In this document: piece by piece, positions 1-64,000 of the stretch
Position numbering within the stretch: the stretch's first letter is position 1
Layout: every line of letters starts with the position of its first letter
NCBI RefSeq assembly: GCF_007859635.1
Contig: NZ_CP042306.1
Coordinates: 1,240,001-1,304,000, forward strand
Direction: 5' to 3'
DNA: 64,000 bases
Origin: Sphingomonas panacisoli
GTDB taxonomy: Bacteria; Pseudomonadota; Alphaproteobacteria; Sphingomonadales; Sphingomonadaceae
The notes under the pieces: model-generated
What the model saw: the letters and a program-made list of their open reading frames with translations, nothing else
The model's database searches: none
Told to the model about the DNA's origin: nothing
Position numbers and translations under genes: made by a program

Positions 1-872
1 ACGCCGAAATCGTCGATCCACTTACCGTAGATGTCGATCATCCCCGCAATCACGCGCGGGTTCTCGGTCATCAGATCGTCGAGGCCGGAGAAGTCGCCGA
101 GTTGCGAGTCCTCGGTCGAAAAGGTCGAGTCGCCCCGGTTGTGATAATAGATGGGATCGTTGAGCCAGGCCGGGACCTTCACCTTCTCCTCGCCCTTGGG
201 GAGGTACGGCGTGTAGGCCCAGGTCGGATCGGTCAGCTTGTCGTAATTGTCGCCCAGAAACGCCGGGTTGATCGCCGGTCCGCCGATCCCGCCGCGCCGT
301 GTGTACGGATAATCGGCGCGGGTGCGATACGCGCACGGCTTATCGGCGACGCACTCGCGATACTTGATCACGTCGGCCGTGTGGTTGGCGATGATGTCCA
401 TATAGACCTTCATCCCGCGAGCATGCGCCGCATCGACCAGCGCCTTGAAGTCCGCATTGGTGCCGAAATGCGGATCGACTTGCGTGAAGTCGGTGATCCA
501 GTAGCCGTGATAGCCGGCGCTCTCGTCGCCGAGCGGACCCTGGACGGCCTTGTTCTTGAAGATCGGCCCGACCCATAGCGCCGTCGCGCCGAGTGCCTGG
601 ATATAGTCGAGCCGCTTGATCAGCCCTTTAAGGTCGCCGCCGTGATAGAATCCCTTGGCGGCCGGATCGAAGCCGGTGGTCAGCCGGCCGCCTTTCAGTC
701 CGCCGAGATCGTTCTTCGGATCGCCATTTTCGAACCGATCGGGGAGGACGAAATAGATAACCTCGTCCTCGGGCAGGCGGTCGCGATACGACGCGGCGGG
801 GGCAGGAGCCGACACCGCCGGCTGCACGAGCGACGAGGCCAGCAGGGCGGCGATCAACCCGCGGCGGATCAT
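1..872 (-). CDS. GH13 alpha-amylase, secreted (C-terminal part beyond window)
   Basis: This encodes a glycoside hydrolase family 13 alpha-amylase-like enzyme that hydrolyses alpha-glucans, probably in the periplasm or outside the cell. The start (ATG 872-870) is followed by a signal peptide (MIRRGLIAALLASSLV..) and then the GH13 (beta/alpha)8 barrel. Visible are VIYFVLPDRF near residue 35, the YHGYWITDF segment, and conserved region I (DIIANH). The catalytic residues lie in the part that runs off the left edge. The start overlaps the stop of the upstream halogenase gene as ATGA, so the two are probably translationally coupled in one operon with the TonB receptor. The family is certain; substrate preference is not. 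Confidence 0.9.
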   Translation of the reverse strand, partial: MIRRGLIAALLASSLVQPAVSAPAPAASYRDRLPEDEVIYFVLPDRFENGDPKNDLGGLKGGRLTTGFDPAAKGFYHGGDLKGLIKRLDYIQALGATALWVGPIFKNKAVQGPLGDESAGYHGYWITDFTQVDPHFGTNADFKALVDAAHARGMKVYMDIIANHTADVIKYRECVADKPCAYRTRADYPYTRRGGIGGPAINPAFLGDNYDKLTDPTWAYTPYLPKGEEKVKVPAWLNDPIYYHNRGDSTFSTEDSQLGDFSGLDDLMTENPRVIAGMIDIYGKWIDDFG

Positions 873-2378
873 GCGTTTTTCTCCAGTGATTGGCCGGTCA
901 TCGCCGCGACGAAATCGCGATGCTCGGGCAGCGTTTCAGCTTTCACGCGGCATGCCTTGGCGATCGTATCGAGGAAAGGACCGAGATCGGCCGCCTTGAC
1001 GTTGTCGGCAAGCGGCGACCAGCCGCGCGGCATGATCCCCTGGCCGATCATCACCTGACCCCAACTGTCGTCGAGGAACAGTTCGTCCTCCTCGCGCATA
1101 AACGCGCCGCCTTCGCGGAACAGCGCGATCTTTTCGGCGAGCGTCGCGGGCAATTCCATGCCGCGACAATGATCCCAGAACGGCTCGCCGATACGCTCGT
1201 TGGCGACATAGTGCAGCACGATGAAGTCGCGTACGCGCTGCCACTCGATCGTCGAGAGGCGGTTGAACGTGTCACGCGCGGTGGTGACGTCGGATAGGTC
1301 ACCGGCCACCACGTTGAGCAAGCGTCCGATCCCGGATTGGACGAGGTGGATGCTGGTCGATTCTGAGCGGCTCCATGAACCCCGCGGCTAGGCCCAGCGC
1401 GACGCAATTGTGCGACCAGAATTGCTCGCGGTGCCCGCTGACGAACCGCACCGGGCGCGGATCGGCGAGCGGTGTGCCTTCGACGTTGGCGAGGAGTAGC
1501 GCGCTTGCTTCGTCGACCGACATGAATTCGGAGCAGAAGACGTGGCCGTTGCCGGTGCGATGCTGGAGCGGGATGCGCCATTGCCATCCGGCCGGCCGCG
1601 CGGTCGATTGCGTGAACGGGCGGAGGGCGGAAGGATTCTCGCTCGGCACGGCGAGAGCGGTGTTGCAGGGCAGATAGCGGCGCCAGTCGATGAACGACAC
1701 GCCGAGCGCATCGCCGAGCAACAGGCTGCGAAAACCGGTGCAATCGATGAACAGCGTACCCGCGACGCGCCGATCGCCGTCGAGCTTCAGCGCCCTTATG
1801 TCGCCGGTGTCCGCGTCGCGTTCGACGCTTTCGATCAGCCCCTCGACCCTGCGCACGCCGCGATCTTCCGAATAGCGCCGCAGCATCTGCGCGAACAAAG
1901 TCGCGTCGAAGTGGTAGGCGTAAGCAAGATCCGTCGCGCCGTCCTCGCTAATCGCGAAGCGGCCGAGCCGGGCCGCGGCGACATTCAAGCTGTAGTCGCC
2001 GTAATCGCCCGCTTGGCCCAAGCCGCGCGCGCGCAACCAAAGCTGGCGGAACGGGATGAGCCCGACGCCGCGCCCGACCTGGCCGAAGCTGTGGAAATAG
2101 GAGTGGCCGGGACGCAGCCAATCGTTGAACCCGATCCCGAGCTTGAAGGTCGCGTTGGTGGCGCGGAGAAACTCGGCCTGGTCGAGGCCGAGCCCGACGA
2201 TCAGATTGTGGATCTGCGGGATCGTCGCTTCGCCGACACCCACCGTGCCGATCGCGTCGGATTCGACCAGCGTGATCGTGGCGTAGTTGCCGAGGAACCG
2301 CGCCAGCGTCGCGGCGGCCGTCCACCCAGCCGTCCCGCCGCCCGCAATGACGATGTCGAGGGGCGTTCGTTCACTCAT
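869..2378 (-). pseudogene. Flavin-dependent tryptophan halogenase family protein, one-base frameshift
   Basis: Two adjacent frames together make a protein of about 502 residues, the usual length for the tryptophan halogenase family. The first part has the FAD motif GGGTAGW, VGVGEATIP, the conserved lysine in TFKLGIG (equivalent to catalytic Lys79 of PrnA) and the family signature WQWRIP. It reads correctly to GFMEPL, then one extra base (T on the plus strand at about 1364) shifts the frame. Removing it restores LESTSIHLVQSGIGRLLNVV, which carries the catalytic glutamate, and leads into the C-terminal part (MLNVVAGDL..). Such genes are common beside TonB receptors in sugar loci of Caulobacter and sphingomonads, where their substrate is unclear. 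The indel could be a real mutation or a sequencing error. Confidence 0.85.
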
Positions 2379-2437
2379 GTCCTGCCTTTACCAACGATCC
2401 GCCTCGCCGGAGCTACCCGGCGAGGCTGTTCGTGTCA

Positions 2438-5116
2438 TCAGAACTTGAAGGTCGCACCCGCCACGATTCGGCGGCCATAGCTCTGATATTTCAGGTAGGA
2501 GAGCGGCTGGGTGACGATGCCCAGCGTCGCCGACCGCGTGTCGGTCAGGTTCTGGCCCGACACGTAGAGCGACAGACCCTTGAGCGACCCCGACGAGAAG
2601 TCGTAGCCGATCTGCGCGTCGTAGATCGTCTCGCCCAGCACCGTCTGGCGATCGAGACCGCCGCTGTAGAGCGAGAAGTCGCCCAGGTACGACGAACGGT
2701 AGCGCATGCTGCCGCGCAGGCTGAAGCCGTACTTTTCGAAGAACAACGTCGCGCTGGCGACCCACTTCGAATAGCCCGGAATGACCGACGGATTGCCGTT
2801 GAAATCCTTGACCTTGGTTTCGGTGTAACCGGCGCCGCCGGTCAGGCCGAAGCCCGACAAAGCGTTGGAGAAGACGTCGAACGGCAACGTGCCGGCGACT
2901 TCGACGCCGTCCATATGCCCGCCCTTGGTGTTGACGTTGGCGAACAGGATACCGATCGGCGTTGCCGGCTGCGGATTGCCCGGCACCGGCGGGAAGCCGG
3001 AATAGTCGAAGTTCGCCGTGAAGCCGTTGGCGATGTAGTTGTCGATGTTCTTGTAGAATAACTGGATCGCCAGATAGCCCTTCGACCCGAAATACTTTTC
3101 GAAGTTCAGATCGAACGCGGTCGCGCGGTACGGCCGCAGCGTCGGATTGCCGCCGCTGCCCGAAAAGACGATCGGGCTCCGGGTGCGATCGATGCCGTAG
3201 CTGATGACGTTGTTCAGGTCGGGCAGGCGCGGCCGCATCATTTCCTTCGACGCCGCAAAGCGGATGACGAAGTCGCTGGCGGTGCGCAGGTTGAGGTTCA
3301 GGCTCGGCAGGACCATCCAATAGTCGTCCTTGACCGTCGGGAAGGCCTGTCCGCTCGACGTCACCCGGGTGTAAACACCCTGAACACCGATATTGCCGGT
3401 CAGCTTCGACGAACCGAGGTCTGCGTCGAGCGTCGCCATCGCATAGGGCGTCCAGACGTCTTCGCCGATATTGTAGCCTTTGCTCGCGCCGAAGGTGTTG
3501 GCCGTGTAGACCAGCACGCCGGCGGGGACGAGCGCGCGCGGATCGAAGGATACAAGCGGACCGAGACCGCGGTCGAGCGTCACGGGCTCGAGGCGCAGGT
3601 TGGACGGGATCGCCGCCGTGTTCGCGCCGCCCGGCGGGCTCAGATAGCCTTCCTGCGCGCTGAGCGTCTTGGTGCGCTTCGTGAAGTCTGCGCCGGCCTT
3701 GATCGACTTGACGAACCCGCCGATCTCGCGCTCGATCTCTGCCCGGGCTTCGAACAGATCGTCGCTCGTGCGGCGGAAATTGTCGTAACCGGCCTGAACC
3801 GGCGAGCCGCTCCAGCCTTCGACGTCGGTCAGCACCAGCGCGCTGCTGGCGCCGTTATAATTGCTGGTGAATTGCGGGCCCTTCGGCGTCGCGGTGTACG
3901 ATACCACCGCGGTCGCGGCCGGCAGCGCGCGGCCGAGGCCGGCGGTCGTCTGTAGCGAATCGTCGGTGCGGTCGGTTCGCGACCAGCTCGCGTCGATCAT
4001 CGCCGACCAGCCGTCATTCTTCCACGCCAGGTTGCCGGCGAGCGAATATTGGTCGGCCTTGCGGTCGTTGGCGTAGTTTTCGATGATCGGCGTGCCGGCG
4101 ATCGTCGCCGACGTGACCAAGCCATTCGAGGCGGTCACGTTCGAAATCGCATCGTGGCCGCAACCGCCGCCGCAGTTGAACGGCATTTCGAAGCCGCGCT
4201 GATCGATCTTGTCGGTGAAGCGCGAATAGAACGCGTCCATCGTGATCGTGACGTTGTTGCCGGCGCGGGCCTGGAACGTGCCGTTGATGCCGAAGCGCTT
4301 CAGCTTGTCGGTTTCGACCCAGGTCTTGATGCCGTTCATGCCCTGCGCGCCACCGGGATAGCCGCCGAAGCCCCAGGCGTTGAAGTCGCGGGTCTGGTAC
4401 GGTTCGTCGGTATAGGCCGCCGACAGCGCGATACCTGCGTTGCCATCCGCGAACGTATCGACATAGGTCGCGAACGCGCGGAAGCCCTTGTCGCTCGAAT
4501 TCGGATCGAGCTTCTGATCGACATAGGTGCCGCGCACGCCGACCGCGATGATGCGCTTGCCGACTTCGAGCGGGCGCATGGTGCGCAGGTCGATGGTGCC
4601 GACCAGGCCGCCGGACGTCTTGTCGGCTGCGGCGGTCTTGTAGACATCGACGCCGGCGAGGATTTCCGACGGATATTGGTCGAATTCGACCGCGCGGCTG
4701 TCGTTCGTCGTGGTCTGCTGACGGCCGTTCAACGTCGTGGTCGAGAAGTCCGGGCCGAAACCGCGGATCGAGATAATGTTCGCGCGACCGGCGTTGCGCT
4801 GCGACGAAATGCCGGGAAGGCGAGCGATCGATTCACCGATGCCGTTGTCGGGCAGCTTGCCGATGTCTTCCGCCGAAACGGATTCGACGACCTGTTCGGA
4901 ATTCTTCTTCTTCGCGGTCGCGCTGGCGAGAGCCGCGCGGAAACCGCTGACGACAATGTCGGGGCCGGTGTCGTCGGTCGCCTGATCGGCCGGAGCGGGG
5001 GCAGGGGCGTCCTGCGCCAGGGCCGGCGAGGCCACCGTCGCGAGGGCGCCGGCCAGCGCGAGGGCGCTCACGTGCAGCGCAAGGCCGTTGCGGCGATTGT
5101 TACGGAAACCAGTCAT
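2438..5116 (-). CDS. TonB-dependent receptor, Xanthomonas/Caulobacter carbohydrate type
   Basis: This is an outer-membrane TonB-dependent transporter of 892 residues. I start it at ATG 5116 (MTGFRNNRR..), which has a strong GGGGAGG ribosome site; the longer upstream reading has no such support. A signal peptide ends at ALAQ (about residue 35). The plug domain follows (EQVVESVSAEDIGKLPDN, LNGRQQTT, VDVYKTAAADKTSGGLVGTIDLRT). The beta-barrel ends in the typical aromatic C-terminus ATFKF. Its neighbours (two GH13 amylases, a LacI regulator, an MFS transporter) suggest import of maltodextrin-like oligosaccharides, as for MalA of Caulobacter. It is the first gene of an operon with the halogenase and an amylase, and a LacI-type operator lies about 105 bp upstream. 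Confidence 0.93.
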   Translation of the reverse strand: MTGFRNNRRNGLALHVSALALAGALATVASPALAQDAPAPAPADQATDDTGPDIVVSGFRAALASATAKKKNSEQVVESVSAEDIGKLPDNGIGESIARLPGISSQRNAGRANIISIRGFGPDFSTTTLNGRQQTTTNDSRAVEFDQYPSEILAGVDVYKTAAADKTSGGLVGTIDLRTMRPLEVGKRIIAVGVRGTYVDQKLDPNSSDKGFRAFATYVDTFADGNAGIALSAAYTDEPYQTRDFNAWGFGGYPGGAQGMNGIKTWVETDKLKRFGINGTFQARAGNNVTITMDAFYSRFTDKIDQRGFEMPFNCGGGCGHDAISNVTASNGLVTSATIAGTPIIENYANDRKADQYSLAGNLAWKNDGWSAMIDASWSRTDRTDDSLQTTAGLGRALPAATAVVSYTATPKGPQFTSNYNGASSALVLTDVEGWSGSPVQAGYDNFRRTSDDLFEARAEIEREIGGFVKSIKAGADFTKRTKTLSAQEGYLSPPGGANTAAIPSNLRLEPVTLDRGLGPLVSFDPRALVPAGVLVYTANTFGASKGYNIGEDVWTPYAMATLDADLGSSKLTGNIGVQGVYTRVTSSGQAFPTVKDDYWMVLPSLNLNLRTASDFVIRFAASKEMMRPRLPDLNNVISYGIDRTRSPIVFSGSGGNPTLRPYRATAFDLNFEKYFGSKGYLAIQLFYKNIDNYIANGFTANFDYSGFPPVPGNPQPATPIGILFANVNTKGGHMDGVEVAGTLPFDVFSNALSGFGLTGGAGYTETKVKDFNGNPSVIPGYSKWVASATLFFEKYGFSLRGSMRYRSSYLGDFSLYSGGLDRQTVLGETIYDAQIGYDFSSGSLKGLSLYVSGQNLTDTRSATLGIVTQPLSYLKYQSYGRRIVAGATFKF

Positions 5117-5220
5117 CAATTCCTCCCCTTGCGACCGGCCATCTTTGGCTTCGGCGCGCGCCCACACGGCGCGTTGCAGATTTGTTGCGCTTAAAATGGG
5201 GGCGATAAGCGGCCAAGGCG

Positions 5221-5236
5221 GCCGCATACGTATTCG
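5221..5236. promoter_or_regulatory. Probable LacI-family operator in front of the TonB receptor operon
   Basis: The site GCCGCATACGTATTCG has the palindromic core ATACGTAT with a central CG, typical of LacI/GalR operators. The same 16 bases occur in inverted orientation at 6711-6726. A lacI-family gene starts at 6914. Binding by that regulator is inferred. Confidence 0.65.
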
Positions 5237-5279
5237 AAACTATGCATTGCGGAGTGTTGCACGCATGCATCGGTAGTAA

Positions 5280-6659
5280 TTAGCGCGGTGCGGCGAGAAT
5301 GCGGTAGCTCCACGGCGCTAGCTTTACGCTGGACGATCGCGTGATCGTCTGCGGCGTACTGTCGGCGAAGTCCACGTAGCTGCCGTCGCTCGGGCCGTCG
5401 GTGAAGCTTATCGTCTGCGTGTCGCCGGACAGGTTGAACAGCGCGAACACCTTGTCGCCGTTCTTGGCGCGGACGAACGACAGCACCTTGGTCGGCGCGG
5501 TATTGACCACCGGAGTCATCGCGGCGCCCCACGGCGCGTTCCACAGCGCCGGATGTGCCTTGCGGAAGGCGATCAGGCGCTTGAACAGATCGTTATTCGG
5601 GTGATCACGCCATTCGATCGGGTCGCGTTCAAAGAACTTCAGGCGTTTCGGATTACCCGCTTCCTGACCGTTATAGATCAGCGGAATGCCTTCTCCGACG
5701 AAGGACAGGACGATTGCGTTGGGCAGCGCCTTGCCGAAGCGTTCGAATTCGGTGCCTTCCCACGCATTCTGGTCGTGGTTCTCGGTATAGGTCATGCGCA
5801 TCGCGGCGTCGGGCCAGGCGCTTTCGGTTTCCGAATAATAGCCGAACAGCGCGCCGACATCGGCCTTCCCGACCGCGATATCGGCCATCGCGTTATTCCA
5901 TTTCCACGCATAGCTGGCGTCGAACGCCTTGCGATGGACGTCGCGCTGGTCGAATTCGGCGAGCATGAAGACCGGCTTGATCCGGTCGAGCTCGGCGCGG
6001 GCATTCTCCCAAAAATCGAGCGGGACGTAGCCGGCGACGTCGCAGCGGAAACCGTCGATATCGGCGGCGCGCACCCAATATTTCATCGCGTCGGTCATGT
6101 AGCGGCGTAAGGCGGGCTTCGAATAATCGAGATCGATGATGTCCGACCAGTCCCACCACGGCGTCGGCCGGTTCGCGCCCTTCCAGTCGTGTTCGTACCA
6201 ATCGGGGTGGAGCTTGTGGATCGGGTTGTCCCACGCCGTGTGGTTAGCGACCCAGTCGAGGATGACGTGCATGCCCTGTCTGTGCGCGGCCGCGACGAAC
6301 GACTTGAGGTCGGCGAGCGTCCCGAACTCCGGGTTCACGCCGTAATAATCCTTCACCGAATAGGGACTGCCCAGCGTTCCCTTGCGGTTTTCCACGCCGA
6401 TCGGGTTGATCGGCATCAGCCAGATGATGTCGATGCCGAGCGCCTTGAGCCGCGGCAGTTGCGCTTCGGCCGCCTTGAACGTGCCCTCGCGCGTGAACTG
6501 GCGGGTATTGAGCTGGTACAGCACCGCGTCCTTCGACCAGGCGGGATGCTTCAGCGTGACGTAGGGCCTGGGCGTGTAAGGATCGGCGGCTTTGGTCGCA
6601 GCGAGAGCGGGCGCGGTCATCAGGCTCGCGAGCAGCGCCAGCGCGATCGGTTTCAGCAT
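5280..6659 (-). CDS. GH13 alpha-amylase family enzyme, secreted
   Basis: This GH13 glycoside hydrolase of 459 residues is exported by a signal peptide (MLKPIALALLASLMTAPALA). All four GH13 conserved regions are visible: DWVANH (region I), GFRCDVAG with the nucleophile Asp, LAEFD with the acid/base Glu, and TENHDQN with the third carboxylate. A small all-beta C-domain ends the protein. The start at 6659 follows a GGGAGG ribosome site; the extra upstream residues have no support. It is divergent from lacI, and an operator-like palindrome lies 50-70 bp upstream. It probably cleaves alpha-1,4-glucans in the periplasm to products for the MFS transporter. Exact specificity (amylase, cyclomaltodextrinase, glucosidase) is open. 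Confidence 0.92.
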   Translation of the reverse strand: MLKPIALALLASLMTAPALAATKAADPYTPRPYVTLKHPAWSKDAVLYQLNTRQFTREGTFKAAEAQLPRLKALGIDIIWLMPINPIGVENRKGTLGSPYSVKDYYGVNPEFGTLADLKSFVAAAHRQGMHVILDWVANHTAWDNPIHKLHPDWYEHDWKGANRPTPWWDWSDIIDLDYSKPALRRYMTDAMKYWVRAADIDGFRCDVAGYVPLDFWENARAELDRIKPVFMLAEFDQRDVHRKAFDASYAWKWNNAMADIAVGKADVGALFGYYSETESAWPDAAMRMTYTENHDQNAWEGTEFERFGKALPNAIVLSFVGEGIPLIYNGQEAGNPKRLKFFERDPIEWRDHPNNDLFKRLIAFRKAHPALWNAPWGAAMTPVVNTAPTKVLSFVRAKNGDKVFALFNLSGDTQTISFTDGPSDGSYVDFADSTPQTITRSSSVKLAPWSYRILAAPR

Positions 6660-6710
6660 CCTGTCCTCCCGTTTTTTGCCCTTGTGCCATGCCAATCCGC
6701 ACGCGCGCCG

Positions 6711-6726
6711 CGAATACGTATGCGGC
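6711..6726. promoter_or_regulatory. Probable LacI-family operator between amylase and lacI
   Basis: CGAATACGTATGCGGC is the exact reverse complement of 5221-5236, with core ATACGTAT. It lies in the divergent region between the amylase (start 6659) and the lacI-type gene (start 6914), so it could repress the amylase and autoregulate the regulator. Confidence 0.65.
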
Positions 6727-6913
6727 GGCGTATCGGGCGGCGCGACGCTCGCTTAGCATCGGCGATACCGCTCCATCAAAAGAGGGCGGGCGGGAGGGGA
6801 GCTTGTCCGATACCGATTACGCGCGCGGGACCTATCGCGCCGCCAGTCGCGCCGCTACACTCGCGCCAAACCGGCCGCGTCCGACGACCGGGAGCGGGAG
6901 GAATCGTCGCGCG

Positions 6914-7945
6914 GTGCTGACCGACAAGCCGACTTCATTCGATATCGCGCAGCGCGCCGGCGTGTCGCAGCCGACCGTCTCGCGCGCGCTCCGCGGCGAC
7001 CCGACCGTCAGCGAAGCGACGCGCAAGCGCATCGAGGCGATCGCGGCGCAACTCAATTACAAGGTCGACAAGAACGCATCGTCGCTGCGCAGCCGCCATA
7101 CCAACACGCTGGCGCTGTTGTTTTTCGAGGATCCGACACCGGACGATTCGCTGATCAACCCATTCTTCCTGTCGATGTTGGGTTCGATCGCACGGACCTG
7201 TTCGCTCCGCGGATACGATCTGCTGACCTCGTTCCAGCAACTCTCGTCGAACTGGCACGTCGATTACGAGGACAGCCACAAGGCGGACGGCATCATCCTG
7301 CTCGGGTATGGCGACTACGAAACCTATCACGCGCGGATCGAACAGCTGGAAGCGCAGGGGACGCATTTCGTGCGCTGGGGATCGGTTCAACCGGGCCAGC
7401 CGGGGACGACGATCGGGTGCGACAATTTCCGCGGCGGGCGCGACGCGGCGGGGCATCTGATCGGGCTCGGCCGCCGACGCATCGCTTTCCTGGGGCAAGT
7501 GTCGAGCCATTCGCCAGAACTCCGCGAACGCTATCGCGGCGCATGCGCCGCGATGAGCGAGGCGGGGATCGACCCCGATCTCGGCCTGCAAGTCGATGCA
7601 ATCACGACCGAAGCGTCGGGCTACGAAGCCGCGCAGAAACTGATCGGGCGCGACATTGCATTCGATGCGATCTTCGCCGCCAGCGACCTGATCGCGATCG
7701 GCGCGATGCGCGCGCTGGAAGAGGCAGGCTTCAACGTGCCACGCGACGTGTCGGTGGTCGGGTTCGACGACATCCCCGCCGCCAGCCTGTCGCACCCGCC
7801 GTTGACCACGATCGCGCAGGATTACGCCAAGGCGGGCGAGATGCTGGTCGACACCTTGCTCCGCCGCATCCGTGCACAGCCTACCGAAGCGGTGATGCTG
7901 CCCCCGCGGCTGATCGTGCGCCGCTCGACTGCCGAGGCGAAGTGA
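6914..7945 (+). CDS. LacI-family transcriptional regulator
   Basis: This DNA-binding regulator of about 343 residues has an N-terminal LacI helix-turn-helix ([20 protein letters not shown], residues about 9-28) and a hinge helix. A periplasmic-binding-protein-like sugar sensor domain follows ([22 protein letters not shown] near residue 280). I choose GTG 6914 because it places the HTH at the usual distance from the start; GGGAGG lies 13 bases before it. The longer frame upstream is low-complexity and not family-like. The gene overlaps the MFS transporter start as TGATG, so both are in one operon. It likely controls this alpha-glucan locus through the two identical palindromes at 5221 and 6711. 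The inducer is unknown, probably maltose or a maltodextrin. Confidence 0.88.
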
Positions 7946-9456
7946 TGGACGCGATGACGTCGGAAAAGCCGCGACAGAGCTGGCGCGGGTTGTGGAATAT
8001 CTCGTTCGGATTCTTCGGCATCCAGATCGCGTTCGGGCTGCAGAATGCGAACGTCAGTCGGATTTTCCAGTCGCTCGGCAGCGATGTCGGCAGCCTGGCG
8101 TTGCTGTGGATCGCGGGGCCGGTGACGGGGCTGCTAGTTCAGCCGATCATCGGACATTTCAGCGACCGGACGTGGGGACGGTTCGGACGGCGGCGGCCAT
8201 ATTTCCTCGCAGGGGCGATACTTGCCGCGTTGGCGCTGTTGGGCATGCCCAACGCCAGCGTGCTGATCGCGGCGGCGCTGTTGCTGTGGATGCTCGACGC
8301 ATCGATCAACGTGTCGATGGAGCCGTTCCGCGCTTTCGTCGGCGACATGGTCGCGCCGTCGCAGCGCACCGCGGGCTACGCTTTCCAGACGGCCTTCATC
8401 GGCGCCGGCGCGGTGGTCGGCAGCCTCGCGCCGTTCGCGATGGCGAAGCTGGGGGTCAGCAACGTCGCGGCAGCCGGCGGCATCCCGGATTCGGTACGCT
8501 ATTCCTTCTATCTCGGCGCGGTCGCGATCTTCGGCGCGGTGCTGTGGACGGTGCTGACGACCCGCGAATATCCGCCCGAGCAGATGCAGGCGTTCGGCGA
8601 TGCGCAAGCCCAATATCATGCATCGTCGTTTTCCGACGCGTCGCTGCCCAAGATCCTGACAACCGCAGGCGTGGTTTTGATTTTTCTCGGCGCACTTCTT
8701 ACTGGCACGATTTACCGCTGGTCTTTGGAACGCGACCTTTACGTACTCGGCGGCCTGTTCATCGGCGGTGGCGTCTTGATGCTCGCGGCGTCCGGTATGA
8801 TCCGTGCGCGATTAGAAAATGCGCTTGTACAGATCATGAGCGATCTCGTGCGGATGCCCGGCCAGATGTGGCGGCTGGCGCTGGCGCAGTTCTTTTCCTG
8901 GCTCGCCCTTTTCGTTCTGTGGATCTACACCACCCCGGTCGTCGCCCAATACGTATTCCATTCCACGGACGCGGCGGCGAAGGCCTATAATGATGGCGCC
9001 GATTGGGTCGGCGTACTGTTCTCGGTCTATAACGGCGTGGCCGCGCTCGCGGCGTTCGTTCTGCCGGTGCTGGCTAGGCGGATTGGCGCACCGCGCACAC
9101 ACATGATCTGTCTTTTGATCGGCGCGGCCAGCTTTGCCTCGTTGCTGGTGATCCGCAATCAACAGACGCTCTTGCTGCCAATGGTCGGGATCGGTCTGAC
9201 ATGGGCGTCCATCCTGACTATGCCTTATGTCATCCTCGCCAGCGTCCTCCCGCCGCAAAAGTTCGGGATTTACATGGGCATCTTCAACTTCTTTATCGTG
9301 CTGCCGCAACTTGTCGTGGCGACGGTGATGGGTGCCGTCATTCATGCCTGGTTTCCCACGGAGCCGATCTGGACGATGGCGTGTGCAGCCGTCGTGATGA
9401 CGATGGCGGCGGCGGCGATGTTGCTGGTGCGGAGCGAACCTAACGCGGCAGCGTGA
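7945..9456 (+). CDS. MFS sugar transporter (maltose-type)
   Basis: This is an inner-membrane major facilitator of 503 residues with about 12 membrane segments. The loop motif GHFSDRTWGRFGRRRPY after TM2 and the region around SMEPFRAFVGDM resemble the sucrose/maltose transporter group (MalY of Caulobacter). It starts inside the stop of lacI (TGATG), so it is translationally coupled. With the TonB receptor and two amylases it completes a likely outer membrane - periplasm - cytoplasm route for maltose or short maltodextrins. The 3' end overlaps the 3' end of the convergent histidine kinase gene by 17 bases. Confidence 0.88.
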   Translation: MDAMTSEKPRQSWRGLWNISFGFFGIQIAFGLQNANVSRIFQSLGSDVGSLALLWIAGPVTGLLVQPIIGHFSDRTWGRFGRRRPYFLAGAILAALALLGMPNASVLIAAALLLWMLDASINVSMEPFRAFVGDMVAPSQRTAGYAFQTAFIGAGAVVGSLAPFAMAKLGVSNVAAAGGIPDSVRYSFYLGAVAIFGAVLWTVLTTREYPPEQMQAFGDAQAQYHASSFSDASLPKILTTAGVVLIFLGALLTGTIYRWSLERDLYVLGGLFIGGGVLMLAASGMIRARLENALVQIMSDLVRMPGQMWRLALAQFFSWLALFVLWIYTTPVVAQYVFHSTDAAAKAYNDGADWVGVLFSVYNGVAALAAFVLPVLARRIGAPRTHMICLLIGAASFASLLVIRNQQTLLLPMVGIGLTWASILTMPYVILASVLPPQKFGIYMGIFNFFIVLPQLVVATVMGAVIHAWFPTEPIWTMACAAVVMTMAAAAMLLVRSEPNAAA

Positions 9457-10801
9457 TCGTCGCGGCGAGCCCGCCTTCGGGGCGGTTCGCCAGGTCGATA
9501 TCGCCGCCTGCCTCGCGCACGATCGCGCGGGCGAGGGCAAGGCCGAGGCCGATCCCGCCGGTCTCCTTGTTGCGCGACCCCTCGAGCCGCGTGAACGCCT
9601 CGAACACTTCGCCCACCCGCTCGGGCGGGATGCCGGGACCCTTGTCGGCGACGGTGATCCGTACGGCATGCGCGGTCGCAGTGAGCGACACGTCGGCGCT
9701 GCCGCCATATTTCACCGCATTCTCGATGAGGTTGCGCACCGCGCGGCGGATCAATGACGGCCGCAGCCGCATCGGCAACCGCGCCGCCTCCTCGTAACTC
9801 ACCGGCTTGCCGAGATCGCGGAAGTCCTCGACCACCGCATCGACCAAAGCCGCGACGTCGACCTCGGTCAGCGGCTCGCTCGGCCGCCCCAGCCGCGCGA
9901 GGGACAAGATGTCGTCGAGCGTGCCGTTCATCTCGTCGATCGTGTCGGCCATCTTGGTACGGTCGTCGTCATCCTCGACGGACTCGATCCGCACCCGCAA
10001 TGCAGCCAGCGGGGTACGCAAATCGTGTCCGATCGCGCCGAGCATGCGGTCCTTTTCGTCGAGCATTGCCATCACCCGCGTTCGCAACTGATTAAACGCA
10101 GCGATCAGCGTTCGGACGTCGTGCGGTCCGCTTTCCTCGATGGGGCCTTGCTTATCGGCAGGGTGGAAGCCCTCGGCAGCCGTGGTCAGCATGCGCAACG
10201 GTCGCGCGATCCGCCGCGCCGCCCACAGCACCGGCAGAAGCACGATGACGTACAGGACCAGCGTCTGGCCGATCAGTCGCGATACGATCGGCCAATCGGA
10301 ATCCTGCCAGGGTACGCTGGTCGTCCACCAGCCCGCGCCGGGCTGCTCGATCGCGATCAGCAACTCGCCCTCCGCGGCGCGGAAGCGTTGCTCACGATAA
10401 TGCGACATGCGCTTCAGCCGAGGATCGTCGGCACGGATCGGGCGGATGCCGGTCACGACCTGTCCGATCGGGAGGCCTGCTTCGATCAGCCTCTGACGCA
10501 AACCTTCCTCGACATCGGCGCGGCGCCGGAGTCCATTTTCGATCGGGTTGGTCGGCCAAGGCCTGGAGCGGAATCGGTCCCAGGGCGAACCGTCGCTCGG
10601 CTCGGTGGCGGAGATATCGCGATTGCGCTGGCCCTGCGCCGCATCGATCAGTCGCGATGCGGTCGGCCCGACCACCTGCTCTAGCCGGAAAGCCTGGCGA
10701 TCGTGCAGAGTCAGGCCGAAGTTGATCGCCTGCGCCACGAATAGCGCGAGCGCGACCAGCACGGCCATCTGTCCCGGCAAATTGCGCGGCCAGAGCCTCA
10801 A
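9440..10801 (-). CDS. Sensor histidine kinase (OmpR-type partner)
   Basis: This membrane-bound histidine kinase of about 453 residues has one TM near the N-terminus (MAVLVALALFVAQAINF), a periplasmic loop of about 130 residues and a second TM (LVLYVIVLLPVLWAA). A HAMP linker, the H-box (IGHDLRTPLAALRVR) and the HATPase domain follow, with N-box (IENAVKYGG), G1 (DKGPGIP) and G2 (GIGLGLALA). The start is uncertain. TTG 10801 overlaps the stop of the response regulator (TTGA); ATG 10768 is the alternative. It is the last gene of the EF-hand / regulator / kinase operon. The signal is unknown; the neighbouring EF-hand protein suggests calcium or cell-envelope status. Confidence 0.9.
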   Translation of the reverse strand: MRLWPRNLPGQMAVLVALALFVAQAINFGLTLHDRQAFRLEQVVGPTASRLIDAAQGQRNRDISATEPSDGSPWDRFRSRPWPTNPIENGLRRRADVEEGLRQRLIEAGLPIGQVVTGIRPIRADDPRLKRMSHYREQRFRAAEGELLIAIEQPGAGWWTTSVPWQDSDWPIVSRLIGQTLVLYVIVLLPVLWAARRIARPLRMLTTAAEGFHPADKQGPIEESGPHDVRTLIAAFNQLRTRVMAMLDEKDRMLGAIGHDLRTPLAALRVRIESVEDDDDRTKMADTIDEMNGTLDDILSLARLGRPSEPLTEVDVAALVDAVVEDFRDLGKPVSYEEAARLPMRLRPSLIRRAVRNLIENAVKYGGSADVSLTATAHAVRITVADKGPGIPPERVGEVFEAFTRLEGSRNKETGGIGLGLALARAIVREAGGDIDLANRPEGGLAATITLPR

Positions 10802-11517
10802 AGACGGGTAACCTCGGCGGCGAGCGTATAGCCGCCGCCCCATACCGTCTTGATCAGTTCGGGATTCTTGGGATCGGGTTCGATCTTGCGGCGGAGCCGG
10901 CTGACCTGGTTGTCGATCGCGCGGTCGAACGCCATCGCTTCGCGACCCTGGGTCAGGTCGAGCAGCTGGTCGCGGGTCAGTACCTGACGCGGCCGCAACG
11001 CAAGAGCGAGGAGCAGGTTGTACTCGCCGGTCGACAGCGGCACCGACACACCCTCGCGGTCGACCAATGCGCGCTCGCCGGTTTTCAGTACCCAGCCGCC
11101 GAACGCGTAGGAACCGCTTTCCGGTGCATGCTGGCGGCTACCTCCGGCGGCGGCGCGGCGCAGGATGACCTTCGCGCGGGTCGCGAGTTCGCGCGGGGAG
11201 AACGGCTTCACGACATAATCGTCCGCGCCCATTTCGAGCCCGACGATGCGGTCGGTTTCCTCGCTCTTGGCGGTCAGCAGGATCACAGGGATGTCGCCCG
11301 ACGCGCGGATGTGGCGGCAGAGACTCAACCCATCCTCGCCCGGCATCATGATGTCGAGGATCACGAGGTCGATCGCATAGGCCGCCATCCGCGCCCGCGC
11401 GCCCTCGGCGTCGCCGGCCTGCGTCACGCGAAAGCCTTGCTTGGTCAGATATTGCGCAAGCGGCTCGCGGATCGAGCGCTCGTCATCGACCAGCAGGATG
11501 TGGGGAAGACCACTCAT
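10798..11517 (-). CDS. OmpR-family response regulator
   Basis: This two-domain response regulator of 239 residues has a receiver with the acidic pair in LLVDDE, the phospho-acceptor Asp in VILDIMMPGEDG, the Thr in LLTAKSEE and the Lys in YVVKPF. A C-terminal winged helix follows (DNQVSRLRRKIEPD, TVWGGGYTL). It directly precedes its cognate kinase, with overlapping stop/start. A strong hairpin in front of it separates it from the EF-hand gene. The 10-bp direct repeat at 12220-12239 has the spacing expected for an OmpR-family dimer and may be its own target. Confidence 0.95.
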   Translation of the reverse strand: MSGLPHILLVDDERSIREPLAQYLTKQGFRVTQAGDAEGARARMAAYAIDLVILDIMMPGEDGLSLCRHIRASGDIPVILLTAKSEETDRIVGLEMGADDYVVKPFSPRELATRAKVILRRAAAGGSRQHAPESGSYAFGGWVLKTGERALVDREGVSVPLSTGEYNLLLALALRPRQVLTRDQLLDLTQGREAMAFDRAIDNQVSRLRRKIEPDPKNPELIKTVWGGGYTLAAEVTRL

Positions 11518-11557
11518 CGGGATTTGCTAGGCGATCGTCGCGTCGGGGGAAAGGCAA

Positions 11558-11591
11558 TGCCGGGCGGGCGAGGAGGGGCGCCCGCCCGGCA
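11558..11591 (-). terminator. Strong GC-rich hairpin between EF-hand gene and response regulator
   Basis: Thirteen base pairs (arms GCCGGGCGGGCG / CGCCCGCCCGGC plus a closing A-T) enclose an 8-nt loop. There is no long U run, so it may act as an attenuator or 3'-end stabiliser of the EF-hand mRNA rather than as a full terminator. Confidence 0.55.
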
Positions 11592-11608
11592 GCCGGGACA
11601 AATGGGGA

Positions 11609-12133
11609 TTATTGCCCGGCATCTGGTTTCGGCGCGTCGGCCGGCGGCGGAGGCGTATCGCCACCCGCGCCGCCCCGGCGCATACCCATCGCGTCGCGCG
11701 CTGCCTGGCGCTCCGCGGGATCGAGTTTGCCATCCTTGTTGGCGTCCATTCGGTCGAACCGGCGTGCGGCTTGCGCGCGGAATTCGGCGCGATCGATCGT
11801 GCCGTCGCCGTTGGTGTCCAGCCGCGCCATCATCCGGCTGCCCGGCGCGGGGGGTGTCGCGGCGCCATCGGCGGCGGCCGGCGGCGTTGCACCCGACGCC
11901 GTCGCGGGCTGGCGGCGCATCGTCATTTCCGTCGCGTCGAGCTTGCCGTCCTTATTGACATCCATCCGGTCGAAGCGGGCATCGGCCTGCGCCATCGCCT
12001 CGTCGCGCGTGATGGTGCGGTCGGCATTGTCCTGCGGTGCAGGCATGGGAGCGGTTTGGGCGGAAAGCGGGCCGGCGGCCACGGCGACGAAGCCGGCGGT
12101 GGCCAGGATAGCGGCGAGGGCAGTGCGATTCAT
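11609..12133 (-). CDS. Secreted EF-hand calcium-binding protein
   Basis: This 174-residue exported protein (signal peptide ending at PLSAQ, about residue 26) has three clear EF-hand loops: DVNKDGKLDATE, DTNGDGTIDRAE and DANKDGKLDPAE. The spacer between loops one and two is Pro/Ala-rich, and the C-terminus is a Gly/Pro-rich tail. It probably binds Ca2+ in the periplasm. It is the first gene before an OmpR-type response regulator and kinase in the same direction. Calcium-responsive two-component systems with EF-hand partners are known in Vibrio and Pseudomonas, so it may be a signal partner or an output. That link is inferred from position only. Confidence 0.88.
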   Translation of the reverse strand: MNRTALAAILATAGFVAVAAGPLSAQTAPMPAPQDNADRTITRDEAMAQADARFDRMDVNKDGKLDATEMTMRRQPATASGATPPAAADGAATPPAPGSRMMARLDTNGDGTIDRAEFRAQAARRFDRMDANKDGKLDPAERQAARDAMGMRRGGAGGDTPPPPADAPKPDAGQ

Positions 12134-12219
12134 GACGGATCCTCAACAGGGGCGGGATGTTTCCCTAACGCCTGTGCTTATCGCCACCCTTCGTCACGCA
12201 GGCGTGTCAGTCCACGACG

Positions 12220-12239
12220 AAATTGTCGTAAATTGTCGC
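12220..12239. promoter_or_regulatory. 10-bp tandem direct repeat upstream of the EF-hand / two-component operon
   Basis: AAATTGTCGT is followed directly by AAATTGTCGC (9 of 10 identical), 87-106 bp upstream of the EF-hand start. A 10-bp tandem repeat is the usual geometry of OmpR/PhoB-type binding sites, so autoregulation by the response regulator of this operon is plausible. The rest of 12134-12341 shows no gene. Confidence 0.45.
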
Positions 12240-12341
12240 GGCTCGGCGCAGCGAATAGCCCCGCTATTTCCCGCCCGGCGCCGAACCCGGCCGGCGGATG
12301 CGCAGTAATCCGTCCAACGACGCGGGTTCGCCACGGCAGGC

Positions 12342-13118
12342 TCAGGCAAAAATAGCCACGCTCTGCATCTGCTCTGCGATCGGCTGCCCGTCGGCGTTCC
12401 AGATCGCCATTTCCTGGCTCGAACTGCCATCCTTGGCATAATCGGCATTCGCCCGCAGCAGCCACCAGCCATCCGTGGTGCGCGGCTGGGGACCGAGAAC
12501 GTTGAGCTGCCAGGTCATCGAGCTGACCGGCGCAGGACCGCCGACCAACTTCAGCGCGGCGGGCGGAAGGCAGTCGGCGATCGCGACCAACTCCACCATC
12601 GGGTCGAGGCCGTCGCGTTCCTGCAACCGGACCCAGCGCAGCCATTCGGTCGGGCCGACCGTCGCATCGCGGCGATCGAGCAGCTCGAAGTTCTGGATGA
12701 AGAACGCGGAGTTCTCACCCTTGAACGTGGTGTCGTCGGGCGTGGGACAAGCGAAGTCGGGCGCGTTGCCGACTTCGTACGTCACCTTCGACTCGACCGT
12801 CCCCATGAACACGAACGTCGCGCGCAGCCCGAGGCCGGCATCGCTCTCGACGTCGGCCTGAATGAACGCGGCGTTGCGGCCGCGACGCAGGCGCGTGGCG
12901 CGGATCGTGATCTCGCCCGACAGCGGCCCGATGAACGCGACCAAAGCCGAGCGAAGCGGCGGCAGATCCTCATCCGATCGTTGCGCGACATGCAGCGCCA
13001 GCGCGGCGGACAGTCCGCCATAGCTCGTGCGCCCCTGCAGCCAAGTATCGGGAATGCTCCCCCGCCAGCCGCCGTCGATCGGCTCCAGCGCGTCGATGAT
13101 CGCCTTCAGTCCCGGCAT
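12342..13118 (-). CDS. Acyl-CoA thioesterase, double hot-dog fold
   Basis: This 258-residue protein resembles TesB-like thioesterases with two hot-dog halves. The N-terminal half has WLQGRTSYGGLSAALALHVA (the hot-dog helix region) and the second half has PVSSMTWQLNVLG and DGWWLLRANADYAKDG. It would hydrolyse an acyl-CoA to free acid and CoA in the cytoplasm. It lies 9 bases after the stop of the acyl-CoA synthetase on the same strand, so they form an operon at the left border of the acyl-CoA catabolic island. The chain-length preference cannot be read from sequence. Confidence 0.8.
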   Translation of the reverse strand: MPGLKAIIDALEPIDGGWRGSIPDTWLQGRTSYGGLSAALALHVAQRSDEDLPPLRSALVAFIGPLSGEITIRATRLRRGRNAAFIQADVESDAGLGLRATFVFMGTVESKVTYEVGNAPDFACPTPDDTTFKGENSAFFIQNFELLDRRDATVGPTEWLRWVRLQERDGLDPMVELVAIADCLPPAALKLVGGPAPVSSMTWQLNVLGPQPRTTDGWWLLRANADYAKDGSSSQEMAIWNADGQPIAEQMQSVAIFA

Positions 13119-13127
13119 GCGTCCCCC

Positions 13128-14660
13128 TTATGTCGCTTCGGCGGCCAGCCGGTCGCGCAACTCGCGCTTCAATACCTTTCCGATCGCGCTGCGCGGCAGT
13201 TCGTCGATCGCGTGCAGCGCCGACAGTCGCTGCGTCTTGCCGAGCTGGGCGTTGGTCCACGCCATGATCTCGTCGGCGCCGGCATCGATTCCGGTGTTCG
13301 GCACGTAGAATCCGACCGGCGTCTCGCCCCATGCCTCCGACGGCACGCCGATCACGGTGCATTCCTGCACGGCGGGATGCTGCTTCAACACCGCTTCCAG
13401 ATCGACCGGATAGATGTTGAACCCGCCCGAGATGATCAGGTCCTTCTTGCGGTCCATCAGGATCAGGAAGCCGTCCTCGTCGAACCGGCCGATGTCGCCA
13501 TGGCGGATGTAGCGATTGCCCTGCTTGTCGTACCATTCGGCGTCGGCGGTCGCTTGCTGGCGGCCGTGATAGCCCGTCATCATCGCCGGCGAGCGCCCAA
13601 CGACCTCGCCGGTTTCGCCCTGCGGCACTTCGTTGCCGTCGTCGTCGATCAGCCGCATGTCGTGGCCTGGAAAGGGCTGGCCGACGGTGTGGAGCTTGTC
13701 GGGAAACGCCGTGCAGTCGAGCCCGGTCGATGCGCCGCCTTCGGTCATGCCGTAGAATTCGACTAGTCGGCCGGGCCAGCGCGCGACGATGTCGGCCTTC
13801 AGCGCGGCCGAGAAGGGGGCACTGGTCGAGGTCTTCATGACGAAGCTCGACAAATCGAAGCTGTCGAAGTCGGGCACCGCCATGAGGCGCTGATACTGCA
13901 CCGGCACCAGCATGGCGTGCGTCGCGCGGTGCTGCTCGGCGAGTGCGAGGAAACCGCGCGCGTCGAACTTCTTCATCAGCACCGACGTCCCGCCCCATGC
14001 CAGCGTCGGCAGGAAGCTGACCAGGGTCGTGTTCGAATAGAGCGGGGTCGAGTTCATCGTCACCGCATCGCCATACCCGCCCGCCGAATTGCGTCCGATG
14101 TGCGACCAGCGCATGCGGTGCGACTGGACGATTCCCTTGGGCGTGCCGGTCGTGCCGGAGGAGTAGATGATGTTGAAGCCGTCCTCCGGCCCGATCGTCA
14201 CCGGCACGGGCTTAGCGCCCTCCGGCGCGAGCCAGTCGCGAAATTCCTCCGTGTCGAGCCGGACCTGCTTCGCCGCGATATCTTGGCCGGCGATTGCCGC
14301 GGCATTCTCGCCATCGACGAAGACGATCGGCGCGCCGCAATCCGCGATCATCGCCGCGAGCGATTCGGGCGTGGACGAGGGCGCGAGCGGGGCTGCGACG
14401 CATCCCGCTCGGAGCGTGCCCATGAAGACGGCGGCATATTCGACCGAGGCGGAGGCAACGATCGCCACCGACTGACCCTGCCTAACGCCGTCGCGCTGCA
14501 GGGCCGCCGCGATGCGATCCATCAGCGCGTCGAGTTCGGCATAGGATAGCGTCGAGACCGCATCCGCGACCGCGATCTTGTCGGGCTGTTCCGCGGCGTG
14601 AGCGCGCAGGATGTCGGGCAGGACGGCGAAATCGCTGGTGAGAAGATCGGCGGCGCTCAT
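13128..14660 (-). CDS. AMP-dependent acyl-CoA synthetase/ligase
   Basis: This class I adenylate-forming enzyme of about 510 residues activates a carboxylic acid to its acyl-CoA. The P-loop IIYSSGTTGTPKGIVQSH, the A5-like EFYGMTEGGA, the YIRHGDIGRFDEDGF motif, DRKKDLIISGGFNIYP and a C-terminal GKVLKREL catalytic-lysine motif are all present. The start at 14660 (MSAADLL) is preferred over a ten-residue extension. It is divergent from the GST-like gene with only 73 bp between them. Together with the downstream thioesterase it probably handles entry of an organic acid into the CoA pathway. The substrate is unknown. Confidence 0.9.
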   Translation of the reverse strand: MSAADLLTSDFAVLPDILRAHAAEQPDKIAVADAVSTLSYAELDALMDRIAAALQRDGVRQGQSVAIVASASVEYAAVFMGTLRAGCVAAPLAPSSTPESLAAMIADCGAPIVFVDGENAAAIAGQDIAAKQVRLDTEEFRDWLAPEGAKPVPVTIGPEDGFNIIYSSGTTGTPKGIVQSHRMRWSHIGRNSAGGYGDAVTMNSTPLYSNTTLVSFLPTLAWGGTSVLMKKFDARGFLALAEQHRATHAMLVPVQYQRLMAVPDFDSFDLSSFVMKTSTSAPFSAALKADIVARWPGRLVEFYGMTEGGASTGLDCTAFPDKLHTVGQPFPGHDMRLIDDDGNEVPQGETGEVVGRSPAMMTGYHGRQQATADAEWYDKQGNRYIRHGDIGRFDEDGFLILMDRKKDLIISGGFNIYPVDLEAVLKQHPAVQECTVIGVPSEAWGETPVGFYVPNTGIDAGADEIMAWTNAQLGKTQRLSALHAIDELPRSAIGKVLKRELRDRLAAEAT

Positions 14661-14733
14661 GTGCCTTGCGCTAAGCGAAGGCATCGGCAAATACCATACG
14701 CGAAATTCGAAAAACGGAATCGAGGGGTGAGAG

Positions 14734-15348
14734 ATGCTGTTCTACAATACCGGAAATCCGGCACCCAATCCGCGCCGCGTCCGCATCTTCGCCGCCGAGA
14801 AGGGGATCGAGCTGCCGACCCAACAGGTCGAGATCTTCAAGCGCGAGCATAAGGCGCCGGAATATCTGGCGGTCAACCCGATGGGGCAGACGCCGTGCCT
14901 GCAACTCGACGACGGTAGCGTGATCACCGAGAGCGTGTCGATCTGCCGCTACCTCGAACATCTGCATCCCGAGACGCCGATGTTCGGCGCGACGCCGCGC
15001 GACGCGGCGGAGGTCGACCAGATGATCCGGCGCACCGAATTGCGGTTGATGACGCCGATCGCCAATGTCTGGGTCCATACCCACCCGCTGACCGCGCGCG
15101 TCGTGCCGCATCAATATACCGAATTCGGCGAGAGCAATCGGCCGCGGATCGATGCGGTGATGCGCGAGTTCGATACCGTATTGGCCGACCGGGCGTTCCT
15201 GGCAGGGGAGGCGTATTCGATGGCCGATATCATCCTGCTGACGACGATCGATTTCGCCAAGTTCATCGGGGTCGAGATGCCCGGCGACGTGCCGCATTTG
15301 AAGGCATGGCACGAGCGTGTCTCCGCCCGGCCGAGTGCGCAGGCATGA
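14734..15348 (+). CDS. Glutathione S-transferase family protein
   Basis: This is a 204-residue cytosolic GST. The N-terminal thioredoxin-like domain has NPRRVRIFAAEKG, the VNPMGQTPCLQLDDGSVITES segment with its cis-proline and the glutathione-binding E-S pair. The C-terminal domain is all-helical (YSMADIILLTTIDF). A good ribosome site (GAGGGG) precedes the ATG. It is coupled by ATGA to the SDR downstream and divergent from an acyl-CoA synthetase. In this setting it may remove electrophilic intermediates or isomerise a double bond, but conjugating activity cannot be assigned. Confidence 0.88.
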   Translation: MLFYNTGNPAPNPRRVRIFAAEKGIELPTQQVEIFKREHKAPEYLAVNPMGQTPCLQLDDGSVITESVSICRYLEHLHPETPMFGATPRDAAEVDQMIRRTELRLMTPIANVWVHTHPLTARVVPHQYTEFGESNRPRIDAVMREFDTVLADRAFLAGEAYSMADIILLTTIDFAKFIGVEMPGDVPHLKAWHERVSARPSAQA

Positions 15349-16142
15349 GTGCGGGCTTCGACGGACGGGTCGCAATCGTCACCGGCGGCGGGACGGGGAT
15401 CGGCGCGAGCGTCGTGCGCATGCTCGCCGAGCGTGGGGTTCGGTGCGTGGTCAACTATGCGTCGAGCAAGGACGACGCGGAAGCGGTCGCGGCGGCCGCG
15501 GGGAACGGGTCGATCGCCATTCAGGCTGACATCGTCGAAGATGCGGCGTGTAAGGGGCTGGCGCAGGCGGCGATCGACGCGTTCGGGCGGATCGATTTCC
15601 TGGTCAACAATGCCGGGCGCACCAAGTTCGCCAACCACGAGGATCTCGACGCACTCGACGCCGAGGACTTCGTCGACATCTACCGCCTCAACACGATCGC
15701 GGCGTTCCAGATGGTTCGTGCCTGCGCCCCGGCGATGCGGGAGCAGGATGCCTCCGCCGTGGTCAACGTCGCCAGCGTCGCCGGGCTGTTCGGCATGGGG
15801 TCGTCGGTTGCCTACGCCGCGTCGAAGGGCGCGCTGATCACCATGACCAAGAGCTTAGCGCGCGTGCTGGCGCCCAAGATCCGGGTCAACGCCGTCGCGC
15901 CGGGCTATGTCGGCACCGGCTGGTTCGAAAAACGGCTGGGCGCGGAGGGGTTCGAGAAGCTCAACCAGAACATCGCGAGCCGCGTGCCGATGGGGTTCGC
16001 GACCGGGCCGGACGAGATCGCCGGGCCGATCGTCCATCTGCTCGATCCCCTGTCGCGGTCGATCACCGGCGAGACGACGACAATCGATGCCGGCGGGCAT
16101 CTCGACATGGCGCTGACCCGGCGGCCGGGAAAAGAGGGCTAA
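15345..16142 (+). CDS. SDR-family NAD(P)-dependent oxidoreductase
   Basis: This classical short-chain dehydrogenase of 265 residues has the nucleotide-binding TGGGTGIGAS near residue 12, the NNAG motif and the active-site YAASK, followed by RVNAVAPGYVGT. Its ATG overlaps the stop of the GST gene (ATGA). It likely oxidises a secondary alcohol or reduces a ketone of a pathway intermediate in the cytoplasm. FabG-like enzymes are indistinguishable from catabolic ones by sequence alone; the neighbourhood favours catabolism. The gene ends against a tandem TGACACT element. Confidence 0.9.
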   Translation: MSAGFDGRVAIVTGGGTGIGASVVRMLAERGVRCVVNYASSKDDAEAVAAAAGNGSIAIQADIVEDAACKGLAQAAIDAFGRIDFLVNNAGRTKFANHEDLDALDAEDFVDIYRLNTIAAFQMVRACAPAMREQDASAVVNVASVAGLFGMGSSVAYAASKGALITMTKSLARVLAPKIRVNAVAPGYVGTGWFEKRLGAEGFEKLNQNIASRVPMGFATGPDEIAGPIVHLLDPLSRSITGETTTIDAGGHLDMALTRRPGKEG

Positions 16143-16166
16143 GTTGACACTAGGGTGACACTGGCG
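16140..16166. repeat. TGACACT direct-repeat element, copy 1
   Basis: TGACACT-AGGG-TGACACT lies exactly at the 3' junction of the SDR gene, and its TAA is the SDR stop. A 25-of-27 match occurs in inverted orientation at 58689-58715. The function is unknown. Confidence 0.6.
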
Positions 16167-17376
16167 ACGTCGGTTTGCCGGGCACTCGATCGAGCACCTT
16201 CCACACCACGATCGCCAGTGCCGCAGTCGCCAGCACCGCCGCGAGCAGGAAGTTCGCGCCAGCAAAGCCGTGATCGACCCCGCTCGCCAGCGCCTGAGTC
16301 AACAGCAACGGCCCGAGGATCGACGACACGCTCCCCATGCTGCCGATCCCGCCCTGCAACGCACCCTGGTGCTTGGCGTCGACCATCCGCGACAGCAGGC
16401 CGTTGAACGAGGGGAAAACGAACCCCTGGAATGCGCTGATCGCCATCAGTACGTACGCCTGCCACCCCGCGGTCGCGAAAGCGAACAGATAGAAAGCGGT
16501 CGCCGCTGAGATCATCCCGAACACGATCGCCTTGCGCTCGCCGAAGCGCTTGATCACCGGCCCGGTCAGCCCGCCCTGCACGCACGCCATGATCACGCCG
16601 ACGAAGGCGAGGCTCCAGCCGATCGCCTTGGCGTCCCAGCCGAACTTGATCGCCGCCCAGAACGACCAGGTCGCCGGATAGACCATATGACCGAGCTGCC
16701 AGAGGAACCACGCGAGCAGCAGTGGCGCGGCGTTGCCGGCATGGAACAGCGGCCGGAACGCGCCGATGACGTGCGCGTCGCGGAGGTGGAATTCACGGCG
16801 ATTTTCCGGCTTGAGCGTTTCTGGCATCAGGAAATACATCGTCACCGCGTTGATCAGCGCGAGGGCCGCCGCCGCCATGAACGGCGCGCGCGACCCGAAC
16901 TGCGCGAGTACGCCGCCGATCGCCGGACCCAGGATGAACCCCACGCCGAACGCGAACCCGATCAAGCCGAACGCCGCACCGCGCTTTTCGGGCGGTGTCA
17001 CGTCGGCAATCACCGATCCGGCGGGGCCGTAGACCGCGCCCGCCGTACCCGCGATCGCGCGTCCGAGGAACAGCCAGGCCAACGTCGGCGCCCACGCCAT
17101 CAGCGCATAGTCGATCCCGAAACACAGCATCGACGTCATCAGAATCGGGCGCCGCCCGAACCGGTCGGAGAGGTTGCCGAGCACCGGCCCGGCAAAGAAC
17201 TGCATCACCGAAAAGACGACGAGCATGTAGCCCGCGACGCGCGTCGCCTGTTCCAGGTCGATATGGCCGAGCTGCGTGATTAGCTGCGGGAAGATCGGCA
17301 TGATGATGCCGAATCCGATCGTGTCGATCAGCACCGCGGCCAGCGCGATCGGTATCGCGCGATTTTCGAATGTCAT
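16150..17376 (-). CDS. MFS transporter, TetA/TCR-like
   Basis: This 408-residue inner-membrane protein has about 12 TMs. The N-terminal IDTIGFGIIMPIFPQL and the loop motif GNLSDRFGRRPILM are typical of the TCR/Tet family of drug-proton antiporters, as is GAVYGPAGSVIADVTPPEKRGAAFG. The start follows GGGGGAG. It is convergent with the SDR and separated from it by only 7 bases. Family membership is firm. Whether it exports an antibiotic, a solvent-like compound or a pathway intermediate is not known, and sphingomonads carry many such proteins of unknown substrate. Confidence 0.88.
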   Translation of the reverse strand: MTFENRAIPIALAAVLIDTIGFGIIMPIFPQLITQLGHIDLEQATRVAGYMLVVFSVMQFFAGPVLGNLSDRFGRRPILMTSMLCFGIDYALMAWAPTLAWLFLGRAIAGTAGAVYGPAGSVIADVTPPEKRGAAFGLIGFAFGVGFILGPAIGGVLAQFGSRAPFMAAAALALINAVTMYFLMPETLKPENRREFHLRDAHVIGAFRPLFHAGNAAPLLLAWFLWQLGHMVYPATWSFWAAIKFGWDAKAIGWSLAFVGVIMACVQGGLTGPVIKRFGERKAIVFGMISAATAFYLFAFATAGWQAYVLMAISAFQGFVFPSFNGLLSRMVDAKHQGALQGGIGSMGSVSSILGPLLLTQALASGVDHGFAGANFLLAAVLATAALAIVVWKVLDRVPGKPTSPVSP

Positions 17377-17533
17377 CTTGCTCCCCCGCCAAATCGCCCG
17401 AAGGTCACGAAAGACACAGGACGTGCGCTGCGAACTGCGGCCAATTGCGTGCCGATCGGCCGATCCGAGACGAATGTGTCACAGGATGTGGGCTGTAGGA
17501 CAGCATAAAGTGTCGCTAGCCCACCGACCAAGC

Positions 17534-17640
17534 CGTCACCCCCGCGAAAGCGGGGGCCCATCTCTCACCACTGCCATAAATTACGCCCTGGGTATGGTGG
17601 ATGCCGCAGGAGATGGGTCCCCGCTTTCGCGGGGATGACA
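17534..17640. repeat. Paired palindromic repeat, class B
   Basis: Two inverted palindromes (left arm CCCCCGCGAAAGCGGGGG, right arm CCCCGCTTTCGCGGGG) in mirror orientation flank a unique spacer. The outer ends read GTCACC and GATGAC. It belongs to the same architecture as nine other elements in this window. It fills most of the gap before the AlkD-like gene; the rest of 17377-17533 shows no gene. Confidence 0.85.
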
Positions 17641-17645
17641 GAGGG

Positions 17646-18353
17646 TTATTTGGCAATCCTCCGCTTGCCGCCATTCTTGAGCGCCTCGCGCTTGCTGAGC
17701 CCGCTCAGCCGGCCTTCGTTCGCGGCGACGTAGCGCGCCACCTCGTCCGGGTCGGTCCAGGCATATTGGCGCAGCGCCCAGCCGATCGCCTTGCGCAGGA
17801 AGAATTCGGTCGAGCCGATCGACGGTTCGATACAACGATAAAGTAGGTCGAGTTCCGTCGCGCCCTTGGCGGGTAGCTGACAGATGATCGAACTGCGGCG
17901 TTTCCACATATCGTCGTCGGTCGACCAGTCGAGCATGCGTTTCGTCATCGCCGCGCGATCGTTCTGCAGCAGCACCCACAGCCGATGCCCAGCAATCTCG
18001 TCGACATAGTCCCACCATGCGCCGGAAACGATCATCTCTTCATACATCGGCAGCGCATCGATGCGCTGGAACGGGCGTGCCGCCTTTACCGCGCACAGTT
18101 CGATCGCGGCGTAGCGTTCCTCGCGAAATTCGGCATCGCGCCACAATGCCAATACGTCGTTCTGCCACGCCGCACTGTCGGCCCAATCGAGCCCGCCGAA
18201 CACCGTTTTGAGCGCCGTGCGACGCGGCACGCTCGACACGCCGAGATACGGCATGGCCGACTTCATATAGGCCTGCATCGCCGGCGCGCGTACAGGTTCC
18301 GCTACGGCTTCCAGGGCCTGGCGAACGCGGTGGCGGAGCGACTTTGCGGTCAT
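17646..18353 (-). CDS. DNA alkylation repair protein (AlkD-like)
   Basis: This 235-residue all-helical protein of the AlkD HEAT-repeat DNA glycosylase family removes alkylated bases. Typical family segments are MPYLGVSSVPRRT near residue 34, AAIELC, WWDYVDEIAGHRLWVLL and FFLRKAIGWALRQYAWTDP (the C-terminal signature with the KAIGWALR-Y helix). The tail is lysine/arginine-rich. It stands alone, between a palindromic repeat on its 3' side and a divergent MFS gene on the other. Confidence 0.9.
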   Translation of the reverse strand: MTAKSLRHRVRQALEAVAEPVRAPAMQAYMKSAMPYLGVSSVPRRTALKTVFGGLDWADSAAWQNDVLALWRDAEFREERYAAIELCAVKAARPFQRIDALPMYEEMIVSGAWWDYVDEIAGHRLWVLLQNDRAAMTKRMLDWSTDDDMWKRRSSIICQLPAKGATELDLLYRCIEPSIGSTEFFLRKAIGWALRQYAWTDPDEVARYVAANEGRLSGLSKREALKNGGKRRIAK

Positions 18354-18375
18354 CGCATCAGCCTATCGGGCTTCG

Positions 18376-18388
18376 TTCCGTAACGGAA
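18376..18388. promoter_or_regulatory. 13-bp palindrome TTCCGTAACGGAA, copy 1
   Basis: This is a perfect palindrome around one central base, followed by N-TGCC. The identical 13-mer, also followed by N-TGCC, lies at 28394-28406 next to a TetR gene. It sits in the AlkD / MFS divergent region about 75 bp before the MFS start. A TetR operator is the likely reading. Confidence 0.6.
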
Positions 18389-18408
18389 GTGCCTTGACCT
18401 CGCTCAAA

Positions 18409-18431
18409 ACATACCGCAGTTTCGAAATCGA
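18409..18431 (+). promoter_or_regulatory. TACCGC-TTTC motif, site 1
   Basis: ACATACCGCAGTTTCGAAA precedes the MFS gene by about 35 bp. Very similar sites lie at 20016-20034 (before an acyl-CoA dehydrogenase) and, inverted, at 28461-28478 (before another). Whether it is a promoter element or an operator half-site is unknown. Confidence 0.4.
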
Positions 18432-18462
18432 TGGCCGCAGAGACGGCGCGCAGGAGAGCAGG

Positions 18463-19992
18463 ATGGCTACGATGGCGTCGAACGATGCGGTTCCCGTCGC
18501 GCGGAGCGAGCAGGCAATGGAACTGCCGCCGATCGGGCTCGGCACGCGGATAAGTTACGGCATCGGCGCGGTCGCCGCCGGACTGAAGGGCGCGGTCTTC
18601 AATACCTTCCTGATCTTCTACTACAATCAGGTCGTCGGCATTCCCGCCGGCGTCGTGTCGGTCGCGATCGCGCTGACGCTGGTGGTCGACGCCGTCGCCG
18701 ATCCGTTGATCGGGCGCTGGTCGGATGTAACGAAGAGCCGCTGGGGGCGGCGGCACCCGTTCATGTACGGCTCGGTCATTCCCGTCGCTTTGTTCTTCAC
18801 GCTTGCCTGGTTTCCGCCGAGCGGTCTCAGCAACTTCATGCTCGGTCTCTGGGTATTCGCCACGGCGGCGCTGACGCGTACGTCGCTCAGCGCCTTCGAG
18901 ATTGCCGGAAACGCGATGGTGCCCGAATTGACCGACGATTATCGCGAGCGCTCGCGGCTGTTCTCGCTGCGCTACATGTTCGGCTATGTCGGCGCCTATG
19001 GCTTCAGCGCGGTCGCGCTGGCGACGTTCTTCAGGGCGACGCCGACCTTCCCGCGGACCGGTCAGCTCAACCCGGCCGCCTATCCGCCGTTCGTGCTGAC
19101 GGCGGCGGCGGTCATGATCGCGGTCATCCTGATCTCCGCGATCGGCACCCACAGCCGCATTCCCATGCTGCGGCAAAGCTTCACGGTCAGCGGCGGCGGG
19201 TTGCTGTCGCATGTCCGCGAGATGCTGGGATCGTTCAGCAACCGCGCGTTCCTCGCGATCTTCGGGTTTGGCGTGTTCAAATACAGCGCGATCGGCCTGT
19301 ACAGCGGGATCAACATCTTCTTCGGGACCTATCTCTGGAAGTTCGGCGCCGGCCAACTGTCGATCCTGACCCTGGGCGGGGTGGCGGCGGCGGTCGTCGC
19401 GTGGCCGCTCGCGCCCATCGCCGCGAACCGGTTCGGCAAGCGGACCAGCGCCATGGTGTTCGCGATCCTGGGCGTCGCCTGGGGGCTGACGCCGTTGGTA
19501 CTGTCGCTCAACGGCTGGTTCCTGCTGCCCGGGGATCCGCGGCTGTTGCCGACCTTGCTGTTCATCGACGTCACCTATGGCGCGATGGTCGCGATCTCGC
19601 TGATCAACACATCGGCGATGATCGCCGATGTCGTCGAAGACAGCGCCGTGCGCACCGGTCGGCGCGATTCGGGGACGTTCTTCGCGGCATCCAGCTTCAT
19701 GCAGCAATGCTCGACCGCAGTTGGGATTCTGGCGACCGGGGTCATCCTGACGCTGTCGCATTTTCCCGCCAAGCCGGCGCCGGGCACGGTCACCGACGAG
19801 ATGGTTCGCAGCCTGATGCTTCACTACATCCCGGCCTCCATGGGGCTGTGGACGGTCGGCGCGCTGATCCTGTGCTTCTATCCCATCTCGCGGCAGAAAC
19901 ATCAGGACAATCTCGACATTCTGCGCGCCCGCGAGGCCGAAGCGGTCTCGCGGGAGCAAGTGAACCTGCCGCTGGGCGGGCCGATGCGCTAA
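18463..19992 (+). CDS. MFS transporter, GPH (glycoside-pentoside-hexuronide:cation) type
   Basis: This 509-residue permease has 12 predicted TMs. The N-terminal SYGIGAVAAGLKGAVFNTFLIFYY and the motif DPLIGRWSDVTKSRWGRRHPF are hallmarks of the GPH symporter family, normally cation-coupled uptake of sugars or related compounds. I start it at ATG 18463 after GAGAG; an extension of 23 residues upstream is unlikely. It shares a putative operator palindrome with the tandem TetR region at 28.4 kb and precedes the first acyl-CoA dehydrogenase pair. It may import the substrate of the catabolic island rather than a sugar. Confidence 0.85.
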   Translation: MATMASNDAVPVARSEQAMELPPIGLGTRISYGIGAVAAGLKGAVFNTFLIFYYNQVVGIPAGVVSVAIALTLVVDAVADPLIGRWSDVTKSRWGRRHPFMYGSVIPVALFFTLAWFPPSGLSNFMLGLWVFATAALTRTSLSAFEIAGNAMVPELTDDYRERSRLFSLRYMFGYVGAYGFSAVALATFFRATPTFPRTGQLNPAAYPPFVLTAAAVMIAVILISAIGTHSRIPMLRQSFTVSGGGLLSHVREMLGSFSNRAFLAIFGFGVFKYSAIGLYSGINIFFGTYLWKFGAGQLSILTLGGVAAAVVAWPLAPIAANRFGKRTSAMVFAILGVAWGLTPLVLSLNGWFLLPGDPRLLPTLLFIDVTYGAMVAISLINTSAMIADVVEDSAVRTGRRDSGTFFAASSFMQQCSTAVGILATGVILTLSHFPAKPAPGTVTDEMVRSLMLHYIPASMGLWTVGALILCFYPISRQKHQDNLDILRAREAEAVSREQVNLPLGGPMR

Positions 19993-20009
19993 ACACGGGA
20001 TTGACGCGG

Positions 20010-20034
20010 GCGGTAACGTACCGCAATTTCAAAA
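20010..20034 (+). promoter_or_regulatory. Palindrome GCGGTA-ACG-TACCGC overlapping TACCGC-TTTC motif, site 2
   Basis: Six-base inverted arms around ACG at 20010-20024 run into ACGTACCGCAATTTCAAAA. It is located 45-70 bp upstream of the acyl-CoA dehydrogenase start and is related to sites at 18409 and 28461. Confidence 0.4.
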
Positions 20035-20078
20035 TATCGAGAGCGCGCTGACTCGGATGGCGCGACGGGAGAGTGACG

Positions 20079-21287
20079 ATGGCGACTTTGGCCGAACCGC
20101 AGGCGGGCAGTGCGCTCGACGATTTCCGCGCCGAGGTGCGCAGCTTCCTGGAGGCGAACTTCCCGCCGTCGCTGAAGGGCAAGGGCAACGCGCTCGCCAG
20201 CGTCGAGGGGCCGACCCGCGAGACGCCGGAAATGACCGCGTGGCGCAAGGCGATGGGCGAGCGTGGCTGGGGTACGCCGACCTGGCCCAAGGAATATGGC
20301 GGCGGCGGCCTGAGCAAGGCCGAGGCGCGCGTGCTGGCCGACGAGATGGCGCGGGTCGGGGCGTGGAACCCGATCGGCGGCATGGGCGTGATGATGTTCG
20401 GCCCGACCTTGCTCGAATACGGCTCCGAGGAGCAGAAACGCGAGCACATCCCCGGCATCACGATGGGCGAAGTCCGCTGGTGCCAGGGCTATTCGGAGCC
20501 GAACGCCGGGTCCGACCTCGCCAACCTCCAGACCTTCGCGGCCGACGCCGGCGACCATTATGTCGTCAACGGCCAGAAGACCTGGACCTCGGGCGGGCAA
20601 TGGGCCGACAAATGCTTCTGCCTGGTGCGCACCGACAAATCGGACAAGCATAAGGGCATCAGCTTCCTGCTGATCGACATGACCGCGCCCGGCGTCGAGG
20701 TGAAGCCGATCAAGATGATCAGCGGCATGTCGCCGTTCTGCGAGACGTTCTTCACCGACGTGAAGGTGCCGAAGGAGAATCTGGTCGGCCAGGAAGGGCA
20801 GGGCTGGACGATCGGCAAGCGCCTGCTCCAGCATGAGCGCACCAACCTGTCGGGCGGCGGATCGCGGCTGCAGATGTCGGGGCCGAGCCTCGCCGATCTC
20901 GCCAAGAAATTCGTCGGCGAAGAGGACGGCAAGATCGCCGACCGCGACCTGCGCGCGCGGATCGCGAAGTGGGAAATGGACTGGCGCGCGTTCCAACTCA
21001 CCGCGATGCGCGTGATGGCGGAATCGAAGGCCGCGGGCGGGGTCAGCGAAGTGTCGTCGATCCTCAAGACGATCGGCACCAAGCTGGGCCAGGAACGGTC
21101 GGAACTGATCATCGAGATCGAGGGGCTGCAGGGGCTCGGCTGGGAAGGTGAGGGATACTCGCAGGAAGAGCTCAACAACGTCCGCGCCTGGCTCTTCGGC
21201 AAGGCGACGACGATCTATGGCGGCTCGACCGAGGTGCAGAACAACATCATCGCCAAGCGGATTTTGGGGATGCTGGATCACCAGTAG
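20079..21287 (+). CDS. Acyl-CoA dehydrogenase, alpha-type subunit of a pair
   Basis: This FAD-dependent acyl-CoA dehydrogenase has 402 residues. Visible are WCQGYSEPNAGSDLANL (FAD/substrate-binding), YVVNGQKTWTSGGQWAD and the C-terminal IYGGSTEVQNNIIAKRIL. At the position of the catalytic Glu of medium-chain enzymes (YEGT) it has Gly (YGGS), so the base must be elsewhere, as in several heteromeric steroid/terpenoid-type dehydrogenases. It is followed after a palindromic repeat by a shorter beta-type dehydrogenase, suggesting an alpha2beta2 enzyme. It is paralogous to 37679-38863. I prefer ATG 20079 over GTG 20073 because of the GGGAGAG spacing. Confidence 0.9.
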   Translation: MATLAEPQAGSALDDFRAEVRSFLEANFPPSLKGKGNALASVEGPTRETPEMTAWRKAMGERGWGTPTWPKEYGGGGLSKAEARVLADEMARVGAWNPIGGMGVMMFGPTLLEYGSEEQKREHIPGITMGEVRWCQGYSEPNAGSDLANLQTFAADAGDHYVVNGQKTWTSGGQWADKCFCLVRTDKSDKHKGISFLLIDMTAPGVEVKPIKMISGMSPFCETFFTDVKVPKENLVGQEGQGWTIGKRLLQHERTNLSGGGSRLQMSGPSLADLAKKFVGEEDGKIADRDLRARIAKWEMDWRAFQLTAMRVMAESKAAGGVSEVSSILKTIGTKLGQERSELIIEIEGLQGLGWEGEGYSQEELNNVRAWLFGKATTIYGGSTEVQNNIIAKRILGMLDHQ

Positions 21288-21291
21288 CAAC

Positions 21292-21374
21292 CGTCGCCCC
21301 GGCGCATGCCGGGGCCGCTGGCCGCAAGGTCAGCCGTTCGCAACTTAGCGGCCCCGGCCTCCGCCGGGGCGACG
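21292..21374. repeat. Paired palindromic repeat, class A
   Basis: The element has outer ends CGTCGCCCCGGC and GCCGGGGCGACG and inner ends GGCCGCTGG and TAGCGGCC. It fills the gap between the alpha and beta subunits of the first acyl-CoA dehydrogenase pair; the same class lies at the same place in the second pair (37596-37678). Confidence 0.88.
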
Positions 21375-21387
21375 AAAGAGAAACAAG

Positions 21388-22461
21388 ATGGCCGTACTCA
21401 GCGAAGAACAGACGATGCTCCGCGACATGGCGCGCGATTGGACGTCGAACGAAAGCCCCGTGAATGCGTGGCGCAAGGTGCGCGACGCCGATGATGGCGC
21501 GGGGTTCGACGCTTCGGTCTACGGCGAGATGGCGCAAATGGGCTGGTCGGGGATCGTCGTCCCCGAAGCCTATGGCGGGTCCGATTTCGGCTGGCTGAGC
21601 CTCGGCCTGGTGATCGAGGAACTCGGCAAGACCGTGACCGCGAGCCCACTCGCGGCGTCGGCGCTGGCGGCATCGGCGATCGCGCTCGGCGGCAGCGACG
21701 AGCAGAAGCAGAAGTGGCTGCCCGGCATCGCCAGCGGCGAGATCGTCGCGACGCTCGCCGTCGATGAGGGGCCGCGCCACGATCCCGACGCGATCAAGGC
21801 CAGCGTGTCGGGCGGCAAGCTGAGCGGGGCCAAGGCGTTCGTCGCCGAAGGCGACAGCGCCGGTCTGTTCGTGGTCGCGGCGGCCGACGGCCTTTATCTC
21901 GTCGCGGGGGACGCGGCGGGCGTCTCACGCTCGCGGCGCCATCTCACCGATTTCCGTAGCCATGCCGAGGTGAGCTTCGACAGTGCCGATGCCGACAAAC
22001 TGGCGGGCGGTGGCGACGACCTGCTCGGCAAGGTGCTCGACCGCGCGCGCGTGTTGGCGGCGGCGGAGATGCTCGGCATGGCGGGGCAAGCGTTCGAGAC
22101 GACGCTCGCCTACCTCAAGCAGCGCGTCCAGTTCGGCCAGGTGCTTGCGACGTTCCAGGCGCTGCAGCATCGCATGGCGAACCTGTACAGCGACATCGAA
22201 CTGATGCGCTCGGCGGTCGAGGCGGGGCTCGCCGCGATCGACAGTGGCGGCGATACGCGTCAGGCCGCGATCCTCGCCAAGGTGAAAGCCAACGAGGTCG
22301 GGCATCTGATGAGCCGCGAGATGGTCCAGCTGCACGGCGGCATCGGCATGACCGACGAATATGACGCCGGCTTCTACCTGAAGCGGATGCGCGTGCTCGA
22401 GGCGATGTGGGGCAACACCGCCGCGCTGCGCGACCGGTTCGCCACGCTCAACGGCTACTGA
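21388..22461 (+). CDS. Acyl-CoA dehydrogenase, beta-type subunit of a pair
   Basis: This 357-residue acyl-CoA dehydrogenase-fold protein lacks parts of the usual FAD-binding middle domain but keeps the C-terminal helical domain (AYLKQRVQFGQVLATFQALQ and the family-typical LHGGIGMTDEYDAGFYLKR). Such short partners pair with a longer alpha subunit, as with FadE-type heterotetramers of actinobacterial steroid degradation. It follows the alpha gene after 100 bases that hold a palindromic repeat. It is paralogous to 36459-37586. Dependence on the alpha partner is inferred from the family, not shown. Confidence 0.88.
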   Translation: MAVLSEEQTMLRDMARDWTSNESPVNAWRKVRDADDGAGFDASVYGEMAQMGWSGIVVPEAYGGSDFGWLSLGLVIEELGKTVTASPLAASALAASAIALGGSDEQKQKWLPGIASGEIVATLAVDEGPRHDPDAIKASVSGGKLSGAKAFVAEGDSAGLFVVAAADGLYLVAGDAAGVSRSRRHLTDFRSHAEVSFDSADADKLAGGGDDLLGKVLDRARVLAAAEMLGMAGQAFETTLAYLKQRVQFGQVLATFQALQHRMANLYSDIELMRSAVEAGLAAIDSGGDTRQAAILAKVKANEVGHLMSREMVQLHGGIGMTDEYDAGFYLKRMRVLEAMWGNTAALRDRFATLNGY

Positions 22462-22600
22462 CGCACCTTTCGGTAGCTCCCGATACGACAGTCCCGCTGC
22501 CCGGATTCCGGGATCGGGTTTGGTGCGCTTCGGGAATATGAGCCGATGACATTTTCGTCACACCAAGGCGTACGTAGCGAAATGCAACGCGAAGAACGCT

Positions 22601-22621
22601 TGACGTAACGTCATCTTACGT
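22601..22621. promoter_or_regulatory. Overlapping palindromes upstream of the TonB receptor
   Basis: TGACGTAACGTCA (22601-22613) overlaps ACGTAA-N7-TTACGT (22603-22621). They lie 60-80 bp before the receptor ATG. The architecture NNNCGT-A-ACGNNN is shared with the TTCCGTAACGGAA sites. This is a probable operator for an unknown regulator. The rest of 22462-22680 shows nothing further. Confidence 0.45.
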
Positions 22622-22680
22622 GCCTATTCGAGTTCTGGGTATGGTGCCGGCAAGCGCATTGACCCGATGGGGAGAGGTAC

Positions 22681-25600
22681 ATGACCAAGACAAGGTTGCT
22701 CTGCGCGTGCGCGATATCGGTAATGGCGATCGCGGCGGCATCGCCGGCCATGGCGCAGACCGCGCCCGACGCCGACACGGCCGATGCCGGCAAGGACATC
22801 GTCATCACCGGCTCGATCATCAAGGGAACGCCCGAGGATGCCGCGCTGCCGGTCAACGTGATCGGATCCGCCGACCTCGAAAAGCAGGGCTCCCCGTCGG
22901 CGGTCGAATTGCTCAAGGCATTGCCGACCTCAAGCGCCGTACTCGGCGACGCCAACCAGTTCGATAGCCGCTCGCAGGGCGCGGAAGGCATCGCCACTGC
23001 CAACCTTCGCGGCCTCAGCCCGCAGCGTACGCTGGTTCTGCTCAACAACCGCCGCCTGGTGACCGCCGGTAACGGCGTTCCCGCCGTCGACATCAACCTG
23101 ATCCCCGCGGCCGCGATCGGCCGGATCGAAGTGCTGAAGGACGGCGCCGCGGCGACGTACGGTTCGGACGCGATCGCCGGCGTGGTGAACTTCATCACCC
23201 GCACCGACCAGGAAGGCTTCCGCGCGGCGGGCAGCTACAAATTCGTGCGCGGTGCCGATGGCGATATCGACGGGTCGTTGAGCTTCGGCCATGTCGGTGA
23301 CAATTGGCGCTTCCTCGCGGCGGTCAGCTTCTCGAAGCGCGGCGAATTGTCGACGCGCGACCGCAGTTTTGCGGTGCAGCCTTATGCGGTGAACCCGCAG
23401 GGCGGCTGGACCGGCGGCGGCAATCCGGCATCCTATCTCCTCGTCGGGCCCGGCGCCGCCGGCCGCAATACCGCCTACAGCGCGCTGACGCCGGACGCAG
23501 GATGCGCGACCTTGGGCGGTTTCGTCGGCGCCAACAGCCGCTGCTACACGCAATATTCTTCGTTCGATAATCTGGTCGACCTGGAAAAGCGTGGTACGGC
23601 CTTTGTCGATGTCGAGGCCGATCTGACGAACACGATCAAGTTCGAGGTCACGGCGCTCTACGGACGAAGCACGGTCCCGCATTATCTCACGTCGCCGTCC
23701 TATATCCTGACGCAGTTGCCGTCCCTTGCTTCGCTCGGGGGCGTCAATCCCTATCCCTATGCAACGGCGGCCAGCGTGGCGCCGCAGACGGCGGGCTTCT
23801 ACGTACCTGCGACCAACCCGGGCTTCATTTCGTACAAGGCGGCCTATCCGGCCTTGTTCACCGGTGCGGGCGCCATTGCGACCGGCGCGGTATTCCCGCT
23901 GCTGCTGTTCCGCCCGTACATCGCCGGCGGTAACCCCAGCACGTTGGGCGACCTGATGGAAAAGGGGTCGGCGCGCGGCATGCGCAAGTCCGAATCCACG
24001 CGCCTGACCGCCGAACTCAGCGGCAAGTTGGGGACGTTCGACTGGAGCGTGTCGGGGACGTATCACGATTATTATCGCTACACCGACGGCTATGACTCGT
24101 TCGGTGACCGCGTCCAGCTCGCGCTTCGCGGGTTCGGCGGACCCAATTGCACGGGCACAACGCCGGGCGCCAACGGCTGTTTGTGGCTCAATCCGTTCAG
24201 CACGGCGGTATCGGCCGGCGCCGTCAACGGCACGACCAACCCGCTCGGTACCGGACCGGCGAATACCAAGGAATTGACCGACTGGTTCTTCGTGAAGGGG
24301 ACGACGCAGGTCGAATCGCAGCTGTTCGTCGCGGATGCGTCGCTGTCCGGCAGTTCGGGCATCAAGCTGCCCGGTGGCGATATCCAGGTCGGTATCGGCG
24401 CGCAGTATCGCTACAACAAGTTCAGCACGACCTACGGCAACAACAGCAACATCCAGTCCAATCCGTGCCGCGACACACCGATCACCGGCAATACCAACCC
24501 GGCGGCGTGTTCGCCCACCGCACTGGGTCCGGCGGCGGCAAACGGAGCGTACGCGTTCCTGGGAACCGGGCGCAATTCGTACCTGAGGGGCGGCGTCTAC
24601 GCGCTGTTCGCCGAAGCGCAATTGCCGGTGTTCGACACGTTCAACCTGCAGCTTGCCGCGCGATATGAAGATTATGGCGGGGGCGTGGGCCACACGTTCG
24701 ACCCGCAAGTCCGCGCACGGTGGCAGGTCACCGACTGGCTCGCGCTACGCGGCGGCTTCGGCACCACGTTCCGTGCACCGACTTTGGCCAACATCTCGAA
24801 CGGTTTCGTCACCGCGCTGCAGCTGATCGGATCGACCTTCACCCCGGTCGACGTCAACGGCAACCCGAACCTGAAACCCGAAAAATCGAAGAACTATTCG
24901 GGCGGCATCCTGCTCAAGTTCGGCGGCTTCCACGCCAGCGTCGATTATTTCCGCTATGACCTGACGGACGCGATCGTCAGCGATCCGCTGGCGGCGATGG
25001 TGGCGACGTTGTTCCCGGCCGGTGCCGCCAACACCTGCGCGGCCAATCCGACGCTCGCGGCGCGGTTCACCTTCAGCACCGGGGCCTGCACGGCCGCGAC
25101 GACCGTCGCGAACGTGGCGCGCGTCAACACGTTCCTCCAGAACGGCGCGTCGCAGACCAATTCGGGCATCGACTTCAGCGCCGAATATCGGTCGAGCCAG
25201 TTCCTTAACTCGAACCTGCGCTTCGGCATCGGCGTCGATGCGACCTACACGATCAGCAACCGGATCAGCGCGATCTCGGTGGCGGGCGTGCAGGTGGCGA
25301 GCTCGTTCGACGGGGTCGGGCTGCTCAACTATCAGTCGACGCTCTACCCGTTGCCGCAATGGAAGGGTCAGGCGTTCCTCGACCTGGGCGGCGGGCCGGT
25401 CGATGCGCGCGTGACGGTCTATTACACCGACGGGCTGCACGATCAGCGCTTCGACACGAAGACCGGGCCGTTCGCGCTCGACACGTCGCTGTCGGCGGCG
25501 GGCACGGCGTATTACGCAGGCGCGGACATCGGCAATTTCGTGACCGCCGATTTCAACCTGCAGATCAAGCTGCCGGCGAACATCACGCTGACCGCGACGG

Positions 25601-25716
25601 TGATCAACATCTTCGACAAGGATCCACCGTTTGCGCGTGAAGACTACAATTACGAACCGTTCATCGGCAATCCGCTGGGACGGCAGTTCAAGGTCGGTGC
25701 CTCGGTGAAGTTCTGA
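22681..25716 (+). CDS. TonB-dependent receptor (large, plug with GSIIKGTPE)
   Basis: This outer-membrane receptor of 1011 residues has a signal peptide ending at AMAQ (residue 26). A TonB-box-like DIVITGSIIKG follows, then a plug domain (SAVELLKALPTS, NLRGLSPQRTLVLLNNRR, DGAAATYGSDAIAGVVNF) and a 22-stranded barrel ending in VGASVKF. It differs clearly from the sugar-locus receptor at 2438-5116. It lies between an acyl-CoA dehydrogenase pair and an MFS permease inside the acyl-CoA island, so it probably imports the hydrophobic growth substrate of that pathway. A good terminator follows. The ligand is unknown. Confidence 0.93.
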   Translation: MTKTRLLCACAISVMAIAAASPAMAQTAPDADTADAGKDIVITGSIIKGTPEDAALPVNVIGSADLEKQGSPSAVELLKALPTSSAVLGDANQFDSRSQGAEGIATANLRGLSPQRTLVLLNNRRLVTAGNGVPAVDINLIPAAAIGRIEVLKDGAAATYGSDAIAGVVNFITRTDQEGFRAAGSYKFVRGADGDIDGSLSFGHVGDNWRFLAAVSFSKRGELSTRDRSFAVQPYAVNPQGGWTGGGNPASYLLVGPGAAGRNTAYSALTPDAGCATLGGFVGANSRCYTQYSSFDNLVDLEKRGTAFVDVEADLTNTIKFEVTALYGRSTVPHYLTSPSYILTQLPSLASLGGVNPYPYATAASVAPQTAGFYVPATNPGFISYKAAYPALFTGAGAIATGAVFPLLLFRPYIAGGNPSTLGDLMEKGSARGMRKSESTRLTAELSGKLGTFDWSVSGTYHDYYRYTDGYDSFGDRVQLALRGFGGPNCTGTTPGANGCLWLNPFSTAVSAGAVNGTTNPLGTGPANTKELTDWFFVKGTTQVESQLFVADASLSGSSGIKLPGGDIQVGIGAQYRYNKFSTTYGNNSNIQSNPCRDTPITGNTNPAACSPTALGPAAANGAYAFLGTGRNSYLRGGVYALFAEAQLPVFDTFNLQLAARYEDYGGGVGHTFDPQVRARWQVTDWLALRGGFGTTFRAPTLANISNGFVTALQLIGSTFTPVDVNGNPNLKPEKSKNYSGGILLKFGGFHASVDYFRYDLTDAIVSDPLAAMVATLFPAGAANTCAANPTLAARFTFSTGACTAATTVANVARVNTFLQNGASQTNSGIDFSAEYRSSQFLNSNLRFGIGVDATYTISNRISAISVAGVQVASSFDGVGLLNYQSTLYPLPQWKGQAFLDLGGGPVDARVTVYYTDGLHDQRFDTKTGPFALDTSLSAAGTAYYAGADIGNFVTADFNLQIKLPANITLTATVINIFDKDPPFAREDYNYEPFIGNPLGRQFKVGASVKF

Positions 25717-25740
25717 CCTTGTCCGATTGATTTCGTCCGG

Positions 25741-25780
25741 CCCCGTCGCGCCCCATTGGCGCGGCGGGGTCGTTATTTTT
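25741..25780 (+). terminator. Rho-independent terminator after the TonB receptor
   Basis: The stem CCCCGTCGCGCC / GGCGCGGCGGGG (12 pairs, one G-U) with the loop CCATT is followed by TCGTTATTTTT. Confidence 0.85.
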
Positions 25781-25804
25781 GTACCAGAGTAAAAAGGTCG
25801 CCCC

Positions 25805-27112
25805 GTGTCCTCCCCGACAAGCCTCCCCGAAGTTCAGGCGACCTTCGTCGCCCAGCGCCGCGCGCTGACGCTGCTGTTGCTGACGCTCGCGTATTTTTTC
25901 AGCTACATGGACCGCCAGATCCTCGCGATCCTCAACGAAGATATCATCCGCGATCTGCACTTGAGCGACGCGCAGATGGGGATGCTGGGCGGGCTGGCGT
26001 TCGCGATCTTCTATGCCGGGCTGGGTATTCCGGTTGCGTGGCTCGCCGATCGCAGCAATCGCGTGCGGATCATCGCGATCGCGCTGGCGATCTGGAGCGC
26101 GTTCACCGCCGCGGGCGGCCTCGCGACGAATTTCTGGCAACTGCTCGGCGCGCGGATCGGCGTCGGCATCGGCGAGGCGGGGTCGAGCCCGCCCAGCCAT
26201 TCGATCATCGCCGATCTCTATCCTCCCGAAAAGCGCGCGTCGGCGCTGTCGATCTATTCGCTCGGCGTCGGGCTGGGCGCGGCATTCGGGACGATCATCG
26301 GCGGCGTGGTGGCCACCAAATATGGCTGGCGCGTCGCGATGTACGTGATCGGCCTGCCGGGGTTGCTGCTCGCGCTGATCATCTGGCTGGTCGTACCGGA
26401 GCCCAAGCGCGGGCTGTCCGACGCGCAAGTCGCGATGGAAGACACCAAGCCGACGCTGGCCGACGGGTTCGCGACCTTGTTCAGCAACCGCGCGGCGCTC
26501 CATCTGATCGCCGGGTTCACGCTGACGTCGATGATCGGTTACGGTCACACCGCGTTCGGGCCGGCATATCTGATGCGGTCGTTCGCGTTCACCAAGCTGG
26601 ACATCGCGTTGAAGATCGCGCCGGCGGCGGCGGTGATCCTGGGCATCGCGGCGATCGCCAGCGGCAAACTCGCCGATCGGCTGACGCGCGAGCGCGGTCT
26701 TTACGCCCAATCGACAATGGTCGCGGTGCTCAAGACCTGCGCATTGCCGTTCACGATCACCTACTGCCTGGCGTCGACCACCCAGCTGGCGGTCGGCGCG
26801 TATTTCGTCGCGATCTTCTTCTCGACAGCCTATCTCGGCGTCACCTTCGCATTGATTCAGTCCGAAGCGCCGGTACGGCTACGCGCGACCTGGGCGGCGA
26901 TCATGCTGTTGATCAACAACATGATCGGGCTGGGGATCGGGCCGATGGCGGTGGGCGCGATCAGCGACGCGCTGAAGCCGACCTACGGCACCGAATCCCT
27001 GCGCTACGCGATGTTCACCTTCGCCGCGATCACCCCGTGGGCGATCTTCCATTACTGGCGGGCAGGGGTGCTGTTGAAGCGGAAGTGGGCGGAGCGGCAG
27101 GCGACAATTTAG
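25805..27112 (+). CDS. MFS transporter, spinster-like
   Basis: This 435-residue 12-TM permease starts at GTG. FFSYMDRQILAILNEDI in TM1 and RIGVGIGEAGSSPPSHSIIADLYPPEKRASALS are characteristic of the spinster-like MFS group that is abundant in sphingomonads next to TonB receptors of degradative loci. It follows the receptor after a terminator and probably moves the substrate across the inner membrane. Its 3' end overlaps the 3' end of the convergent TetR gene by four bases. Confidence 0.87.
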   Translation: MSSPTSLPEVQATFVAQRRALTLLLLTLAYFFSYMDRQILAILNEDIIRDLHLSDAQMGMLGGLAFAIFYAGLGIPVAWLADRSNRVRIIAIALAIWSAFTAAGGLATNFWQLLGARIGVGIGEAGSSPPSHSIIADLYPPEKRASALSIYSLGVGLGAAFGTIIGGVVATKYGWRVAMYVIGLPGLLLALIIWLVVPEPKRGLSDAQVAMEDTKPTLADGFATLFSNRAALHLIAGFTLTSMIGYGHTAFGPAYLMRSFAFTKLDIALKIAPAAAVILGIAAIASGKLADRLTRERGLYAQSTMVAVLKTCALPFTITYCLASTTQLAVGAYFVAIFFSTAYLGVTFALIQSEAPVRLRATWAAIMLLINNMIGLGIGPMAVGAISDALKPTYGTESLRYAMFTFAAITPWAIFHYWRAGVLLKRKWAERQATI

Positions 27113-28353
27113 TCCCGCGCCGCGCGATCGTCGAACATGCCGAACGCCAGCGTGGAGGCATACATCGCCACGGCGCGTTCGCGCGGCATGCTGCTCGCCC
27201 ATTTACGCATGTCGAACGCGGCGTTCTGCAGCGCCATCAGCGACTGGCTGACGATCAGCGCATCGACCGCGCGGATCGACCCTTCGGCGGCGCCGTCGGA
27301 CAGCATCCCGGCATAGCGGCGTGCAATGCGGTTCGAGCGGTCGATCATCGCGCTCCGGACCTGACGCGGCAGCCCGGTCAGCGCGGTCGTACGCAATAGC
27401 GGCCCGCGCACCGAGAATTGCACGTCGAGCAAGGTCGCGATGACGCTCGACAGCTTGTGCCACCAATCGCCGCCTTCGTTCTCGCCGGCCTGCTGCGTCT
27501 CGATGATCGTGTCGAAGCTGCGCTTGTAGCATTCGATGACCAAATCGTCCTTGGCATCGAGGTGGTGATAGAAACTGCCCTTGGTGACGTTGAGCTCCGA
27601 CGCGATCCGCTGGACCGACGCGCCGCGATAGCCGAGTTCGTTGATCAGCCGCGTCGCCGCGCGCAGGAACGCCTCGCGCCCCGGCTCGGCTTCTTCATGC
27701 TCGATGTCGAGCATCGCCGGCGACCAGGTCGCGCCCTTGGGTGCGATACCGTGACGGAACATGTCCATCAGCCGCGCCTCGACGCGATCGAACTGGTCGA
27801 GATCGTAGCGATTGATCCATGCTGGGATCCAGAACGTCTCTTCGAGCAGAACATGCGCCCGCGCGCCGTTCAAATCCTTCTGCCGCCGGTCGTCGGGATC
27901 GCCCCATAACGCGCGCGTGCGGCGGAAGATGTCGCGCCAGCCGGCCATCAGGCGGCCGAGCATCGGCTCCTCCATCGCGCGCAAGTCGCTCAGCCCGGCG
28001 AGCGCGCGCTCATCATTTTCGCGGATGCGCGCGAACCGCGCCATGTTGAGCGACAGATATTTGGCGACGCGCGCTTCGGGCGTCGCCTCCGCCTGCGCCT
28101 CGTCGAGCATGTCGCCGAGCGTCAACAGCGTGTGTTCGAAACACGCCTGCGCCAGATCTTCCTTGCGTTTGAAGTAATAAGTGACGCTGGTCGTGTTGAG
28201 CCCGACCCGCCGCGCAACATCGGCGAAAGTCATGCCCTTCGCGCTTTGTTCGTTGATCGCCTCGGATGCCGCCGCCAGGATCGCGTTGCGCTTCGCCCTA
28301 AAACGCTTGGTCCCGGTCGCTTCGTCCAGTTCTACAGTATCGCTTTGCCCCAT
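27109..28353 (-). CDS. TetR-family regulator with two fused HTH domains
   Basis: This 414-residue regulator contains two TetR-type DNA-binding regions: one at about residues 20-66 (MTFADVARRVGLNTTSVTYY) and one at about 230-280 (ASVQRIASELNVTKGSFYHH). Each is followed by a helical domain, so one chain may act as a pseudo-dimer. It is divergent from the ACAD10/11-like gene. The perfect palindrome TTCCGTAACGGAA lies 41 bp upstream of its start, and a second copy lies 10 kb away before an MFS gene, which fits a small regulon for this catabolic island. The ligand, perhaps an acyl-CoA, is unknown. Confidence 0.9.
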   Translation of the reverse strand: MGQSDTVELDEATGTKRFRAKRNAILAAASEAINEQSAKGMTFADVARRVGLNTTSVTYYFKRKEDLAQACFEHTLLTLGDMLDEAQAEATPEARVAKYLSLNMARFARIRENDERALAGLSDLRAMEEPMLGRLMAGWRDIFRRTRALWGDPDDRRQKDLNGARAHVLLEETFWIPAWINRYDLDQFDRVEARLMDMFRHGIAPKGATWSPAMLDIEHEEAEPGREAFLRAATRLINELGYRGASVQRIASELNVTKGSFYHHLDAKDDLVIECYKRSFDTIIETQQAGENEGGDWWHKLSSVIATLLDVQFSVRGPLLRTTALTGLPRQVRSAMIDRSNRIARRYAGMLSDGAAEGSIRAVDALIVSQSLMALQNAAFDMRKWASSMPRERAVAMYASTLAFGMFDDRAARD

Positions 28354-28393
28354 CGTCGAAGCTTATCAGCTTCGTCCCGCATAACCAGCGGTT

Positions 28394-28406
28394 TTCCGTA
28401 ACGGAA
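28394..28406. promoter_or_regulatory. 13-bp palindrome TTCCGTAACGGAA, copy 2
   Basis: It is identical to 18376-18388, including the following N-TGCC. It lies between the divergent tandem TetR (start 28353) and the acyl-CoA dehydrogenase (start 28516), which is the usual place for a TetR operator. Confidence 0.65.
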
Positions 28407-28460
28407 TTGCCACTTTTCGAATCTTTTTGTCGGTGCCGCATATCGCATTCAACGGCTTTA

Positions 28461-28478
28461 CCGAAAACGCGGTATGGT
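28461..28478 (-). promoter_or_regulatory. TACCGC-TTTC motif, site 3 (inverted)
   Basis: Read on the minus strand: ACCATACCGCGTTTTCGG. It lies 38-55 bp before the acyl-CoA dehydrogenase start and is related to 18409 and 20016. Confidence 0.35.
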
Positions 28479-28515
28479 CTAGCCGATTACCGGATAGCCA
28501 AAGGAGAGCGATGCG

Positions 28516-29799
28516 ATGGACTTCACATTGAGCGAACGCGAGACCTATTTCCGCGATCGGGTGAAGGCGTTCATCGACAAGGAAATCGCGCCCCGCAACC
28601 ACCTGTATCACGAGCAGTCGCATCAGGGCGATCGCTGGAAAGTCATCCCGGTGATCGAGGAGGTGAAGGCTATCGCCAAGGCGCAGGGGCTGTGGAATTT
28701 CTTCATGCCGCCGCATTCGGGCCAGACGCATGTCGACGACAGTTTCGAATTCGAAGGCACGCAGCTCACCAACCTCGAATACGCCCTGTGCGCGGAGGAG
28801 ATGGGGAAGATCGGCTGGGCGTCCGAATGCTTCAATTGCTCGGCCCCCGACACCGGCAATATGGAGGTGTTTCATCGCTACGGTACGCGCGAGCAGAAAG
28901 AAAAGTGGCTGAAGCCGCTGATGAACGGTGAAATCCGTTCGGCGTTTTTGATGACCGAGCCTGCCGTCGCTTCGTCGGACGCGACCAACATCGAAACCAG
29001 CATGGTCCGCGACGGCGACCATTACGTCATCAACGGCCGCAAATGGTGGTCGTCGGGCGTCGGCGACCCGCGCTGCGCGGTCGCGATCGTGATGGGCAAG
29101 ACCAACCCCGACAACAAGCGGCACCAGCAGCAGAGCCAGATCCTCGTGCCGATGGACGCGCCGGGCGTGAAGATCGAGCGGATGCTGTCGGTCTATGGTT
29201 ACGACCATGCGCCGCACGGCCACGGCCAGGTGCTGCTCGAGAATGTCCGCGTGCCGGTCGAGAACATCCTGCTCGGCGAAGGGCGCGGGTTCGAGATCGC
29301 ACAGGGGCGCCTCGGGCCGGGCCGCATCCACCATTGCATGCGCACGATCGGCACCGCCGAGACGGCGATCGAGGCGATGGCCAAGCGGCTGCTGTCGCGC
29401 GTCGCGTTTGGCAAGCGGATCGCCGACCATTCGATCTGGGAACAGCGCATCGCACGCGCCCGCATCGACATCGAGATGACGCGGTTGCTCTGCCTGAAGG
29501 CTGCCGACATGATGGACAAGGCCGGCAACAAGTCGGCGCAACTCGAAATCGCGATGATCAAGGTGCAGGCGCCCAACATGGCGCTGCAGATCCTCGACGA
29601 CGCGATCCAGGCGCATGGCGGCGGCGGCGTGTCGGACGACTTCCCGCTGGCGCATCAATGGGCCGCGATGCGCACGCTGCGCTTCGCCGACGGGCCGGAC
29701 GAGGTGCACAACCGCGCGATCGCCCGCAACGAATTCGGCAAGTACGGCGACTACAAAGTCGATGTCGCGTCGAGCGGAGATATCGGGGTTTCGCGCTAG
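28516..29799 (+). CDS. Acyl-CoA dehydrogenase, ACAD10/11 type
   Basis: This 427-residue FAD enzyme has the ACAD10/11 signature [15 protein letters not shown] near the C-terminus, where Asp replaces the usual catalytic Glu. Other family segments are [20 protein letters not shown] and [11 protein letters not shown]. In animals this dehydrogenase is fused to an APH-like kinase, and the pair converts 4-hydroxyacyl-CoAs through a phosphorylated intermediate. Here an APH-type kinase gene lies two genes downstream (30965) in the same operon, giving a split version. The gene opens an operon that runs to about 34002 and is divergent from a tandem TetR regulator. The exact acyl chain is not known. Confidence 0.92.
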
Positions 29800-29802
29800 A
29801 CC

Positions 29803-29874
29803 CGTCGCCCCGGCGTAAGGCCGGGGCCGCTGGGTAAAATCACATAGCGGCCCCGGCCTGCGCCGGGGCGACGG
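29803..29874. repeat. Paired palindromic repeat, class A
   Basis: CGTCGCCCCGGC and GCCGGGGCGACGG ends flank a short spacer. It lies between the dehydrogenase and the alcohol dehydrogenase. Its right end runs directly into GGAGAGG, the ribosome site of the next gene. Confidence 0.88.
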
Positions 29875-29882
29875 AGAGGTAA

Positions 29883-30965
29883 GTGAAGGCAGCCGTACTG
29901 TTCGAAGCGAAGAAGCCGCTCGAAATCTGTGATGTCGATGTCGCCAAGCCCGGCCCGCACGAGGTGCTGATCCGCACCGTCGCGTGCGGGGTGTGCCGGT
30001 CGGACCTACATTTCGTCGACGGCGCCTATCCGACGCCGCTGCCCGCGATCCCAGGCCACGAAGCGGCGGGCATCGTCGAAGCGGTCGGCGACGAGGTGCG
30101 CACGGTCAAGGTGGGCGACGCGGTGGTGACGTGTCTCTCCGCCTTTTGCGGGCATTGCGAATTCTGCGTGTCGGGCCGCATGTCGCTATGCATTTCGGCC
30201 GAGGTCCGCCGTCAGCAGGGTGCGGCGCCGCGCCTGTCGATGAATGGCGAGCCGGTCCACCAGATGCTCAACCTGTCGGCCTATGCCGAGATGATGCTGG
30301 TCCACGAGCATGCCTGCGTGCGCGTCGATCCCGACATGCCGCTCGATCGCGCCGCGCTGCTCGGATGCGCGGTGACGACGGGGGCGGGGGCGGTGTTCAA
30401 CGCCAGCCCGGTGACACCGGGCGAGACGGTGTGCGTCGTCGGGTGCGGCGGGATCGGGCTGGCTGCGGTGAATGCAGCGAAGATCGCCGGCGCGGGCAAA
30501 ATCATTGCGCTCGATCCGGTGCCCGAGAAGCGCGCATTGGCCGAAAAGCTCGGCGCAACCCACACATTCGACGCGACCGCCGAGAGCACCGTCCCCGAAG
30601 TGGTCGAACTGACCAAAGGCGGCGTGCATCACGCAATCGAAGCGGTCGGGCGCGAGGCGTCGGCCGACACCGCGGTCAAGGTGCTCAGGCGTGGCGGCAC
30701 AGCGACGATCCTGGGCATGATGCCGCTCGGCAGCAAGGTTGGTCTGTCGGCGCTCGACCTGTTGGGGTCGAAGAAGCTGCAGGGCGGGTTGATGGGCGGC
30801 AACCGCTTCCCGGTCGATATCCCACGGCTGGTCGATTTCTACCTGCGCGGGCTGCTCGATCTCGACACGATCATCGCCGAACGCATGCCGCTCGAGAAGA
30901 TCAACCACGCGTTCGACGAGTTGCGCAAAGGCGACGCCGCGCGCAGCGTGATCGAGTTCAGCTGA
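29883..30965 (+). CDS. Zinc-dependent alcohol dehydrogenase
   Basis: This medium-chain NAD-dependent alcohol dehydrogenase has 360 residues. Catalytic zinc ligands are in CGVCRSDLH (Cys about 38) and GHE. The structural zinc has four Cys in CGHCEFCVSGRMSLC, and the Rossmann motif is VCVVGCGGIGLAAV. It starts at GTG 29883 with GGAGAGG six bases before, and overlaps the APH-kinase start as TGATG. It probably oxidises a primary or secondary alcohol in the same pathway as the ACAD10/11-like enzyme, in the cytoplasm. The substrate is not identifiable. Confidence 0.92.
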   Translation: MKAAVLFEAKKPLEICDVDVAKPGPHEVLIRTVACGVCRSDLHFVDGAYPTPLPAIPGHEAAGIVEAVGDEVRTVKVGDAVVTCLSAFCGHCEFCVSGRMSLCISAEVRRQQGAAPRLSMNGEPVHQMLNLSAYAEMMLVHEHACVRVDPDMPLDRAALLGCAVTTGAGAVFNASPVTPGETVCVVGCGGIGLAAVNAAKIAGAGKIIALDPVPEKRALAEKLGATHTFDATAESTVPEVVELTKGGVHHAIEAVGREASADTAVKVLRRGGTATILGMMPLGSKVGLSALDLLGSKKLQGGLMGGNRFPVDIPRLVDFYLRGLLDLDTIIAERMPLEKINHAFDELRKGDAARSVIEFS

Positions 30966-32029
30966 TGGCCGCGCACCCCGACGACGCTCCCAAGACGATC
31001 GCGGTCGACGAGAAGAACGCGCTCGACCTCGCCAAGCTGACGGCGTGGATGGAAGGGAATGTCGCGGGGTTCGCGGGGCCGTTGAGCTACACCAAGTTCG
31101 CGGGAGGGCAGTCGAACCCGACCTACAAGCTGACCGCCGCGTCGGGCGAGTACGTCCTGCGCCGCAAGCCGTTCGGCAACCTGTTGCCCTCCGCGCACGC
31201 GGTCGACCGCGAGTATAAGGTGATCGCGGGACTTTACCCGACCGGTTTTCCGGTCGCGCGGCCCTATGGCCTGTGCACCGATCCGGCGGTGATCGGCACC
31301 GACTTCTACGTCATGGGGTTCGCCGACGGCCGCAACCTGTGGGACGGGACGCTGCCCGACTACGCGCCCGACGAGCGCACCGGCATCTACAACGCGATGT
31401 GCGACACGCTCGCCGCGCTCCACAACACTGATTACGTCGCGGCCGGGCTCGGCGATTATGGCAAGCCGGGCAATTATTTCGAGCGCCAGGTCGCGCGCTG
31501 GACCAAGCAGTACAAGCTCGCCGAAACCGAACACATGCCGGCGGTCGAGAGCCTGATCGAATATCTGCCGCGGACGCTGCCCGAACAAACGCGGACGTCG
31601 GTCGTCCACGGCGATTATCGCATCGACAACATGATGTTCCACAAGACCGAGAACCGCGTGATCGCGCTGCTCGACTGGGAACTGTCGACGCTCGGCGATC
31701 CGCTGGCGGATTTCAGCTATTTCCTGATGAGCTGGGTGACCAAGCCCGAAGGTCGCTCCGGCGTGATGGGCGTGGCGGGCGGCGACAGCGGCATCCCGAC
31801 GATCGACGACATGGTTGCGCGATACTGCGCCGCGACCGGGCGCGACGGGCTGCCCGACCTCAACTGGTATTTCGCTTATAATTTGTTCCGCCTGACCGGG
31901 ATCGTCCAAGGCATCAAGAAACGCATCGTCGAGGGTACCGCGTCGTCGGCGCAGGCCGAGAAGTCGGCGGCGGGCGTGTACCGGCTGGCCGACGCGGCGT
32001 GGGACTTCGCACAAAAGGCGGGCGCCTGA
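30965..32029 (+). CDS. APH-family kinase (acyl-CoA-hydroxyl kinase type)
   Basis: This 354-residue phosphotransferase of the aminoglycoside phosphotransferase fold is of the kind fused to ACAD10/11 in animals. The ATP-binding KFAGGQSNPTYKL and VLRRKPFGNLLPSAHAVDREY regions, the catalytic loop VVHGDYRIDNMMF and the metal-binding LLDWELSTLGDPLADF are present. Known bacterial relatives include LvaA of the levulinate pathway, which phosphorylates 4-hydroxyvaleryl-CoA. Position next to an ACAD10/11-type dehydrogenase makes phosphorylation of a 3- or 4-hydroxyacyl-CoA more likely than antibiotic resistance. It is translationally coupled to the alcohol dehydrogenase. Confidence 0.9.
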   Translation: MAAHPDDAPKTIAVDEKNALDLAKLTAWMEGNVAGFAGPLSYTKFAGGQSNPTYKLTAASGEYVLRRKPFGNLLPSAHAVDREYKVIAGLYPTGFPVARPYGLCTDPAVIGTDFYVMGFADGRNLWDGTLPDYAPDERTGIYNAMCDTLAALHNTDYVAAGLGDYGKPGNYFERQVARWTKQYKLAETEHMPAVESLIEYLPRTLPEQTRTSVVHGDYRIDNMMFHKTENRVIALLDWELSTLGDPLADFSYFLMSWVTKPEGRSGVMGVAGGDSGIPTIDDMVARYCAATGRDGLPDLNWYFAYNLFRLTGIVQGIKKRIVEGTASSAQAEKSAAGVYRLADAAWDFAQKAGA

Positions 32030-32043
32030 AGAAGGAGAGGGCA

Positions 32044-32808
32044 ATGTCGCTATTCGATCTGACCGGCAAGGTCGCGGTCATCACCGGCTCGTCGAAGGGG
32101 ATCGGCAAGGCGACCGCCTACGAAATGGCGGAGCATGGCGCGAAAGTTGTCATCTCCAGCCGCAAGCAGGATGCGTGCAACGCAGTCGCAGCCGATATCA
32201 ACGGCAAATATGGTGACGGCACCGCGATCGCGGTCGCGGCGAACATATCGAGCAAAGAAGCGCTTCAGAACCTGGTCGACGAGACTCGCGCGGCGTTCGG
32301 GCAGATCGATGTGCTCGTCTGCAACGCCGCGTCGAACCCGTATTACGGCCCGCAGGAGGGGATTAGCGACGAGCAGTTCCGCAAGATTCTCGACAACAAT
32401 ATCGTGTCGAACCACTGGCTGATCACGATGGTCGCGCCGGAGATGCGCGCGCGCCGAGACGGGTCGATCATCATTATCTCCTCGATCGGGGGCCTGCGCG
32501 GGACGCCCGTGATCGGCGCCTATGCGATCTCCAAGGCGGCCGACATGCAACTCGCGCGCAACCTCGCGCACGAATTCGGGCCGGATAACGTTCGCGTGAA
32601 CTGCATCGCCCCAGGGCTAGTCCGTACCGATTTCGCCAAGGTGCTGGTGGACGATCCCAAGCGGCAGGAAGCCGCCAGCCGGTCGGTCCCGCTACGCCGG
32701 ATCGGCGAGCCGGAGGATATCGCCGGCGGCGTGGTGTTCCTGGCGTCGAAGGCGGCGGCGTTCACCACCGGGCAGACGATCGTGATGGATGGGGGCGTGA
32801 CGATTTAG
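32044..32808 (+). CDS. SDR-family oxidoreductase
   Basis: This 254-residue classical SDR has TGSSKGIGKATAYEMAEHGA near residue 12, a CNAAS variant of the NNAG motif, active-site YAISK and RVNCIAPGLVRTDFA. It starts at ATG 32044 after GGAGAGG, 14 bases after the kinase stop. It is related to DHRS4-like/3-oxoacyl reductases and probably interconverts a hydroxyl and an oxo group on a CoA-bound or free intermediate. It belongs to the 28516-34002 operon. Confidence 0.9.
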   Translation: MSLFDLTGKVAVITGSSKGIGKATAYEMAEHGAKVVISSRKQDACNAVAADINGKYGDGTAIAVAANISSKEALQNLVDETRAAFGQIDVLVCNAASNPYYGPQEGISDEQFRKILDNNIVSNHWLITMVAPEMRARRDGSIIIISSIGGLRGTPVIGAYAISKAADMQLARNLAHEFGPDNVRVNCIAPGLVRTDFAKVLVDDPKRQEAASRSVPLRRIGEPEDIAGGVVFLASKAAAFTTGQTIVMDGGVTI

Positions 32809-32816
32809 CCCATTGC

Positions 32817-32889
32817 CGTCACCCCAGCGAACGCTGGGGTCTCTGGCGAGGGAATATTGCATGAGATCCCAGCTTTCGCTGGGATGACG
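32817..32889. repeat. Paired palindromic repeat, class B
   Basis: CGTCACCCCAGCGAACGCTGGGGT and its mirror copy with CCCAGCTTTCGCTGGG flank a short spacer. It fills the gap between two SDR genes of one operon. Confidence 0.88.
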
Positions 32890-32905
32890 GATTGGGAGTT
32901 GGCGG

Positions 32906-33703
32906 ATGCGCTTCAAGGACAAGTCGATCATCGTCACTGGCGCAGGTTCCGGTATCGGCCGCGCCACTGCTCTGCTGTTCGCGCGTGAGGGCGGGAAGGT
33001 CGTGGTCGCCGACAAGACTGACGGTGCCGATGCGACCGCCAAGCTGATCACCGATGCCGGCGGCACCGCGGTCGCGATCCAGATGGACGCTGGGCTGGAG
33101 GAGGACGTGATCCGCACGGTCGACCTCGCGGTGGAAAGCTTCGGCGGGCTCGACATCATCTTCGCCAATGCCGGGATTTCGGGCGGGATGGCGAACATCT
33201 TCGACACCGACGTCGCGCTCATCACCGAAGTGCTGCGCGTGAACCTGGTCGGCCCGTACCTGGCGATCAAGCACGCCGCGCCGAAGATCGCCGAGCGCGG
33301 CGGCGGCGCGATCGTGCTGACCGCCAGCGTGGCGGGCATCCGCTCGGGCGCGGGGTCGCCGGCTTATTCGGCGTCGAAGGCGGGGGTCATCAATCTCGCC
33401 AAGACGTCCGCGCAGCAGCTCTCCGGTTCGAACGTCCGCGTCAACGCGATCTGCCCTGGCCTTACCGAGACCGGCATGACCAAGCCGACCTTTGATTACG
33501 CGCGCGAGGCCGGGAAGATGGACCGCGTCGGCCGCCTCAACCCGCTGCGCCGCGGTGCGCAGCCCGAAGAGCTCGCTGAAGTCGCCGCCTTCCTCGCCAG
33601 CGACGCCGCGAGCTACGTCAACGGCCAAGCTATCGCGGTCGATGGCGGGCTGTCGTCGAGCCACCCCGTGACCAAACAGGAATATGGCCGGACTGCGGTC
33701 TGA
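32906..33703 (+). CDS. SDR-family oxidoreductase
   Basis: This 265-residue SDR has TGAGSGIGRATALLFAREGG, FANAG, active-site YSASK, and RVNAICPGLTETGM near the C-terminus. It is the second SDR of this operon, separated from the first by a palindromic repeat. The stop overlaps the start of the small ABM-domain gene as TGATG. Distinct SDRs in one operon suggest two successive alcohol/ketone steps or different stereochemistry. The substrate is unknown. Confidence 0.9.
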   Translation: MRFKDKSIIVTGAGSGIGRATALLFAREGGKVVVADKTDGADATAKLITDAGGTAVAIQMDAGLEEDVIRTVDLAVESFGGLDIIFANAGISGGMANIFDTDVALITEVLRVNLVGPYLAIKHAAPKIAERGGGAIVLTASVAGIRSGAGSPAYSASKAGVINLAKTSAQQLSGSNVRVNAICPGLTETGMTKPTFDYAREAGKMDRVGRLNPLRRGAQPEELAEVAAFLASDAASYVNGQAIAVDGGLSSSHPVTKQEYGRTAV

Positions 33704-34002
33704 TGCAGCTCATCATGGGGACCATGCGTATTCCCGAGGGCGCGCTGGAAGTAGCGCGCCCGGCGATGGCCGCGATGCTGGCCGCCAGCCGCGCGGAGGA
33801 CGGGTGCCTCGCCTACAATTACGCCCAGGACGTGCTCGACCCGCGTATCATCCATATCAGCGAACGCTGGCGCGACCGCGCCGCGCTCGACGCGCATTTC
33901 AGGACGCCGCACATGGCCGAATGGCGCGCGCAGTTCGGCGCGATCGGCATCACCGACCGCGATCTCCAGCTGTACGAAAGCGACGACGGCCAGCCGATCT
34001 GA
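33703..34002 (+). CDS. ABM-domain protein (putative quinol monooxygenase type)
   Basis: This 99-residue protein of the antibiotic biosynthesis monooxygenase (dimeric alpha-beta barrel) family resembles YgiN. The typical layout is a first strand with LIMGTMRIPEG, AMLAASRAEDGCLAYNYAQDV and SERWRDRAALDAHFRTPHMAEW with its conserved His. Members oxidise quinols or aromatic substrates without cofactor, but many are of unknown function. It is coupled to the SDR upstream and is probably the last gene of the ACAD10/11 operon. Confidence 0.82.
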   Translation: MQLIMGTMRIPEGALEVARPAMAAMLAASRAEDGCLAYNYAQDVLDPRIIHISERWRDRAALDAHFRTPHMAEWRAQFGAIGITDRDLQLYESDDGQPI

Positions 34003-34044
34003 TTCCGCTTGCCGGGTCTGCCTGCGCGATGCACGATCATCGCC

Positions 34045-35160
34045 ATGAAAACGCTCGCTATTCTGGCCGTAGCGGCCGCAGTCCTCCCTACTGTCGTCGT
34101 CGCCCAGCGTAAGCCGGTCGAGCGTTATCCCGCGCCGATCCCGCCGGCCCCGCCTCTGCCCGGTGCGCAGGGGCTGATCGGCTGGCAAGTCGAGGGTATG
34201 GACTGTGCGGGTACCGACCTGCCCGACGCCGCCGTGATGCTGCCCCGGCCTGCGTTCGGCTGGATGCAGCAGGGCGCCCCCTTGCGCGTGACGCTCGATT
34301 TCGCGATCGACGATGCGGGGCGGCCGGTCGATATTCGTCGTAGCGAACAGAGTTATGTGCCGAACGCCGACGATCTGGCACCGGCGCTGGCCGCCAGCAA
34401 TTTCGCGGCCGGGGCGCCGCACCGCCAGTGTCAGGCGCACTACGTCGCGACAAGGTCGCCGATCGCCGCCGCTGCCGTACCCGACCTGATTGCGGCGACG
34501 ATCGATGCACGGCCATCGCGAGAGGCGATCGAGCGCATCAAGCCGACCGGTTCCGACTGTTTCGACAAGCCGCTCGAGCCGCTGCTGCGCGGCTATCCCG
34601 ATTTCCGCACGCTGAAGGGCAGCGTCGGGCGCCTGCAATGGAGCATGGTGCAGTTCGATATCGATGCGGCGGGCAAACCCGTCGCCGTTCACACGCTGAC
34701 CGGCACGCACGATGGCGGACTCGACGCGGCCGCGCGCGCTGCCGTGGCGAAGTCGCGGTTCGCGGGCGGGAAGCGTTCCGGGTGCCTTTATCCCTATTGG
34801 AAGAGCGCTACGCCACGCCCCGCGCCTGATTCGCCCGATAAACAGGGCTTCCGACCCGAGAGCGCGACGTGTCCCGTCGAACTGGACTGGGCGGTCAAAC
34901 CGGTGCTGCAATATCCCGACAATTATCGGAAGCGGGGGATCGAAGGCTGGGCGATCGTCGCCTTTGATGCGGCGCCCTGGGGAGCGACGGGCAACGTTCG
35001 CGTGCTGGCGGCCGAACCGGCGGCCGACTTCGGCACGACGGCGATCAACGTCGTCGCCGCCGCGCGGCTCGCGCCGTCGAACCAGGGCTATGTCGGGTGC
35101 GTCGAGCGCGTGCGCTACGTCATGACCTCGCCCGGAGGCGCGGAGGCCCCCGCCGACTAA
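34045..35160 (+). CDS. Exported protein with repeated TonB C-terminal-like domains
   Basis: This 371-residue protein has a signal peptide (MKTLAILAVAAAVLPTVVVAQ) and two to three modules resembling the TonB C-terminal fold. Examples are LRVTLDFAIDDAGRPVDI, WSMVQFDIDAAGKPVAVHTL with DAAARAAVAKSRF, and a third in the last 100 residues. The spacing copies the beta-strand/helix pattern of TonB (GxV.V.F.I...G.V..). It lacks the N-terminal membrane anchor and the ExbD-contact helix of a real energy transducer, so it is probably a periplasmic protein of unknown role. Paired Cys residues (MDCAG, RQCQ, SDCF, SGCL) suggest disulfides. Confidence 0.7.
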   Translation: MKTLAILAVAAAVLPTVVVAQRKPVERYPAPIPPAPPLPGAQGLIGWQVEGMDCAGTDLPDAAVMLPRPAFGWMQQGAPLRVTLDFAIDDAGRPVDIRRSEQSYVPNADDLAPALAASNFAAGAPHRQCQAHYVATRSPIAAAAVPDLIAATIDARPSREAIERIKPTGSDCFDKPLEPLLRGYPDFRTLKGSVGRLQWSMVQFDIDAAGKPVAVHTLTGTHDGGLDAAARAAVAKSRFAGGKRSGCLYPYWKSATPRPAPDSPDKQGFRPESATCPVELDWAVKPVLQYPDNYRKRGIEGWAIVAFDAAPWGATGNVRVLAAEPAADFGTTAINVVAAARLAPSNQGYVGCVERVRYVMTSPGGAEAPAD

Positions 35161-35182
35161 CACGCATTTCGCCCTCGACGCA

Positions 35183-35241
35183 CCGTTCGTCGTAGCCGCC
35201 ACATCGTTCGTCGGTTCGCGTCGTCGTTCGTCGTGTCGCGT
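35183..35241. repeat. Three phased ~20-bp repeats upstream of a stress-type promoter
   Basis: CGTTCGTCG occurs at 35184, 35205 and 35225, with spacings of 21 and 20 bp. The last two copies match over about 18 bases. The array ends just before the GGAAC element at 35242, an activator-site-like layout. Confidence 0.55.
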
Positions 35242-35266
35242 GGAACGATGCCGGCCGCGCGCCGTT
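35242..35266 (+). promoter_or_regulatory. EcfG-type (general stress sigma factor) promoter
   Basis: GGAAC-N16-CGTT exactly matches the alphaproteobacterial EcfG consensus. It lies 39 bp upstream of the small membrane protein gene at 35305. Confidence 0.7.
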
Positions 35267-35304
35267 GACGCGCGACCGACGCTCAAGATTTCAAGGAGTT
35301 AGTA

Positions 35305-35550
35305 ATGCGTTTCAAGAACCTGTCCGTCGCCGCAGCGGCACTGGCGATGACCGCGACACCGGCCTTGGCCGCGCCGGCCAACCCGGCTTCGTCGCTCTCC
35401 GTAGCGAAATCGGTGCGTGCGTCGAGCCCGAGCGGGAAGTCGAACAAGCTGGCCGGTAGCGCGATCATTCCGGCGGTGTTGGCACTCGGGATCGTCGCGG
35501 GTGGCGTGATCATCGCAGTCAGCGACGACAACAAATCGAAGAGTCGGTAA
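35305..35550 (+). CDS. Small exported/membrane protein, EcfG-promoter driven
   Basis: This 81-residue protein has a signal peptide (MRFKNLSVAAAALAMTATPALA), a Ser/Lys-rich linker and one hydrophobic segment near the C-terminus (AIIPAVLALGIVAGGVIIAV). It ends with a charged tail (SDDNKSKSR). A good ribosome site (AAGGAG) precedes the ATG. The promoter at 35242-35266 matches the general-stress sigma factor consensus, and three phased repeats lie just upstream. It looks like a stress-induced inner-membrane or envelope protein. I do not recognise a functional family. Confidence 0.75.
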   Translation: MRFKNLSVAAAALAMTATPALAAPANPASSLSVAKSVRASSPSGKSNKLAGSAIIPAVLALGIVAGGVIIAVSDDNKSKSR

Positions 35551-35553
35551 AGC

Positions 35554-36459
35554 TCAGGCGCGGGGCTCGCGCTTCCTGATCAACCCTTCCTGCGCGACGC
35601 TGGCGACCAGTCGGCCGTCGCGCGTGAAGATGCTGCCCCGGTTCATGCCCCGGCCGTGCCCCGCCCACGGGCTGTCCATCGCGTAAAGCAGCCACTCGTC
35701 CGCGCGGAAGTCCTCGTGGAACCACATGGCGTGGTCGAGGCTGGCGGTCTGCATCCCCGGCGTCATCCAATTGACGCCGTGCGGCATCATGCTTGTCGCC
35801 ATAAGGCCCATGTCGCTGGCATAGGCCAGGATCGCGCGATGCATCGCGGTGTCGTCGCCCAGCGGTGCGAGCGCTTTGATCCAGCTATAGGTCACCGGAT
35901 CGCGCTTGGTCGGTGAGAACCAGTTGCGCGGGTGTAAAGGCCGGACGTCGATCGGGCTTTTCCAGTTGAGGAAGCGTTTGCGATGCTCCTCGGGCATGTG
36001 CTGCGACGCTTCGACGCGCAATTCGCTTTCGGATTTCAGCTCTTCGGGCGGCGGAATGTCGGCGGGGAAGGCGTCCTGATGGTGCAGTCCGTCCTCGGCG
36101 ACCTGGAAACTCGCCGCCATGTTGAGGATCGGTTGGCCGTTCTGCGTCGCGATCACGCGACGCGTCGCGAAGCTCTTACCGTCGAAATCGCGCACCACGC
36201 GATAGACGATCGGCAATGCGTCATCGCCGGCGCGCATGAAGTAAGCGTGGAGCGAATGCGCGTCCTTGCCCTCGGCAGATCGTTGCGCAGCTTGCAGCGC
36301 TTGGCCGATTACCTGGCCGCCGAACACACGTCCGCGTCCGCCGGGCAGCTTCATGCCGCGATAGAGATCGGTGTCGAGTTCCTCGACGTCGAGCAAGGTC
36401 ACAAGTCCCGAGACCAGTTCCTCGGGCGTATGCAGCGGGCGATATTCGTCTTCAGCCAT
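35554..36459 (-). CDS. Acyl-CoA thioesterase II (TesB-type)
   Basis: This 301-residue double hot-dog thioesterase has YRGMKLPGGRGRVFGGQVIGQALQA in the first half and the TesB-typical SLDHAMWFHEDFRADEWLLY in the second, including the conserved Asp of the catalytic triad. It hydrolyses acyl-CoAs in the cytoplasm and can relieve CoA trapping. Its ATG 36459 overlaps the stop of the upstream beta-type acyl-CoA dehydrogenase (TGATG), so it is the last gene of a minus-strand operon beginning at the esterase. The 3' end is four bases from the convergent small gene. Confidence 0.92.
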   Translation of the reverse strand: MAEDEYRPLHTPEELVSGLVTLLDVEELDTDLYRGMKLPGGRGRVFGGQVIGQALQAAQRSAEGKDAHSLHAYFMRAGDDALPIVYRVVRDFDGKSFATRRVIATQNGQPILNMAASFQVAEDGLHHQDAFPADIPPPEELKSESELRVEASQHMPEEHRKRFLNWKSPIDVRPLHPRNWFSPTKRDPVTYSWIKALAPLGDDTAMHRAILAYASDMGLMATSMMPHGVNWMTPGMQTASLDHAMWFHEDFRADEWLLYAMDSPWAGHGRGMNRGSIFTRDGRLVASVAQEGLIRKREPRA

Positions 36460-37586
36460 CAATAACCGGCGTTACGCGCGATCTTGTCGGCATGGAAGTT
36501 CGCATCGCCGAACATCTCGGCGAGAACGCGCTGGCGCTTCATGTAGAAACCGATGTCGAATTCGTCGGTCATGCCGATCCCGCCGAACATCTGCACGCCC
36601 TCCTGCACCGCCAACATCGTCGCGAGCCCGGCTTGCGCCTTGGCGACCGACACGGCTTCGTCGGCGCGGTCGGACCCCGTATCGAGCATCTGCGCAGCAC
36701 GGAGCGTGGCGGCGCGGGCGACTTCCATCTCCGAATAGAGATGCGCGGCGCGGTGCTGGAGCGCCTGGAAGGTGCCGATCAGCACGCCGAACTGCTTGCG
36801 CTGCTTGAGATACTCGACCGTCATGTCCATCGCGCCGCCGCCGACGCCGAGTAATTCGGCGGACGCGCCCGTTCGGCCGGCGCGTAGCAGGCGGTTGAGC
36901 GGATCGCGACCGGCATCGACCTCGCCGATCACGGCGTCGGCGGTGACCTCCACGCCGTCGAACTCGAGGCGCGCGGCTAGCGAGGAGTCGGCAAGGCGCT
37001 CGGCTTCGGCGGACAGGCCGGCGGCGCCCTTATCGACCGCGAACAACGTCACGCCGTTCTCATCGTCGGCCGATCCTGCGGTGCGCGCGGCGACGATGAT
37101 CAGGTCGGCGACGTGGCCGTGGCTGACGAACTGCTTCTTGCCGGTCAGCTTGAACCCGTTGCCCGAGCGCTCTGCCTTCAGCGCGACCGAATCGCGGAAC
37201 TTGGCCTGCTCGTCGATCGCCAGCGCTGCAACGGTCTCGCCCGCGACGATGCCGGAGAAGTATTTCGTGGCCTGCGCGGTGCCCTTCAGCGCCTCGACCG
37301 CCGCGACCGCCGTCGCGAGAAAAGGGGAGGGCGACAGGTTGCGGCCGATTTCCTCGAGCACGACGCCCGCCTCGACATGGCCGAGCCCGAGTCCGCCCTG
37401 ATCCTCGCCGATCAGGATGCCGGTGAAGCCCATCTCCGCGAACGATTTCCACAGATCGCGGCTGAACCCGGTCTGGTCGTTCGCGTCACGCAGCGCACGC
37501 ATGTGTTTGACGGGCGCGGAATCGGCGATGAAGTCGCGCGCCGTGTCGCGGAGCATCGTCTGATCTTCGTTGATGTAGAGGGGCAT
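36459..37586 (-). CDS. Acyl-CoA dehydrogenase, beta-type subunit of a pair
   Basis: This 375-residue short acyl-CoA dehydrogenase homologue has INEDQTMLRDTARDF at the N-terminus, VEYLKQRKQFGVLIGTFQALQHR, and the C-terminal FGGIGMTDEFDIGFYMKR. It is paralogous to 21388-22461. It follows its alpha partner (37679-38863) after a class A palindromic repeat and is coupled to the TesB thioesterase by TGATG. Probably both subunits are needed for one FAD enzyme. The substrate is unknown. Confidence 0.9.
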   Translation of the reverse strand: MPLYINEDQTMLRDTARDFIADSAPVKHMRALRDANDQTGFSRDLWKSFAEMGFTGILIGEDQGGLGLGHVEAGVVLEEIGRNLSPSPFLATAVAAVEALKGTAQATKYFSGIVAGETVAALAIDEQAKFRDSVALKAERSGNGFKLTGKKQFVSHGHVADLIIVAARTAGSADDENGVTLFAVDKGAAGLSAEAERLADSSLAARLEFDGVEVTADAVIGEVDAGRDPLNRLLRAGRTGASAELLGVGGGAMDMTVEYLKQRKQFGVLIGTFQALQHRAAHLYSEMEVARAATLRAAQMLDTGSDRADEAVSVAKAQAGLATMLAVQEGVQMFGGIGMTDEFDIGFYMKRQRVLAEMFGDANFHADKIARNAGY

Positions 37587-37595
37587 TCTTTACTC

Positions 37596-37678
37596 CGTCG
37601 CCCCGGCGAAGGCCGGGGCCGCTGGGTTGTGTGGATGCTGCGATCACGCAGCGGCCCCGGCCTGCGCCGGGGCGACGG
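37596..37678. repeat. Paired palindromic repeat, class A
   Basis: CGTCGCCCCGGCGAAGGCCGG and GCGCCGGGGCGACGG ends. It lies between alpha and beta subunits of the second acyl-CoA dehydrogenase pair, the same place as 21292-21374 in the first pair. Confidence 0.9.
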
Positions 37679-38863
37679 TCATTTGTCCGGCAATTCCAGG
37701 ATCCGCTTCGAAATGATGTTGAGCTGCACCTCGCTGGTCCCGCCCTCGATCGAGTTCGCCTTGGTGCGCAGCCACGCGCGCGGGCCGGCGCCGTTGGTCG
37801 AGCGCTCGCTTTCCCACTCCAGGGCGTCCGAACCGCCTGCCGCCATCATCAGTTCGTGGCGCGACTTGTTCAGTTCGGTGCCGTAATATTTCATCATCGA
37901 CGGCTGGGCGGGGTGCGCCTTGCCGGCTTTGAGGTCGTCGATGAACTTCTCCGACATGGCGTTGAACGCCTTTGCCCGTACCTCGAACAGCGCGATCTGC
38001 GCGCGGAGCAGCGGGTCGGCGAGCGTGCCGTCGTCGGCGGTCCCGATCGTCTTCTTCGCGCCGTCGAGCAGCGGATTGCCGCCCGCCGAGCCGAGCCCCA
38101 TGCCGCTGATCATCTCACGCTCATGGCCGAGCAGATATTTGGCGACGTCCCAACCCTTATTCTCTTCGTAAACAAGGTTTTCCTTGGGAACCTTCACATT
38201 GTCGAAGAAGGTTTCGCAGAACGGCGAATAGCCGGAAATCAGCAGGATCGGCTTGGTCGAGACGCCTTCGGAGGCCATGTCGAACAGCACGAAGCTGATC
38301 CCCGCCTGCTTGACCGACTTGTCGGTGCGGACGAGGCAGAAGATCCAGTCGGCATAGTTGGCGTAGCTGGTCCACACCTTCTGCCCGTTGACGAGATAAT
38401 GGTCGCCCTTGTCCTCGGCCGAAGTCTGCAGGCCCGCGAGGTCCGACCCCGCGCCCGGCTCCGAATAACCCTGGCACCAGCGGATTTCGCCGCGTGCGAT
38501 CTTGGGCAGATGGTCGAGCTTCTGTTCCTCGGTGCCGTACTTCAGCAGCGCCGGGCCGAGCATCGAAATACCGAACGAATTGAGTGGGTTGCGCGCCCGA
38601 ATTCGCTGCATTTCTTCGCGCAGGATCTTGGTCTCGGCCGGCGACAGTCCGCCGCCGCCATATTCCTTCGGCCAGTCGGGCACGGTCCAGCCGCGCGCGC
38701 CCATCTTGTCCATCCATTCCTTCTGCGCCGGTGTCAGCATCGACTGATCGCGGCCGCCCCACACGGCGTCCTTGTCGCTGCGCACTGGCTCGCGCATCTC
38801 GGCGGGGCAATTCGCCTCCAGCCAGGTGCGCGTGTCGGCGCGGAAGGTGTCGAGGTCGGTCAT
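37679..38863 (-). CDS. Acyl-CoA dehydrogenase, alpha-type subunit of a pair
   Basis: This 394-residue FAD-dependent enzyme is clearly paralogous to 20079-21287: WCQGYSEPGAGSDLAGLQ, YLVNGQKVWTSYANYAD, SPFCETFFDNVKVPKENLV. The C-terminal motif is IEGGTSEVQLNIISKRIL, again with Gly at the medium-chain catalytic Glu position and Glu one place earlier. Its start overlaps the amidase stop (ATGA), so amidase, alpha and beta subunits and thioesterase form one operon. It probably introduces a double bond next to a CoA thioester in a branched or cyclic side chain; this is inference from the heteromeric family. Confidence 0.92.
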   Translation of the reverse strand: MTDLDTFRADTRTWLEANCPAEMREPVRSDKDAVWGGRDQSMLTPAQKEWMDKMGARGWTVPDWPKEYGGGGLSPAETKILREEMQRIRARNPLNSFGISMLGPALLKYGTEEQKLDHLPKIARGEIRWCQGYSEPGAGSDLAGLQTSAEDKGDHYLVNGQKVWTSYANYADWIFCLVRTDKSVKQAGISFVLFDMASEGVSTKPILLISGYSPFCETFFDNVKVPKENLVYEENKGWDVAKYLLGHEREMISGMGLGSAGGNPLLDGAKKTIGTADDGTLADPLLRAQIALFEVRAKAFNAMSEKFIDDLKAGKAHPAQPSMMKYYGTELNKSRHELMMAAGGSDALEWESERSTNGAGPRAWLRTKANSIEGGTSEVQLNIISKRILELPDK

Positions 38864-40251
38864 TGCATTACTCCGTGCGCCAGCCGTGCGACGGCGATGG
38901 CGGTGTGGTCTTTCAGGGTATCGGCGATCGCCTGGACGCCGATCGGCAGGCCGTCCGGGTCGGTTCCGATCGGGAAGCTCGTCGCGGGCAGCATGGGGAA
39001 GGTCGCGAGGCCGGGGAAAGCGAACTGCAGTCCGAACGGGGTGGCGTCGCCGTTGATGTCGAGCGTTCGCTGAATCAGCGGCGTATCGTCATGCGCGAAC
39101 GCGGTGACGCCGAGTGTCGGCGCGATCACCGCGTCGTAACTCTTGAACAGCGCGTTCCACGCCCGCTTGTTGCGCGCCTGTTCGTCGCGCAGGTCGAACC
39201 ATTCGATCAACGTCGTCGGCGCCGATCCGTCCTGCGGCACGCCCCGCGCGATCGTGATGTTGAGCATTTTCATGTAGTTGCGCTGCTGGGCGTCGAGATC
39301 GGGGATCAGGTCGCTGGTGCGATCGACCGCCATGCCGAGATCATGGAGCGCGTCCGCCAACCGGTCGAGCGCGTCGGCGATCGGCGCGGCGACCGTCGCG
39401 TTGGGATGGCTGTTGAGGACCAGCACGTGATAGCCGCTCGCCGGGCGATTGTCGGACTGCGCCAGCGGATGGTCGGCGAGGATATCGAGCGCGAGCGCCA
39501 GATCGTCGGGATTGCGCGCCAGCGGTCCGATCACCGACAATTCGCCCGGCGCGCCGTCGGTGCCGGGGAAGTGATGCCCGACCCGGCTCAGCGCGGCGAA
39601 GGTCGGCTTGTGGCCCCACACGCCGTTAAAGGCGGCCGGCACGCGGATCGACCCGCCGATATCGCTGCCCATTTCCAGCGGTACCATGCCCGACGCCAGC
39701 GCTGCCGCCGATCCGCCCGACGACCCGCCGGCGACGCGGCCGGGGTGATGCGGGTTGTTGGTGCGGCCGTAGACAGGGTTGTTCGATTGCAGGTCGGCGA
39801 GCAGCGGCGGGACGTTGGTCTTGCCCAGGATCACCGCGCCCGCCGCCTTCAACCGCTTGACCGCGACCGCATCGTCCTGCGGCACGAAATCGCGCGCCGC
39901 CTCCAGCCCCCAAGTCGTCGGCAGTCCCGCGACGTCGAAGCTTTCCTTGACCGTCATCGGCACGCCGAGCAGCGGCGCGGTCTCGCCCGCGGCCAGCCGC
40001 TTGTCGGCCTCGCGCGCCTGATGCCGCGCACGGTCGAAATCGCGCACCACGACCGCGTTGATCGGCCCGTCGCGCGCCTCGATCCGCGCGATCGCCGCCT
40101 CGCATTCGAGCAAGGCGGTGGTTTCGCCCGCACGGATCGCCGCGGCGGTTTCGATCGCGGATTTATCCGTCGTCCCGGCGAAGGCCGGGACCGCCGTGTT
40201 GCTCGATCCTCCAGCGGCCCCGGCCTGCGCCGGGGCGACGGACACTACCAT
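38860..40251 (-). CDS. Amidase (amidase signature family) with repeat-derived N-terminus
   Basis: This 463-residue amidase signature enzyme has the catalytic Lys in VPMTVKESFD, the Gly/Ser-rich GRVAGGSSGGSAAALASG with the cis-Ser, and the nucleophile Ser in SDIGGSIRVPAA. It hydrolyses an amide or, in some members, an ester. The first about 30 residues ([20 protein letters not shown]) are encoded by a class A palindromic repeat at 40168-40241, and no other start codon lies between the repeat and the conserved domain. The start overlaps the stop of the upstream fadJ-like gene (TGATG). An amide or lactam-like substrate for this island is therefore possible. Confidence 0.9.
   Translation of the reverse strand: MVVSVAPAQAGAAGGSSNTAVPAFAGTTDKSAIETAAAIRAGETTALLECEAAIARIEARDGPINAVVVRDFDRARHQAREADKRLAAGETAPLLGVPMTVKESFDVAGLPTTWGLEAARDFVPQDDAVAVKRLKAAGAVILGKTNVPPLLADLQSNNPVYGRTNNPHHPGRVAGGSSGGSAAALASGMVPLEMGSDIGGSIRVPAAFNGVWGHKPTFAALSRVGHHFPGTDGAPGELSVIGPLARNPDDLALALDILADHPLAQSDNRPASGYHVLVLNSHPNATVAAPIADALDRLADALHDLGMAVDRTSDLIPDLDAQQRNYMKMLNITIARGVPQDGSAPTTLIEWFDLRDEQARNKRAWNALFKSYDAVIAPTLGVTAFAHDDTPLIQRTLDINGDATPFGLQFAFPGLATFPMLPATSFPIGTDPDGLPIGVQAIADTLKDHTAIAVARLAHGVMQ
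40168..40241. repeat. Paired palindromic repeat, class A, inside the amidase coding region
   Basis: CGTCGTCCCGGCGAAGGCCGG and CTGCGCCGGGGCGACGG ends flank a short spacer. It is in frame and translated as the amidase N-terminus. Confidence 0.88.
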
Positions 40252-42278
40252 CAGAATTTCTCCCCGGCTTCGGCCTTGCGCTTCAGTAGCGGCGCGACCG
40301 GCACACCGTTCTTCTCCAGCCCTGCGACGACCTTGTCCAACCCGACGGTGTTCGCCCAGAACATCGGCCCGCCGCGATAGACCGGCCAGCCATAGCCGTA
40401 GATCCACACGACATCGATGTCCGACGCGCGCTGCGCCATGCCTTCGTCGAGGATCTTCGCGCCCTCGTTGACCATCGGGTAGAGCAACGCGCCGATGATC
40501 TCGTCGTCGGTATAGTCGCGCCGCGCCTGGTTCGACTTCGACCGGAACTCCTCGATGATCTCGGCGACTTCGGGCGAGGGCGACGGATTGCGGTTCTCGT
40601 CGTAATCGTACCAGCCCTTCTTGGTCTTCTGCCCCCAGCGACCCTTGGCGGCGAGTGCGTCGCGGATCGTCTCGATCCGGTTGGGGTCGCGGTGCCAGCC
40701 GATATCGACGCCCGCGAGGTCGCTCATCTGGTACACGCCCATCGGCATGCCGAAATCGGTCAGCGCCTTGTCGATCCGCTCGGGCGGGACGCCCTGCATC
40801 AGCATCGTGTTGGCCGGGCCGCCGCGCTGCGACAGCATGCGGTTGCCGATGAAGCCGGGACACACGCCCGAGACGACCGCGACCTTGCCGATCGGCTTGG
40901 CCAGCGCCATCACCGTCGCCAGCACGTCGGGCGCGGTCTTGGCGCCGCGGACGACCTCCAGCAGTTTCATGACGTTGGCCGGCGAGAAGAAGTGCATGCC
41001 GATCACGTCGCCCGGGCGGCTGGTAACGTCGGCCATTTCGTTGACGTTGAGATAGGACGTGTTGGACGCCAGGATCGCGCCTTGCTTGGCGATGCCGTCG
41101 AGCTTGCCGAACAGCTCCTTCTTGACGTCCATATTCTCGTAGATCGCCTCGATGATGAGGTCGCAATCGGCGAGGTCGTTCAGGTCGAGCGTCGGGATCA
41201 GGATCCCCATCATCGCCTCGACCTTTTCCTGGGTGAAGCGGCCTTTCTTGGCGGAATTCTCGTAATTCTTGCGGATGACGCCGACGCCGCGGTCGAGCGC
41301 TTCCTGTGCGGTCTCGACGATCGTCACCGGGATGCCGGCGCTCAGGAAGTTCATGCTGATCCCGCCGCCCATCGTGCCGGCGCCGACCACGCCGACCTTG
41401 GCGATCTTGCGCAGTTGGGTGTCGGCGGGGATGTCGTCGACCTTGGCGGCCTGACGTTCGGCGAAGAACATGTAGCGTTGGGCGGCGGATTGCGTGCCCA
41501 TCATCAGCTTCATGAATTCGTCGCGTTCGATCGCGATGCCGTCGGCGAAGGTGCCGGTCGTGGACGCCTCGACGCAGCGAATGTTGGCCGCCGGCGCGTC
41601 GAAGCCGCGGAACTTGCGGGCGTTGGCCTTCTTGAATTCCTCGACCGCGGCGGGATCGGCGGCCGCGGTCTTTTCCGACGCGCGGGGCAGGGGGCGCGTG
41701 TCCGCGACTTCGCGGGCGAAGGCGATCGCGTCGGCCTCCAGGCTGTCCTCGCCGACGATCCTGTCGATCAGCCCTGCCTCGTGCGCCGCCTTGGCCGAGA
41801 TTGGGTCACCGGTCGCGGTCATTTGCAGCGCGAGCTTCACGCCGGCGATGCGCGGGATGCGCTGCGTGCCGCCCGCGCCGGGGAGCAGCCCGAGCTTGAC
41901 CTCGGGCGTGCCGATCTTCGCCGACGGGACCGCGACGCGATAGTGACAGCCCAGCGTCACCTCGCACCCGCCGCCCAGCGCAGTGCCGTGGATCGCGGCG
42001 ACCACCGGCTTGTCCGATGCCTCGATCATGTCGATGACGGTGCCCAGACCCGGTCCCTGCATCGGCTTGCCGAATTCGGTGATGTCGGCGCCGGCGAAGA
42101 ACGTGCGCCCGTCGCAGCGGATCACCATCGCCTTGATGCTGGCGTCGGCGACGCCTTCCTTGATCCCCGCTTCCAGCCCAGATCGCACCGCCGCGCCGAG
42201 CGCGTTGACCGGCGGATTGTTCGAGACGATGACGAGCACGTCGTCATGGCGTTCGGTGCGGATCGGGCTGGTCATCAT
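40251..42278 (-). CDS. Bifunctional enoyl-CoA hydratase / 3-hydroxyacyl-CoA dehydrogenase (FadJ/FadB alpha-like)
   Basis: This 675-residue multifunctional beta-oxidation protein has an N-terminal crotonase domain (residues about 1-190) with the oxyanion-hole segment [14 protein letters not shown] and [20 protein letters not shown] 3-hydroxyacyl-CoA dehydrogenase begins with [12 protein letters not shown] near residue 300 and ends with [12 protein letters not shown]. It hydrates enoyl-CoA and oxidises the 3-hydroxy product. AGGAGAGA precedes two ATGs (42278 and 42275); either may be used. It is coupled to the amidase downstream. No thiolase gene is visible in the window. Confidence 0.94.
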
Positions 42279-42289
42279 TCTCTCCTGTT

Positions 42290-42367
42290 GTGCTCCTGCG
42301 AAAGCAGGAGCCCAGGGCCTCAAGCGACGGCCCATGTGACTCTGGGCTCCTGCTTTCGCAGGAGCAC
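42290..42367. repeat. Paired palindromic repeat, class C
   Basis: GTGCTCCTGCGAAAGCAGGAGC and its mirror copy flank a short spacer. It lies between the esterase gene and the fadJ-like gene of the same strand. Confidence 0.9.
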
Positions 42368-42369
42368 GG

Positions 42370-43590
42370 TTAGGTTAGGGCGCTGTAGATCAGCGTCTTC
42401 AGCTCGCGCCGGATCGGATAGGTGTTCGAGGGGCTCATCTGCGTCATGAACACCATGCTGAGCTTCTCGACCGGGTCGATGAAGAACGCGGTCGAAAACA
42501 TCCCGCCCCAATAATATTCGCCGACCGATCCCTGTACCATGCCGGGCGCGAGGTCCTTCATCACCGCGAAACCGAGCCCGAACCCGGTCCCCGCCAGGGC
42601 TGCCTCGCTGAATAGCGAGCGCGACATGGTGGCGAGGTCCGAATTCCCGGGCAGGTGGTTGATCGTCATCAGCTCGATCGTCTTGCGGCCGACCAGCCGC
42701 ACACCGTCGAGTTCGCCGCCGTTCAGGCACATCTGACAGAAGCGGTTATAGTCGAGCGCGGTCGATACCAGCCCGCCGCCGCCCGACAGGAAGGGTGGTG
42801 TCTTCGCCCATCCGCTCTCCGCGCCGCGATCGTACATGATCCGGCCCTTGCCCGGCACGAAGGTGTAGCAGTCGGTCAGCCGGTCGATCTGGCCCGCCGG
42901 GACGCTAAAACCGGTATCCACCATTTTGAGCGGCTCGAAGATGCGCATGCGGAAGAACTCGTCGAGCGTCATCCCCGACACGCGCTGGATCACCGCGCCG
43001 AGCACATCGGTCGACACCGAATAATTCCATGCATCACCCGGCGAGAATTCGAGCGGTATCTGGGCGAGCTTGCCGATCCATGCGTCGAGATCGTGCCCGG
43101 CGTGCCAATCGTCCATCTTCTCGTGGCGGTATTGCGCATCGACGTTGGTGCGATTTTGGAAGCCATAGGTCAGGCCTGACGTGTGACGGAGCAGATCGAC
43201 CATTCGCATCGGCTGCGCGGTCGGCTTGGTTTGGAACGGCACGCGCCCGCCACCGGCCTCGAACACGCCGAGCCCGTTGAATTCGGGCAGCACGTGATGG
43301 ACCGGGGTGTCGACCGCGACGAGTCCTTCTTCGACCAACATCATGAAGGCGATCGACGTGATCGGCTTGGTCATGCTGGCGATGCGGAACAAAGACCCTT
43401 CGTCGAGCGCCTTGCCGCCTTCGCGCGCCGCGCCTTGGCTCGACAGATGGACGATTTCGCCGTCGCGCGCGACCAGCAACTGGGCATTGGCGAGCTTGCC
43501 CGAATCGAGGTACCGATCCTTCAGGAAGGTGTCGATCCGATTGAGCCGCGTGGCGTCGCAGCCATGCTTTTCGGGCGCTTTCATCAACAT
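42370..43590 (-). CDS. Serine hydrolase, beta-lactamase/EstB-type esterase
   Basis: This 406-residue class C beta-lactamase-fold hydrolase has no signal peptide. The SxxK motif is in [12 protein letters not shown] (nucleophile Ser and general-base Lys). [12 protein letters not shown], the Y-S-V tyrosine motif in [13 protein letters not shown] and [10 protein letters not shown] replace the KTG box, as in EstB-type esterases. It probably cleaves an ester in the cytoplasm rather than a beta-lactam. It is the first gene of the minus-strand operon that continues with fadJ-like, amidase and dehydrogenases, and is divergent from an acyl-CoA synthetase. Confidence 0.88.
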
Positions 43591-43712
43591 CGCTCTTCCA
43601 TACCCTCGTTTCTAATTACGACTCTCTATTGCCTTGAGCGGCGCGCGAATCAACTCTAACGTTACCGGAAATCGAGCGGCGGCAAACCGCCGAACAGATA
43701 GACGGAGAGCAT

Positions 43713-45461
43713 GTGTCGACCGAACCCGTAATCACGCTGGACCCGGCCTGGCCCAAGATGTCGCTCAAGGACGCGAGCGAGGCCCTGACTGCGCCGGGAT
43801 CGAAGTTCGAAATGGAGACGGTGACGATCCGCGGCGTGCCGACCAGAGTGTGGAAGAACGCGCCGCACGACCTGGGCCAATTGTTCGACCTGTCGCGCAC
43901 GCATGGCGACCGTACGTTTACGATGCTCGACGACGAGCGGGTGACGTTCGAACAAAACTATCGCGGCGCCGCGACGCTGGCGCGCGCGCTGCAGGATATG
44001 GGCGTGGGGAAGGGCGACCGCGTCGCGTTCGCGATGCGCAACCTGCCCGAATGGCCGGTCGTGTTCTTCGCGATCACGACGATCGGCGCGATCGCGGTGC
44101 CGCTCAACGCGTGGTGGACCGGCGCCGAGCTGGAATACGGCATCCGGGATTCGGGGGCGAAGGTGCTGATCGTCGATGCCGAGCGCTATGCGCGGATCGC
44201 CGACCATCTGCTGGCGCTGACCGGCGTCGAGCAATTGATCGTCGCGCGCTCGCCCGCGCCGATCGCGGGAACGCAGGCGCTTGAGGACATCATCGGTACG
44301 CCGGCGATCTGGGGCACGTTGCCCGACACCGACCGCCCGCGCGTCGAGATCGACAGCGATGACGATGCGACGATCTTCTATACCAGCGGCACCACCGGCA
44401 ATCCGAAGGGCGCGCTCGGCACCCACCGTAATCTGATGACCAACATCATGTCGGCGGGATTCGCGGCGGCGCGCAGCTTCCTGCGCCGCGGCGAGGCGAT
44501 CCCCGATCCGACCCCGCGCACCACGCTGACCGTGATCCCGATGTTCCACGTCACCGCCTGCTCGGCCGGGCTGATGGGAACGATGGCGGGCGGCAGTACG
44601 ATGATCTTCATGCGCAAGTGGGAGCCGGTCCAGGCGATGGAGATCATCCAGCGCGAGAAGGTTCACTTCACCGGCGGCGTGCCGACGATCGCGTGGCAGC
44701 TGCTCGAACATCCCGACCGGGCGAACTACGACCTCTCCTCGATCGAAGCGATCGGCTATGGCGGCGCGCCTTCCGCGCCCGAACTGGTCAAGAAGATCTT
44801 CGAGGAGTTCGGCGCGCTGCCGTCGAACGGCTGGGGCATGACTGAGACGATGGCCACGGTCACCAGCCATTCGTCGGAAGATTATCTCAATCGCCCGACC
44901 AGCGCCGGGCCCCCGGTCGCGGTCGCCGATCTCGAAATCCGCGCCGACGACGGCGTCACCGTGCTGCCGATCGGCGAGGTCGGCGAGCTATGGGCGCGCG
45001 GGCCGATGATCGTGAAGGAATATTGGAACAAGCCCGAAGCGTCGGCGGAAACGTTCGTCGACGGCTGGGTTAGGACCGGCGATCTCGCGCGCCTCGACGA
45101 GGAAGGCTTCGTCTATATCGTCGATCGCGCCAAGGACATGGTGATCCGTGGCGGCGAGAACATCTATTCGTCCGAGGTGGAGAACGCGCTTTACGAGCAT
45201 CCCGCAGTGACCGACTGCGCGATCATCGGCATCCCGCATCGCACGCTGGGCGAGGAGCCGGCGGCGGTGGTCCACCTCGCGCCGGGCATGACCGCGAGCG
45301 AGGGCGAACTGCAAGCCTGGGTGCGCGAGCGGTTGGCGGCGTTCAAGGCGCCGGTCGCGGTGCGCTTCGTCCACGAAACGCTACCGCGCAACGCCAACGG
45401 CAAGATCCTGAAAAAAGACCTGAAAAGCCTGTTCGCCGACCGCGGGGAGCAAGCCGCCTAG
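43713..45461 (+). CDS. AMP-dependent long-chain-type acyl-CoA synthetase
   Basis: This 582-residue adenylate-forming ligase has IFYTSGTTGNPKGALGTHRN (P-loop), GWGMTETMATV, GWVRTGDLARLDEEGF, DRAKDMVIRGGENIYSSEVE and the C-terminal NANGKILKKDLK with the catalytic lysine. It starts at GTG 43713 after GGAGAG. It is divergent from the esterase; the 122-bp region between holds GTTACCGGAAAT-like sequence similar to other promoter regions here. It probably activates the carboxylic acid released from the pathway substrate. The fatty-acid chain length is not predictable. Confidence 0.92.
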   Translation: MSTEPVITLDPAWPKMSLKDASEALTAPGSKFEMETVTIRGVPTRVWKNAPHDLGQLFDLSRTHGDRTFTMLDDERVTFEQNYRGAATLARALQDMGVGKGDRVAFAMRNLPEWPVVFFAITTIGAIAVPLNAWWTGAELEYGIRDSGAKVLIVDAERYARIADHLLALTGVEQLIVARSPAPIAGTQALEDIIGTPAIWGTLPDTDRPRVEIDSDDDATIFYTSGTTGNPKGALGTHRNLMTNIMSAGFAAARSFLRRGEAIPDPTPRTTLTVIPMFHVTACSAGLMGTMAGGSTMIFMRKWEPVQAMEIIQREKVHFTGGVPTIAWQLLEHPDRANYDLSSIEAIGYGGAPSAPELVKKIFEEFGALPSNGWGMTETMATVTSHSSEDYLNRPTSAGPPVAVADLEIRADDGVTVLPIGEVGELWARGPMIVKEYWNKPEASAETFVDGWVRTGDLARLDEEGFVYIVDRAKDMVIRGGENIYSSEVENALYEHPAVTDCAIIGIPHRTLGEEPAAVVHLAPGMTASEGELQAWVRERLAAFKAPVAVRFVHETLPRNANGKILKKDLKSLFADRGEQAA

Positions 45462-45482
45462 CGCGGTAACCATCCTTTGTCC

Positions 45483-45507
45483 GGAACCGGCTCAGCGCGT
45501 TTTCGTT
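45483..45507 (+). promoter_or_regulatory. EcfG-type (general stress sigma factor) promoter
   Basis: GGAAC-N16-CGTT is an exact consensus match, 27 bp before the ATG of the 44-residue membrane protein gene. Confidence 0.75.
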
Positions 45508-45533
45508 GAGGGGCCGGAACGGAGGATGTACCT

Positions 45534-45668
45534 ATGGCCGATATCAACACCGACGAGCGTACCGTCGTCGAGCGCAGCAGCTTCAACGTGGCGAACGTTA
45601 TCATCGCCATCGCGATCCTGATTGCCGTGCTCGGCGTGCTCAAATACTTCCACGCTCTGCCGTTTTAG
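45534..45668 (+). CDS. 44-residue single-span membrane protein, EcfG-promoter driven
   Basis: A very short gene encodes a polar N-terminus (MADINTDERTVVERSSFN) and one transmembrane helix (VANVIIAIAILIAVLGVLKYF). It starts after GGAGGA with normal spacing and ends as TTTTAG against the convergent MFS gene, overlapping its stop. The exact EcfG consensus just upstream, a good ribosome site and a clean TM segment together make it credible despite its size. It is probably an inner-membrane stress protein. No family is recognised. Confidence 0.75.
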   Translation: MADINTDERTVVERSSFNVANVIIAIAILIAVLGVLKYFHALPF

Positions 45669-46933
45669 GGCGAGGCAGGGGCCTTCGCCGGCGCGGTTTC
45701 GCGGGCGAAGGCCATCGCCACCAAGCCGAGCAATGTCGCCCCGAACATATACCATGCCGGCGACAGCGGATTGCCGGTGACGCCGGTCAGCCAGGCGATG
45801 ACGAATTGAGTCGATCCGCCGAAGATCGAAATCGCCAGCGCATAGACGATCGCCACCGCGCCCGAACGTACGCGCATCGGTAGCGCTTCGGTCACCGCGA
45901 TGAACGCGCTGACTGCGGCGATCGACAGGAGCACGCGCAGCCCGAAACTGACCGCGTACAAGGTGCTCGCCTTGGGTTCGCCGACCAGCCACCAGAAAGC
46001 AGGCAGGGTGCCGATCGCCAGCGCCAGCATCGGCCAGATCATCCACGGCCGCCGTCCGTGTGTGTCCGAAAACCACCCGCCAAGCGCCGAGCCGATCACG
46101 TTGCCCAGCCCGACCGCGATCGTCGCACCCAGCGCCACGCCCGACGGCATGCCCAGCGTCGCTTTCGCGAACGTCGTCATATAATTGAGGACGTAAGTTC
46201 CGATCGTCGCCGAGAGCATCGCGACGAAGCCGAACATCGCGACCGTGGCGTAGCTTCTCATCGGCGGCGCCACCGCAGCGGACACCGTTTCGTGCAGCGT
46301 TTCCGGCAACGTCCGGCGCAAGGCCAAGCCGACCGGTACGGTCGCTGCGCCGATCGCCATCGCGATCCGCCACCCCCAACTCGACAGCGCCGTGTCGTCC
46401 ATCACGGCGGCCAGCAAGACACCGATCGCGCCGGCCAACAGCGTGGCGGCGCCTTGGCCGACGAATTGCATCGAAATGTACCAGCCGCGCTTCTCCGTCG
46501 GTGCGGCTTCGGCGAGAAAGGCGGTACTGGTCCCGACCTCGCCGCCCAATGCGAAGCCCTGCACCAGGCGGAACAGGATGACGGCGATCGGTGCCGCCAG
46601 CCCGATCGCGGCGTAGGAGGGCGTGATCGCCACGCCGAGCGTGGACAGTCCGATCATGCCGAACGAGAGCAGCATCATCGGCCGTCGCCCGAGCCGGTCA
46701 CCCAGGCTCCCGATTACGAACGCGCCGAGCGGTCGGGTCAGGAACCCCGCACCGAATGTCGCGAGGGCGAGCAGCAGGCTCGATTGCGGATTGGTCGCCG
46801 GGAAGAAGCATTGCCCGATTTGGACCGCGAAGAAGCTGAAGACGAGGAAATCGTAGAATTCGAGCGCATTGCCCAGCGACACGCCGACCACCTGGCTGCG
46901 CGTGATTGTCCGGGCCGCTCGCTCTTCCGTCAT
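45665..46933 (-). CDS. MFS transporter, metabolite:H+ symporter (MHS) type
   Basis: This 422-residue permease has GNALEFYDFLVFSFFAVQIG in TM1, GSLGDRLGRRPMMLLS after TM2 and FRLVQGFALGGEVGTSTAFLAEAAPTEKRG, the pattern of the MHS family that imports carboxylates, proline, betaine or aromatic acids with protons. The start at 46933 has GGGGGAG; a 46-residue upstream extension overlaps the neighbouring region and is rejected. It is divergent from the GNAT gene. The substrate is unknown, probably an organic acid. Confidence 0.87.
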   Translation of the reverse strand: MTEERAARTITRSQVVGVSLGNALEFYDFLVFSFFAVQIGQCFFPATNPQSSLLLALATFGAGFLTRPLGAFVIGSLGDRLGRRPMMLLSFGMIGLSTLGVAITPSYAAIGLAAPIAVILFRLVQGFALGGEVGTSTAFLAEAAPTEKRGWYISMQFVGQGAATLLAGAIGVLLAAVMDDTALSSWGWRIAMAIGAATVPVGLALRRTLPETLHETVSAAVAPPMRSYATVAMFGFVAMLSATIGTYVLNYMTTFAKATLGMPSGVALGATIAVGLGNVIGSALGGWFSDTHGRRPWMIWPMLALAIGTLPAFWWLVGEPKASTLYAVSFGLRVLLSIAAVSAFIAVTEALPMRVRSGAVAIVYALAISIFGGSTQFVIAWLTGVTGNPLSPAWYMFGATLLGLVAMAFARETAPAKAPASP

Positions 46934-47009
46934 CGCACTCCCCCCGGATGCCGATCGACGACGTAGCGACGCCTTTTCGAGCCAAGTCAATGCGGCTACG
47001 TCCGCCGCC

Positions 47010-47522
47010 ATGACGCTGACGATCCGCGACGCCGTGCCCGCCGACGCCGCGGGAATCCTGCCGATGTACAATTATGCCGTGGCGGAGACGACCGCGATCT
47101 TCGACACACGGCTGTCCGATCTGGCGGGCCGCGAAGCGTGGTTGGCGCAGCGGCGCGCCGACGGCTTCCCGGTGCTGATCGCCGAGATCGACGGTGCGAT
47201 CGCGGGGTTCGCGTCGTTCGGCGAGTTTCGCGCTTGGGACGGGTATCGCTTCACCGTCGAACATTCGATCTATGTCGATCCGGCGCGGCACCGCGAAGGG
47301 ATCGGGCGGGCGCTGCTGGCGGCGCTGATCGATCGAGCGCAGGCGGCGGGCAAGCATGCGATGATGGCGGGGATCGCCGCCGAAAACCACGTGTCGCTCG
47401 CCCTGCATCAGGCACTCGGTTTTCGCGAGGTCGGGCGCATCCCCCAGGTCGCCGAAAAGTTCGGGCGCTGGCTCGATCTGGTGTTCCTGCAATTGATACT
47501 CGATGGTCGTGACGCACCTTGA
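47010..47522 (+). CDS. GNAT N-acetyltransferase, phosphinothricin/methionine-sulfone type
   Basis: This 170-residue acetyltransferase has TIRDAVPADAAGILPMYN at the start, TAIFDTRL, SIYVDPARHREGIGRALLAALI (acetyl-CoA-binding Q/RxxGxG/A) and NHVSLALHQALGFREVG. This is the layout of the PAT/MnaT family that acetylates L-methionine sulfone, sulfoximine or phosphinothricin. The start at 47010 fits the family. Its stop codon overlaps the FNR box of the next gene. Confidence 0.88.
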   Translation: MTLTIRDAVPADAAGILPMYNYAVAETTAIFDTRLSDLAGREAWLAQRRADGFPVLIAEIDGAIAGFASFGEFRAWDGYRFTVEHSIYVDPARHREGIGRALLAALIDRAQAAGKHAMMAGIAAENHVSLALHQALGFREVGRIPQVAEKFGRWLDLVFLQLILDGRDAP

Positions 47523-47532
47523 TAAAAATCAA
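47519..47532. promoter_or_regulatory. Perfect FNR/FixK box
   Basis: TTGATAAAAATCAA (TTGAT-N4-ATCAA) lies 36 bp upstream of the Crp/Fnr-type gene. Position and sequence suggest redox control or autoregulation. Confidence 0.8.
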
Positions 47533-47567
47533 TGTCATTCGGCCGGTTGCGGACCTAAAGTATCCGC

Positions 47568-48293
47568 ATGCTCAGCGATAACTTCCTCAAGAACCGCCGT
47601 CGCCGCGAGTTGAGCGACGAAGAAAAGTCGGGCCTGGACGAAATTCTGACCGCGCCCGTCACGCTGCCCAAGCGCAAGGTGGTGACCAGCCGTGGCGATG
47701 TGGTGAATCGCAGCACGTTTCTGATCTCCGGCTTCATGTGCCGCTACATGGACGGCGCGGACGGTCACCGGCAGCTCGTCAGCGTGCAGACGCCGGGGGA
47801 TTTCGTCGATCTGCACGGCTATCCGCTGCAGCGGCTCGATCACGACGTCGCCACCATCAGCGAATGCCAGGTCGCCTATGCGCCACACGACAAGCTGACC
47901 GCCCTGATCGAACGCATGCCGCATCTTGGCCGTGTTCTGTGGTTCTCGACCCTGCTCGACGCGGCGCTGCATCGCGAGTGGATTTTCCGGCTCGGCCGAC
48001 TCGACGCGGTCGGCCGCGTCGCGCACATGCTGTGCGAGACCTATGCGCGGCTCGACGCGGTGGGGCTGGTCGAGAACGGTACCTTCGCCTGGCCACTGAC
48101 GCAGCAGGATCTGGGGGAGGCGTGCGCGCTGACTTCGGTCCACGTCAACCGTACGCTACGGGTGCTGAGGGAGGCGGGGATGGTCGAGGTGTCGGACCGG
48201 ATCGTCACGGTAATGGACTTCGATCGGCTGGCGCACACGGGCGAATTTTCGCCCGACTACCTCTATTTCGACGACGGGGTCCGGACGCCCTGA
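47568..48293 (+). CDS. Crp/Fnr-family transcriptional regulator
   Basis: This 241-residue regulator has an N-terminal cyclic-nucleotide-binding-like beta-roll (KVVTSRGDVVNRSTFLISGF, VQTPGDFVDLHGY) and a C-terminal winged HTH (LTQQDLGEACALTSVHVNRTLRVLREAG). It lacks the N-terminal cysteine cluster of true oxygen-sensing FNR proteins, so it is closer to FixK/Crp-like members. A perfect FNR box lies in its promoter, so it is likely either autoregulated or the target of another FNR/FixK protein. The ligand is unknown. Confidence 0.9.
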   Translation: MLSDNFLKNRRRRELSDEEKSGLDEILTAPVTLPKRKVVTSRGDVVNRSTFLISGFMCRYMDGADGHRQLVSVQTPGDFVDLHGYPLQRLDHDVATISECQVAYAPHDKLTALIERMPHLGRVLWFSTLLDAALHREWIFRLGRLDAVGRVAHMLCETYARLDAVGLVENGTFAWPLTQQDLGEACALTSVHVNRTLRVLREAGMVEVSDRIVTVMDFDRLAHTGEFSPDYLYFDDGVRTP

Positions 48294-48301
48294 GTTTCTT
48301 C

Positions 48302-48376
48302 GTGCTCCTGCGCAGGCAGGAGCCCAGGGTGATGTGCTATTTCGCTGCCCTTAGGCTCCTGCTTTCGCAGGAGCAC
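48302..48376. repeat. Paired palindromic repeat, class C
   Basis: GTGCTCCTGCGCAGGCAGGAGC and GCTCCTGCTTTCGCAGGAGCAC in mirror orientation. It lies in the convergent gap between the Crp-type gene and glycerol kinase. Confidence 0.9.
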
Positions 48377-48384
48377 GGGGTCGA

Positions 48385-49851
48385 TCAGGCGGAAGCGACG
48401 ACCGACTTCACGGCGTTTTCCCAACCATTCAGTCGTGTCTGCCGCGTGTCGTCCATCATATCGGGCTCGAACGTCGCGATCTCGCCGCGCATTGCCGAGG
48501 CGGCCTGCAGATCCTTGAACAGCCCACAGCCGACTCCGGCCAGCATCGCCGCGCCCAACGCGGTCGTCTCGGCGAAAGCGGGTCGCTCGACGGCAAGGTC
48601 GAGCATGTCGGCCAGGTCCTGCGCCATCCAGTCGTTCGCGACCATCCCGCCGTCGATCCTGAGCGTCTTCCAGTCGGCGCCGTCGGCCGCGAAGGCGGTC
48701 TTCAGATCGTGCGCCTGATGCGCCATCGCCTCCAGCGCCGCGCGGACGACGTGCGCGCGGGTCGCGGTGAAGGACAGCCCCGAAATGCTGCCGCGCGCTT
48801 CCGCCTCCCACCAAGGCGCGCCGAGCCCCGACAGCGCGGGGACGAGATAGACGCCGGCATTGTCCGCGACCGACCGCGCCAACCCCTCGGTGTCCTGCGC
48901 CGTTGCGATCAGCTTCAGCGAATCGCGGAGCCACTGGATCAGGCTGCCGGCGACGAACACCGATCCTTCCAACGCATAGGCGCGGCGCCCGCCGAGTTGC
49001 CACGCGATCGTCGCGAGCAGGCGGTTCTTCGACGTCGGCTGTTTCGCGCCATATTGCGTCAGGACGAACGCGCCGGTGCCGAACGTCGCCTTGGTGTCGC
49101 CGGGATCGAGACAGGCTTGCCCGATCGTCGCGGCCTGCTGATCCCCGGCCATGCCGCAGATCGGGATCGGCGCGCCGAACAATGTCGTCTCGCCATATTT
49201 CCCCGCACAATCGACGATCTCGGGCAGGGCGGCGCGCGGGGCGTCGAACAAGTCGATCAGTCCGTCGTCCCAATGCCCGCTGCCGATCGCCATCAGCGCG
49301 GTGCGGCTGGCGTTGGTCGCGTCGGTGACGTGAAGTCCGCCGGTCAGCTTGAACACCAGCCACGAATCGATCGTGCCGACCGCCAGCCGATCGCCGGCTT
49401 CCTTGAGCTGCGGCCAATTCGCCATCGCCCAGCCTATCTTCGAGCCCGAGAAATACGGATCGAGCAGCAACCCGGTCCGCGCCTGGACGGTCGGTTCGTG
49501 CCCCGCCGCCTTGAGGTCGCGGCACATCTGCGCAGTGCGCCGGTCCTGCCAGACGATCGCGGGCGTCAGCGGCTCGCCGGTAGTCTTGTCCCAGAACACG
49601 ATCGTTTCGCGCTGGTTGGTGATGCCGATCGCCGCAATCTTGTCCGCCCCGCCGGCTTTCTCGACCATCGCCTTCGTGCAGTCGAACGTACGGTCCCAAA
49701 TCTCGGCGGCGTCATGCTCGACCAGGCCGGGCGCTGGATAGTGCTGAGTCAGCTCGGCCGCCTGCGACCCGATGCATTTCCCATCGGCCGCGAACAGCAT
49801 CGCGCGGGTCGATGTCGTCCCTTCGTCGATCACCAGTAAAGTTTCACTCAT
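48385..49851 (-). CDS. glpK: Glycerol kinase
   Basis: This 488-residue FGGY-family kinase phosphorylates glycerol to glycerol-3-phosphate with ATP in the cytoplasm. N-terminal VIDEGTTSTRAMLF, GITNQRETIVFWDK, WQDRRTA, the FGTGAFVLTQYG region, and the C-terminal IDGGMVANDWMAQDLADML and ETTALGAAMLAG signatures are intact over normal length. It stands alone here without glpF or glpD. A class C palindromic repeat lies at its 3' side. Confidence 0.95.
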   Translation of the reverse strand: MSETLLVIDEGTTSTRAMLFAADGKCIGSQAAELTQHYPAPGLVEHDAAEIWDRTFDCTKAMVEKAGGADKIAAIGITNQRETIVFWDKTTGEPLTPAIVWQDRRTAQMCRDLKAAGHEPTVQARTGLLLDPYFSGSKIGWAMANWPQLKEAGDRLAVGTIDSWLVFKLTGGLHVTDATNASRTALMAIGSGHWDDGLIDLFDAPRAALPEIVDCAGKYGETTLFGAPIPICGMAGDQQAATIGQACLDPGDTKATFGTGAFVLTQYGAKQPTSKNRLLATIAWQLGGRRAYALEGSVFVAGSLIQWLRDSLKLIATAQDTEGLARSVADNAGVYLVPALSGLGAPWWEAEARGSISGLSFTATRAHVVRAALEAMAHQAHDLKTAFAADGADWKTLRIDGGMVANDWMAQDLADMLDLAVERPAFAETTALGAAMLAGVGCGLFKDLQAASAMRGEIATFEPDMMDDTRQTRLNGWENAVKSVVASA

Positions 49852-49880
49852 CGCGAAAGGCTAGCCGGGATTACATTGTG

Positions 49881-51146
49881 ATGGAATGCCGCTACGACGG
49901 GGGCATGGAAGGCGTCGAAGAACCTGGTCTGAGTGCAGCGGTCAGCGCATCGCTGGGCGGGGCCGCGACCGTCGCGCTGGCGCCCGAGCCGGCGGCCGAC
50001 GATCCGATCGATGAGGCGGCCGCGCCGATCGACGACCGCCGCGACCGGTTACTCGCGGGCCTGACGCTGATCGCAGGCGTCGCCTTGTTGCTCGGCCTGC
50101 CGTTCGCGTTGAAGGCGGGGGCGGAGTTCTTCCTTCCCGTCACCATCTCGCTGGTCATCGCGATCGCGCTGATCCCGATCCTCGAATGGCTCGAGCGCCG
50201 CCGCTTGCCGTCGTGGCTGGCGTCGCTGATTTGCGTGATCAGCTTCCTCGCGCTCGCCAACGTCGCGCTGGCGGCGATCATCGTCCCGGCGATCGAGTTC
50301 TTCCGCAAGCTGCCGGAACGGATCGACCGTATCCAGACCAACCTGGCGCCGCTGCTCGACCTTTACCAGACGCTCGAAAAGTATCTCAACCGCACGATCA
50401 CGCACCTCGCCAACGCGCAGCCGGTCAAGGCGGCACCCACCGCCGCGGTCGCGCCGCCGGGATCGTTGCTCGAACTCGCCGCGACGTCGGCGCCGGCAGC
50501 GATCGTCCAGGTCTTCTTCGGCGTGCTCGTCGTCTTCTTCTTCCTCGCCGGCTGGAGCCGTACGCGGCGCAACACGATCACCAGCCGCCAGAGCTTCGGT
50601 GGCGCGATGGCGACCGCCCGGGTGATCCAGGACGTGGTCGACGACGTCTCCGCCTATCTCGGTACGATCACGATGATCAATGTCGTGCTCGGCGCGATCG
50701 TCGGGACGGCGTTGTGGGCGATCGGGATGCCCTATCCGGCGATGTGGGGCGGCATCGTCGCCTTGCTCAACTACGTGCCGTATTTCGGGCCCATCGTCGC
50801 CGCGTTGCTGCTCGCGATCGGCGGGCTGATGACGTTCGACGACATCTGGTACGCGCTGTTTCCCGCGTTCATCATGATCGGATGCCATCTGCTCGAGGCA
50901 AACGTCGTGACGCCGCTGATCGTCGGGCATCGACTGACGATCAATCCGGTGATGATCCTGATCTCGCTGAGCTTCTGGAGCTGGGTGTGGGGCACGCCCG
51001 GCGCGCTGCTAGCGGTGCCGTTGCTGATCATCATCCAGACCGTGGTCGGCGCGGCGGGCAAGCCGGATATCGCGGGCTTCCTGTTCGAGCGCGGCACCTT
51101 GGTGCGAGAGCGTCCGAAACCGCGATTCAGCCTTCGTCGCAATTAG
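49881..51146 (+). CDS. AI-2E family transporter (YdiK/PerM-like permease)
   Basis: This membrane protein of about 421 residues has an acidic N-terminal region, two TMs (LLAGLTLIAGVALLLGLPFAL; FFLPVTISLVIAIALIP), a soluble helical section (PERIDRIQTNLAPLLDLYQTL) and five to six further TMs. The family motif region PYPAMWGGIVALLNYVPYFGPIV and HLLEANVVTPLIVGHRLTINPV are present. The family was named after AI-2 export, but most members export other small solutes. The start is uncertain (ATG 49881 or 49905), as neither has a clear ribosome site. It is divergent from glpK. Confidence 0.85.
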   Translation: MECRYDGGMEGVEEPGLSAAVSASLGGAATVALAPEPAADDPIDEAAAPIDDRRDRLLAGLTLIAGVALLLGLPFALKAGAEFFLPVTISLVIAIALIPILEWLERRRLPSWLASLICVISFLALANVALAAIIVPAIEFFRKLPERIDRIQTNLAPLLDLYQTLEKYLNRTITHLANAQPVKAAPTAAVAPPGSLLELAATSAPAAIVQVFFGVLVVFFFLAGWSRTRRNTITSRQSFGGAMATARVIQDVVDDVSAYLGTITMINVVLGAIVGTALWAIGMPYPAMWGGIVALLNYVPYFGPIVAALLLAIGGLMTFDDIWYALFPAFIMIGCHLLEANVVTPLIVGHRLTINPVMILISLSFWSWVWGTPGALLAVPLLIIIQTVVGAAGKPDIAGFLFERGTLVRERPKPRFSLRRN

Positions 51147-51208
51147 TCGGGAACGGTTGTTGACAGGGTAGGGCCGCTCGCTTAGTGGCCGCGCCTCACG
51201 CTTTCCAA

Positions 51209-51285
<77 letters not shown>

Positions 51286-51303
51286 TAGCGCAGCGCGCAT
51301 GGC

Positions 51304-51319
51304 AATAGCGGAAGCTATT
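51304..51319. other. Small hairpin downstream of tRNA-Asp
   Basis: AATAGC-GGAA-GCTATT is six perfect pairs with a GNRA-like tetraloop, 19 bases after the tRNA. It is a possible processing or termination signal. Confidence 0.4.
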
Positions 51320-51367
51320 TCCAAGACGCGCAAGCTCGGCCGGCGGAACGCAGTTTCCGACCGACGC

Positions 51368-51429
51368 GTTGCAGGTCGGCCATGTCCCCGGCATGGCCTA
51401 AACGATGCGGGGCATCGTTTACCTGCAAC
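51368..51429. ncRNA. Compact three-way-junction RNA candidate or double terminator
   Basis: A 9-bp outer stem (GTTGCAGGT / ACCTGCAAC) encloses two perfect hairpins, GGCCATG-N7-CATGGCC and AAACGATGC-GGG-GCATCGTTT, with almost no unpaired linker. The loops carry CCCC and GGG, which could pair. It lies in the convergent gap between tRNA-Asp and the DUF2842 gene. The second hairpin (51400-51420), with its flanking A and T tracts, could also serve as a two-way terminator. No coding function. Confidence 0.45.
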
Positions 51430-51445
51430 GGGCTTCGCCGCGGCG

Positions 51446-51679
51446 CTATACCTTCCATCGTCCCGTTTCCATCCAGCGCAACATCCGCTTGATCGGCAGC
51501 AGCCACAGCCACGCGACCCCCGCCGTGACATAAAACACCAATTGCACCAGCGGGTGCCATTGTCCGACCCAGGGCGACAGGCTGGCGACACCGACGCACC
51601 AGATCGCGATCAGCGCGAGGATCGCGAGGACGCCGATCGGTTTCTGCCAGCGCGGGGCGCCAGGGTCGTTCGGGGTCAT
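51446..51679 (-). CDS. DUF2842 small membrane protein
   Basis: This 77-residue protein has two hydrophobic segments (PIGVLAILALIAIWCVGVAS; LVQLVFYVTAGVAWLWLLPI) and the family-typical C-terminus KRMLRWMETGRWKV. DUF2842 proteins are short inner-membrane proteins of alphaproteobacteria with unknown role. ATG 51679 overlaps the stop of the 5-FCL gene (ATGA); an alternative ATG lies 12 bases upstream. It is the last gene of the zapA / 5-FCL transcription direction. Confidence 0.82.
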   Translation of the reverse strand: MTPNDPGAPRWQKPIGVLAILALIAIWCVGVASLSPWVGQWHPLVQLVFYVTAGVAWLWLLPIKRMLRWMETGRWKV

Positions 51680-52218
51680 CTCGTCATCCATCCTCGTTCG
51701 GTCACGATCGCGTGGAGCGTCATGTCCCACGGTTCCACGGGCAAACCATCCACCTGCTGGACGCTCCACGCCACGCCGACGCGCCACGCGTCTGGAAAGC
51801 GTGCGAAGGCGCGATCGTAATAGCCGGCGCCCTGGCCCAGCCGGTCGAGCTTGGCGTCGAACGCGAGCATCGGGGTCAGGATGATGTCGGGGCGCAGCTC
51901 GATCGCGTCGGCGGCGGGCTGGCTGAGCCCGAACGGGCCGGCTTCGAGTGCGGCTTCGGTTTCCCACGCGAGGAAACGCATCGGCTCGCTGCGGACGGTG
52001 ACGTGGGGAAGGGCGAGGACGCAGCCGGCCTCGGTCGCGGTACGGGCGAGCGGGGATGGGTCGGCTTCGCTGCCCATCGGGACGTAGGAGGTGACGGTCA
52101 GGCCGTGGGAGAGGCGGGCGCGGAAGGCGTCGGGGACCGTGATTGGCGGCGGATTGCTTGCGACGAAGGCGTCGCGGGTGGCGCGGATGTGGGCGCGGAG
52201 GGCGGGTTTGTCGATCAT
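51676..52218 (-). CDS. 5-formyltetrahydrofolate cyclo-ligase
   Basis: This 180-residue enzyme converts 5-formyl-THF to 5,10-methenyl-THF with ATP in the cytoplasm. The N-terminal helix DKPALRAHIRATRDAF, VPMGSEADPSPL and the catalytic-site signature GQGAGYYDRAFARFP are visible. I start it at ATG 52218 (MIDKPALR); a 15-residue Arg-rich extension is rejected. The zapA - 6S RNA - 5-FCL order found in many proteobacteria is kept here. The E. coli name of this gene is ygfA (fau). Confidence 0.9.
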   Translation of the reverse strand: MIDKPALRAHIRATRDAFVASNPPPITVPDAFRARLSHGLTVTSYVPMGSEADPSPLARTATEAGCVLALPHVTVRSEPMRFLAWETEAALEAGPFGLSQPAADAIELRPDIILTPMLAFDAKLDRLGQGAGYYDRAFARFPDAWRVGVAWSVQQVDGLPVEPWDMTLHAIVTERGWMTR

Positions 52219-52232
52219 CGGAGCAGCGCGCC

Positions 52233-52381
52233 GCGGCGAAGCCGCCCTTCGACTGCCTGCCAAGGCAGGCGCTCAGGACAGGCTGACTTGGGCAAAGCCC
52301 AAGTCGTCGGACGAGGCCTTGCCTCGCCGGCCGCGCTGGCGCGTCTGGCATTTAGCGCAGCTAAATGTCTGCGCGCGGCGC
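52233..52381. repeat. Array of five tight perfect hairpins
   Basis: Stems with 2-3 nt loops follow each other: GCGGC-GAA-GCCGC (52233), GCCTGCC-AA-GGCAGGC (52255), GACTTGGGC-AAA-GCCCAAGTC (52285), CGAGGC-CTT-GCCTCG (52312) and CATTTAGC-GCA-GCTAAATG (52349). The last is extended by an outer GC-rich stem (52330-52342 with 52370-52381). It fills the 5-FCL leader; no gene is seen here. Confidence 0.6.
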
Positions 52382-52385
52382 GGGT

Positions 52386-52541
52386 GGCGGGACCGCCTTG
52401 GCCGTTGGCCGGGTTATCCTCTGACGCACGGTACGTCAGGTGGGGGCCATATACGTCGGACCAGGATCCGGGCAGGGACAGCCCCCATGGATGATGAATA
52501 GCCTCAGGGATAATAAAGGCTCGTACCGGGCAGTGCCCGCC
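52386..52541 (-). ncRNA. ssrS: Candidate 6S RNA (ssrS-like)
   Basis: It sits between zapA and the 5-FCL gene, the usual place of 6S RNA in proteobacteria, in the same direction. On the minus strand there is an outer GGCGGG / CCCGCC pairing. A closing stem TTATCC-CTGA / TCAG-A-GGATAA, a terminal stem TGGGGGC / GCCCCCA and a small 3' hairpin TGACG-N7-CGTCA also form. The 5' part resembles E. coli 6S (CTGAG .. GGGC-N-GTCCC). Ends are estimated, the core between closing stems (about 100 nt) is short, and covariance was not tested. Confidence 0.5.
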
Positions 52542-52551
52542 ATGCATGGAT

Positions 52552-52857
52552 TTAGGCGCTCGCGGCCGGTTTCTCAAGGGCGTCGGCAATCCCTTCGAGC
52601 CGATCGGCGAGCCGATTGAGGAAGGCCGGGCTGGGGCCATCGCCCGACGGCCGATTCTCGGCCGCATCGAGGCTGTCGGCGAGCATCAGCGCGACGAGCA
52701 GCATCGTACGTTCGGCATTGAGCCCACCCGACGCGCGGTTGGCGGACGGCCAGCGCTGGTCGAGCATGTCTCCCAGCCGGCGCAATTGCGCTTCCTCCCC
52801 GTCGCGGCAGGTGACGTTGTGGCGGCGGTCGCCGATCGTCAGCGTGACTTCAGCCAT
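52552..52857 (-). CDS. zapA: Cell division protein ZapA
   Basis: This 101-residue FtsZ-associated protein has an N-terminal beta/alpha domain (VTLTIGDRRHNVTCRDGEEAQLRRLGDMLDQRW). A helical part follows (ERTMLLVALMLADSLDAAE), then a C-terminal coiled-coil-forming segment (FLNRLADRLEGIADAL). It bundles FtsZ filaments at midcell. Its start lies within the 3' end of a small coiled-coil gene, giving tight coupling. Confidence 0.92.
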   Translation of the reverse strand: MAEVTLTIGDRRHNVTCRDGEEAQLRRLGDMLDQRWPSANRASGGLNAERTMLLVALMLADSLDAAENRPSGDGPSPAFLNRLADRLEGIADALEKPAASA

Positions 52858-53023
52858 TCTTCGCTCCCAACGAGTCGAGCGCGGCGATCGCTTCGCCGAC
52901 CCGCGCGCGCAAGGCGTCGTGGCGCTGTTTCAGGTCGGTAGTCGATCGCTCGCGCGTTTGCACCGCGCGCTCGATCCGGGCGAGCGCGGCGTCGATGCGG
53001 TCGGTCGGGGAAACGTCTGCCAT
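52850..53023 (-). CDS. Small coiled-coil protein coupled to zapA
   Basis: This 57-residue, highly charged, helix-forming protein (DRIDAALARIERAVQTRERS, DLKQRHDALRARVGEAIAAL) has a clear heptad-like pattern and no membrane segment. It ends eight bases inside zapA, so the two are translated together. Small coiled-coil proteins encoded just before zapA recur in alphaproteobacteria. It may be a ZapA/ZapB-like division partner; this is inferred only from position and coiled-coil character. Confidence 0.7.
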   Translation of the reverse strand: MADVSPTDRIDAALARIERAVQTRERSTTDLKQRHDALRARVGEAIAALDSLGAKNG

Positions 53024-53163
53024 GGTTAAGGGAATAGCACGGGCAGGGGGCGCGACAAGATCGATTCGGCCCGGCTAACGGTTGACGCATCGCAGTGCGA
53101 TCCCCACAGGGACCCGCGACTGCTGGCCCCATGCGCGCGCCGGCTTCTGGAGGAGCGATACTC

Positions 53164-54172
53164 ATGGCGGTGAAGGTTGCGATCAACGGGTTCGGGCGGA
53201 TCGGGCGGCTGGTGGCGCGCGCGATGCTGGCGCAGAAGGACACGGGGCTGGAGCTCGTCGCGATCAACGATCTGGGCGACGCCAAATCCAACGCCTTCCT
53301 CTTCAAGCGCGACTCGATCCACGGCAAGTGGGACGGCGACGTCCATCACGAAGGCCAGAATCTGGTCGTCGACGGCAAGCACATCCGTGTCACCGCCGAG
53401 CGCGATCCGGCGAACCTGCCGCACAAGGAATTGGGCGTCGATCTGGTGCTCGAATGCACCGGCTTCTTCACCGACCGCGAAAGCGCGCAGAAGCATATCG
53501 ATGCCGGCGCCAAGAAGGTGCTGATCTCGGCGCCGGCCAAGGGCGTCGATCTGACTGTCGTGTTCGGCGTCAACCACGACAAGCTGGAGGCCGGCCACAC
53601 GATCGTGTCGAACGCATCGTGCACGACCAATTGCCTGGCGCCGGTCGCCAAGGTGCTGCACGAGGCGTTCGGAATCGAGCGCGGGCTGATGACCACGGTC
53701 CATGCCTATACCAACGACCAGAAGATACTCGACCAGATCCATGGCGATATGCGCCGCGCGCGCTGCGGGCATGTCGATGATCCCGACCACCACCGGTGCC
53801 GCGCGCGCGGTGGCCGAAGTGCTGCCCGAACTGAAGGGCAAGCTGGACGGCTCGGCGATCCGCGTGCCGACCCCCGACGTGTCGCTGATCGACCTGACCT
53901 TCACGCCGTCGCGCGACGTCACGAAGGACGAGGTCAACGCCGCGCTCAAGGCGGCCGCGGACAGCGGGCCGCTCAAGGGCGTGCTGGCTTATACCGACGA
54001 GCCGCTGGTTTCGATCGATCTGCAGGGCGATCCCGCCTCGTCGACCGTCGACAGCCTGGAGACCGCGGTGATGGACGGCAAGCTGGTCCGCGTCGTCAGT
54101 TGGTACGACAACGAATGGGGCTTCTCGAACCGCATGGTCGACACCGCCAAGGCGATGGCGGCGCTGATTTGA
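53164..54172 (+). pseudogene. gap: Glyceraldehyde-3-phosphate dehydrogenase, frameshifted
   Basis: Both parts of a normal NAD-dependent type I GAPDH of about 336 residues are present. Frame one gives [33 protein letters not shown], the active-site [17 protein letters not shown] and [13 protein letters not shown]. After GDMRRAR the frame changes and the second part gives [32 protein letters not shown] and [14 protein letters not shown]. The break lies in a GC dinucleotide run (about 53755-53764). Two added bases would restore the family motif [12 protein letters not shown]. It is followed by pgk and fba. Because gap is normally essential, a sequencing error or a second gap copy elsewhere is likely. 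Confidence 0.88.
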
Positions 54173-54179
54173 TCTCGAC

Positions 54180-54252
54180 CGTCATGCCAGCGAAAGCTGG
54201 CATCTCGTGAGAGGAATTACTGCCTGAGATCCCAGCGTTCGCTGGGATGACG
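54180..54252. repeat. Paired palindromic repeat, class B
   Basis: CGTCATGCCAGCGAAAGCTGGC and CCCAGCGTTCGCTGGGATGACG in mirror orientation. It lies between gap and pgk; its right end adjoins GGAGGG, the ribosome site of pgk. Confidence 0.9.
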
Positions 54253-54261
54253 GAGGGACTG

Positions 54262-55455
54262 ATGCCGCGCACTTTCAAAACGCTCGACGACATGGGCGAC
54301 ATCGCCGGCAAGCGCGTGCTGGTGCGCGAGGATTTGAACGTCCCGATGGCCGACGGCGCGGTGACCGACGACACGCGGTTGCGCGCCGCGGTGCCGACGG
54401 TCGCCGAACTCGCCGACAAGGGCGCGAAGGTCGTTGTGCTCGCGCATTTCGGGCGGCCCAAGGGGCAGCGTAACCCCGAGATGAGCTTGGCGATCGTCAC
54501 CAAGCCGTTCGAACAGGTGCTCGGCCGACCGGTGCGCTTCATCGACAGCGACGGTGCCAGCGAGGCGATCGCGATGTTGAAGGACGGCGATCTCGCGGTC
54601 TTGGAAAATACGCGTTTCTTCGCAGGCGAAGAGAAGAACGACCCGGAAGTTGTTGCGATGTTTGCCGCACTCGGCGACCTCTACGTCAACGACGCCTTCT
54701 CCGCCGCGCACCGCGCGCATGCTTCGACCGAGGGCCTCGCGCGCACGCTCCCGGCGTTCGCGGGTCGCCAGATGGAAGCCGAACTCGACGCCCTCGACAA
54801 GGCGCTCGGCGCGCCCGAGCATCCCGTCGCGGCGGTGGTCGGCGGGGCCAAGGTGTCGTCCAAGCTCGACGTGCTGCGCCACTTGGTCGACAAGGTCGAT
54901 CACCTGATCATCGGCGGCGGGATGGCCAACACGTTTCTCGCCGCGCGCGGGGTGAATGTCGGCAAGTCACTCGCCGAACACGATTTGACCGGTACCGCGG
55001 AAGAAATCTTCGACGCCGCCGACCGCGCCGGCTGCACGATCCACTTGCCTTACGACGTCGTCGTGGCGACCGAGTTCAAGCCCAACCCCGCGACGCGCAC
55101 CGTCAACGTCCATGAAGTCGCGCCCGACGAGATGATCCTCGACATCGGTCCTGCCGCGACCGAGGCGCTGGGCGACGTGCTCAAGAATTGCCGCACGCTG
55201 GTGTGGAACGGCCCGCTCGGCGCGTTCGAGACGCCGCCGTTCGACGTCGCGACGATGAGCCTGGCCAAGACCGTCGCCGCGCTGACCCGCGACGGCTCCT
55301 TGGTGTCGGTCGCGGGCGGCGGCGACACCGTCGCGGCGGTCAATCAGGCCGGCGTGGCCGGCGACATGACCTTCATCTCGACCGCCGGCGGCGCGTTCCT
55401 CGAATGGATGGAGGGCAAGGAGTTGCCCGGGGTGAAGGCGCTCAGCGCTTCTTGA
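54262..55455 (+). CDS. pgk: Phosphoglycerate kinase
   Basis: This 397-residue glycolytic enzyme transfers phosphate from 1,3-bisphosphoglycerate to ADP. The N-terminal substrate site [51 protein letters not shown] and the C-terminal [15 protein letters not shown] nucleotide loop are complete. I use ATG 54262, preceded by GGAGGG; an upstream in-frame ATG belongs to the palindromic repeat. It follows gap and precedes fba with one convergent gene between. Its last 14 bases overlap the TlpA-like gene. Confidence 0.95.
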
Positions 55456-55927
55456 GTAGCGGCCCGACGATCGTGTCGAGCTTGTCCTGATCGAACACGC
55501 CCGACTTGGCGTAGACCAGTTTGCCGTCGCGGCCGATCACATAGGTCATCGGCACCCACATCAGTCGATAATCGGGTCCGCCGACATGCGCGGCCTGCGG
55601 ATAGGAAATGGTCGGCGACAGCCATTGTCCGCGCCCGCCCGCGCCGGGATCGGCGGCGACCCCGATGATCACCAGCCCCTCGGCCCGATGCGCGCGATAA
55701 TAACGGTTGAGCAGCGGCAATTCGGTGCGGCACGGCACGCACCACGTCGCCCAGAAATTGACCATGACCACGCGCCCGCGCAGGTTCGCGGTGGTCAGGT
55801 TGGTGCCGTCGGCCAGGGTGAAGCGAAAGCGGTCGATGATGTCGGCGCTGGACGTCGCCGATCCCGCCTGCGCCGCCATCAGAAGCGCAAAGCCGGTCAC
55901 TATCGCCTTGATCGCTCGTCGATACAT
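55442..55927 (-). CDS. TlpA/ResA-like thiol-disulfide protein, exported
   Basis: This 161-residue thioredoxin-fold protein has an N-terminal signal or anchor ([21 protein letters not shown]). The redox motif WCVPC lies in [21 protein letters not shown] and a cis-Pro region in [14 protein letters not shown]. It probably reduces or exchanges disulfides in the periplasm, as in cytochrome c or envelope maintenance. It is convergent with pgk, overlapping by 14 bases. ATG 55927 is preferred over a 12-residue extension. Confidence 0.88.
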
Positions 55928-56066
55928 GACGCCCCGTTCTTCTGCCCTTGGCGAGTGTGGCAAGGGGCCCGTCGCGGGTCAATCGCGCGTTTTTCCCGCG
56001 GTTGCGGATGACCGCGCCCGTCTCTATCAGCCGCGCCATAGATAAAAAATCATCGTGGGGGACCCA

Positions 56067-56972
56067 ATGAACACCGCCGACATGACCGCCAAGATCGCCG
56101 CCGGACACGGCTTCATCGCCGCGCTCGACCAATCGGGCGGATCGACGCCCAAGGCGCTGAAGGGCTACGGCATCGAGGCGGATGCGTACTCGAACGATAC
56201 CGAGATGTATGCGCTGATCCAGGCGATGCGCGCGCGGATCATTACCGCCCCGGCGTTCGGCAGCGGCAAGGTGGTCGCAGCGATCCTGTTCGAGCGGACG
56301 ATGGACAGCGAGATCGACGGAAAACCGACGCCGACCGTGCTCCACGACCGCGGCGTCGTGCCGTTCATCAAGATCGACAAGGGCCTGCAGGACGAAGTCA
56401 ACGGCGTCCAGATGATGAAGCCGATGCCCGAGCTCGACGCTCTGCTCGCGCGCGCCGCGAAGCTCGGCATGTTCGGGACCAAGGAGCGGTCGGTGATCAA
56501 CTTCGCCAACCGCGAAGGCATCGCCGCGATCGTCAAGCAGCAGTTTGAGGTGGGCCAGCAGGTCCTCAGTCACGGCCTTGTCCCGATCCTCGAGCCCGAA
56601 ACCAACATCAAGAGCGCCGAACGCGCGCAGTGCGACGAAATCCTGACCGACGAACTGCACAAGGCCCTCGACGCGATGTCGGGCGACGCCAAGGTGATGC
56701 TCAAGCTGTCGCTGCCCGCGCACGCCGGCCAGTATGACGCGTTGGTCGCGCACCCCCGCGTATTGAAAGTCGTGGCGCTGTCGGGCGGGTATAATCGCCA
56801 CGACGCGTGCGCCGAACTGGCGAAGAACAAGGGTATGATCGCGAGCTTCAGCCGCGCCTTGCTCGAGGATCTGCGGTTCCAGATGACCGATGCCGAGTTC
56901 GATGCCGCGCTGGCCGAGGCGATCGACGAAATCTACGCGGCATCGACCGTCAAGAGCGCGGACGCCGCCTGA
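56067..56972 (+). CDS. Class I fructose-bisphosphate aldolase
   Basis: This 301-residue Schiff-base aldolase cleaves fructose-1,6-bisphosphate. FIAALDQSGGSTPKAL at the N-terminus, VPFIKIDKGL, the VPILEPE strand and MLKLSLP with the likely Schiff-base lysine are those of the bacterial class I FBA common in sphingomonads. I use ATG 56067 after GGGGGA. The stop overlaps the next start as TGATG, so an O-methyltransferase gene is co-translated. Confidence 0.92.
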   Translation: MNTADMTAKIAAGHGFIAALDQSGGSTPKALKGYGIEADAYSNDTEMYALIQAMRARIITAPAFGSGKVVAAILFERTMDSEIDGKPTPTVLHDRGVVPFIKIDKGLQDEVNGVQMMKPMPELDALLARAAKLGMFGTKERSVINFANREGIAAIVKQQFEVGQQVLSHGLVPILEPETNIKSAERAQCDEILTDELHKALDAMSGDAKVMLKLSLPAHAGQYDALVAHPRVLKVVALSGGYNRHDACAELAKNKGMIASFSRALLEDLRFQMTDAEFDAALAEAIDEIYAASTVKSADAA

Positions 56973-57643
56973 TGGTCGAGCGGACGCAGCCCCAGGACGC
57001 GGGCTGGGCCGCGGTCGATCATTATATCGAGCAGCATCTGCTGCCCGCCGACGCCGCGCTCGACGCCGCGGTGGCGAACAGCGCCGCGCGCGGGCTGGAC
57101 GACATCGCGGTCGCGCCGGTGCAGGGCAAATTGCTTCACCTGATGGCGCGAATGGCCGGGGCGAAGCGCATCCTGGAGGTCGGGACGCTCGGTGGCTATT
57201 CGACGATCTGGCTGGCGCGCGCGTTGCCGGAGGACGGCGAACTGGTGTCGCTCGAACTCGTCGATCACAATGCGAGCGTGGCGCGCGAGAACATCGCCGC
57301 CGCCGGGCTCGCCGACCGAGTGACGGTGCTCCAAGGCGCTGCGCTCGACACGCTCGCGACGCTGACCGGCCCGTTCGACTTCGTGTTCATCGACGCCGAC
57401 AAGCAGAACAACGCGGCCTATATCGACCACGCGATCCGCTTGTCGCGGCCGGGTACGACGATCGTGGTGGACAACGTGGTACGCGAAGGCGGGGTGCTCG
57501 ACGCCGACAGCGCGGACGAGCGGATCCAGGGCACGCGGGCACTGTTCGAGGCGGTTGCGGCACACCCGCGGCTGACCGCGACGGCGGTGCAGACGGTCGG
57601 GGTGAAGAAGTGGGACGGGTTTCTGCTGGCGGTCGTTGGCTAA
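56972..57643 (+). CDS. SAM-dependent O-methyltransferase (CCoAOMT-like)
   Basis: This 223-residue class I methyltransferase has motif I ILEVGTLGGYSTIWLARAL, then LVSLELVDHNASVARENI, DFVFIDADKQNNAAYID (metal/SAM region) and TTIVVDNVVREG. The family methylates catechol-type or caffeoyl-CoA-like hydroxyls. It is coupled to fba by TGATG, an arrangement without obvious metabolic logic. The substrate is unknown. Confidence 0.9.
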   Translation: MVERTQPQDAGWAAVDHYIEQHLLPADAALDAAVANSAARGLDDIAVAPVQGKLLHLMARMAGAKRILEVGTLGGYSTIWLARALPEDGELVSLELVDHNASVARENIAAAGLADRVTVLQGAALDTLATLTGPFDFVFIDADKQNNAAYIDHAIRLSRPGTTIVVDNVVREGGVLDADSADERIQGTRALFEAVAAHPRLTATAVQTVGVKKWDGFLLAVVG

Positions 57644-57753
57644 GACTGCTTTCGACCCAACAGCGGCCTAACCGAGGACGACGCCCACGGCCCGCAAGAG
57701 CGCGCCAAGCCGAACGCAGTTCAGGTGTGGATTACCGAGCTGGATTTAGTCGC

Positions 57754-57772
57754 GTGTCCCGATCTGACACGG
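57754..57772. promoter_or_regulatory. Inverted repeat CGTGTC-N7-GACACG
   Basis: Perfect six-base arms lie about 92 bp upstream of the PEP-CTERM gene, and CGTGTCA recurs near 57821. This is a probable operator of unknown regulator. The rest of 57644-57863 holds one copy of a CTGCTTTC motif (57644-57668) and no gene. Confidence 0.4.
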
Positions 57773-57863
57773 ACATGATTCACATCAAGTCATTGGTCGA
57801 TTTGTAAAATTGGCTGCCCGTGTCACAGGTTCGACGCAGTACGCTTAACAGGGGACTAACGTC

Positions 57864-58415
57864 ATGAAGACACTCATCGCACTTGCTGCCGCGTCCACCG
57901 CACTTGTTGCGGTTCCGGCGTTGGCGCAAAGCTACAACTTCTCGTTCACCGGTAGCACGCCCACGAGCACGCCCATTTCGGCCAGCGGGACTTTCACCGT
58001 CACCGGTTCGACGATCACTGGCATCAGCGGCCAGTACAACGGCGCAACCATCGATCAGCTTTATGCGCCCGGCACGGTGGTCGATTCCGTCAATGACAAA
58101 ATCGACAATGTGTTCTCTTCGACGGCGCCTTATCTGACCGGTAATGGCGTTGGTTTCGGCATCGTCGGCAACAATCTGCTTTACAATCTCTACTCGACGG
58201 GCGCGAACAGCTATGCGCTGTATATCGCGACGTATCCGTCGACCGGCAGCACCGCCGGCAGCACGAACAACACCGTGTCGACCTTCACCGTCTCGCGCGC
58301 GACCGGCGCGGTGCCCGAGCCTGCGACTTGGGCAATGATGCTGGTGGGCTTCGGCGCGGTCGGTGGAGCGCTGCGGCGTCGCTCGAAGGTGGCGACCACG
58401 GTGCGCTACGCCTAA
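57864..58415 (+). CDS. PEP-CTERM sorting-domain protein, exported
   Basis: This 183-residue low-complexity Ser/Thr/Gly-rich protein has a signal peptide (MKTLIALAAASTALVAVPALAQ). The classic C-terminal sorting signal is VPEPATWAMMLVGFGAVGGALRRR: PEP motif, hydrophobic helix, then Arg cluster. It would be processed by an exosortase and attached to or released at the cell surface. Such proteins often belong to exopolysaccharide or biofilm production. It stands alone with its own promoter region and a terminator. Confidence 0.9.
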   Translation: MKTLIALAAASTALVAVPALAQSYNFSFTGSTPTSTPISASGTFTVTGSTITGISGQYNGATIDQLYAPGTVVDSVNDKIDNVFSSTAPYLTGNGVGFGIVGNNLLYNLYSTGANSYALYIATYPSTGSTAGSTNNTVSTFTVSRATGAVPEPATWAMMLVGFGAVGGALRRRSKVATTVRYA

Positions 58416-58437
58416 GCTTTCTCGACTTCGGTAAATC

Positions 58438-58468
58438 GGGGCGTCGGTCGTAAGATCGGCGCCCTTTT
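58438..58468 (+). terminator. Rho-independent terminator after PEP-CTERM gene
   Basis: The stem GGGCGTCGGTC / GATCGGCGCCC (two G-U pairs) with loop GTAA is followed by TTTT. Confidence 0.8.
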
Positions 58469-58501
58469 GTTGTTAAGCGGAGCGGTTCGCAGCACAAGGA
58501 T

Positions 58502-58526
58502 GGCTGCTTTCCACCCAATAGCCGAC
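58502..58526. repeat. CTGCTTTC-type degenerate repeat, copy 2
   Basis: It matches 57644-57668 at about 19 of 25 bases (CTGCTTTC-N-ACCCA-A core). The two copies flank the PEP-CTERM gene in the same orientation. Origin unknown. Confidence 0.4.
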
Positions 58527-58595
58527 AGGCTTGCAATGTAGGATTTCGCCTGACAGCCTTGCCGGGCTCTTTGATATCGTGACGCTCCCGCCATC

Positions 58596-58668
58596 GTGCT
58601 CCTGCGAAAGCAGGAGCCTTAGGGACAGCACTGCCCGCGCTATCCTGAGCTCCTGCTCGCAGGAGTAC
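58596..58668. repeat. Paired palindromic repeat, class C, partly decayed
   Basis: The left half GTGCTCCTGCGAAAGCAGGAGC is intact. The right half has lost bases (CTCCTGCTCGCAGGAGTAC). It lies in the 358-bp gap between the PEP-CTERM gene and thiE, which otherwise holds only the terminator and short repeats. Confidence 0.85.
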
Positions 58669-58688
58669 GGGGGGCCGGCGGGCGACGC

Positions 58689-58715
58689 CGCTAGTGTCAC
58701 CCTGGTGTCAACTTA
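58689..58715. repeat. TGACACT direct-repeat element, copy 2
   Basis: On the minus strand it reads TGACACC-AGGG-TGACACT, a 25-of-27 match to 16140-16166. It lies about 60 bp upstream of thiE. Confidence 0.55.
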
Positions 58716-58773
58716 AGCCGATTTAGCCCCACGCCGCATTCGACACTCCGGCGAAAAACGCTACAGGCGGGCG

Positions 58774-59484
58774 ATGGATTTCGACGAAGACCCGCTCGGC
58801 CCGCTCGGCCCGCTCGACCCCAATTTCGCCGCGGGGTTCACGCGCGACATACGGCGGCCGGCGTGCCAGCTCTATCTGATCTCGCCGCTCGACGTGACCG
58901 GCGGGTTCGCCGATCGCCTGGCGCGCGCGCTCGATGGCGGGCCGGTCGCGGCGTTCCAGTTCCGCGTGAAGGATGTGGACCAGCACGAGGCGGCGCGGCT
59001 CGCCGAACCGCTTCAGCGGATCTGCGCCGACCGCGAGGTCGCGTTCATCGTCAACGACAGCGTGTCGCTCGCCAAACGGCTCGGCGCGGACGGCGTGCAT
59101 CTGGGCCAGGACGACGGCGATCCGCGCGAGGCGCGCGTGGCGCTCGGCCCCGATGTGCAGATCGGCGTCACGTGTCATGCCAGCCGCCATCTCGCGATGG
59201 AGGCGGGCGATGCCGGCGCCGACTATGTCGCGTTCGGCGCCTTCTATCCGACCACGACCAAGACGACCGAGCACCGGCCCGATCCCGTCATTCTGAGCTG
59301 GTGGTCGACGTTGTTCGAGCTGCCCAGCGTCGCGATCGGCGGGATCACGCCTGCAAACGCCGCACCATTGGTCGCCGCGGGCGCCGATTTCCTCGCGGTG
59401 TCGCACGCCGTATGGGGCGGGGACGAGGCGGCGGCGGTCGCCGCGTTCGGGGCCGTGCTTGCCGGATCGGGCAGCGCTGGCTAA
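58774..59484 (+). CDS. thiE: Thiamine phosphate synthase
   Basis: This 236-residue TIM-barrel enzyme joins HMP-PP and HET-P to thiamine phosphate. AFQFRVKDVDQHEAARLAEPL, AFIVNDSVSLAKRLGADGVHLGQDD, YVAFGAFYPTTTKT and VAIGGITPANAAPLVAAGADFLAVSHAVW match the family. The N-terminal 30 residues (DPLGPLGPLDPNF) are an unusual extension. No TPP riboswitch-like structure is visible upstream. It is followed by efp and suhB in the same direction. Confidence 0.88.
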   Translation: MDFDEDPLGPLGPLDPNFAAGFTRDIRRPACQLYLISPLDVTGGFADRLARALDGGPVAAFQFRVKDVDQHEAARLAEPLQRICADREVAFIVNDSVSLAKRLGADGVHLGQDDGDPREARVALGPDVQIGVTCHASRHLAMEAGDAGADYVAFGAFYPTTTKTTEHRPDPVILSWWSTLFELPSVAIGGITPANAAPLVAAGADFLAVSHAVWGGDEAAAVAAFGAVLAGSGSAG

Positions 59485-59517
59485 AGGCCGCGCTTTCCTA
59501 TTTCCACAGGCAGCACA

Positions 59518-60081
59518 ATGAAGATCAACGCGGTCGAGATTCGTCCCGGCAACATCCTGGAATATGAAGGCGGCATCTGGCGCGCGGTGAAAATCCAGCA
59601 CACGCAGCCCGGCAAGGGCGGCGCCTATATGCAGGTCGAGATGAAGAACCTGATCGACGGGCGCAAGAACAACGTCCGGTTCCGCTCGGCGGAAAGCCTG
59701 GAGAAGGTGCGGCTCGACACGGTCGATTTCCAGTTCCTGTTCCGCGACGGCGACACGCTGACGTTCATGGACAAGAACACGTACGAGCAGATCACGCTCG
59801 ACGCCGACATATTGGGCGACGCCGCGGCGTTTCTGCAGGACGGCATGGATGTCGTGATGGAGCTCTGGGAGGAGCGCCCGATCTCTGTCCAGCTGCCCGA
59901 CCAGATCGAGGCGCTGATCGTCGAGGCCGACGCGGTGGTGAAGGGCCAGACCGCGTCGTCGAGCTACAAGCCGGCGATCCTGGAGAATGGCGTGCGCGTG
60001 ATGGTCCCGCCGCATATCGGCGCGGGGACGCGGATCGTTGTCGATGTGTACGAGCAGACCTATGTGAGGCGAGCCGATTGA
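59518..60081 (+). CDS. efp: Translation elongation factor P
   Basis: This 187-residue factor relieves ribosome stalling at polyproline. [19 protein letters not shown], the modification loop [14 protein letters not shown] (Lys about 34 in PGKGG) and the C-terminal OB domains ([25 protein letters not shown]) are complete. A weak ribosome site precedes the ATG. It lies between thiE and suhB. Confidence 0.97.
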
Positions 60082-60084
60082 TGT

Positions 60085-60215
60085 TACTCCCCTCCCTGTA
60101 AGGGAGGGGCTGGGGGTGGGTGGACGGATCGCGGTACGGCGTCCGGCTCGACCGACCCATCCATAACCCCAGGACGCCACCCACCCCCGTCCCCTCCCTG
60201 AAAGGGAGGGGGGAG
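60085..60215. repeat. Large inverted repeat, class D
   Basis: Left end ACTCCCCTCCCTGTAAGGGA, continuing to GGGGTGGGTGG; the right end is its near-perfect mirror, closing with GGGAGGGGGGAGT. The spacer is about 55 bp. It lies between efp and suhB, and its right end supplies the purine-rich stretch before suhB. Confidence 0.85.
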
Positions 60216-60223
60216 TTGTTTTG

Positions 60224-61042
60224 ATGCCCAGTCATTCAGGCCTTTTCACCGTCATCGAACGCGCCGCGCGCAAGGCGGCGCCGCGGTTGCGGCGTGACTT
60301 CAACGAAGTCCAGCACTTGCAGGTCAGCCGCAAGGGGCCGGCCGATTTCGTGTCGATGGCCGACAAGCGCGCCGAACAGACGCTCGTCGAGGAACTGCGC
60401 CACGCCCGCCCCGACTGGGCGATCCTGGCGGAAGAGGGCGGGGAACTGCCCGGCGATCCGAACAAGCCGCGTTTCATCGTCGACCCGCTCGATGGGACCA
60501 GCAACTTCCTCCACGGCATCCCGCACTTCGCGATATCGATCGCGGTCGAGGAACCGCTGGCGTCGGGCAAGCGCGAAGTGACGACGGCTTTGGTCTATCA
60601 GCCGATGACCGACGAGAGCTTCTGGGCGGAGAAGGGCAAGGGCGCCTGGCTGCAGGACGCGCGGCTGCGCGTGTCGGCGCGGCGCGATTTGGCGGACAGC
60701 CTGATCGCCACCGGCATCCCGTTCCTCGGCCATGGCGATTTCGCGCAGTGGAGCCGGATTTTCGGTGCGATCGCTCCGGAAGTGGCGGGTATCCGTCGGC
60801 TTGGCGCGGCGTCGCTCGACCTCGCCTGGGTCGCGGCGGGCCGCTTCGACGGTTATTGGGAAGCGAACCTGCAGCCGTGGGACGTCGCGGCGGGGATATT
60901 GCTGGTCAAGGAAGCGGGCGGCTTCGTCACCGACTTCCGCGGCGGGGACCGGCCGATAGAACGAAACGAATATCTCGCAGCAAACGACGCCCTGCATTCT
61001 AAGCTTCACAAACTGGTCGGTAGTTCGATACGTAATATGTGA
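60224..61042 (+). CDS. Inositol-1-monophosphatase family protein (SuhB-like)
   Basis: This 272-residue Mg2+-dependent phosphatase has the metal site WAILAEEGGE, VDPLDGTSNFLHGIPHFAISIAV and QPWDVAAGILLVKEAGG. It hydrolyses inositol monophosphate and, in SuhB proteins, takes part in ribosomal RNA antitermination. ATG 60224 is used; GGGGAG at the end of the class D repeat is the apparent ribosome site. It lies downstream of efp. Confidence 0.92.
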   Translation: MPSHSGLFTVIERAARKAAPRLRRDFNEVQHLQVSRKGPADFVSMADKRAEQTLVEELRHARPDWAILAEEGGELPGDPNKPRFIVDPLDGTSNFLHGIPHFAISIAVEEPLASGKREVTTALVYQPMTDESFWAEKGKGAWLQDARLRVSARRDLADSLIATGIPFLGHGDFAQWSRIFGAIAPEVAGIRRLGAASLDLAWVAAGRFDGYWEANLQPWDVAAGILLVKEAGGFVTDFRGGDRPIERNEYLAANDALHSKLHKLVGSSIRNM

Positions 61043-61057
61043 GCGGAGGTTCACGAT

Positions 61058-62299
61058 ATGCGGGTGGGATTGACGATTGGATTGTTTCTCGCCGCGAGTT
61101 CGGCCTTTGCGGAACTGCCGGTCCAACCCGCATCGACCGCGTGGCCGGGGACCGAGATCGCGCTCGGCAGTGCGCAGCAGATAGACGCCGCGGCGGCGCT
61201 GTTCCCCAACAGCTCGAATTTGCAGCGTCGCCGGCTTGGGGCGGCGATGGAGGGCGGCGACAAGGCGGGGGCGCTCGACGCGGCGCGCCGGCTCGCCGCG
61301 ATGGGCGCCAGTCTGTCGCAGGGGTCGCGGACACGGGTGGGGGCCTTCATCGGCGCAGACGCGATGGCGGCGCTGTCACCGCGGTTCGATGCCAATATCG
61401 CGCCGACCGGGGCCAGCACGCTCTTCACGACGGTGCCCGAATCGCATCGCCTGATCGAAGGACTGATGTGGGATAGCCGCGCGAAGAGGCTCTATGCGGC
61501 GACCGTGGTCGATCGCCAGTTGCTTGCGCTGACGCCGCCCAACGGCGCAACGGTCGCGGCGGCGGGGGACTTCGGCAGCTTGTTCGGCGGGGCGTATGAC
61601 CCTGTGCGGGGGAAATTGTGGATCGCGTCGGCCTCGATCGAGCAGACGCCCAGGAACGTCGCGACCTTCACCGGGTTGCTTGCGGTCGATGTGCGTGGTT
61701 CGGCCAAGCCTGCCACTATTCTCGCACCGGCCGGATCGAACGCGACCTTGGGCGATATCGCGGTGGCGGCGGACGGTACGGTGTATGCGTCCGATGGTCT
61801 GAAGGGCGGAATCTATCGGTGCCGGCCGGGATGTGCGCAGCTCGAAACGTTCATCGCGCCCGGGCGCTTTTTCAGCAGCCAGGGGATGGTGCTGTCGCGG
61901 GATCAGAAATGGCTCTACGTCGCCGATTATCGTTACGGGCTGGCGGCGGTCGAGCGGTCCACTGGGCGCATCACCCGGATCCTCGGCGACGAGACGATGA
62001 TGCTCGACGGTATCGACGCGCTGGTCGGCTATAACGGCGACCTGATCGCGATTCAGAACGGCGTCGGCCCGGTCCGGATCCTACGGCTCCATCTGTCCAA
62101 GACGGGCGATCGCGTCGAGCGGCTTGACGTGCTGGAGCGCGGCAATCCGGCCTGGGGCGAGCCGTCGCTCTGCGTCGTGGTCGGGAACCGGTTGCTCTAC
62201 GTCGCCGATCCGCAATGGGACCGCTATGGCGATGGCGGGGTCGCCGCGGCCGACAAACCGGCACGGCCGACCCCGATCCGCGCACTTCGGCTCCGCTGA
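61058..62299 (+). CDS. Exported beta-propeller protein (SMP-30/NHL-like)
   Basis: This 413-residue protein has a signal peptide (MRVGLTIGLFLAASSAFA). A helical N-terminal part (residues about 40-110) is followed by a six-bladed propeller with repeats such as LIEGLMWDSRAKRLYAATVV, LGDIAVAADGTVYASDGLKG, SQGMVLSRDQKWLYVADYRY and ALVGYNGDLIAIQNG. The blades resemble gluconolactonase/SMP-30 and NHL proteins. It is probably periplasmic. No catalytic residues can be assigned, and it starts 16 bases after suhB. Confidence 0.78.
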   Translation: MRVGLTIGLFLAASSAFAELPVQPASTAWPGTEIALGSAQQIDAAAALFPNSSNLQRRRLGAAMEGGDKAGALDAARRLAAMGASLSQGSRTRVGAFIGADAMAALSPRFDANIAPTGASTLFTTVPESHRLIEGLMWDSRAKRLYAATVVDRQLLALTPPNGATVAAAGDFGSLFGGAYDPVRGKLWIASASIEQTPRNVATFTGLLAVDVRGSAKPATILAPAGSNATLGDIAVAADGTVYASDGLKGGIYRCRPGCAQLETFIAPGRFFSSQGMVLSRDQKWLYVADYRYGLAAVERSTGRITRILGDETMMLDGIDALVGYNGDLIAIQNGVGPVRILRLHLSKTGDRVERLDVLERGNPAWGEPSLCVVVGNRLLYVADPQWDRYGDGGVAAADKPARPTPIRALRLR

Positions 62300-62351
62300 C
62301 CTTCTCGCGAGCATAACGCGCCCTTAACGATGACGGGCCTACGCGCGGACT

Positions 62352-63544
62352 ATGTCCGACGGTACGCATCGAACGATCGACGACGCCCTGCTCAGAGCGC
62401 GGGTCAACGCGGTCTATGCGCTGGCGCTGCCGACGATCGCGATGGACCTGCTCGGTTCGGCGCTGATGGCGATGTATTTCTGGACCCCGGAGCGCTCGGG
62501 CGGGTTGTTCGCCTGGCTCGCCACGACCGTCGTGTTGTGCGCCGCCCGGACCGGTGCCGCGGTAGGATTTCATAGGGGAAACTCGATCCCGTCCCCGCGC
62601 GCTCGGTGGCGCGACTGCTGATGCTGTTCGCCGGCTTGTCGGCGATCCTTTGGAGCGGCGCGGTCGGCTGGATGCTGGCGGTCGGCACCGACAACCAAGT
62701 CATGTTCGTCGTCTGCATCACGCTCGCCGCGATCAGTATGACGATCGCCAACGTCGCGTATTGGCCGGTCTATGTGATCTTCGCGATCCCGGTGTCGTTG
62801 TCGGCGGCGTTCGGGCTCGCCATCTCGGGCCGACCGGGGCATGCGGTGCTGGCAGGGGCGGGATTGGCGCTGGCGGTGTCGATGTCCGCGATCAGCCGCC
62901 GGCTCGGCAACCAGATCACGCGTGCGTTCAGTCTCGCCACGGCGAACCAGGCGTTGGTGGATTCACTCGGCGAACGGGGTCGCGAACTCGAACAGGCCTG
63001 CGACGCGCTCGAACGCGTCAGCCGCACCGATCCGCTGACCGGGCTCGCCAATCGCCGCTCGCGCGACATGCGGCTCGCTGACGAGTGGACGCGGGCGATG
63101 CGGAGCGGCGGGTCGCTGGCGGTGGTCGCGATCGACGTCGATCGGTTCAAGCGGTTCAACGACACGCACGGCCATGACGAGGGCGACCGCGCGCTGCAGG
63201 CGGTCGCCGCGATGCTCGAACAGGGCATCCGCGTACCCATCGATCTCGCCGCGCGACAGGGCGGGGAGGAGTTCATGCTGATCCTGCCCGGCGTCGATCT
63301 GGCCGGTGCCGCATCGATCGCCGAGCGCGTCCGCGTGATGGTCGCCAAGTGCAGCGCCGACCCGGCGTACGCGCTTCCAGAGAAGATCACGATCAGCCTT
63401 GGCGTTGCGGCGATGGAGCCGGCGCTCGGCCGGTCGATGCACGAACTGACCATCGCCGCCGATGCCGCGCTCTATCAGGCGAAACTCGGCGGCCGGAACC
63501 GCTACGAACTGGGTACGATCCGGCCCGTCGCCAGCGCCGCCTGA
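62352..63544 (+). pseudogene. Membrane GGDEF protein (diguanylate cyclase), frameshifted
   Basis: The first frame (MSDGTHRTIDDALLRARVNAVYA..) covers the N-terminus and two TMs; the second covers further TMs (LLMLFAGLSAILWSGAVGWM; VMFVVCITLAAISMTIA), a short coiled linker and a complete GGDEF domain. The GGDEF domain has DPLTGLANRRSRD, VAIDVDRFKRFNDTHGHDEGD, and the active site RQGGEEFMLIL. One base is missing in the G run at 62575-62578. Adding a G gives HRGKLDPVPARSVARLL and joins both frames into about 397 residues. The inhibitory RxxD site is not conserved. If intact it would make c-di-GMP. Confidence 0.85.
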
Positions 63545-63565
63545 CCACGCGCAACGCGCGCTAAT

Positions 63566-63580
63566 TGCGAGTCATTCTCA
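63566..63580. promoter_or_regulatory. Fur-box-like site upstream of nuoA
   Basis: TGCGAGTCATTCTCA resembles the Fur consensus TGAGAATNATTCTCA (12 of 14 defined positions). It lies about 75 bp before the nuoA start. Confidence 0.35.
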
Positions 63581-63655
63581 CGCCTCTCGCCCTTGCCCGT
63601 TTTGGGGTGCCGTCCTAGAGGGACCGCAACGCTTCGCACTCGCGAGAGAAAGCCT

Positions 63656-64000
63656 TTGGTCGACCTATCGCAATATCTGCCGATCCTCCTGTTCCTGGGG
63701 GTCGCGCTCGCCCTGAGTTCCGCCTTCGTGTTCCTGCCGATGATCGCCGCGCGGTTCACCGGCGCGCACAAGCCGAACCCGGAAAAGCTCAGCGAATATG
63801 AGTGCGGCTTCCCCGCGTTCGAGGATCCGCGCAGTCAGTTCGACGTGCGGTTCTACCTCGTCGCGATCCTGTTCATCATCTTCGATCTCGAAGCGGCGTT
63901 CATCTATCCCTGGGCGGTCAGCGTGTTCGAGCTCGGCTGGGTGGCGTGGGGGTCGATGATGATCTTCATCGCCGAACTGGCGTTGGGCCTTGTCTACGCA
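63656..64000 (+). CDS. nuoA: NADH-quinone oxidoreductase subunit A (3' end beyond window)
   Basis: The first 115 residues of complex I subunit A are seen. A first TM (YLPILLFLGVALALSSAFVFLPM), the conserved loop EKLSEYECGFPAFEDPRSQFDVRFYLVA and the second TM (ILFIIFDLEAAFIYPWAV) are unmistakable. A third TM begins at the right edge. The start is TTG 63656 with GAGAG upstream. The nuo operon presumably continues to the right. A Fur-box-like site lies upstream. Confidence 0.93.
   Translation, partial: MVDLSQYLPILLFLGVALALSSAFVFLPMIAARFTGAHKPNPEKLSEYECGFPAFEDPRSQFDVRFYLVAILFIIFDLEAAFIYPWAVSVFELGWVAWGSMMIFIAELALGLVYA

Follow-up and report, generated by a model that had tools for sequence, protein, structure and literature searches.

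The window, i.e. the whole stretch of 64,000 nucleotides of Sphingomonas panacisoli DNA analysed here, contains a six-gene operon on the forward strand (28516-34002) in the order: acyl-CoA dehydrogenase (ACAD), zinc-dependent alcohol dehydrogenase (Zn-ADH), APH-fold kinase, two short-chain dehydrogenases/reductases (SDR1 and SDR2) and a small ABM-fold protein. The first gene (28516-29799) encodes an ACAD10/11-type enzyme of 427 aa, which carries the motif FADGPDEVH and matches ACAD11 (8v3u) with an E-value of 8.7e-132. It is followed by the Zn-ADH gene (29883-30965; 360 aa, GTG start; PF08240 and PF00107), whose product bears the zinc motifs GHE and CxxCxxCx7C and has S-(hydroxymethyl)glutathione dehydrogenase and class I ADH as its nearest solved relatives, and by the gene for a kinase of the ACAD10/11 type (30965-32029; 354 aa; PF01636, 2e-51). 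The latter two genes overlap in a TGATG (TGA 30963-30965, ATG 30965-30967). After a gap of 14 nt comes SDR1 (32044-32808; 254 aa), assigned to the DHRS4 type on the basis of chain matches and trees, and then SDR2 (32906-33703; 265 aa; PF13561), which a second TGATG couples to the gene of the 99-aa ABM-fold protein (33703-34002; PF03992, 6.7e-17). Divergent from the operon lies the gene of a tandem TetR regulator (27109-28353, reverse strand; PF00440), in which two TetR_N stretches are found in one 414-aa chain.

All components named by the earlier sequence-only reading were recovered, i.e. the dehydrogenase at 28516 with its motif, the kinase two genes on and joined by TGATG to the Zn-ADH, the two SDRs and the ABM protein completing the operon, and the tandem TetR above it. 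The span given by that reading (28394-32029), however, omits SDR1, SDR2 and the ABM gene, though its text names all three.

Gene arrangement, candidate operator and linked genes

Gene order was compared in 80 named relatives, many of them close kin, using only loci with sufficient flank; a neighbour was accepted if it was on the side and strand expected, no further than 1.5-6 kb away, and matched at ≥55-60% identity. An upstream ACAD is present in 72/72 of these relatives, the Zn-ADH is at its expected place in 71/74, SDR2 is downstream in 75/78 and the divergent tandem TetR is upstream in 62/70. SDR1 occupies the expected place in 63/78, while 15/78 have no SDR1 inside 4 kb. As this order is kept across the named relatives, the arrangement is not due to chance. 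A Zn-ADH beside the kinase was not found in 20 loci, all outside the family, and the role of this enzyme may therefore be local. An ADH-like gene (34%) is located about 3.6 kb from the kinase in locus L224, and a weak ADH fragment was noted in L196.

The inverted repeat TTTACCGAA-N4-CGGTA (28457-28474, forward strand) is presumed to be the operator of the tandem TetR. It is exact in 59 of the 64 TetR-ACAD intergenic regions aligned (the window and 63 relatives), with 39-56 nt between its end and the start of the ACAD gene; the remaining five retain the left arm and have a right arm reading CGGGTA. With up to 3 mismatches allowed, the pattern occurs seven times in the window, versus an average of 1.89 over 100 shuffled versions, none of which had more than 5; the six non-exact matches all have 3 mismatches, and none stands directly before a gene of the ORF list. 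At the same tolerance the whole genome gave 24 matches versus 24 for the reversed control. Two of the genome matches have 2 mismatches, one inside a TonB-receptor-like gene and the other 31 nt before a paralogous ACAD gene. A wider regulon is not claimed, because the genome count equals the control level and both of these sites fit chance.

Downstream of the operon, a convergent, linked cluster on the reverse strand encodes a TesB-type acyl-CoA thioesterase (35554-36462; PF02551) and the small and large subunit-like ACADs of a presumed heteromeric pair (36459-37586 and 37679-38863), which score 223.9 bits with TIGR03203 pimD_small and 296.4 bits with TIGR03204 pimC_large, below the respective cut-offs of 652.7 and 623.85. 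A FadB-type enoyl-CoA hydratase/3-hydroxyacyl-CoA dehydrogenase gene lies at 40251-42335 on the same strand (PF00378, PF02737, PF00725), its start codon probably being the ATG at 42278. The thioesterase gene is found inside 8 kb downstream in 44/72 relatives, and the large subunit-like ACAD inside 8 kb downstream in 43/72 and upstream in 8/69. The cluster with the thioesterase probably belongs to the same pathway as the operon. Two further ACAD genes lie upstream of the operon, as does a transporter gene that matches MFS, and the nearest annotated AMP-binding gene is at 13128-14690.

The kinase-dehydrogenase pair

Over 399 aligned positions, the window ACAD shares 53% identity with mouse ACAD11. 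In the alignment to 8v3u a 13-residue stretch and ADGPDEVH are identical, and R626, R631, H634, R637 and D753 of ACAD11 are all present: the first four, which include the phosphate-binding R626, H634 and R637 of the HCMR motif, correspond to R265, R270, H273 and R276, and the catalytic D753 to D392, inside ADGPDEVH. Substitutions at R626, H634 and R637 are described in PMC12440821 as disrupting ACAD10/11, and the deposited mutant 8v3v reads ANGPDEVH, with Asn at the place of the catalytic Asp. The pattern RRH(C or A)MRD is found at seven ACAD positions in 115/115 ACAD matches of at least 200 bits that span these sites among the loci collected, a count in which overlapping loci are entered separately, i.e. 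the 115 are not independent genes. This signature alone is no proof of a kinase partner, because a paralogous ACAD elsewhere in the genome (L002) has RRHAMRD and no adjoining kinase.

The best structural relatives of the kinase are 3dxp (5.5e-116) and ACAD11 (7.6e-74), and its identity to the kinase domain of mouse ACAD11 is 40.5% over 336 columns. Its catalytic motif HGDYRIDN places D217 and N222 at D220 and N225 of ACAD11, of which the deposited mutant 8v3u reads HGA, with Ala at the catalytic Asp. The CoA-contacting R176 corresponds to R174 of the window, in a conserved RQVxxWTKQY (with chain index plus 1 taken as the number used in the paper). A DRE is conserved as well, but under the same numbering offset its Arg misfits the published R86, which contacts CoA and stands beside the alpha-C Glu. 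The whole genome contains only one kinase-type match at an E-value of 0.001.

Counted without regard to shared ancestry, the kinase was found in 112 and the ACAD in 111 of 299 Pseudomonadota genomes; 110 have both, two the kinase only, one the ACAD only and 186 neither, so that the two occur together in 110 of the 113 genomes with either. The genes lie inside 10 kb in at least 71 of the 110 genomes with both, and in the other 39 the distance exceeds 10 kb, the contigs differ or the place is unlisted. The family sample of 199 genomes, counted in the same way, contains 163 with the kinase and 159 with the ACAD (both in 159, kinase only in four, ACAD only in none), although six of the 159 ACADs match only at paralogue level (E 1e-65 to 1e-71).

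The ACAD11 residues, the catalytic Asp and Asn of the kinase and the near-perfect co-occurrence all agree with one another and point to a bacterial split ACAD10/11 (LvaA/LvaC-like) system acting on hydroxyacyl substrates, the family call already made by the sequence-only reading, and we consider this assignment quite probable.

SDR1 and its likeness to DHRS4

The best solved relatives of SDR1 are two DHRS4 chains (7e-54 and 3.5e-53), followed by an entry at 1.9e-42; another chain under the name DHRS4 (5ojg) reaches only 4.7e-40 and is outranked by three other entries. SDR1 and DHRS4, a peroxisomal carbonyl reductase about 41% identical to it, are reciprocal best matches among the 21 SDR matches of this genome. 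Two trees (support values 98/90 and 96/86), with bootstrap not fully settled in either, place SDR1, DHRS4 and some, not all, kinase-linked bacterial SDRs in one clade, which could also hold unlinked SDRs because the trees sampled SDRs solely from kinase loci and this genome. All SDRs of the kinase loci L175, L176, L218, L223, L225 and L226 fall outside the DHRS4 clade, and L177-L179, L196, L220 and L221 carry additional SDRs outside it. LvaD was rejected as an enzyme of this clade, the lva-like SDR of L226 being among those outside. The kinase is also present in 64 of the 67 genomes with an SDR1-type gene, a count made without a neutral-SDR control for SDR-rich genomes. The two genes lie inside 10 kb in at least 36 of these 64, and 46 of the 86 SDR1-type places are outside 10 kb of any kinase.

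To our knowledge, the physiological role of DHRS4 in mammals is unsettled, and a literature search, mostly by title, found no link between DHRS4 and ACAD11. On our reading, SDR1, presumably as an NADP(H) carbonyl reductase, most likely converts 4-oxoacyl into 4-hydroxyacyl groups and back ahead of the kinase, and DHRS4 perhaps does likewise. By analogy, DHRS4 might be the missing partner of ACAD11, performing this interconversion before the kinase step, and the operon might show in its original, unfused state what became a peroxisomal route of three enzymes; this is a tentative idea, which we regard as rather doubtful. Nevertheless, the link makes the human question testable, both by the action of DHRS4 on 4-oxo or 4-hydroxyacyl-CoA and by the build-up of 4-hydroxy or 4-oxo acids upon DHRS4 loss.

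Proposed route, alternatives and known systems

For the chemistry of the two proteins, their substrate class, the roles of SDR1, the Zn-ADH and SDR2, and the regulation, we infer the following scheme. The kinase would phosphorylate the 4-hydroxyl of a 4-hydroxyacyl-CoA, and the ACAD would expel the phosphate to give a 2-enoyl-CoA, with FAD storing the hydride and giving it back; this is the most likely activity of the pair. The enoyl-CoA would then be oxidised by the usual hydratase and dehydrogenase activities, for instance those of the linked FadB. The 4-hydroxy group most likely arises from the 4-oxo form through reduction by SDR1, and further hydroxyl groups of the chain may be handled by the Zn-ADH and SDR2. 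Acting through the inverted repeat, the tandem TetR would keep the operon repressed as long as no acyl-CoA or hydroxy acid is available. As a guess, the likely substrates would be fatty acids with an in-chain hydroxyl that chain shortening brings to the 4-position, of the ricinoleate type or the 10,16-dihydroxypalmitate of cutin; the latter, once shortened, would presumably also bear a primary alcohol for the ADH. A supply of 10-hydroxystearate from oleate is not supported: at E 1e-30 this genome gave no oleate hydratase match, and the enzyme, present in 13/199 family genomes, is not associated with the kinase (11/13 versus 163/199 overall).

That the operon is a levulinate (lva) operon proper, in which an SDR reduces levulinyl-CoA and the kinase and ACAD process 4-hydroxyvaleryl-CoA, seems improbable, even though the same two enzyme types and SDRs are present and PMC6692424 cites a report of lvaABCD homologues from Alpha-, Beta- and Gammaproteobacteria. 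There is no lvaB beside the kinase and no room for one on either side, because of the overlap with the ADH gene and the 14-nt gap before SDR1, although the P. citronellolis levulinate cluster likewise has no lvaB homologue according to PMC6692424. Moreover, none of the six operon genes encodes an LvaE-type acyl-CoA ligase, and the regulator is a tandem TetR and not of the PrpR type. The window proteins are also only 32% (ACAD) and 29% (kinase) identical to those of L226, a stand-in for the P. putida lva operon named lva-like on its gene content, and both are nearer to ACAD11, SDR1 too being separated from the L226 SDR by the clade. Levulinate use, which the earlier reading mentioned for the related LvaA kinase of Pseudomonas, is thus not favoured here. 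LvaR is presumably a PrpR-type regulator, and L226 was called lva-like partly on that ground. The L226 ACAD has the HCMR motif and is only 32-34% like both the window ACAD and mouse ACAD11.

Somewhat less improbable, yet still unlikely, is a route for bulky acids, cyclic or branched (terpenoid or steroid side chain), in which the pair, working alongside the heteromeric PimC/PimD-like ACADs, would take off a hydroxyl from the ring or side chain. Orthologues of these ACAD genes stay linked despite their shifting position, also in L196 of another family; the best solved relatives of the large subunit are 4x28 and 6wy8/6wy9, which we take to be steroid side-chain ACADs; and the upstream ACAD and transporter genes would suit such a route. 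On the other hand, no steroid or terpenoid ring-opening genes were found among the 30 Pfam-scanned window ORFs, and the presence of the kinase in 163/199 family genomes is better explained by a general lipid route than by a rare substrate. Finally, the kinase might phosphorylate aminoglycosides or other small molecules and be merely sited in a lipid operon. The APH fold (PF01636) speaks for this. Against it, the NCBIfam APH(3') score of the kinase is 23.4 bits, below the cut-off of 205, the ACAD11 kinase domain is among its best relatives and the ACAD accompanies it in nearly all genomes with either. This explanation is very improbable indeed.

The split ACAD10/11 assignment can be compared with three known systems. 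Both parts of mammalian ACAD11 and ACAD10 are homologous to the window proteins and the five ACAD active-site residues named in PMC12440821 are conserved; however, in the mammalian enzymes both domains form one polypeptide, whereas the window has two genes with the Zn-ADH gene between them, and ACAD10 has a HAD domain, which the window system, an operon under a tandem TetR, lacks. The P. putida lva operon, as described in papers that cite Rand et al. 2017, shares the kinase, ACAD and SDR, while its lvaB, LvaE ligase and PrpR-type LvaR are missing from the window operon. LvaC is reported in PMC11342911 to be 62% and 56% identical to ACAD10/11, so L226 with its 32-34% is maybe no close relative of LvaC, which weakens the argument from identity. 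In Burkholderia, kinase and ACAD are split as in the window, a likeness based on the published description: PMC11342911 states that the split LvaA/LvaC orthologues resemble ACAD10 more closely than their P. putida counterparts do, and that they replaced each ACAD10 domain in vitro. No Zn-ADH or SDR was matched beside the kinase in four loci taken as Burkholderiales-like (L164-L167).

Phosphate elimination has been published for LvaA/LvaC, ACAD10/11 and the Burkholderia pair (PMC12440821 and PMC11342911). The earlier proposal of a pathway with phosphate as leaving group therefore stands at the level of family and chemistry, where residues and co-occurrence support it, and no longer as an open idea, and the window pair is a well-supported further case of already published chemistry. 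A literature search found no account of such an operon by title. What the analysis adds is a near-perfect pairing of the two gene types across the phylum sample, a link of these kinases to the SDR clade to which mammalian DHRS4 belongs, and an operon that is conserved in Sphingomonadaceae and has a clear candidate operator.

Operon layout and phosphate-site residues

The (+) strand between positions 28516 and 34002 carries genes for an acyl-CoA dehydrogenase (ACAD, 28516-29799), a Zn-alcohol dehydrogenase (ADH, 29883-30965), an APH-fold kinase (30965-32029), two short-chain dehydrogenases (SDR1, 32044-32808; SDR2, 32906-33703) and a small ABM protein (33703-34002), i.e. all the operon genes named in the sequence-only reading are present. 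TGATG overlaps link the ADH stop codon to the kinase start and recur at the SDR2/ABM junction, and a 414-aa regulator with two TetR domains, starting at 28353, is divergent from the operon. The S. panacisoli genome comprises 3.40 Mb in one contig, and the closest named relatives in the kinase comparison mostly bear the label Sphingomonas.

In ACAD11, an animal protein in which kinase and ACAD domains are fused, R626, H634 and R637 grip the 4-phosphate, R631 is common to ACADs generally and D753 is the base, and the kinase has the catalytic residues D220 and N225 (ACAD10/11 papers, available parts). All five ACAD residues were found by alignment in the window ACAD, where they fall in a 13-residue string identical to ACAD11 and in ADGPDEVH, and the window kinase carries HGDYRIDN. 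The equivalence of D220 and D753 is fixed, since two deposited ACAD11 mutants differ, in alignments, at just these two aspartates; the position of the published kinase residue R86 is ambiguous in the kinase alignment. Identity to mouse ACAD11 is 53.4% over 399 aligned positions for the ACAD and 40.5% over 336 columns for the kinase. The initial assignment of the family, a split ACAD10/11 system, was right. The label of an aminoglycoside resistance kinase is disfavoured by the APH(3') score (23.4 bits versus a cut-off of 205).

Another ACAD in this genome also keeps the phosphate-site residues, as RRHAMRD (locus L002, 1348-2640; G000:C1:1803127-1804419). It is 37-41% identical and lacks a neighbouring kinase; both ACADs might be served by the genome's single kinase.

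Upstream of the operon lie two further ACAD genes (20073-21287 and 21388-22461, both (+)), followed by genes for a putative TonB-dependent receptor (22681-25716, (+)) and a putative MFS-like transporter (25805-27112), the latter two named by reading of the sequence. Together these genes possibly form an uptake/catabolism set adjoining the operon. REP-like GC-rich palindromic repeats were seen by eye at 29800-29882 (between ACAD and ADH), 32811-32890 and 40180-40240. The last, near 40200, is within the 5' end of a reading frame for an amidase (38860-40251, (-)); the ATG of this frame overlaps the stop codon of FadB. Further on, a 402-aa ORF with no Pfam match (43662-44870, (-)) adjoins a gene for a beta-lactamase-fold hydrolase (42370-43590).

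Kinase-ACAD pairing, gene order and a candidate operator

Among 299 genomes of the phylum, 112 contained the kinase (E <= 1e-40) and 111 the ACAD type (E <= 1e-100); 110 genomes had both, two the kinase alone, one the ACAD alone and 186 neither (Fisher 5e-79, kinship ignored). At least 71 of the 110 genomes with both have the two genes at most 10 kb apart, whichever the strand. In the family sample (199 genomes), 163 had the kinase and 159 the ACAD (E <= 1e-60, six ACADs matching only at paralogue level); both occurred in 159, the kinase alone in four and the ACAD alone in none. By these counts, the genes behave like a unit in both samples.

Gene order was compared in 80 named loci, many from closely related species, each count taking only loci with enough flank. 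The ACAD is upstream of the kinase in 72/72 relatives, and the ADH (71/74), the divergent tandem TetR (62/70), SDR1 (63/78) and SDR2 (75/78) are widely kept. At 20 loci outside the family no ADH was seen near the kinase, and SDR1-like genes recur there; in locus L224 an ADH-like gene and the kinase are about 3.6 kb apart. A PimC/PimD-like ACAD pair, scoring well below the cut-offs of those families, lies near the operon; its large subunit is downstream in 43/72 and upstream in 8/69 relatives, and TesB is downstream in 44/72. In L196, a locus from another family of the same taxonomic order, about 14 kb hold the kinase, an SDR, TesB, both PimC/PimD-like ACADs and an ACAD11-type ACAD. The stretch also includes genes read from their sequences as a CoA ligase, a thiolase and a MaoC-like protein. 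This content points to a full beta-oxidation set surrounding the kinase-ACAD pair.

In the record titled 'Arthrobacter sp. TPD3018' (L053) the operon is that of Sphingomonas, with proteins 72-88% identical, and the organism name given looks wrong. Loci L218-L223, from one genus inferred to be Pseudomonas-like, represent a further operon type, with a kinase of 30-33% identity, a HAMR-motif ACAD and nearby SDRs, one of which, in L219-L221, belongs to the DHRS4 clade.

Of 64 aligned intergenic regions between TetR and ACAD (the window plus 63 relatives), 59 contain an exact copy of the pattern TTTACCGAA-N4-CGGTA, an inverted repeat with inner arms TACCG and CGGTA that ends 39-56 nt 5' of the ACAD start; in the other five the left arm is kept and the right arm reads CGGGTA. 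This repeat is the obvious candidate operator. Allowing up to 3 mismatches, the window contains seven matches (mean of shuffles 1.89; 0/100 reach seven). Only the exact site precedes a gene; the six others have no listed gene directly after them. Genome-wide, matches are no more frequent than in the control (24 versus 24). The L002 ACAD is preceded by a weak site resembling the operator (2 mismatches), whose end is 31 nt away.

SDR1 and the DHRS4 clade

The top solved relatives of SDR1 are two chains of DHRS4, the mammalian peroxisomal carbonyl reductase (7e-54 and 3.5e-53), with the next entry ten orders of magnitude behind; a third chain named DHRS4 (5ojg, 4.7e-40) ranks under three other entries. 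Conversely, DHRS4 (2zat) searched against this genome found SDR1 first of 21 SDR matches (169 bits; next match 130, SDR2 125). In two trees, SDR1, DHRS4 and kinase-adjacent SDRs of several lineages (loci L162, L163, L177-L179 and L196, with L219-L221 added in the second) form one clade (98/87; 97/95), with DHRS4 sister to SDR1 (98/90; 96/86). The other SDRs of this genome entered in the trees fall outside it, and kinase loci L175, L176, L218, L223, L225 and L226 yielded only SDRs outside it.

An SDR1-type gene occurs in 67 genomes, 64 of which have the kinase, within 10 kb in 36 of these; there are 86 SDR1-type places, and a kinase lies within 10 kb of 40 of them and within 3 kb of 26. As sampling for the trees was weighted to kinase loci, this apparent DHRS4-kinase association is a lead, not proof. 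The literature search, in the texts available and with PMC8919083 included, found no paper coupling DHRS4 functionally with ACAD11, nor DHRS4 with 4-oxo acids.

Possible substrates and relation to known systems

According to the available parts of the ACAD10/11 papers, the 4-hydroxyl of a CoA ester is phosphorylated, and FAD-dependent loss of phosphate, without an outside electron acceptor, yields 2-enoyl-CoA. The yeast R. toruloides deleted for an ACAD11-like gene is reported not to grow on ricinoleic acid (PMC5922974), and one of the ACAD10/11 papers mentions that ricinoleate-fed microbes produce 4-OH-C10 (PMC12440821). Our guess is that the substrate here is plant-derived in-chain hydroxy fatty acids. 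For instance, 10,16-dihydroxypalmitate of cutin would be shortened to a 4-hydroxy acid bearing a primary alcohol, hence a task for the ADH. 10-Hydroxystearate from oleate is disfavoured, because oleate hydratase had no match in the genome at E 1e-30.

The levulinate (lva) operon of P. putida offers another label. There the SDR LvaD converts levulinyl-CoA by reduction into 4-hydroxyvaleryl-CoA (as cited in PMC6692424, in part available); the analogous role for SDR1 would be reduction of 4-oxo forms. However, the operon studied here lacks lvaB and a ligase, its regulator is of another type, and identity to L226, which we named lva-like in this analysis, is only about 30%. The missing lvaB weighs less, as P. 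citronellolis also lacks it (same source). L226 itself (genome G540) has a PrpR-type regulator, judged by eye, divergent from its kinase (29%). Its ACAD (32%) has an HCMR motif, and its SDR falls outside the DHRS4 clade.

We therefore argue against the lva label. The DHRS4-type reductase as a possible third partner is the part worth pursuing; the kinase and ACAD, judged by sequence, are a fresh case of an already described system. Separate bacterial proteins with the two activities have been published (ACAD10/11 papers, available parts) and fungi likewise have separate APH and ACAD proteins (PMC8919083, available part).
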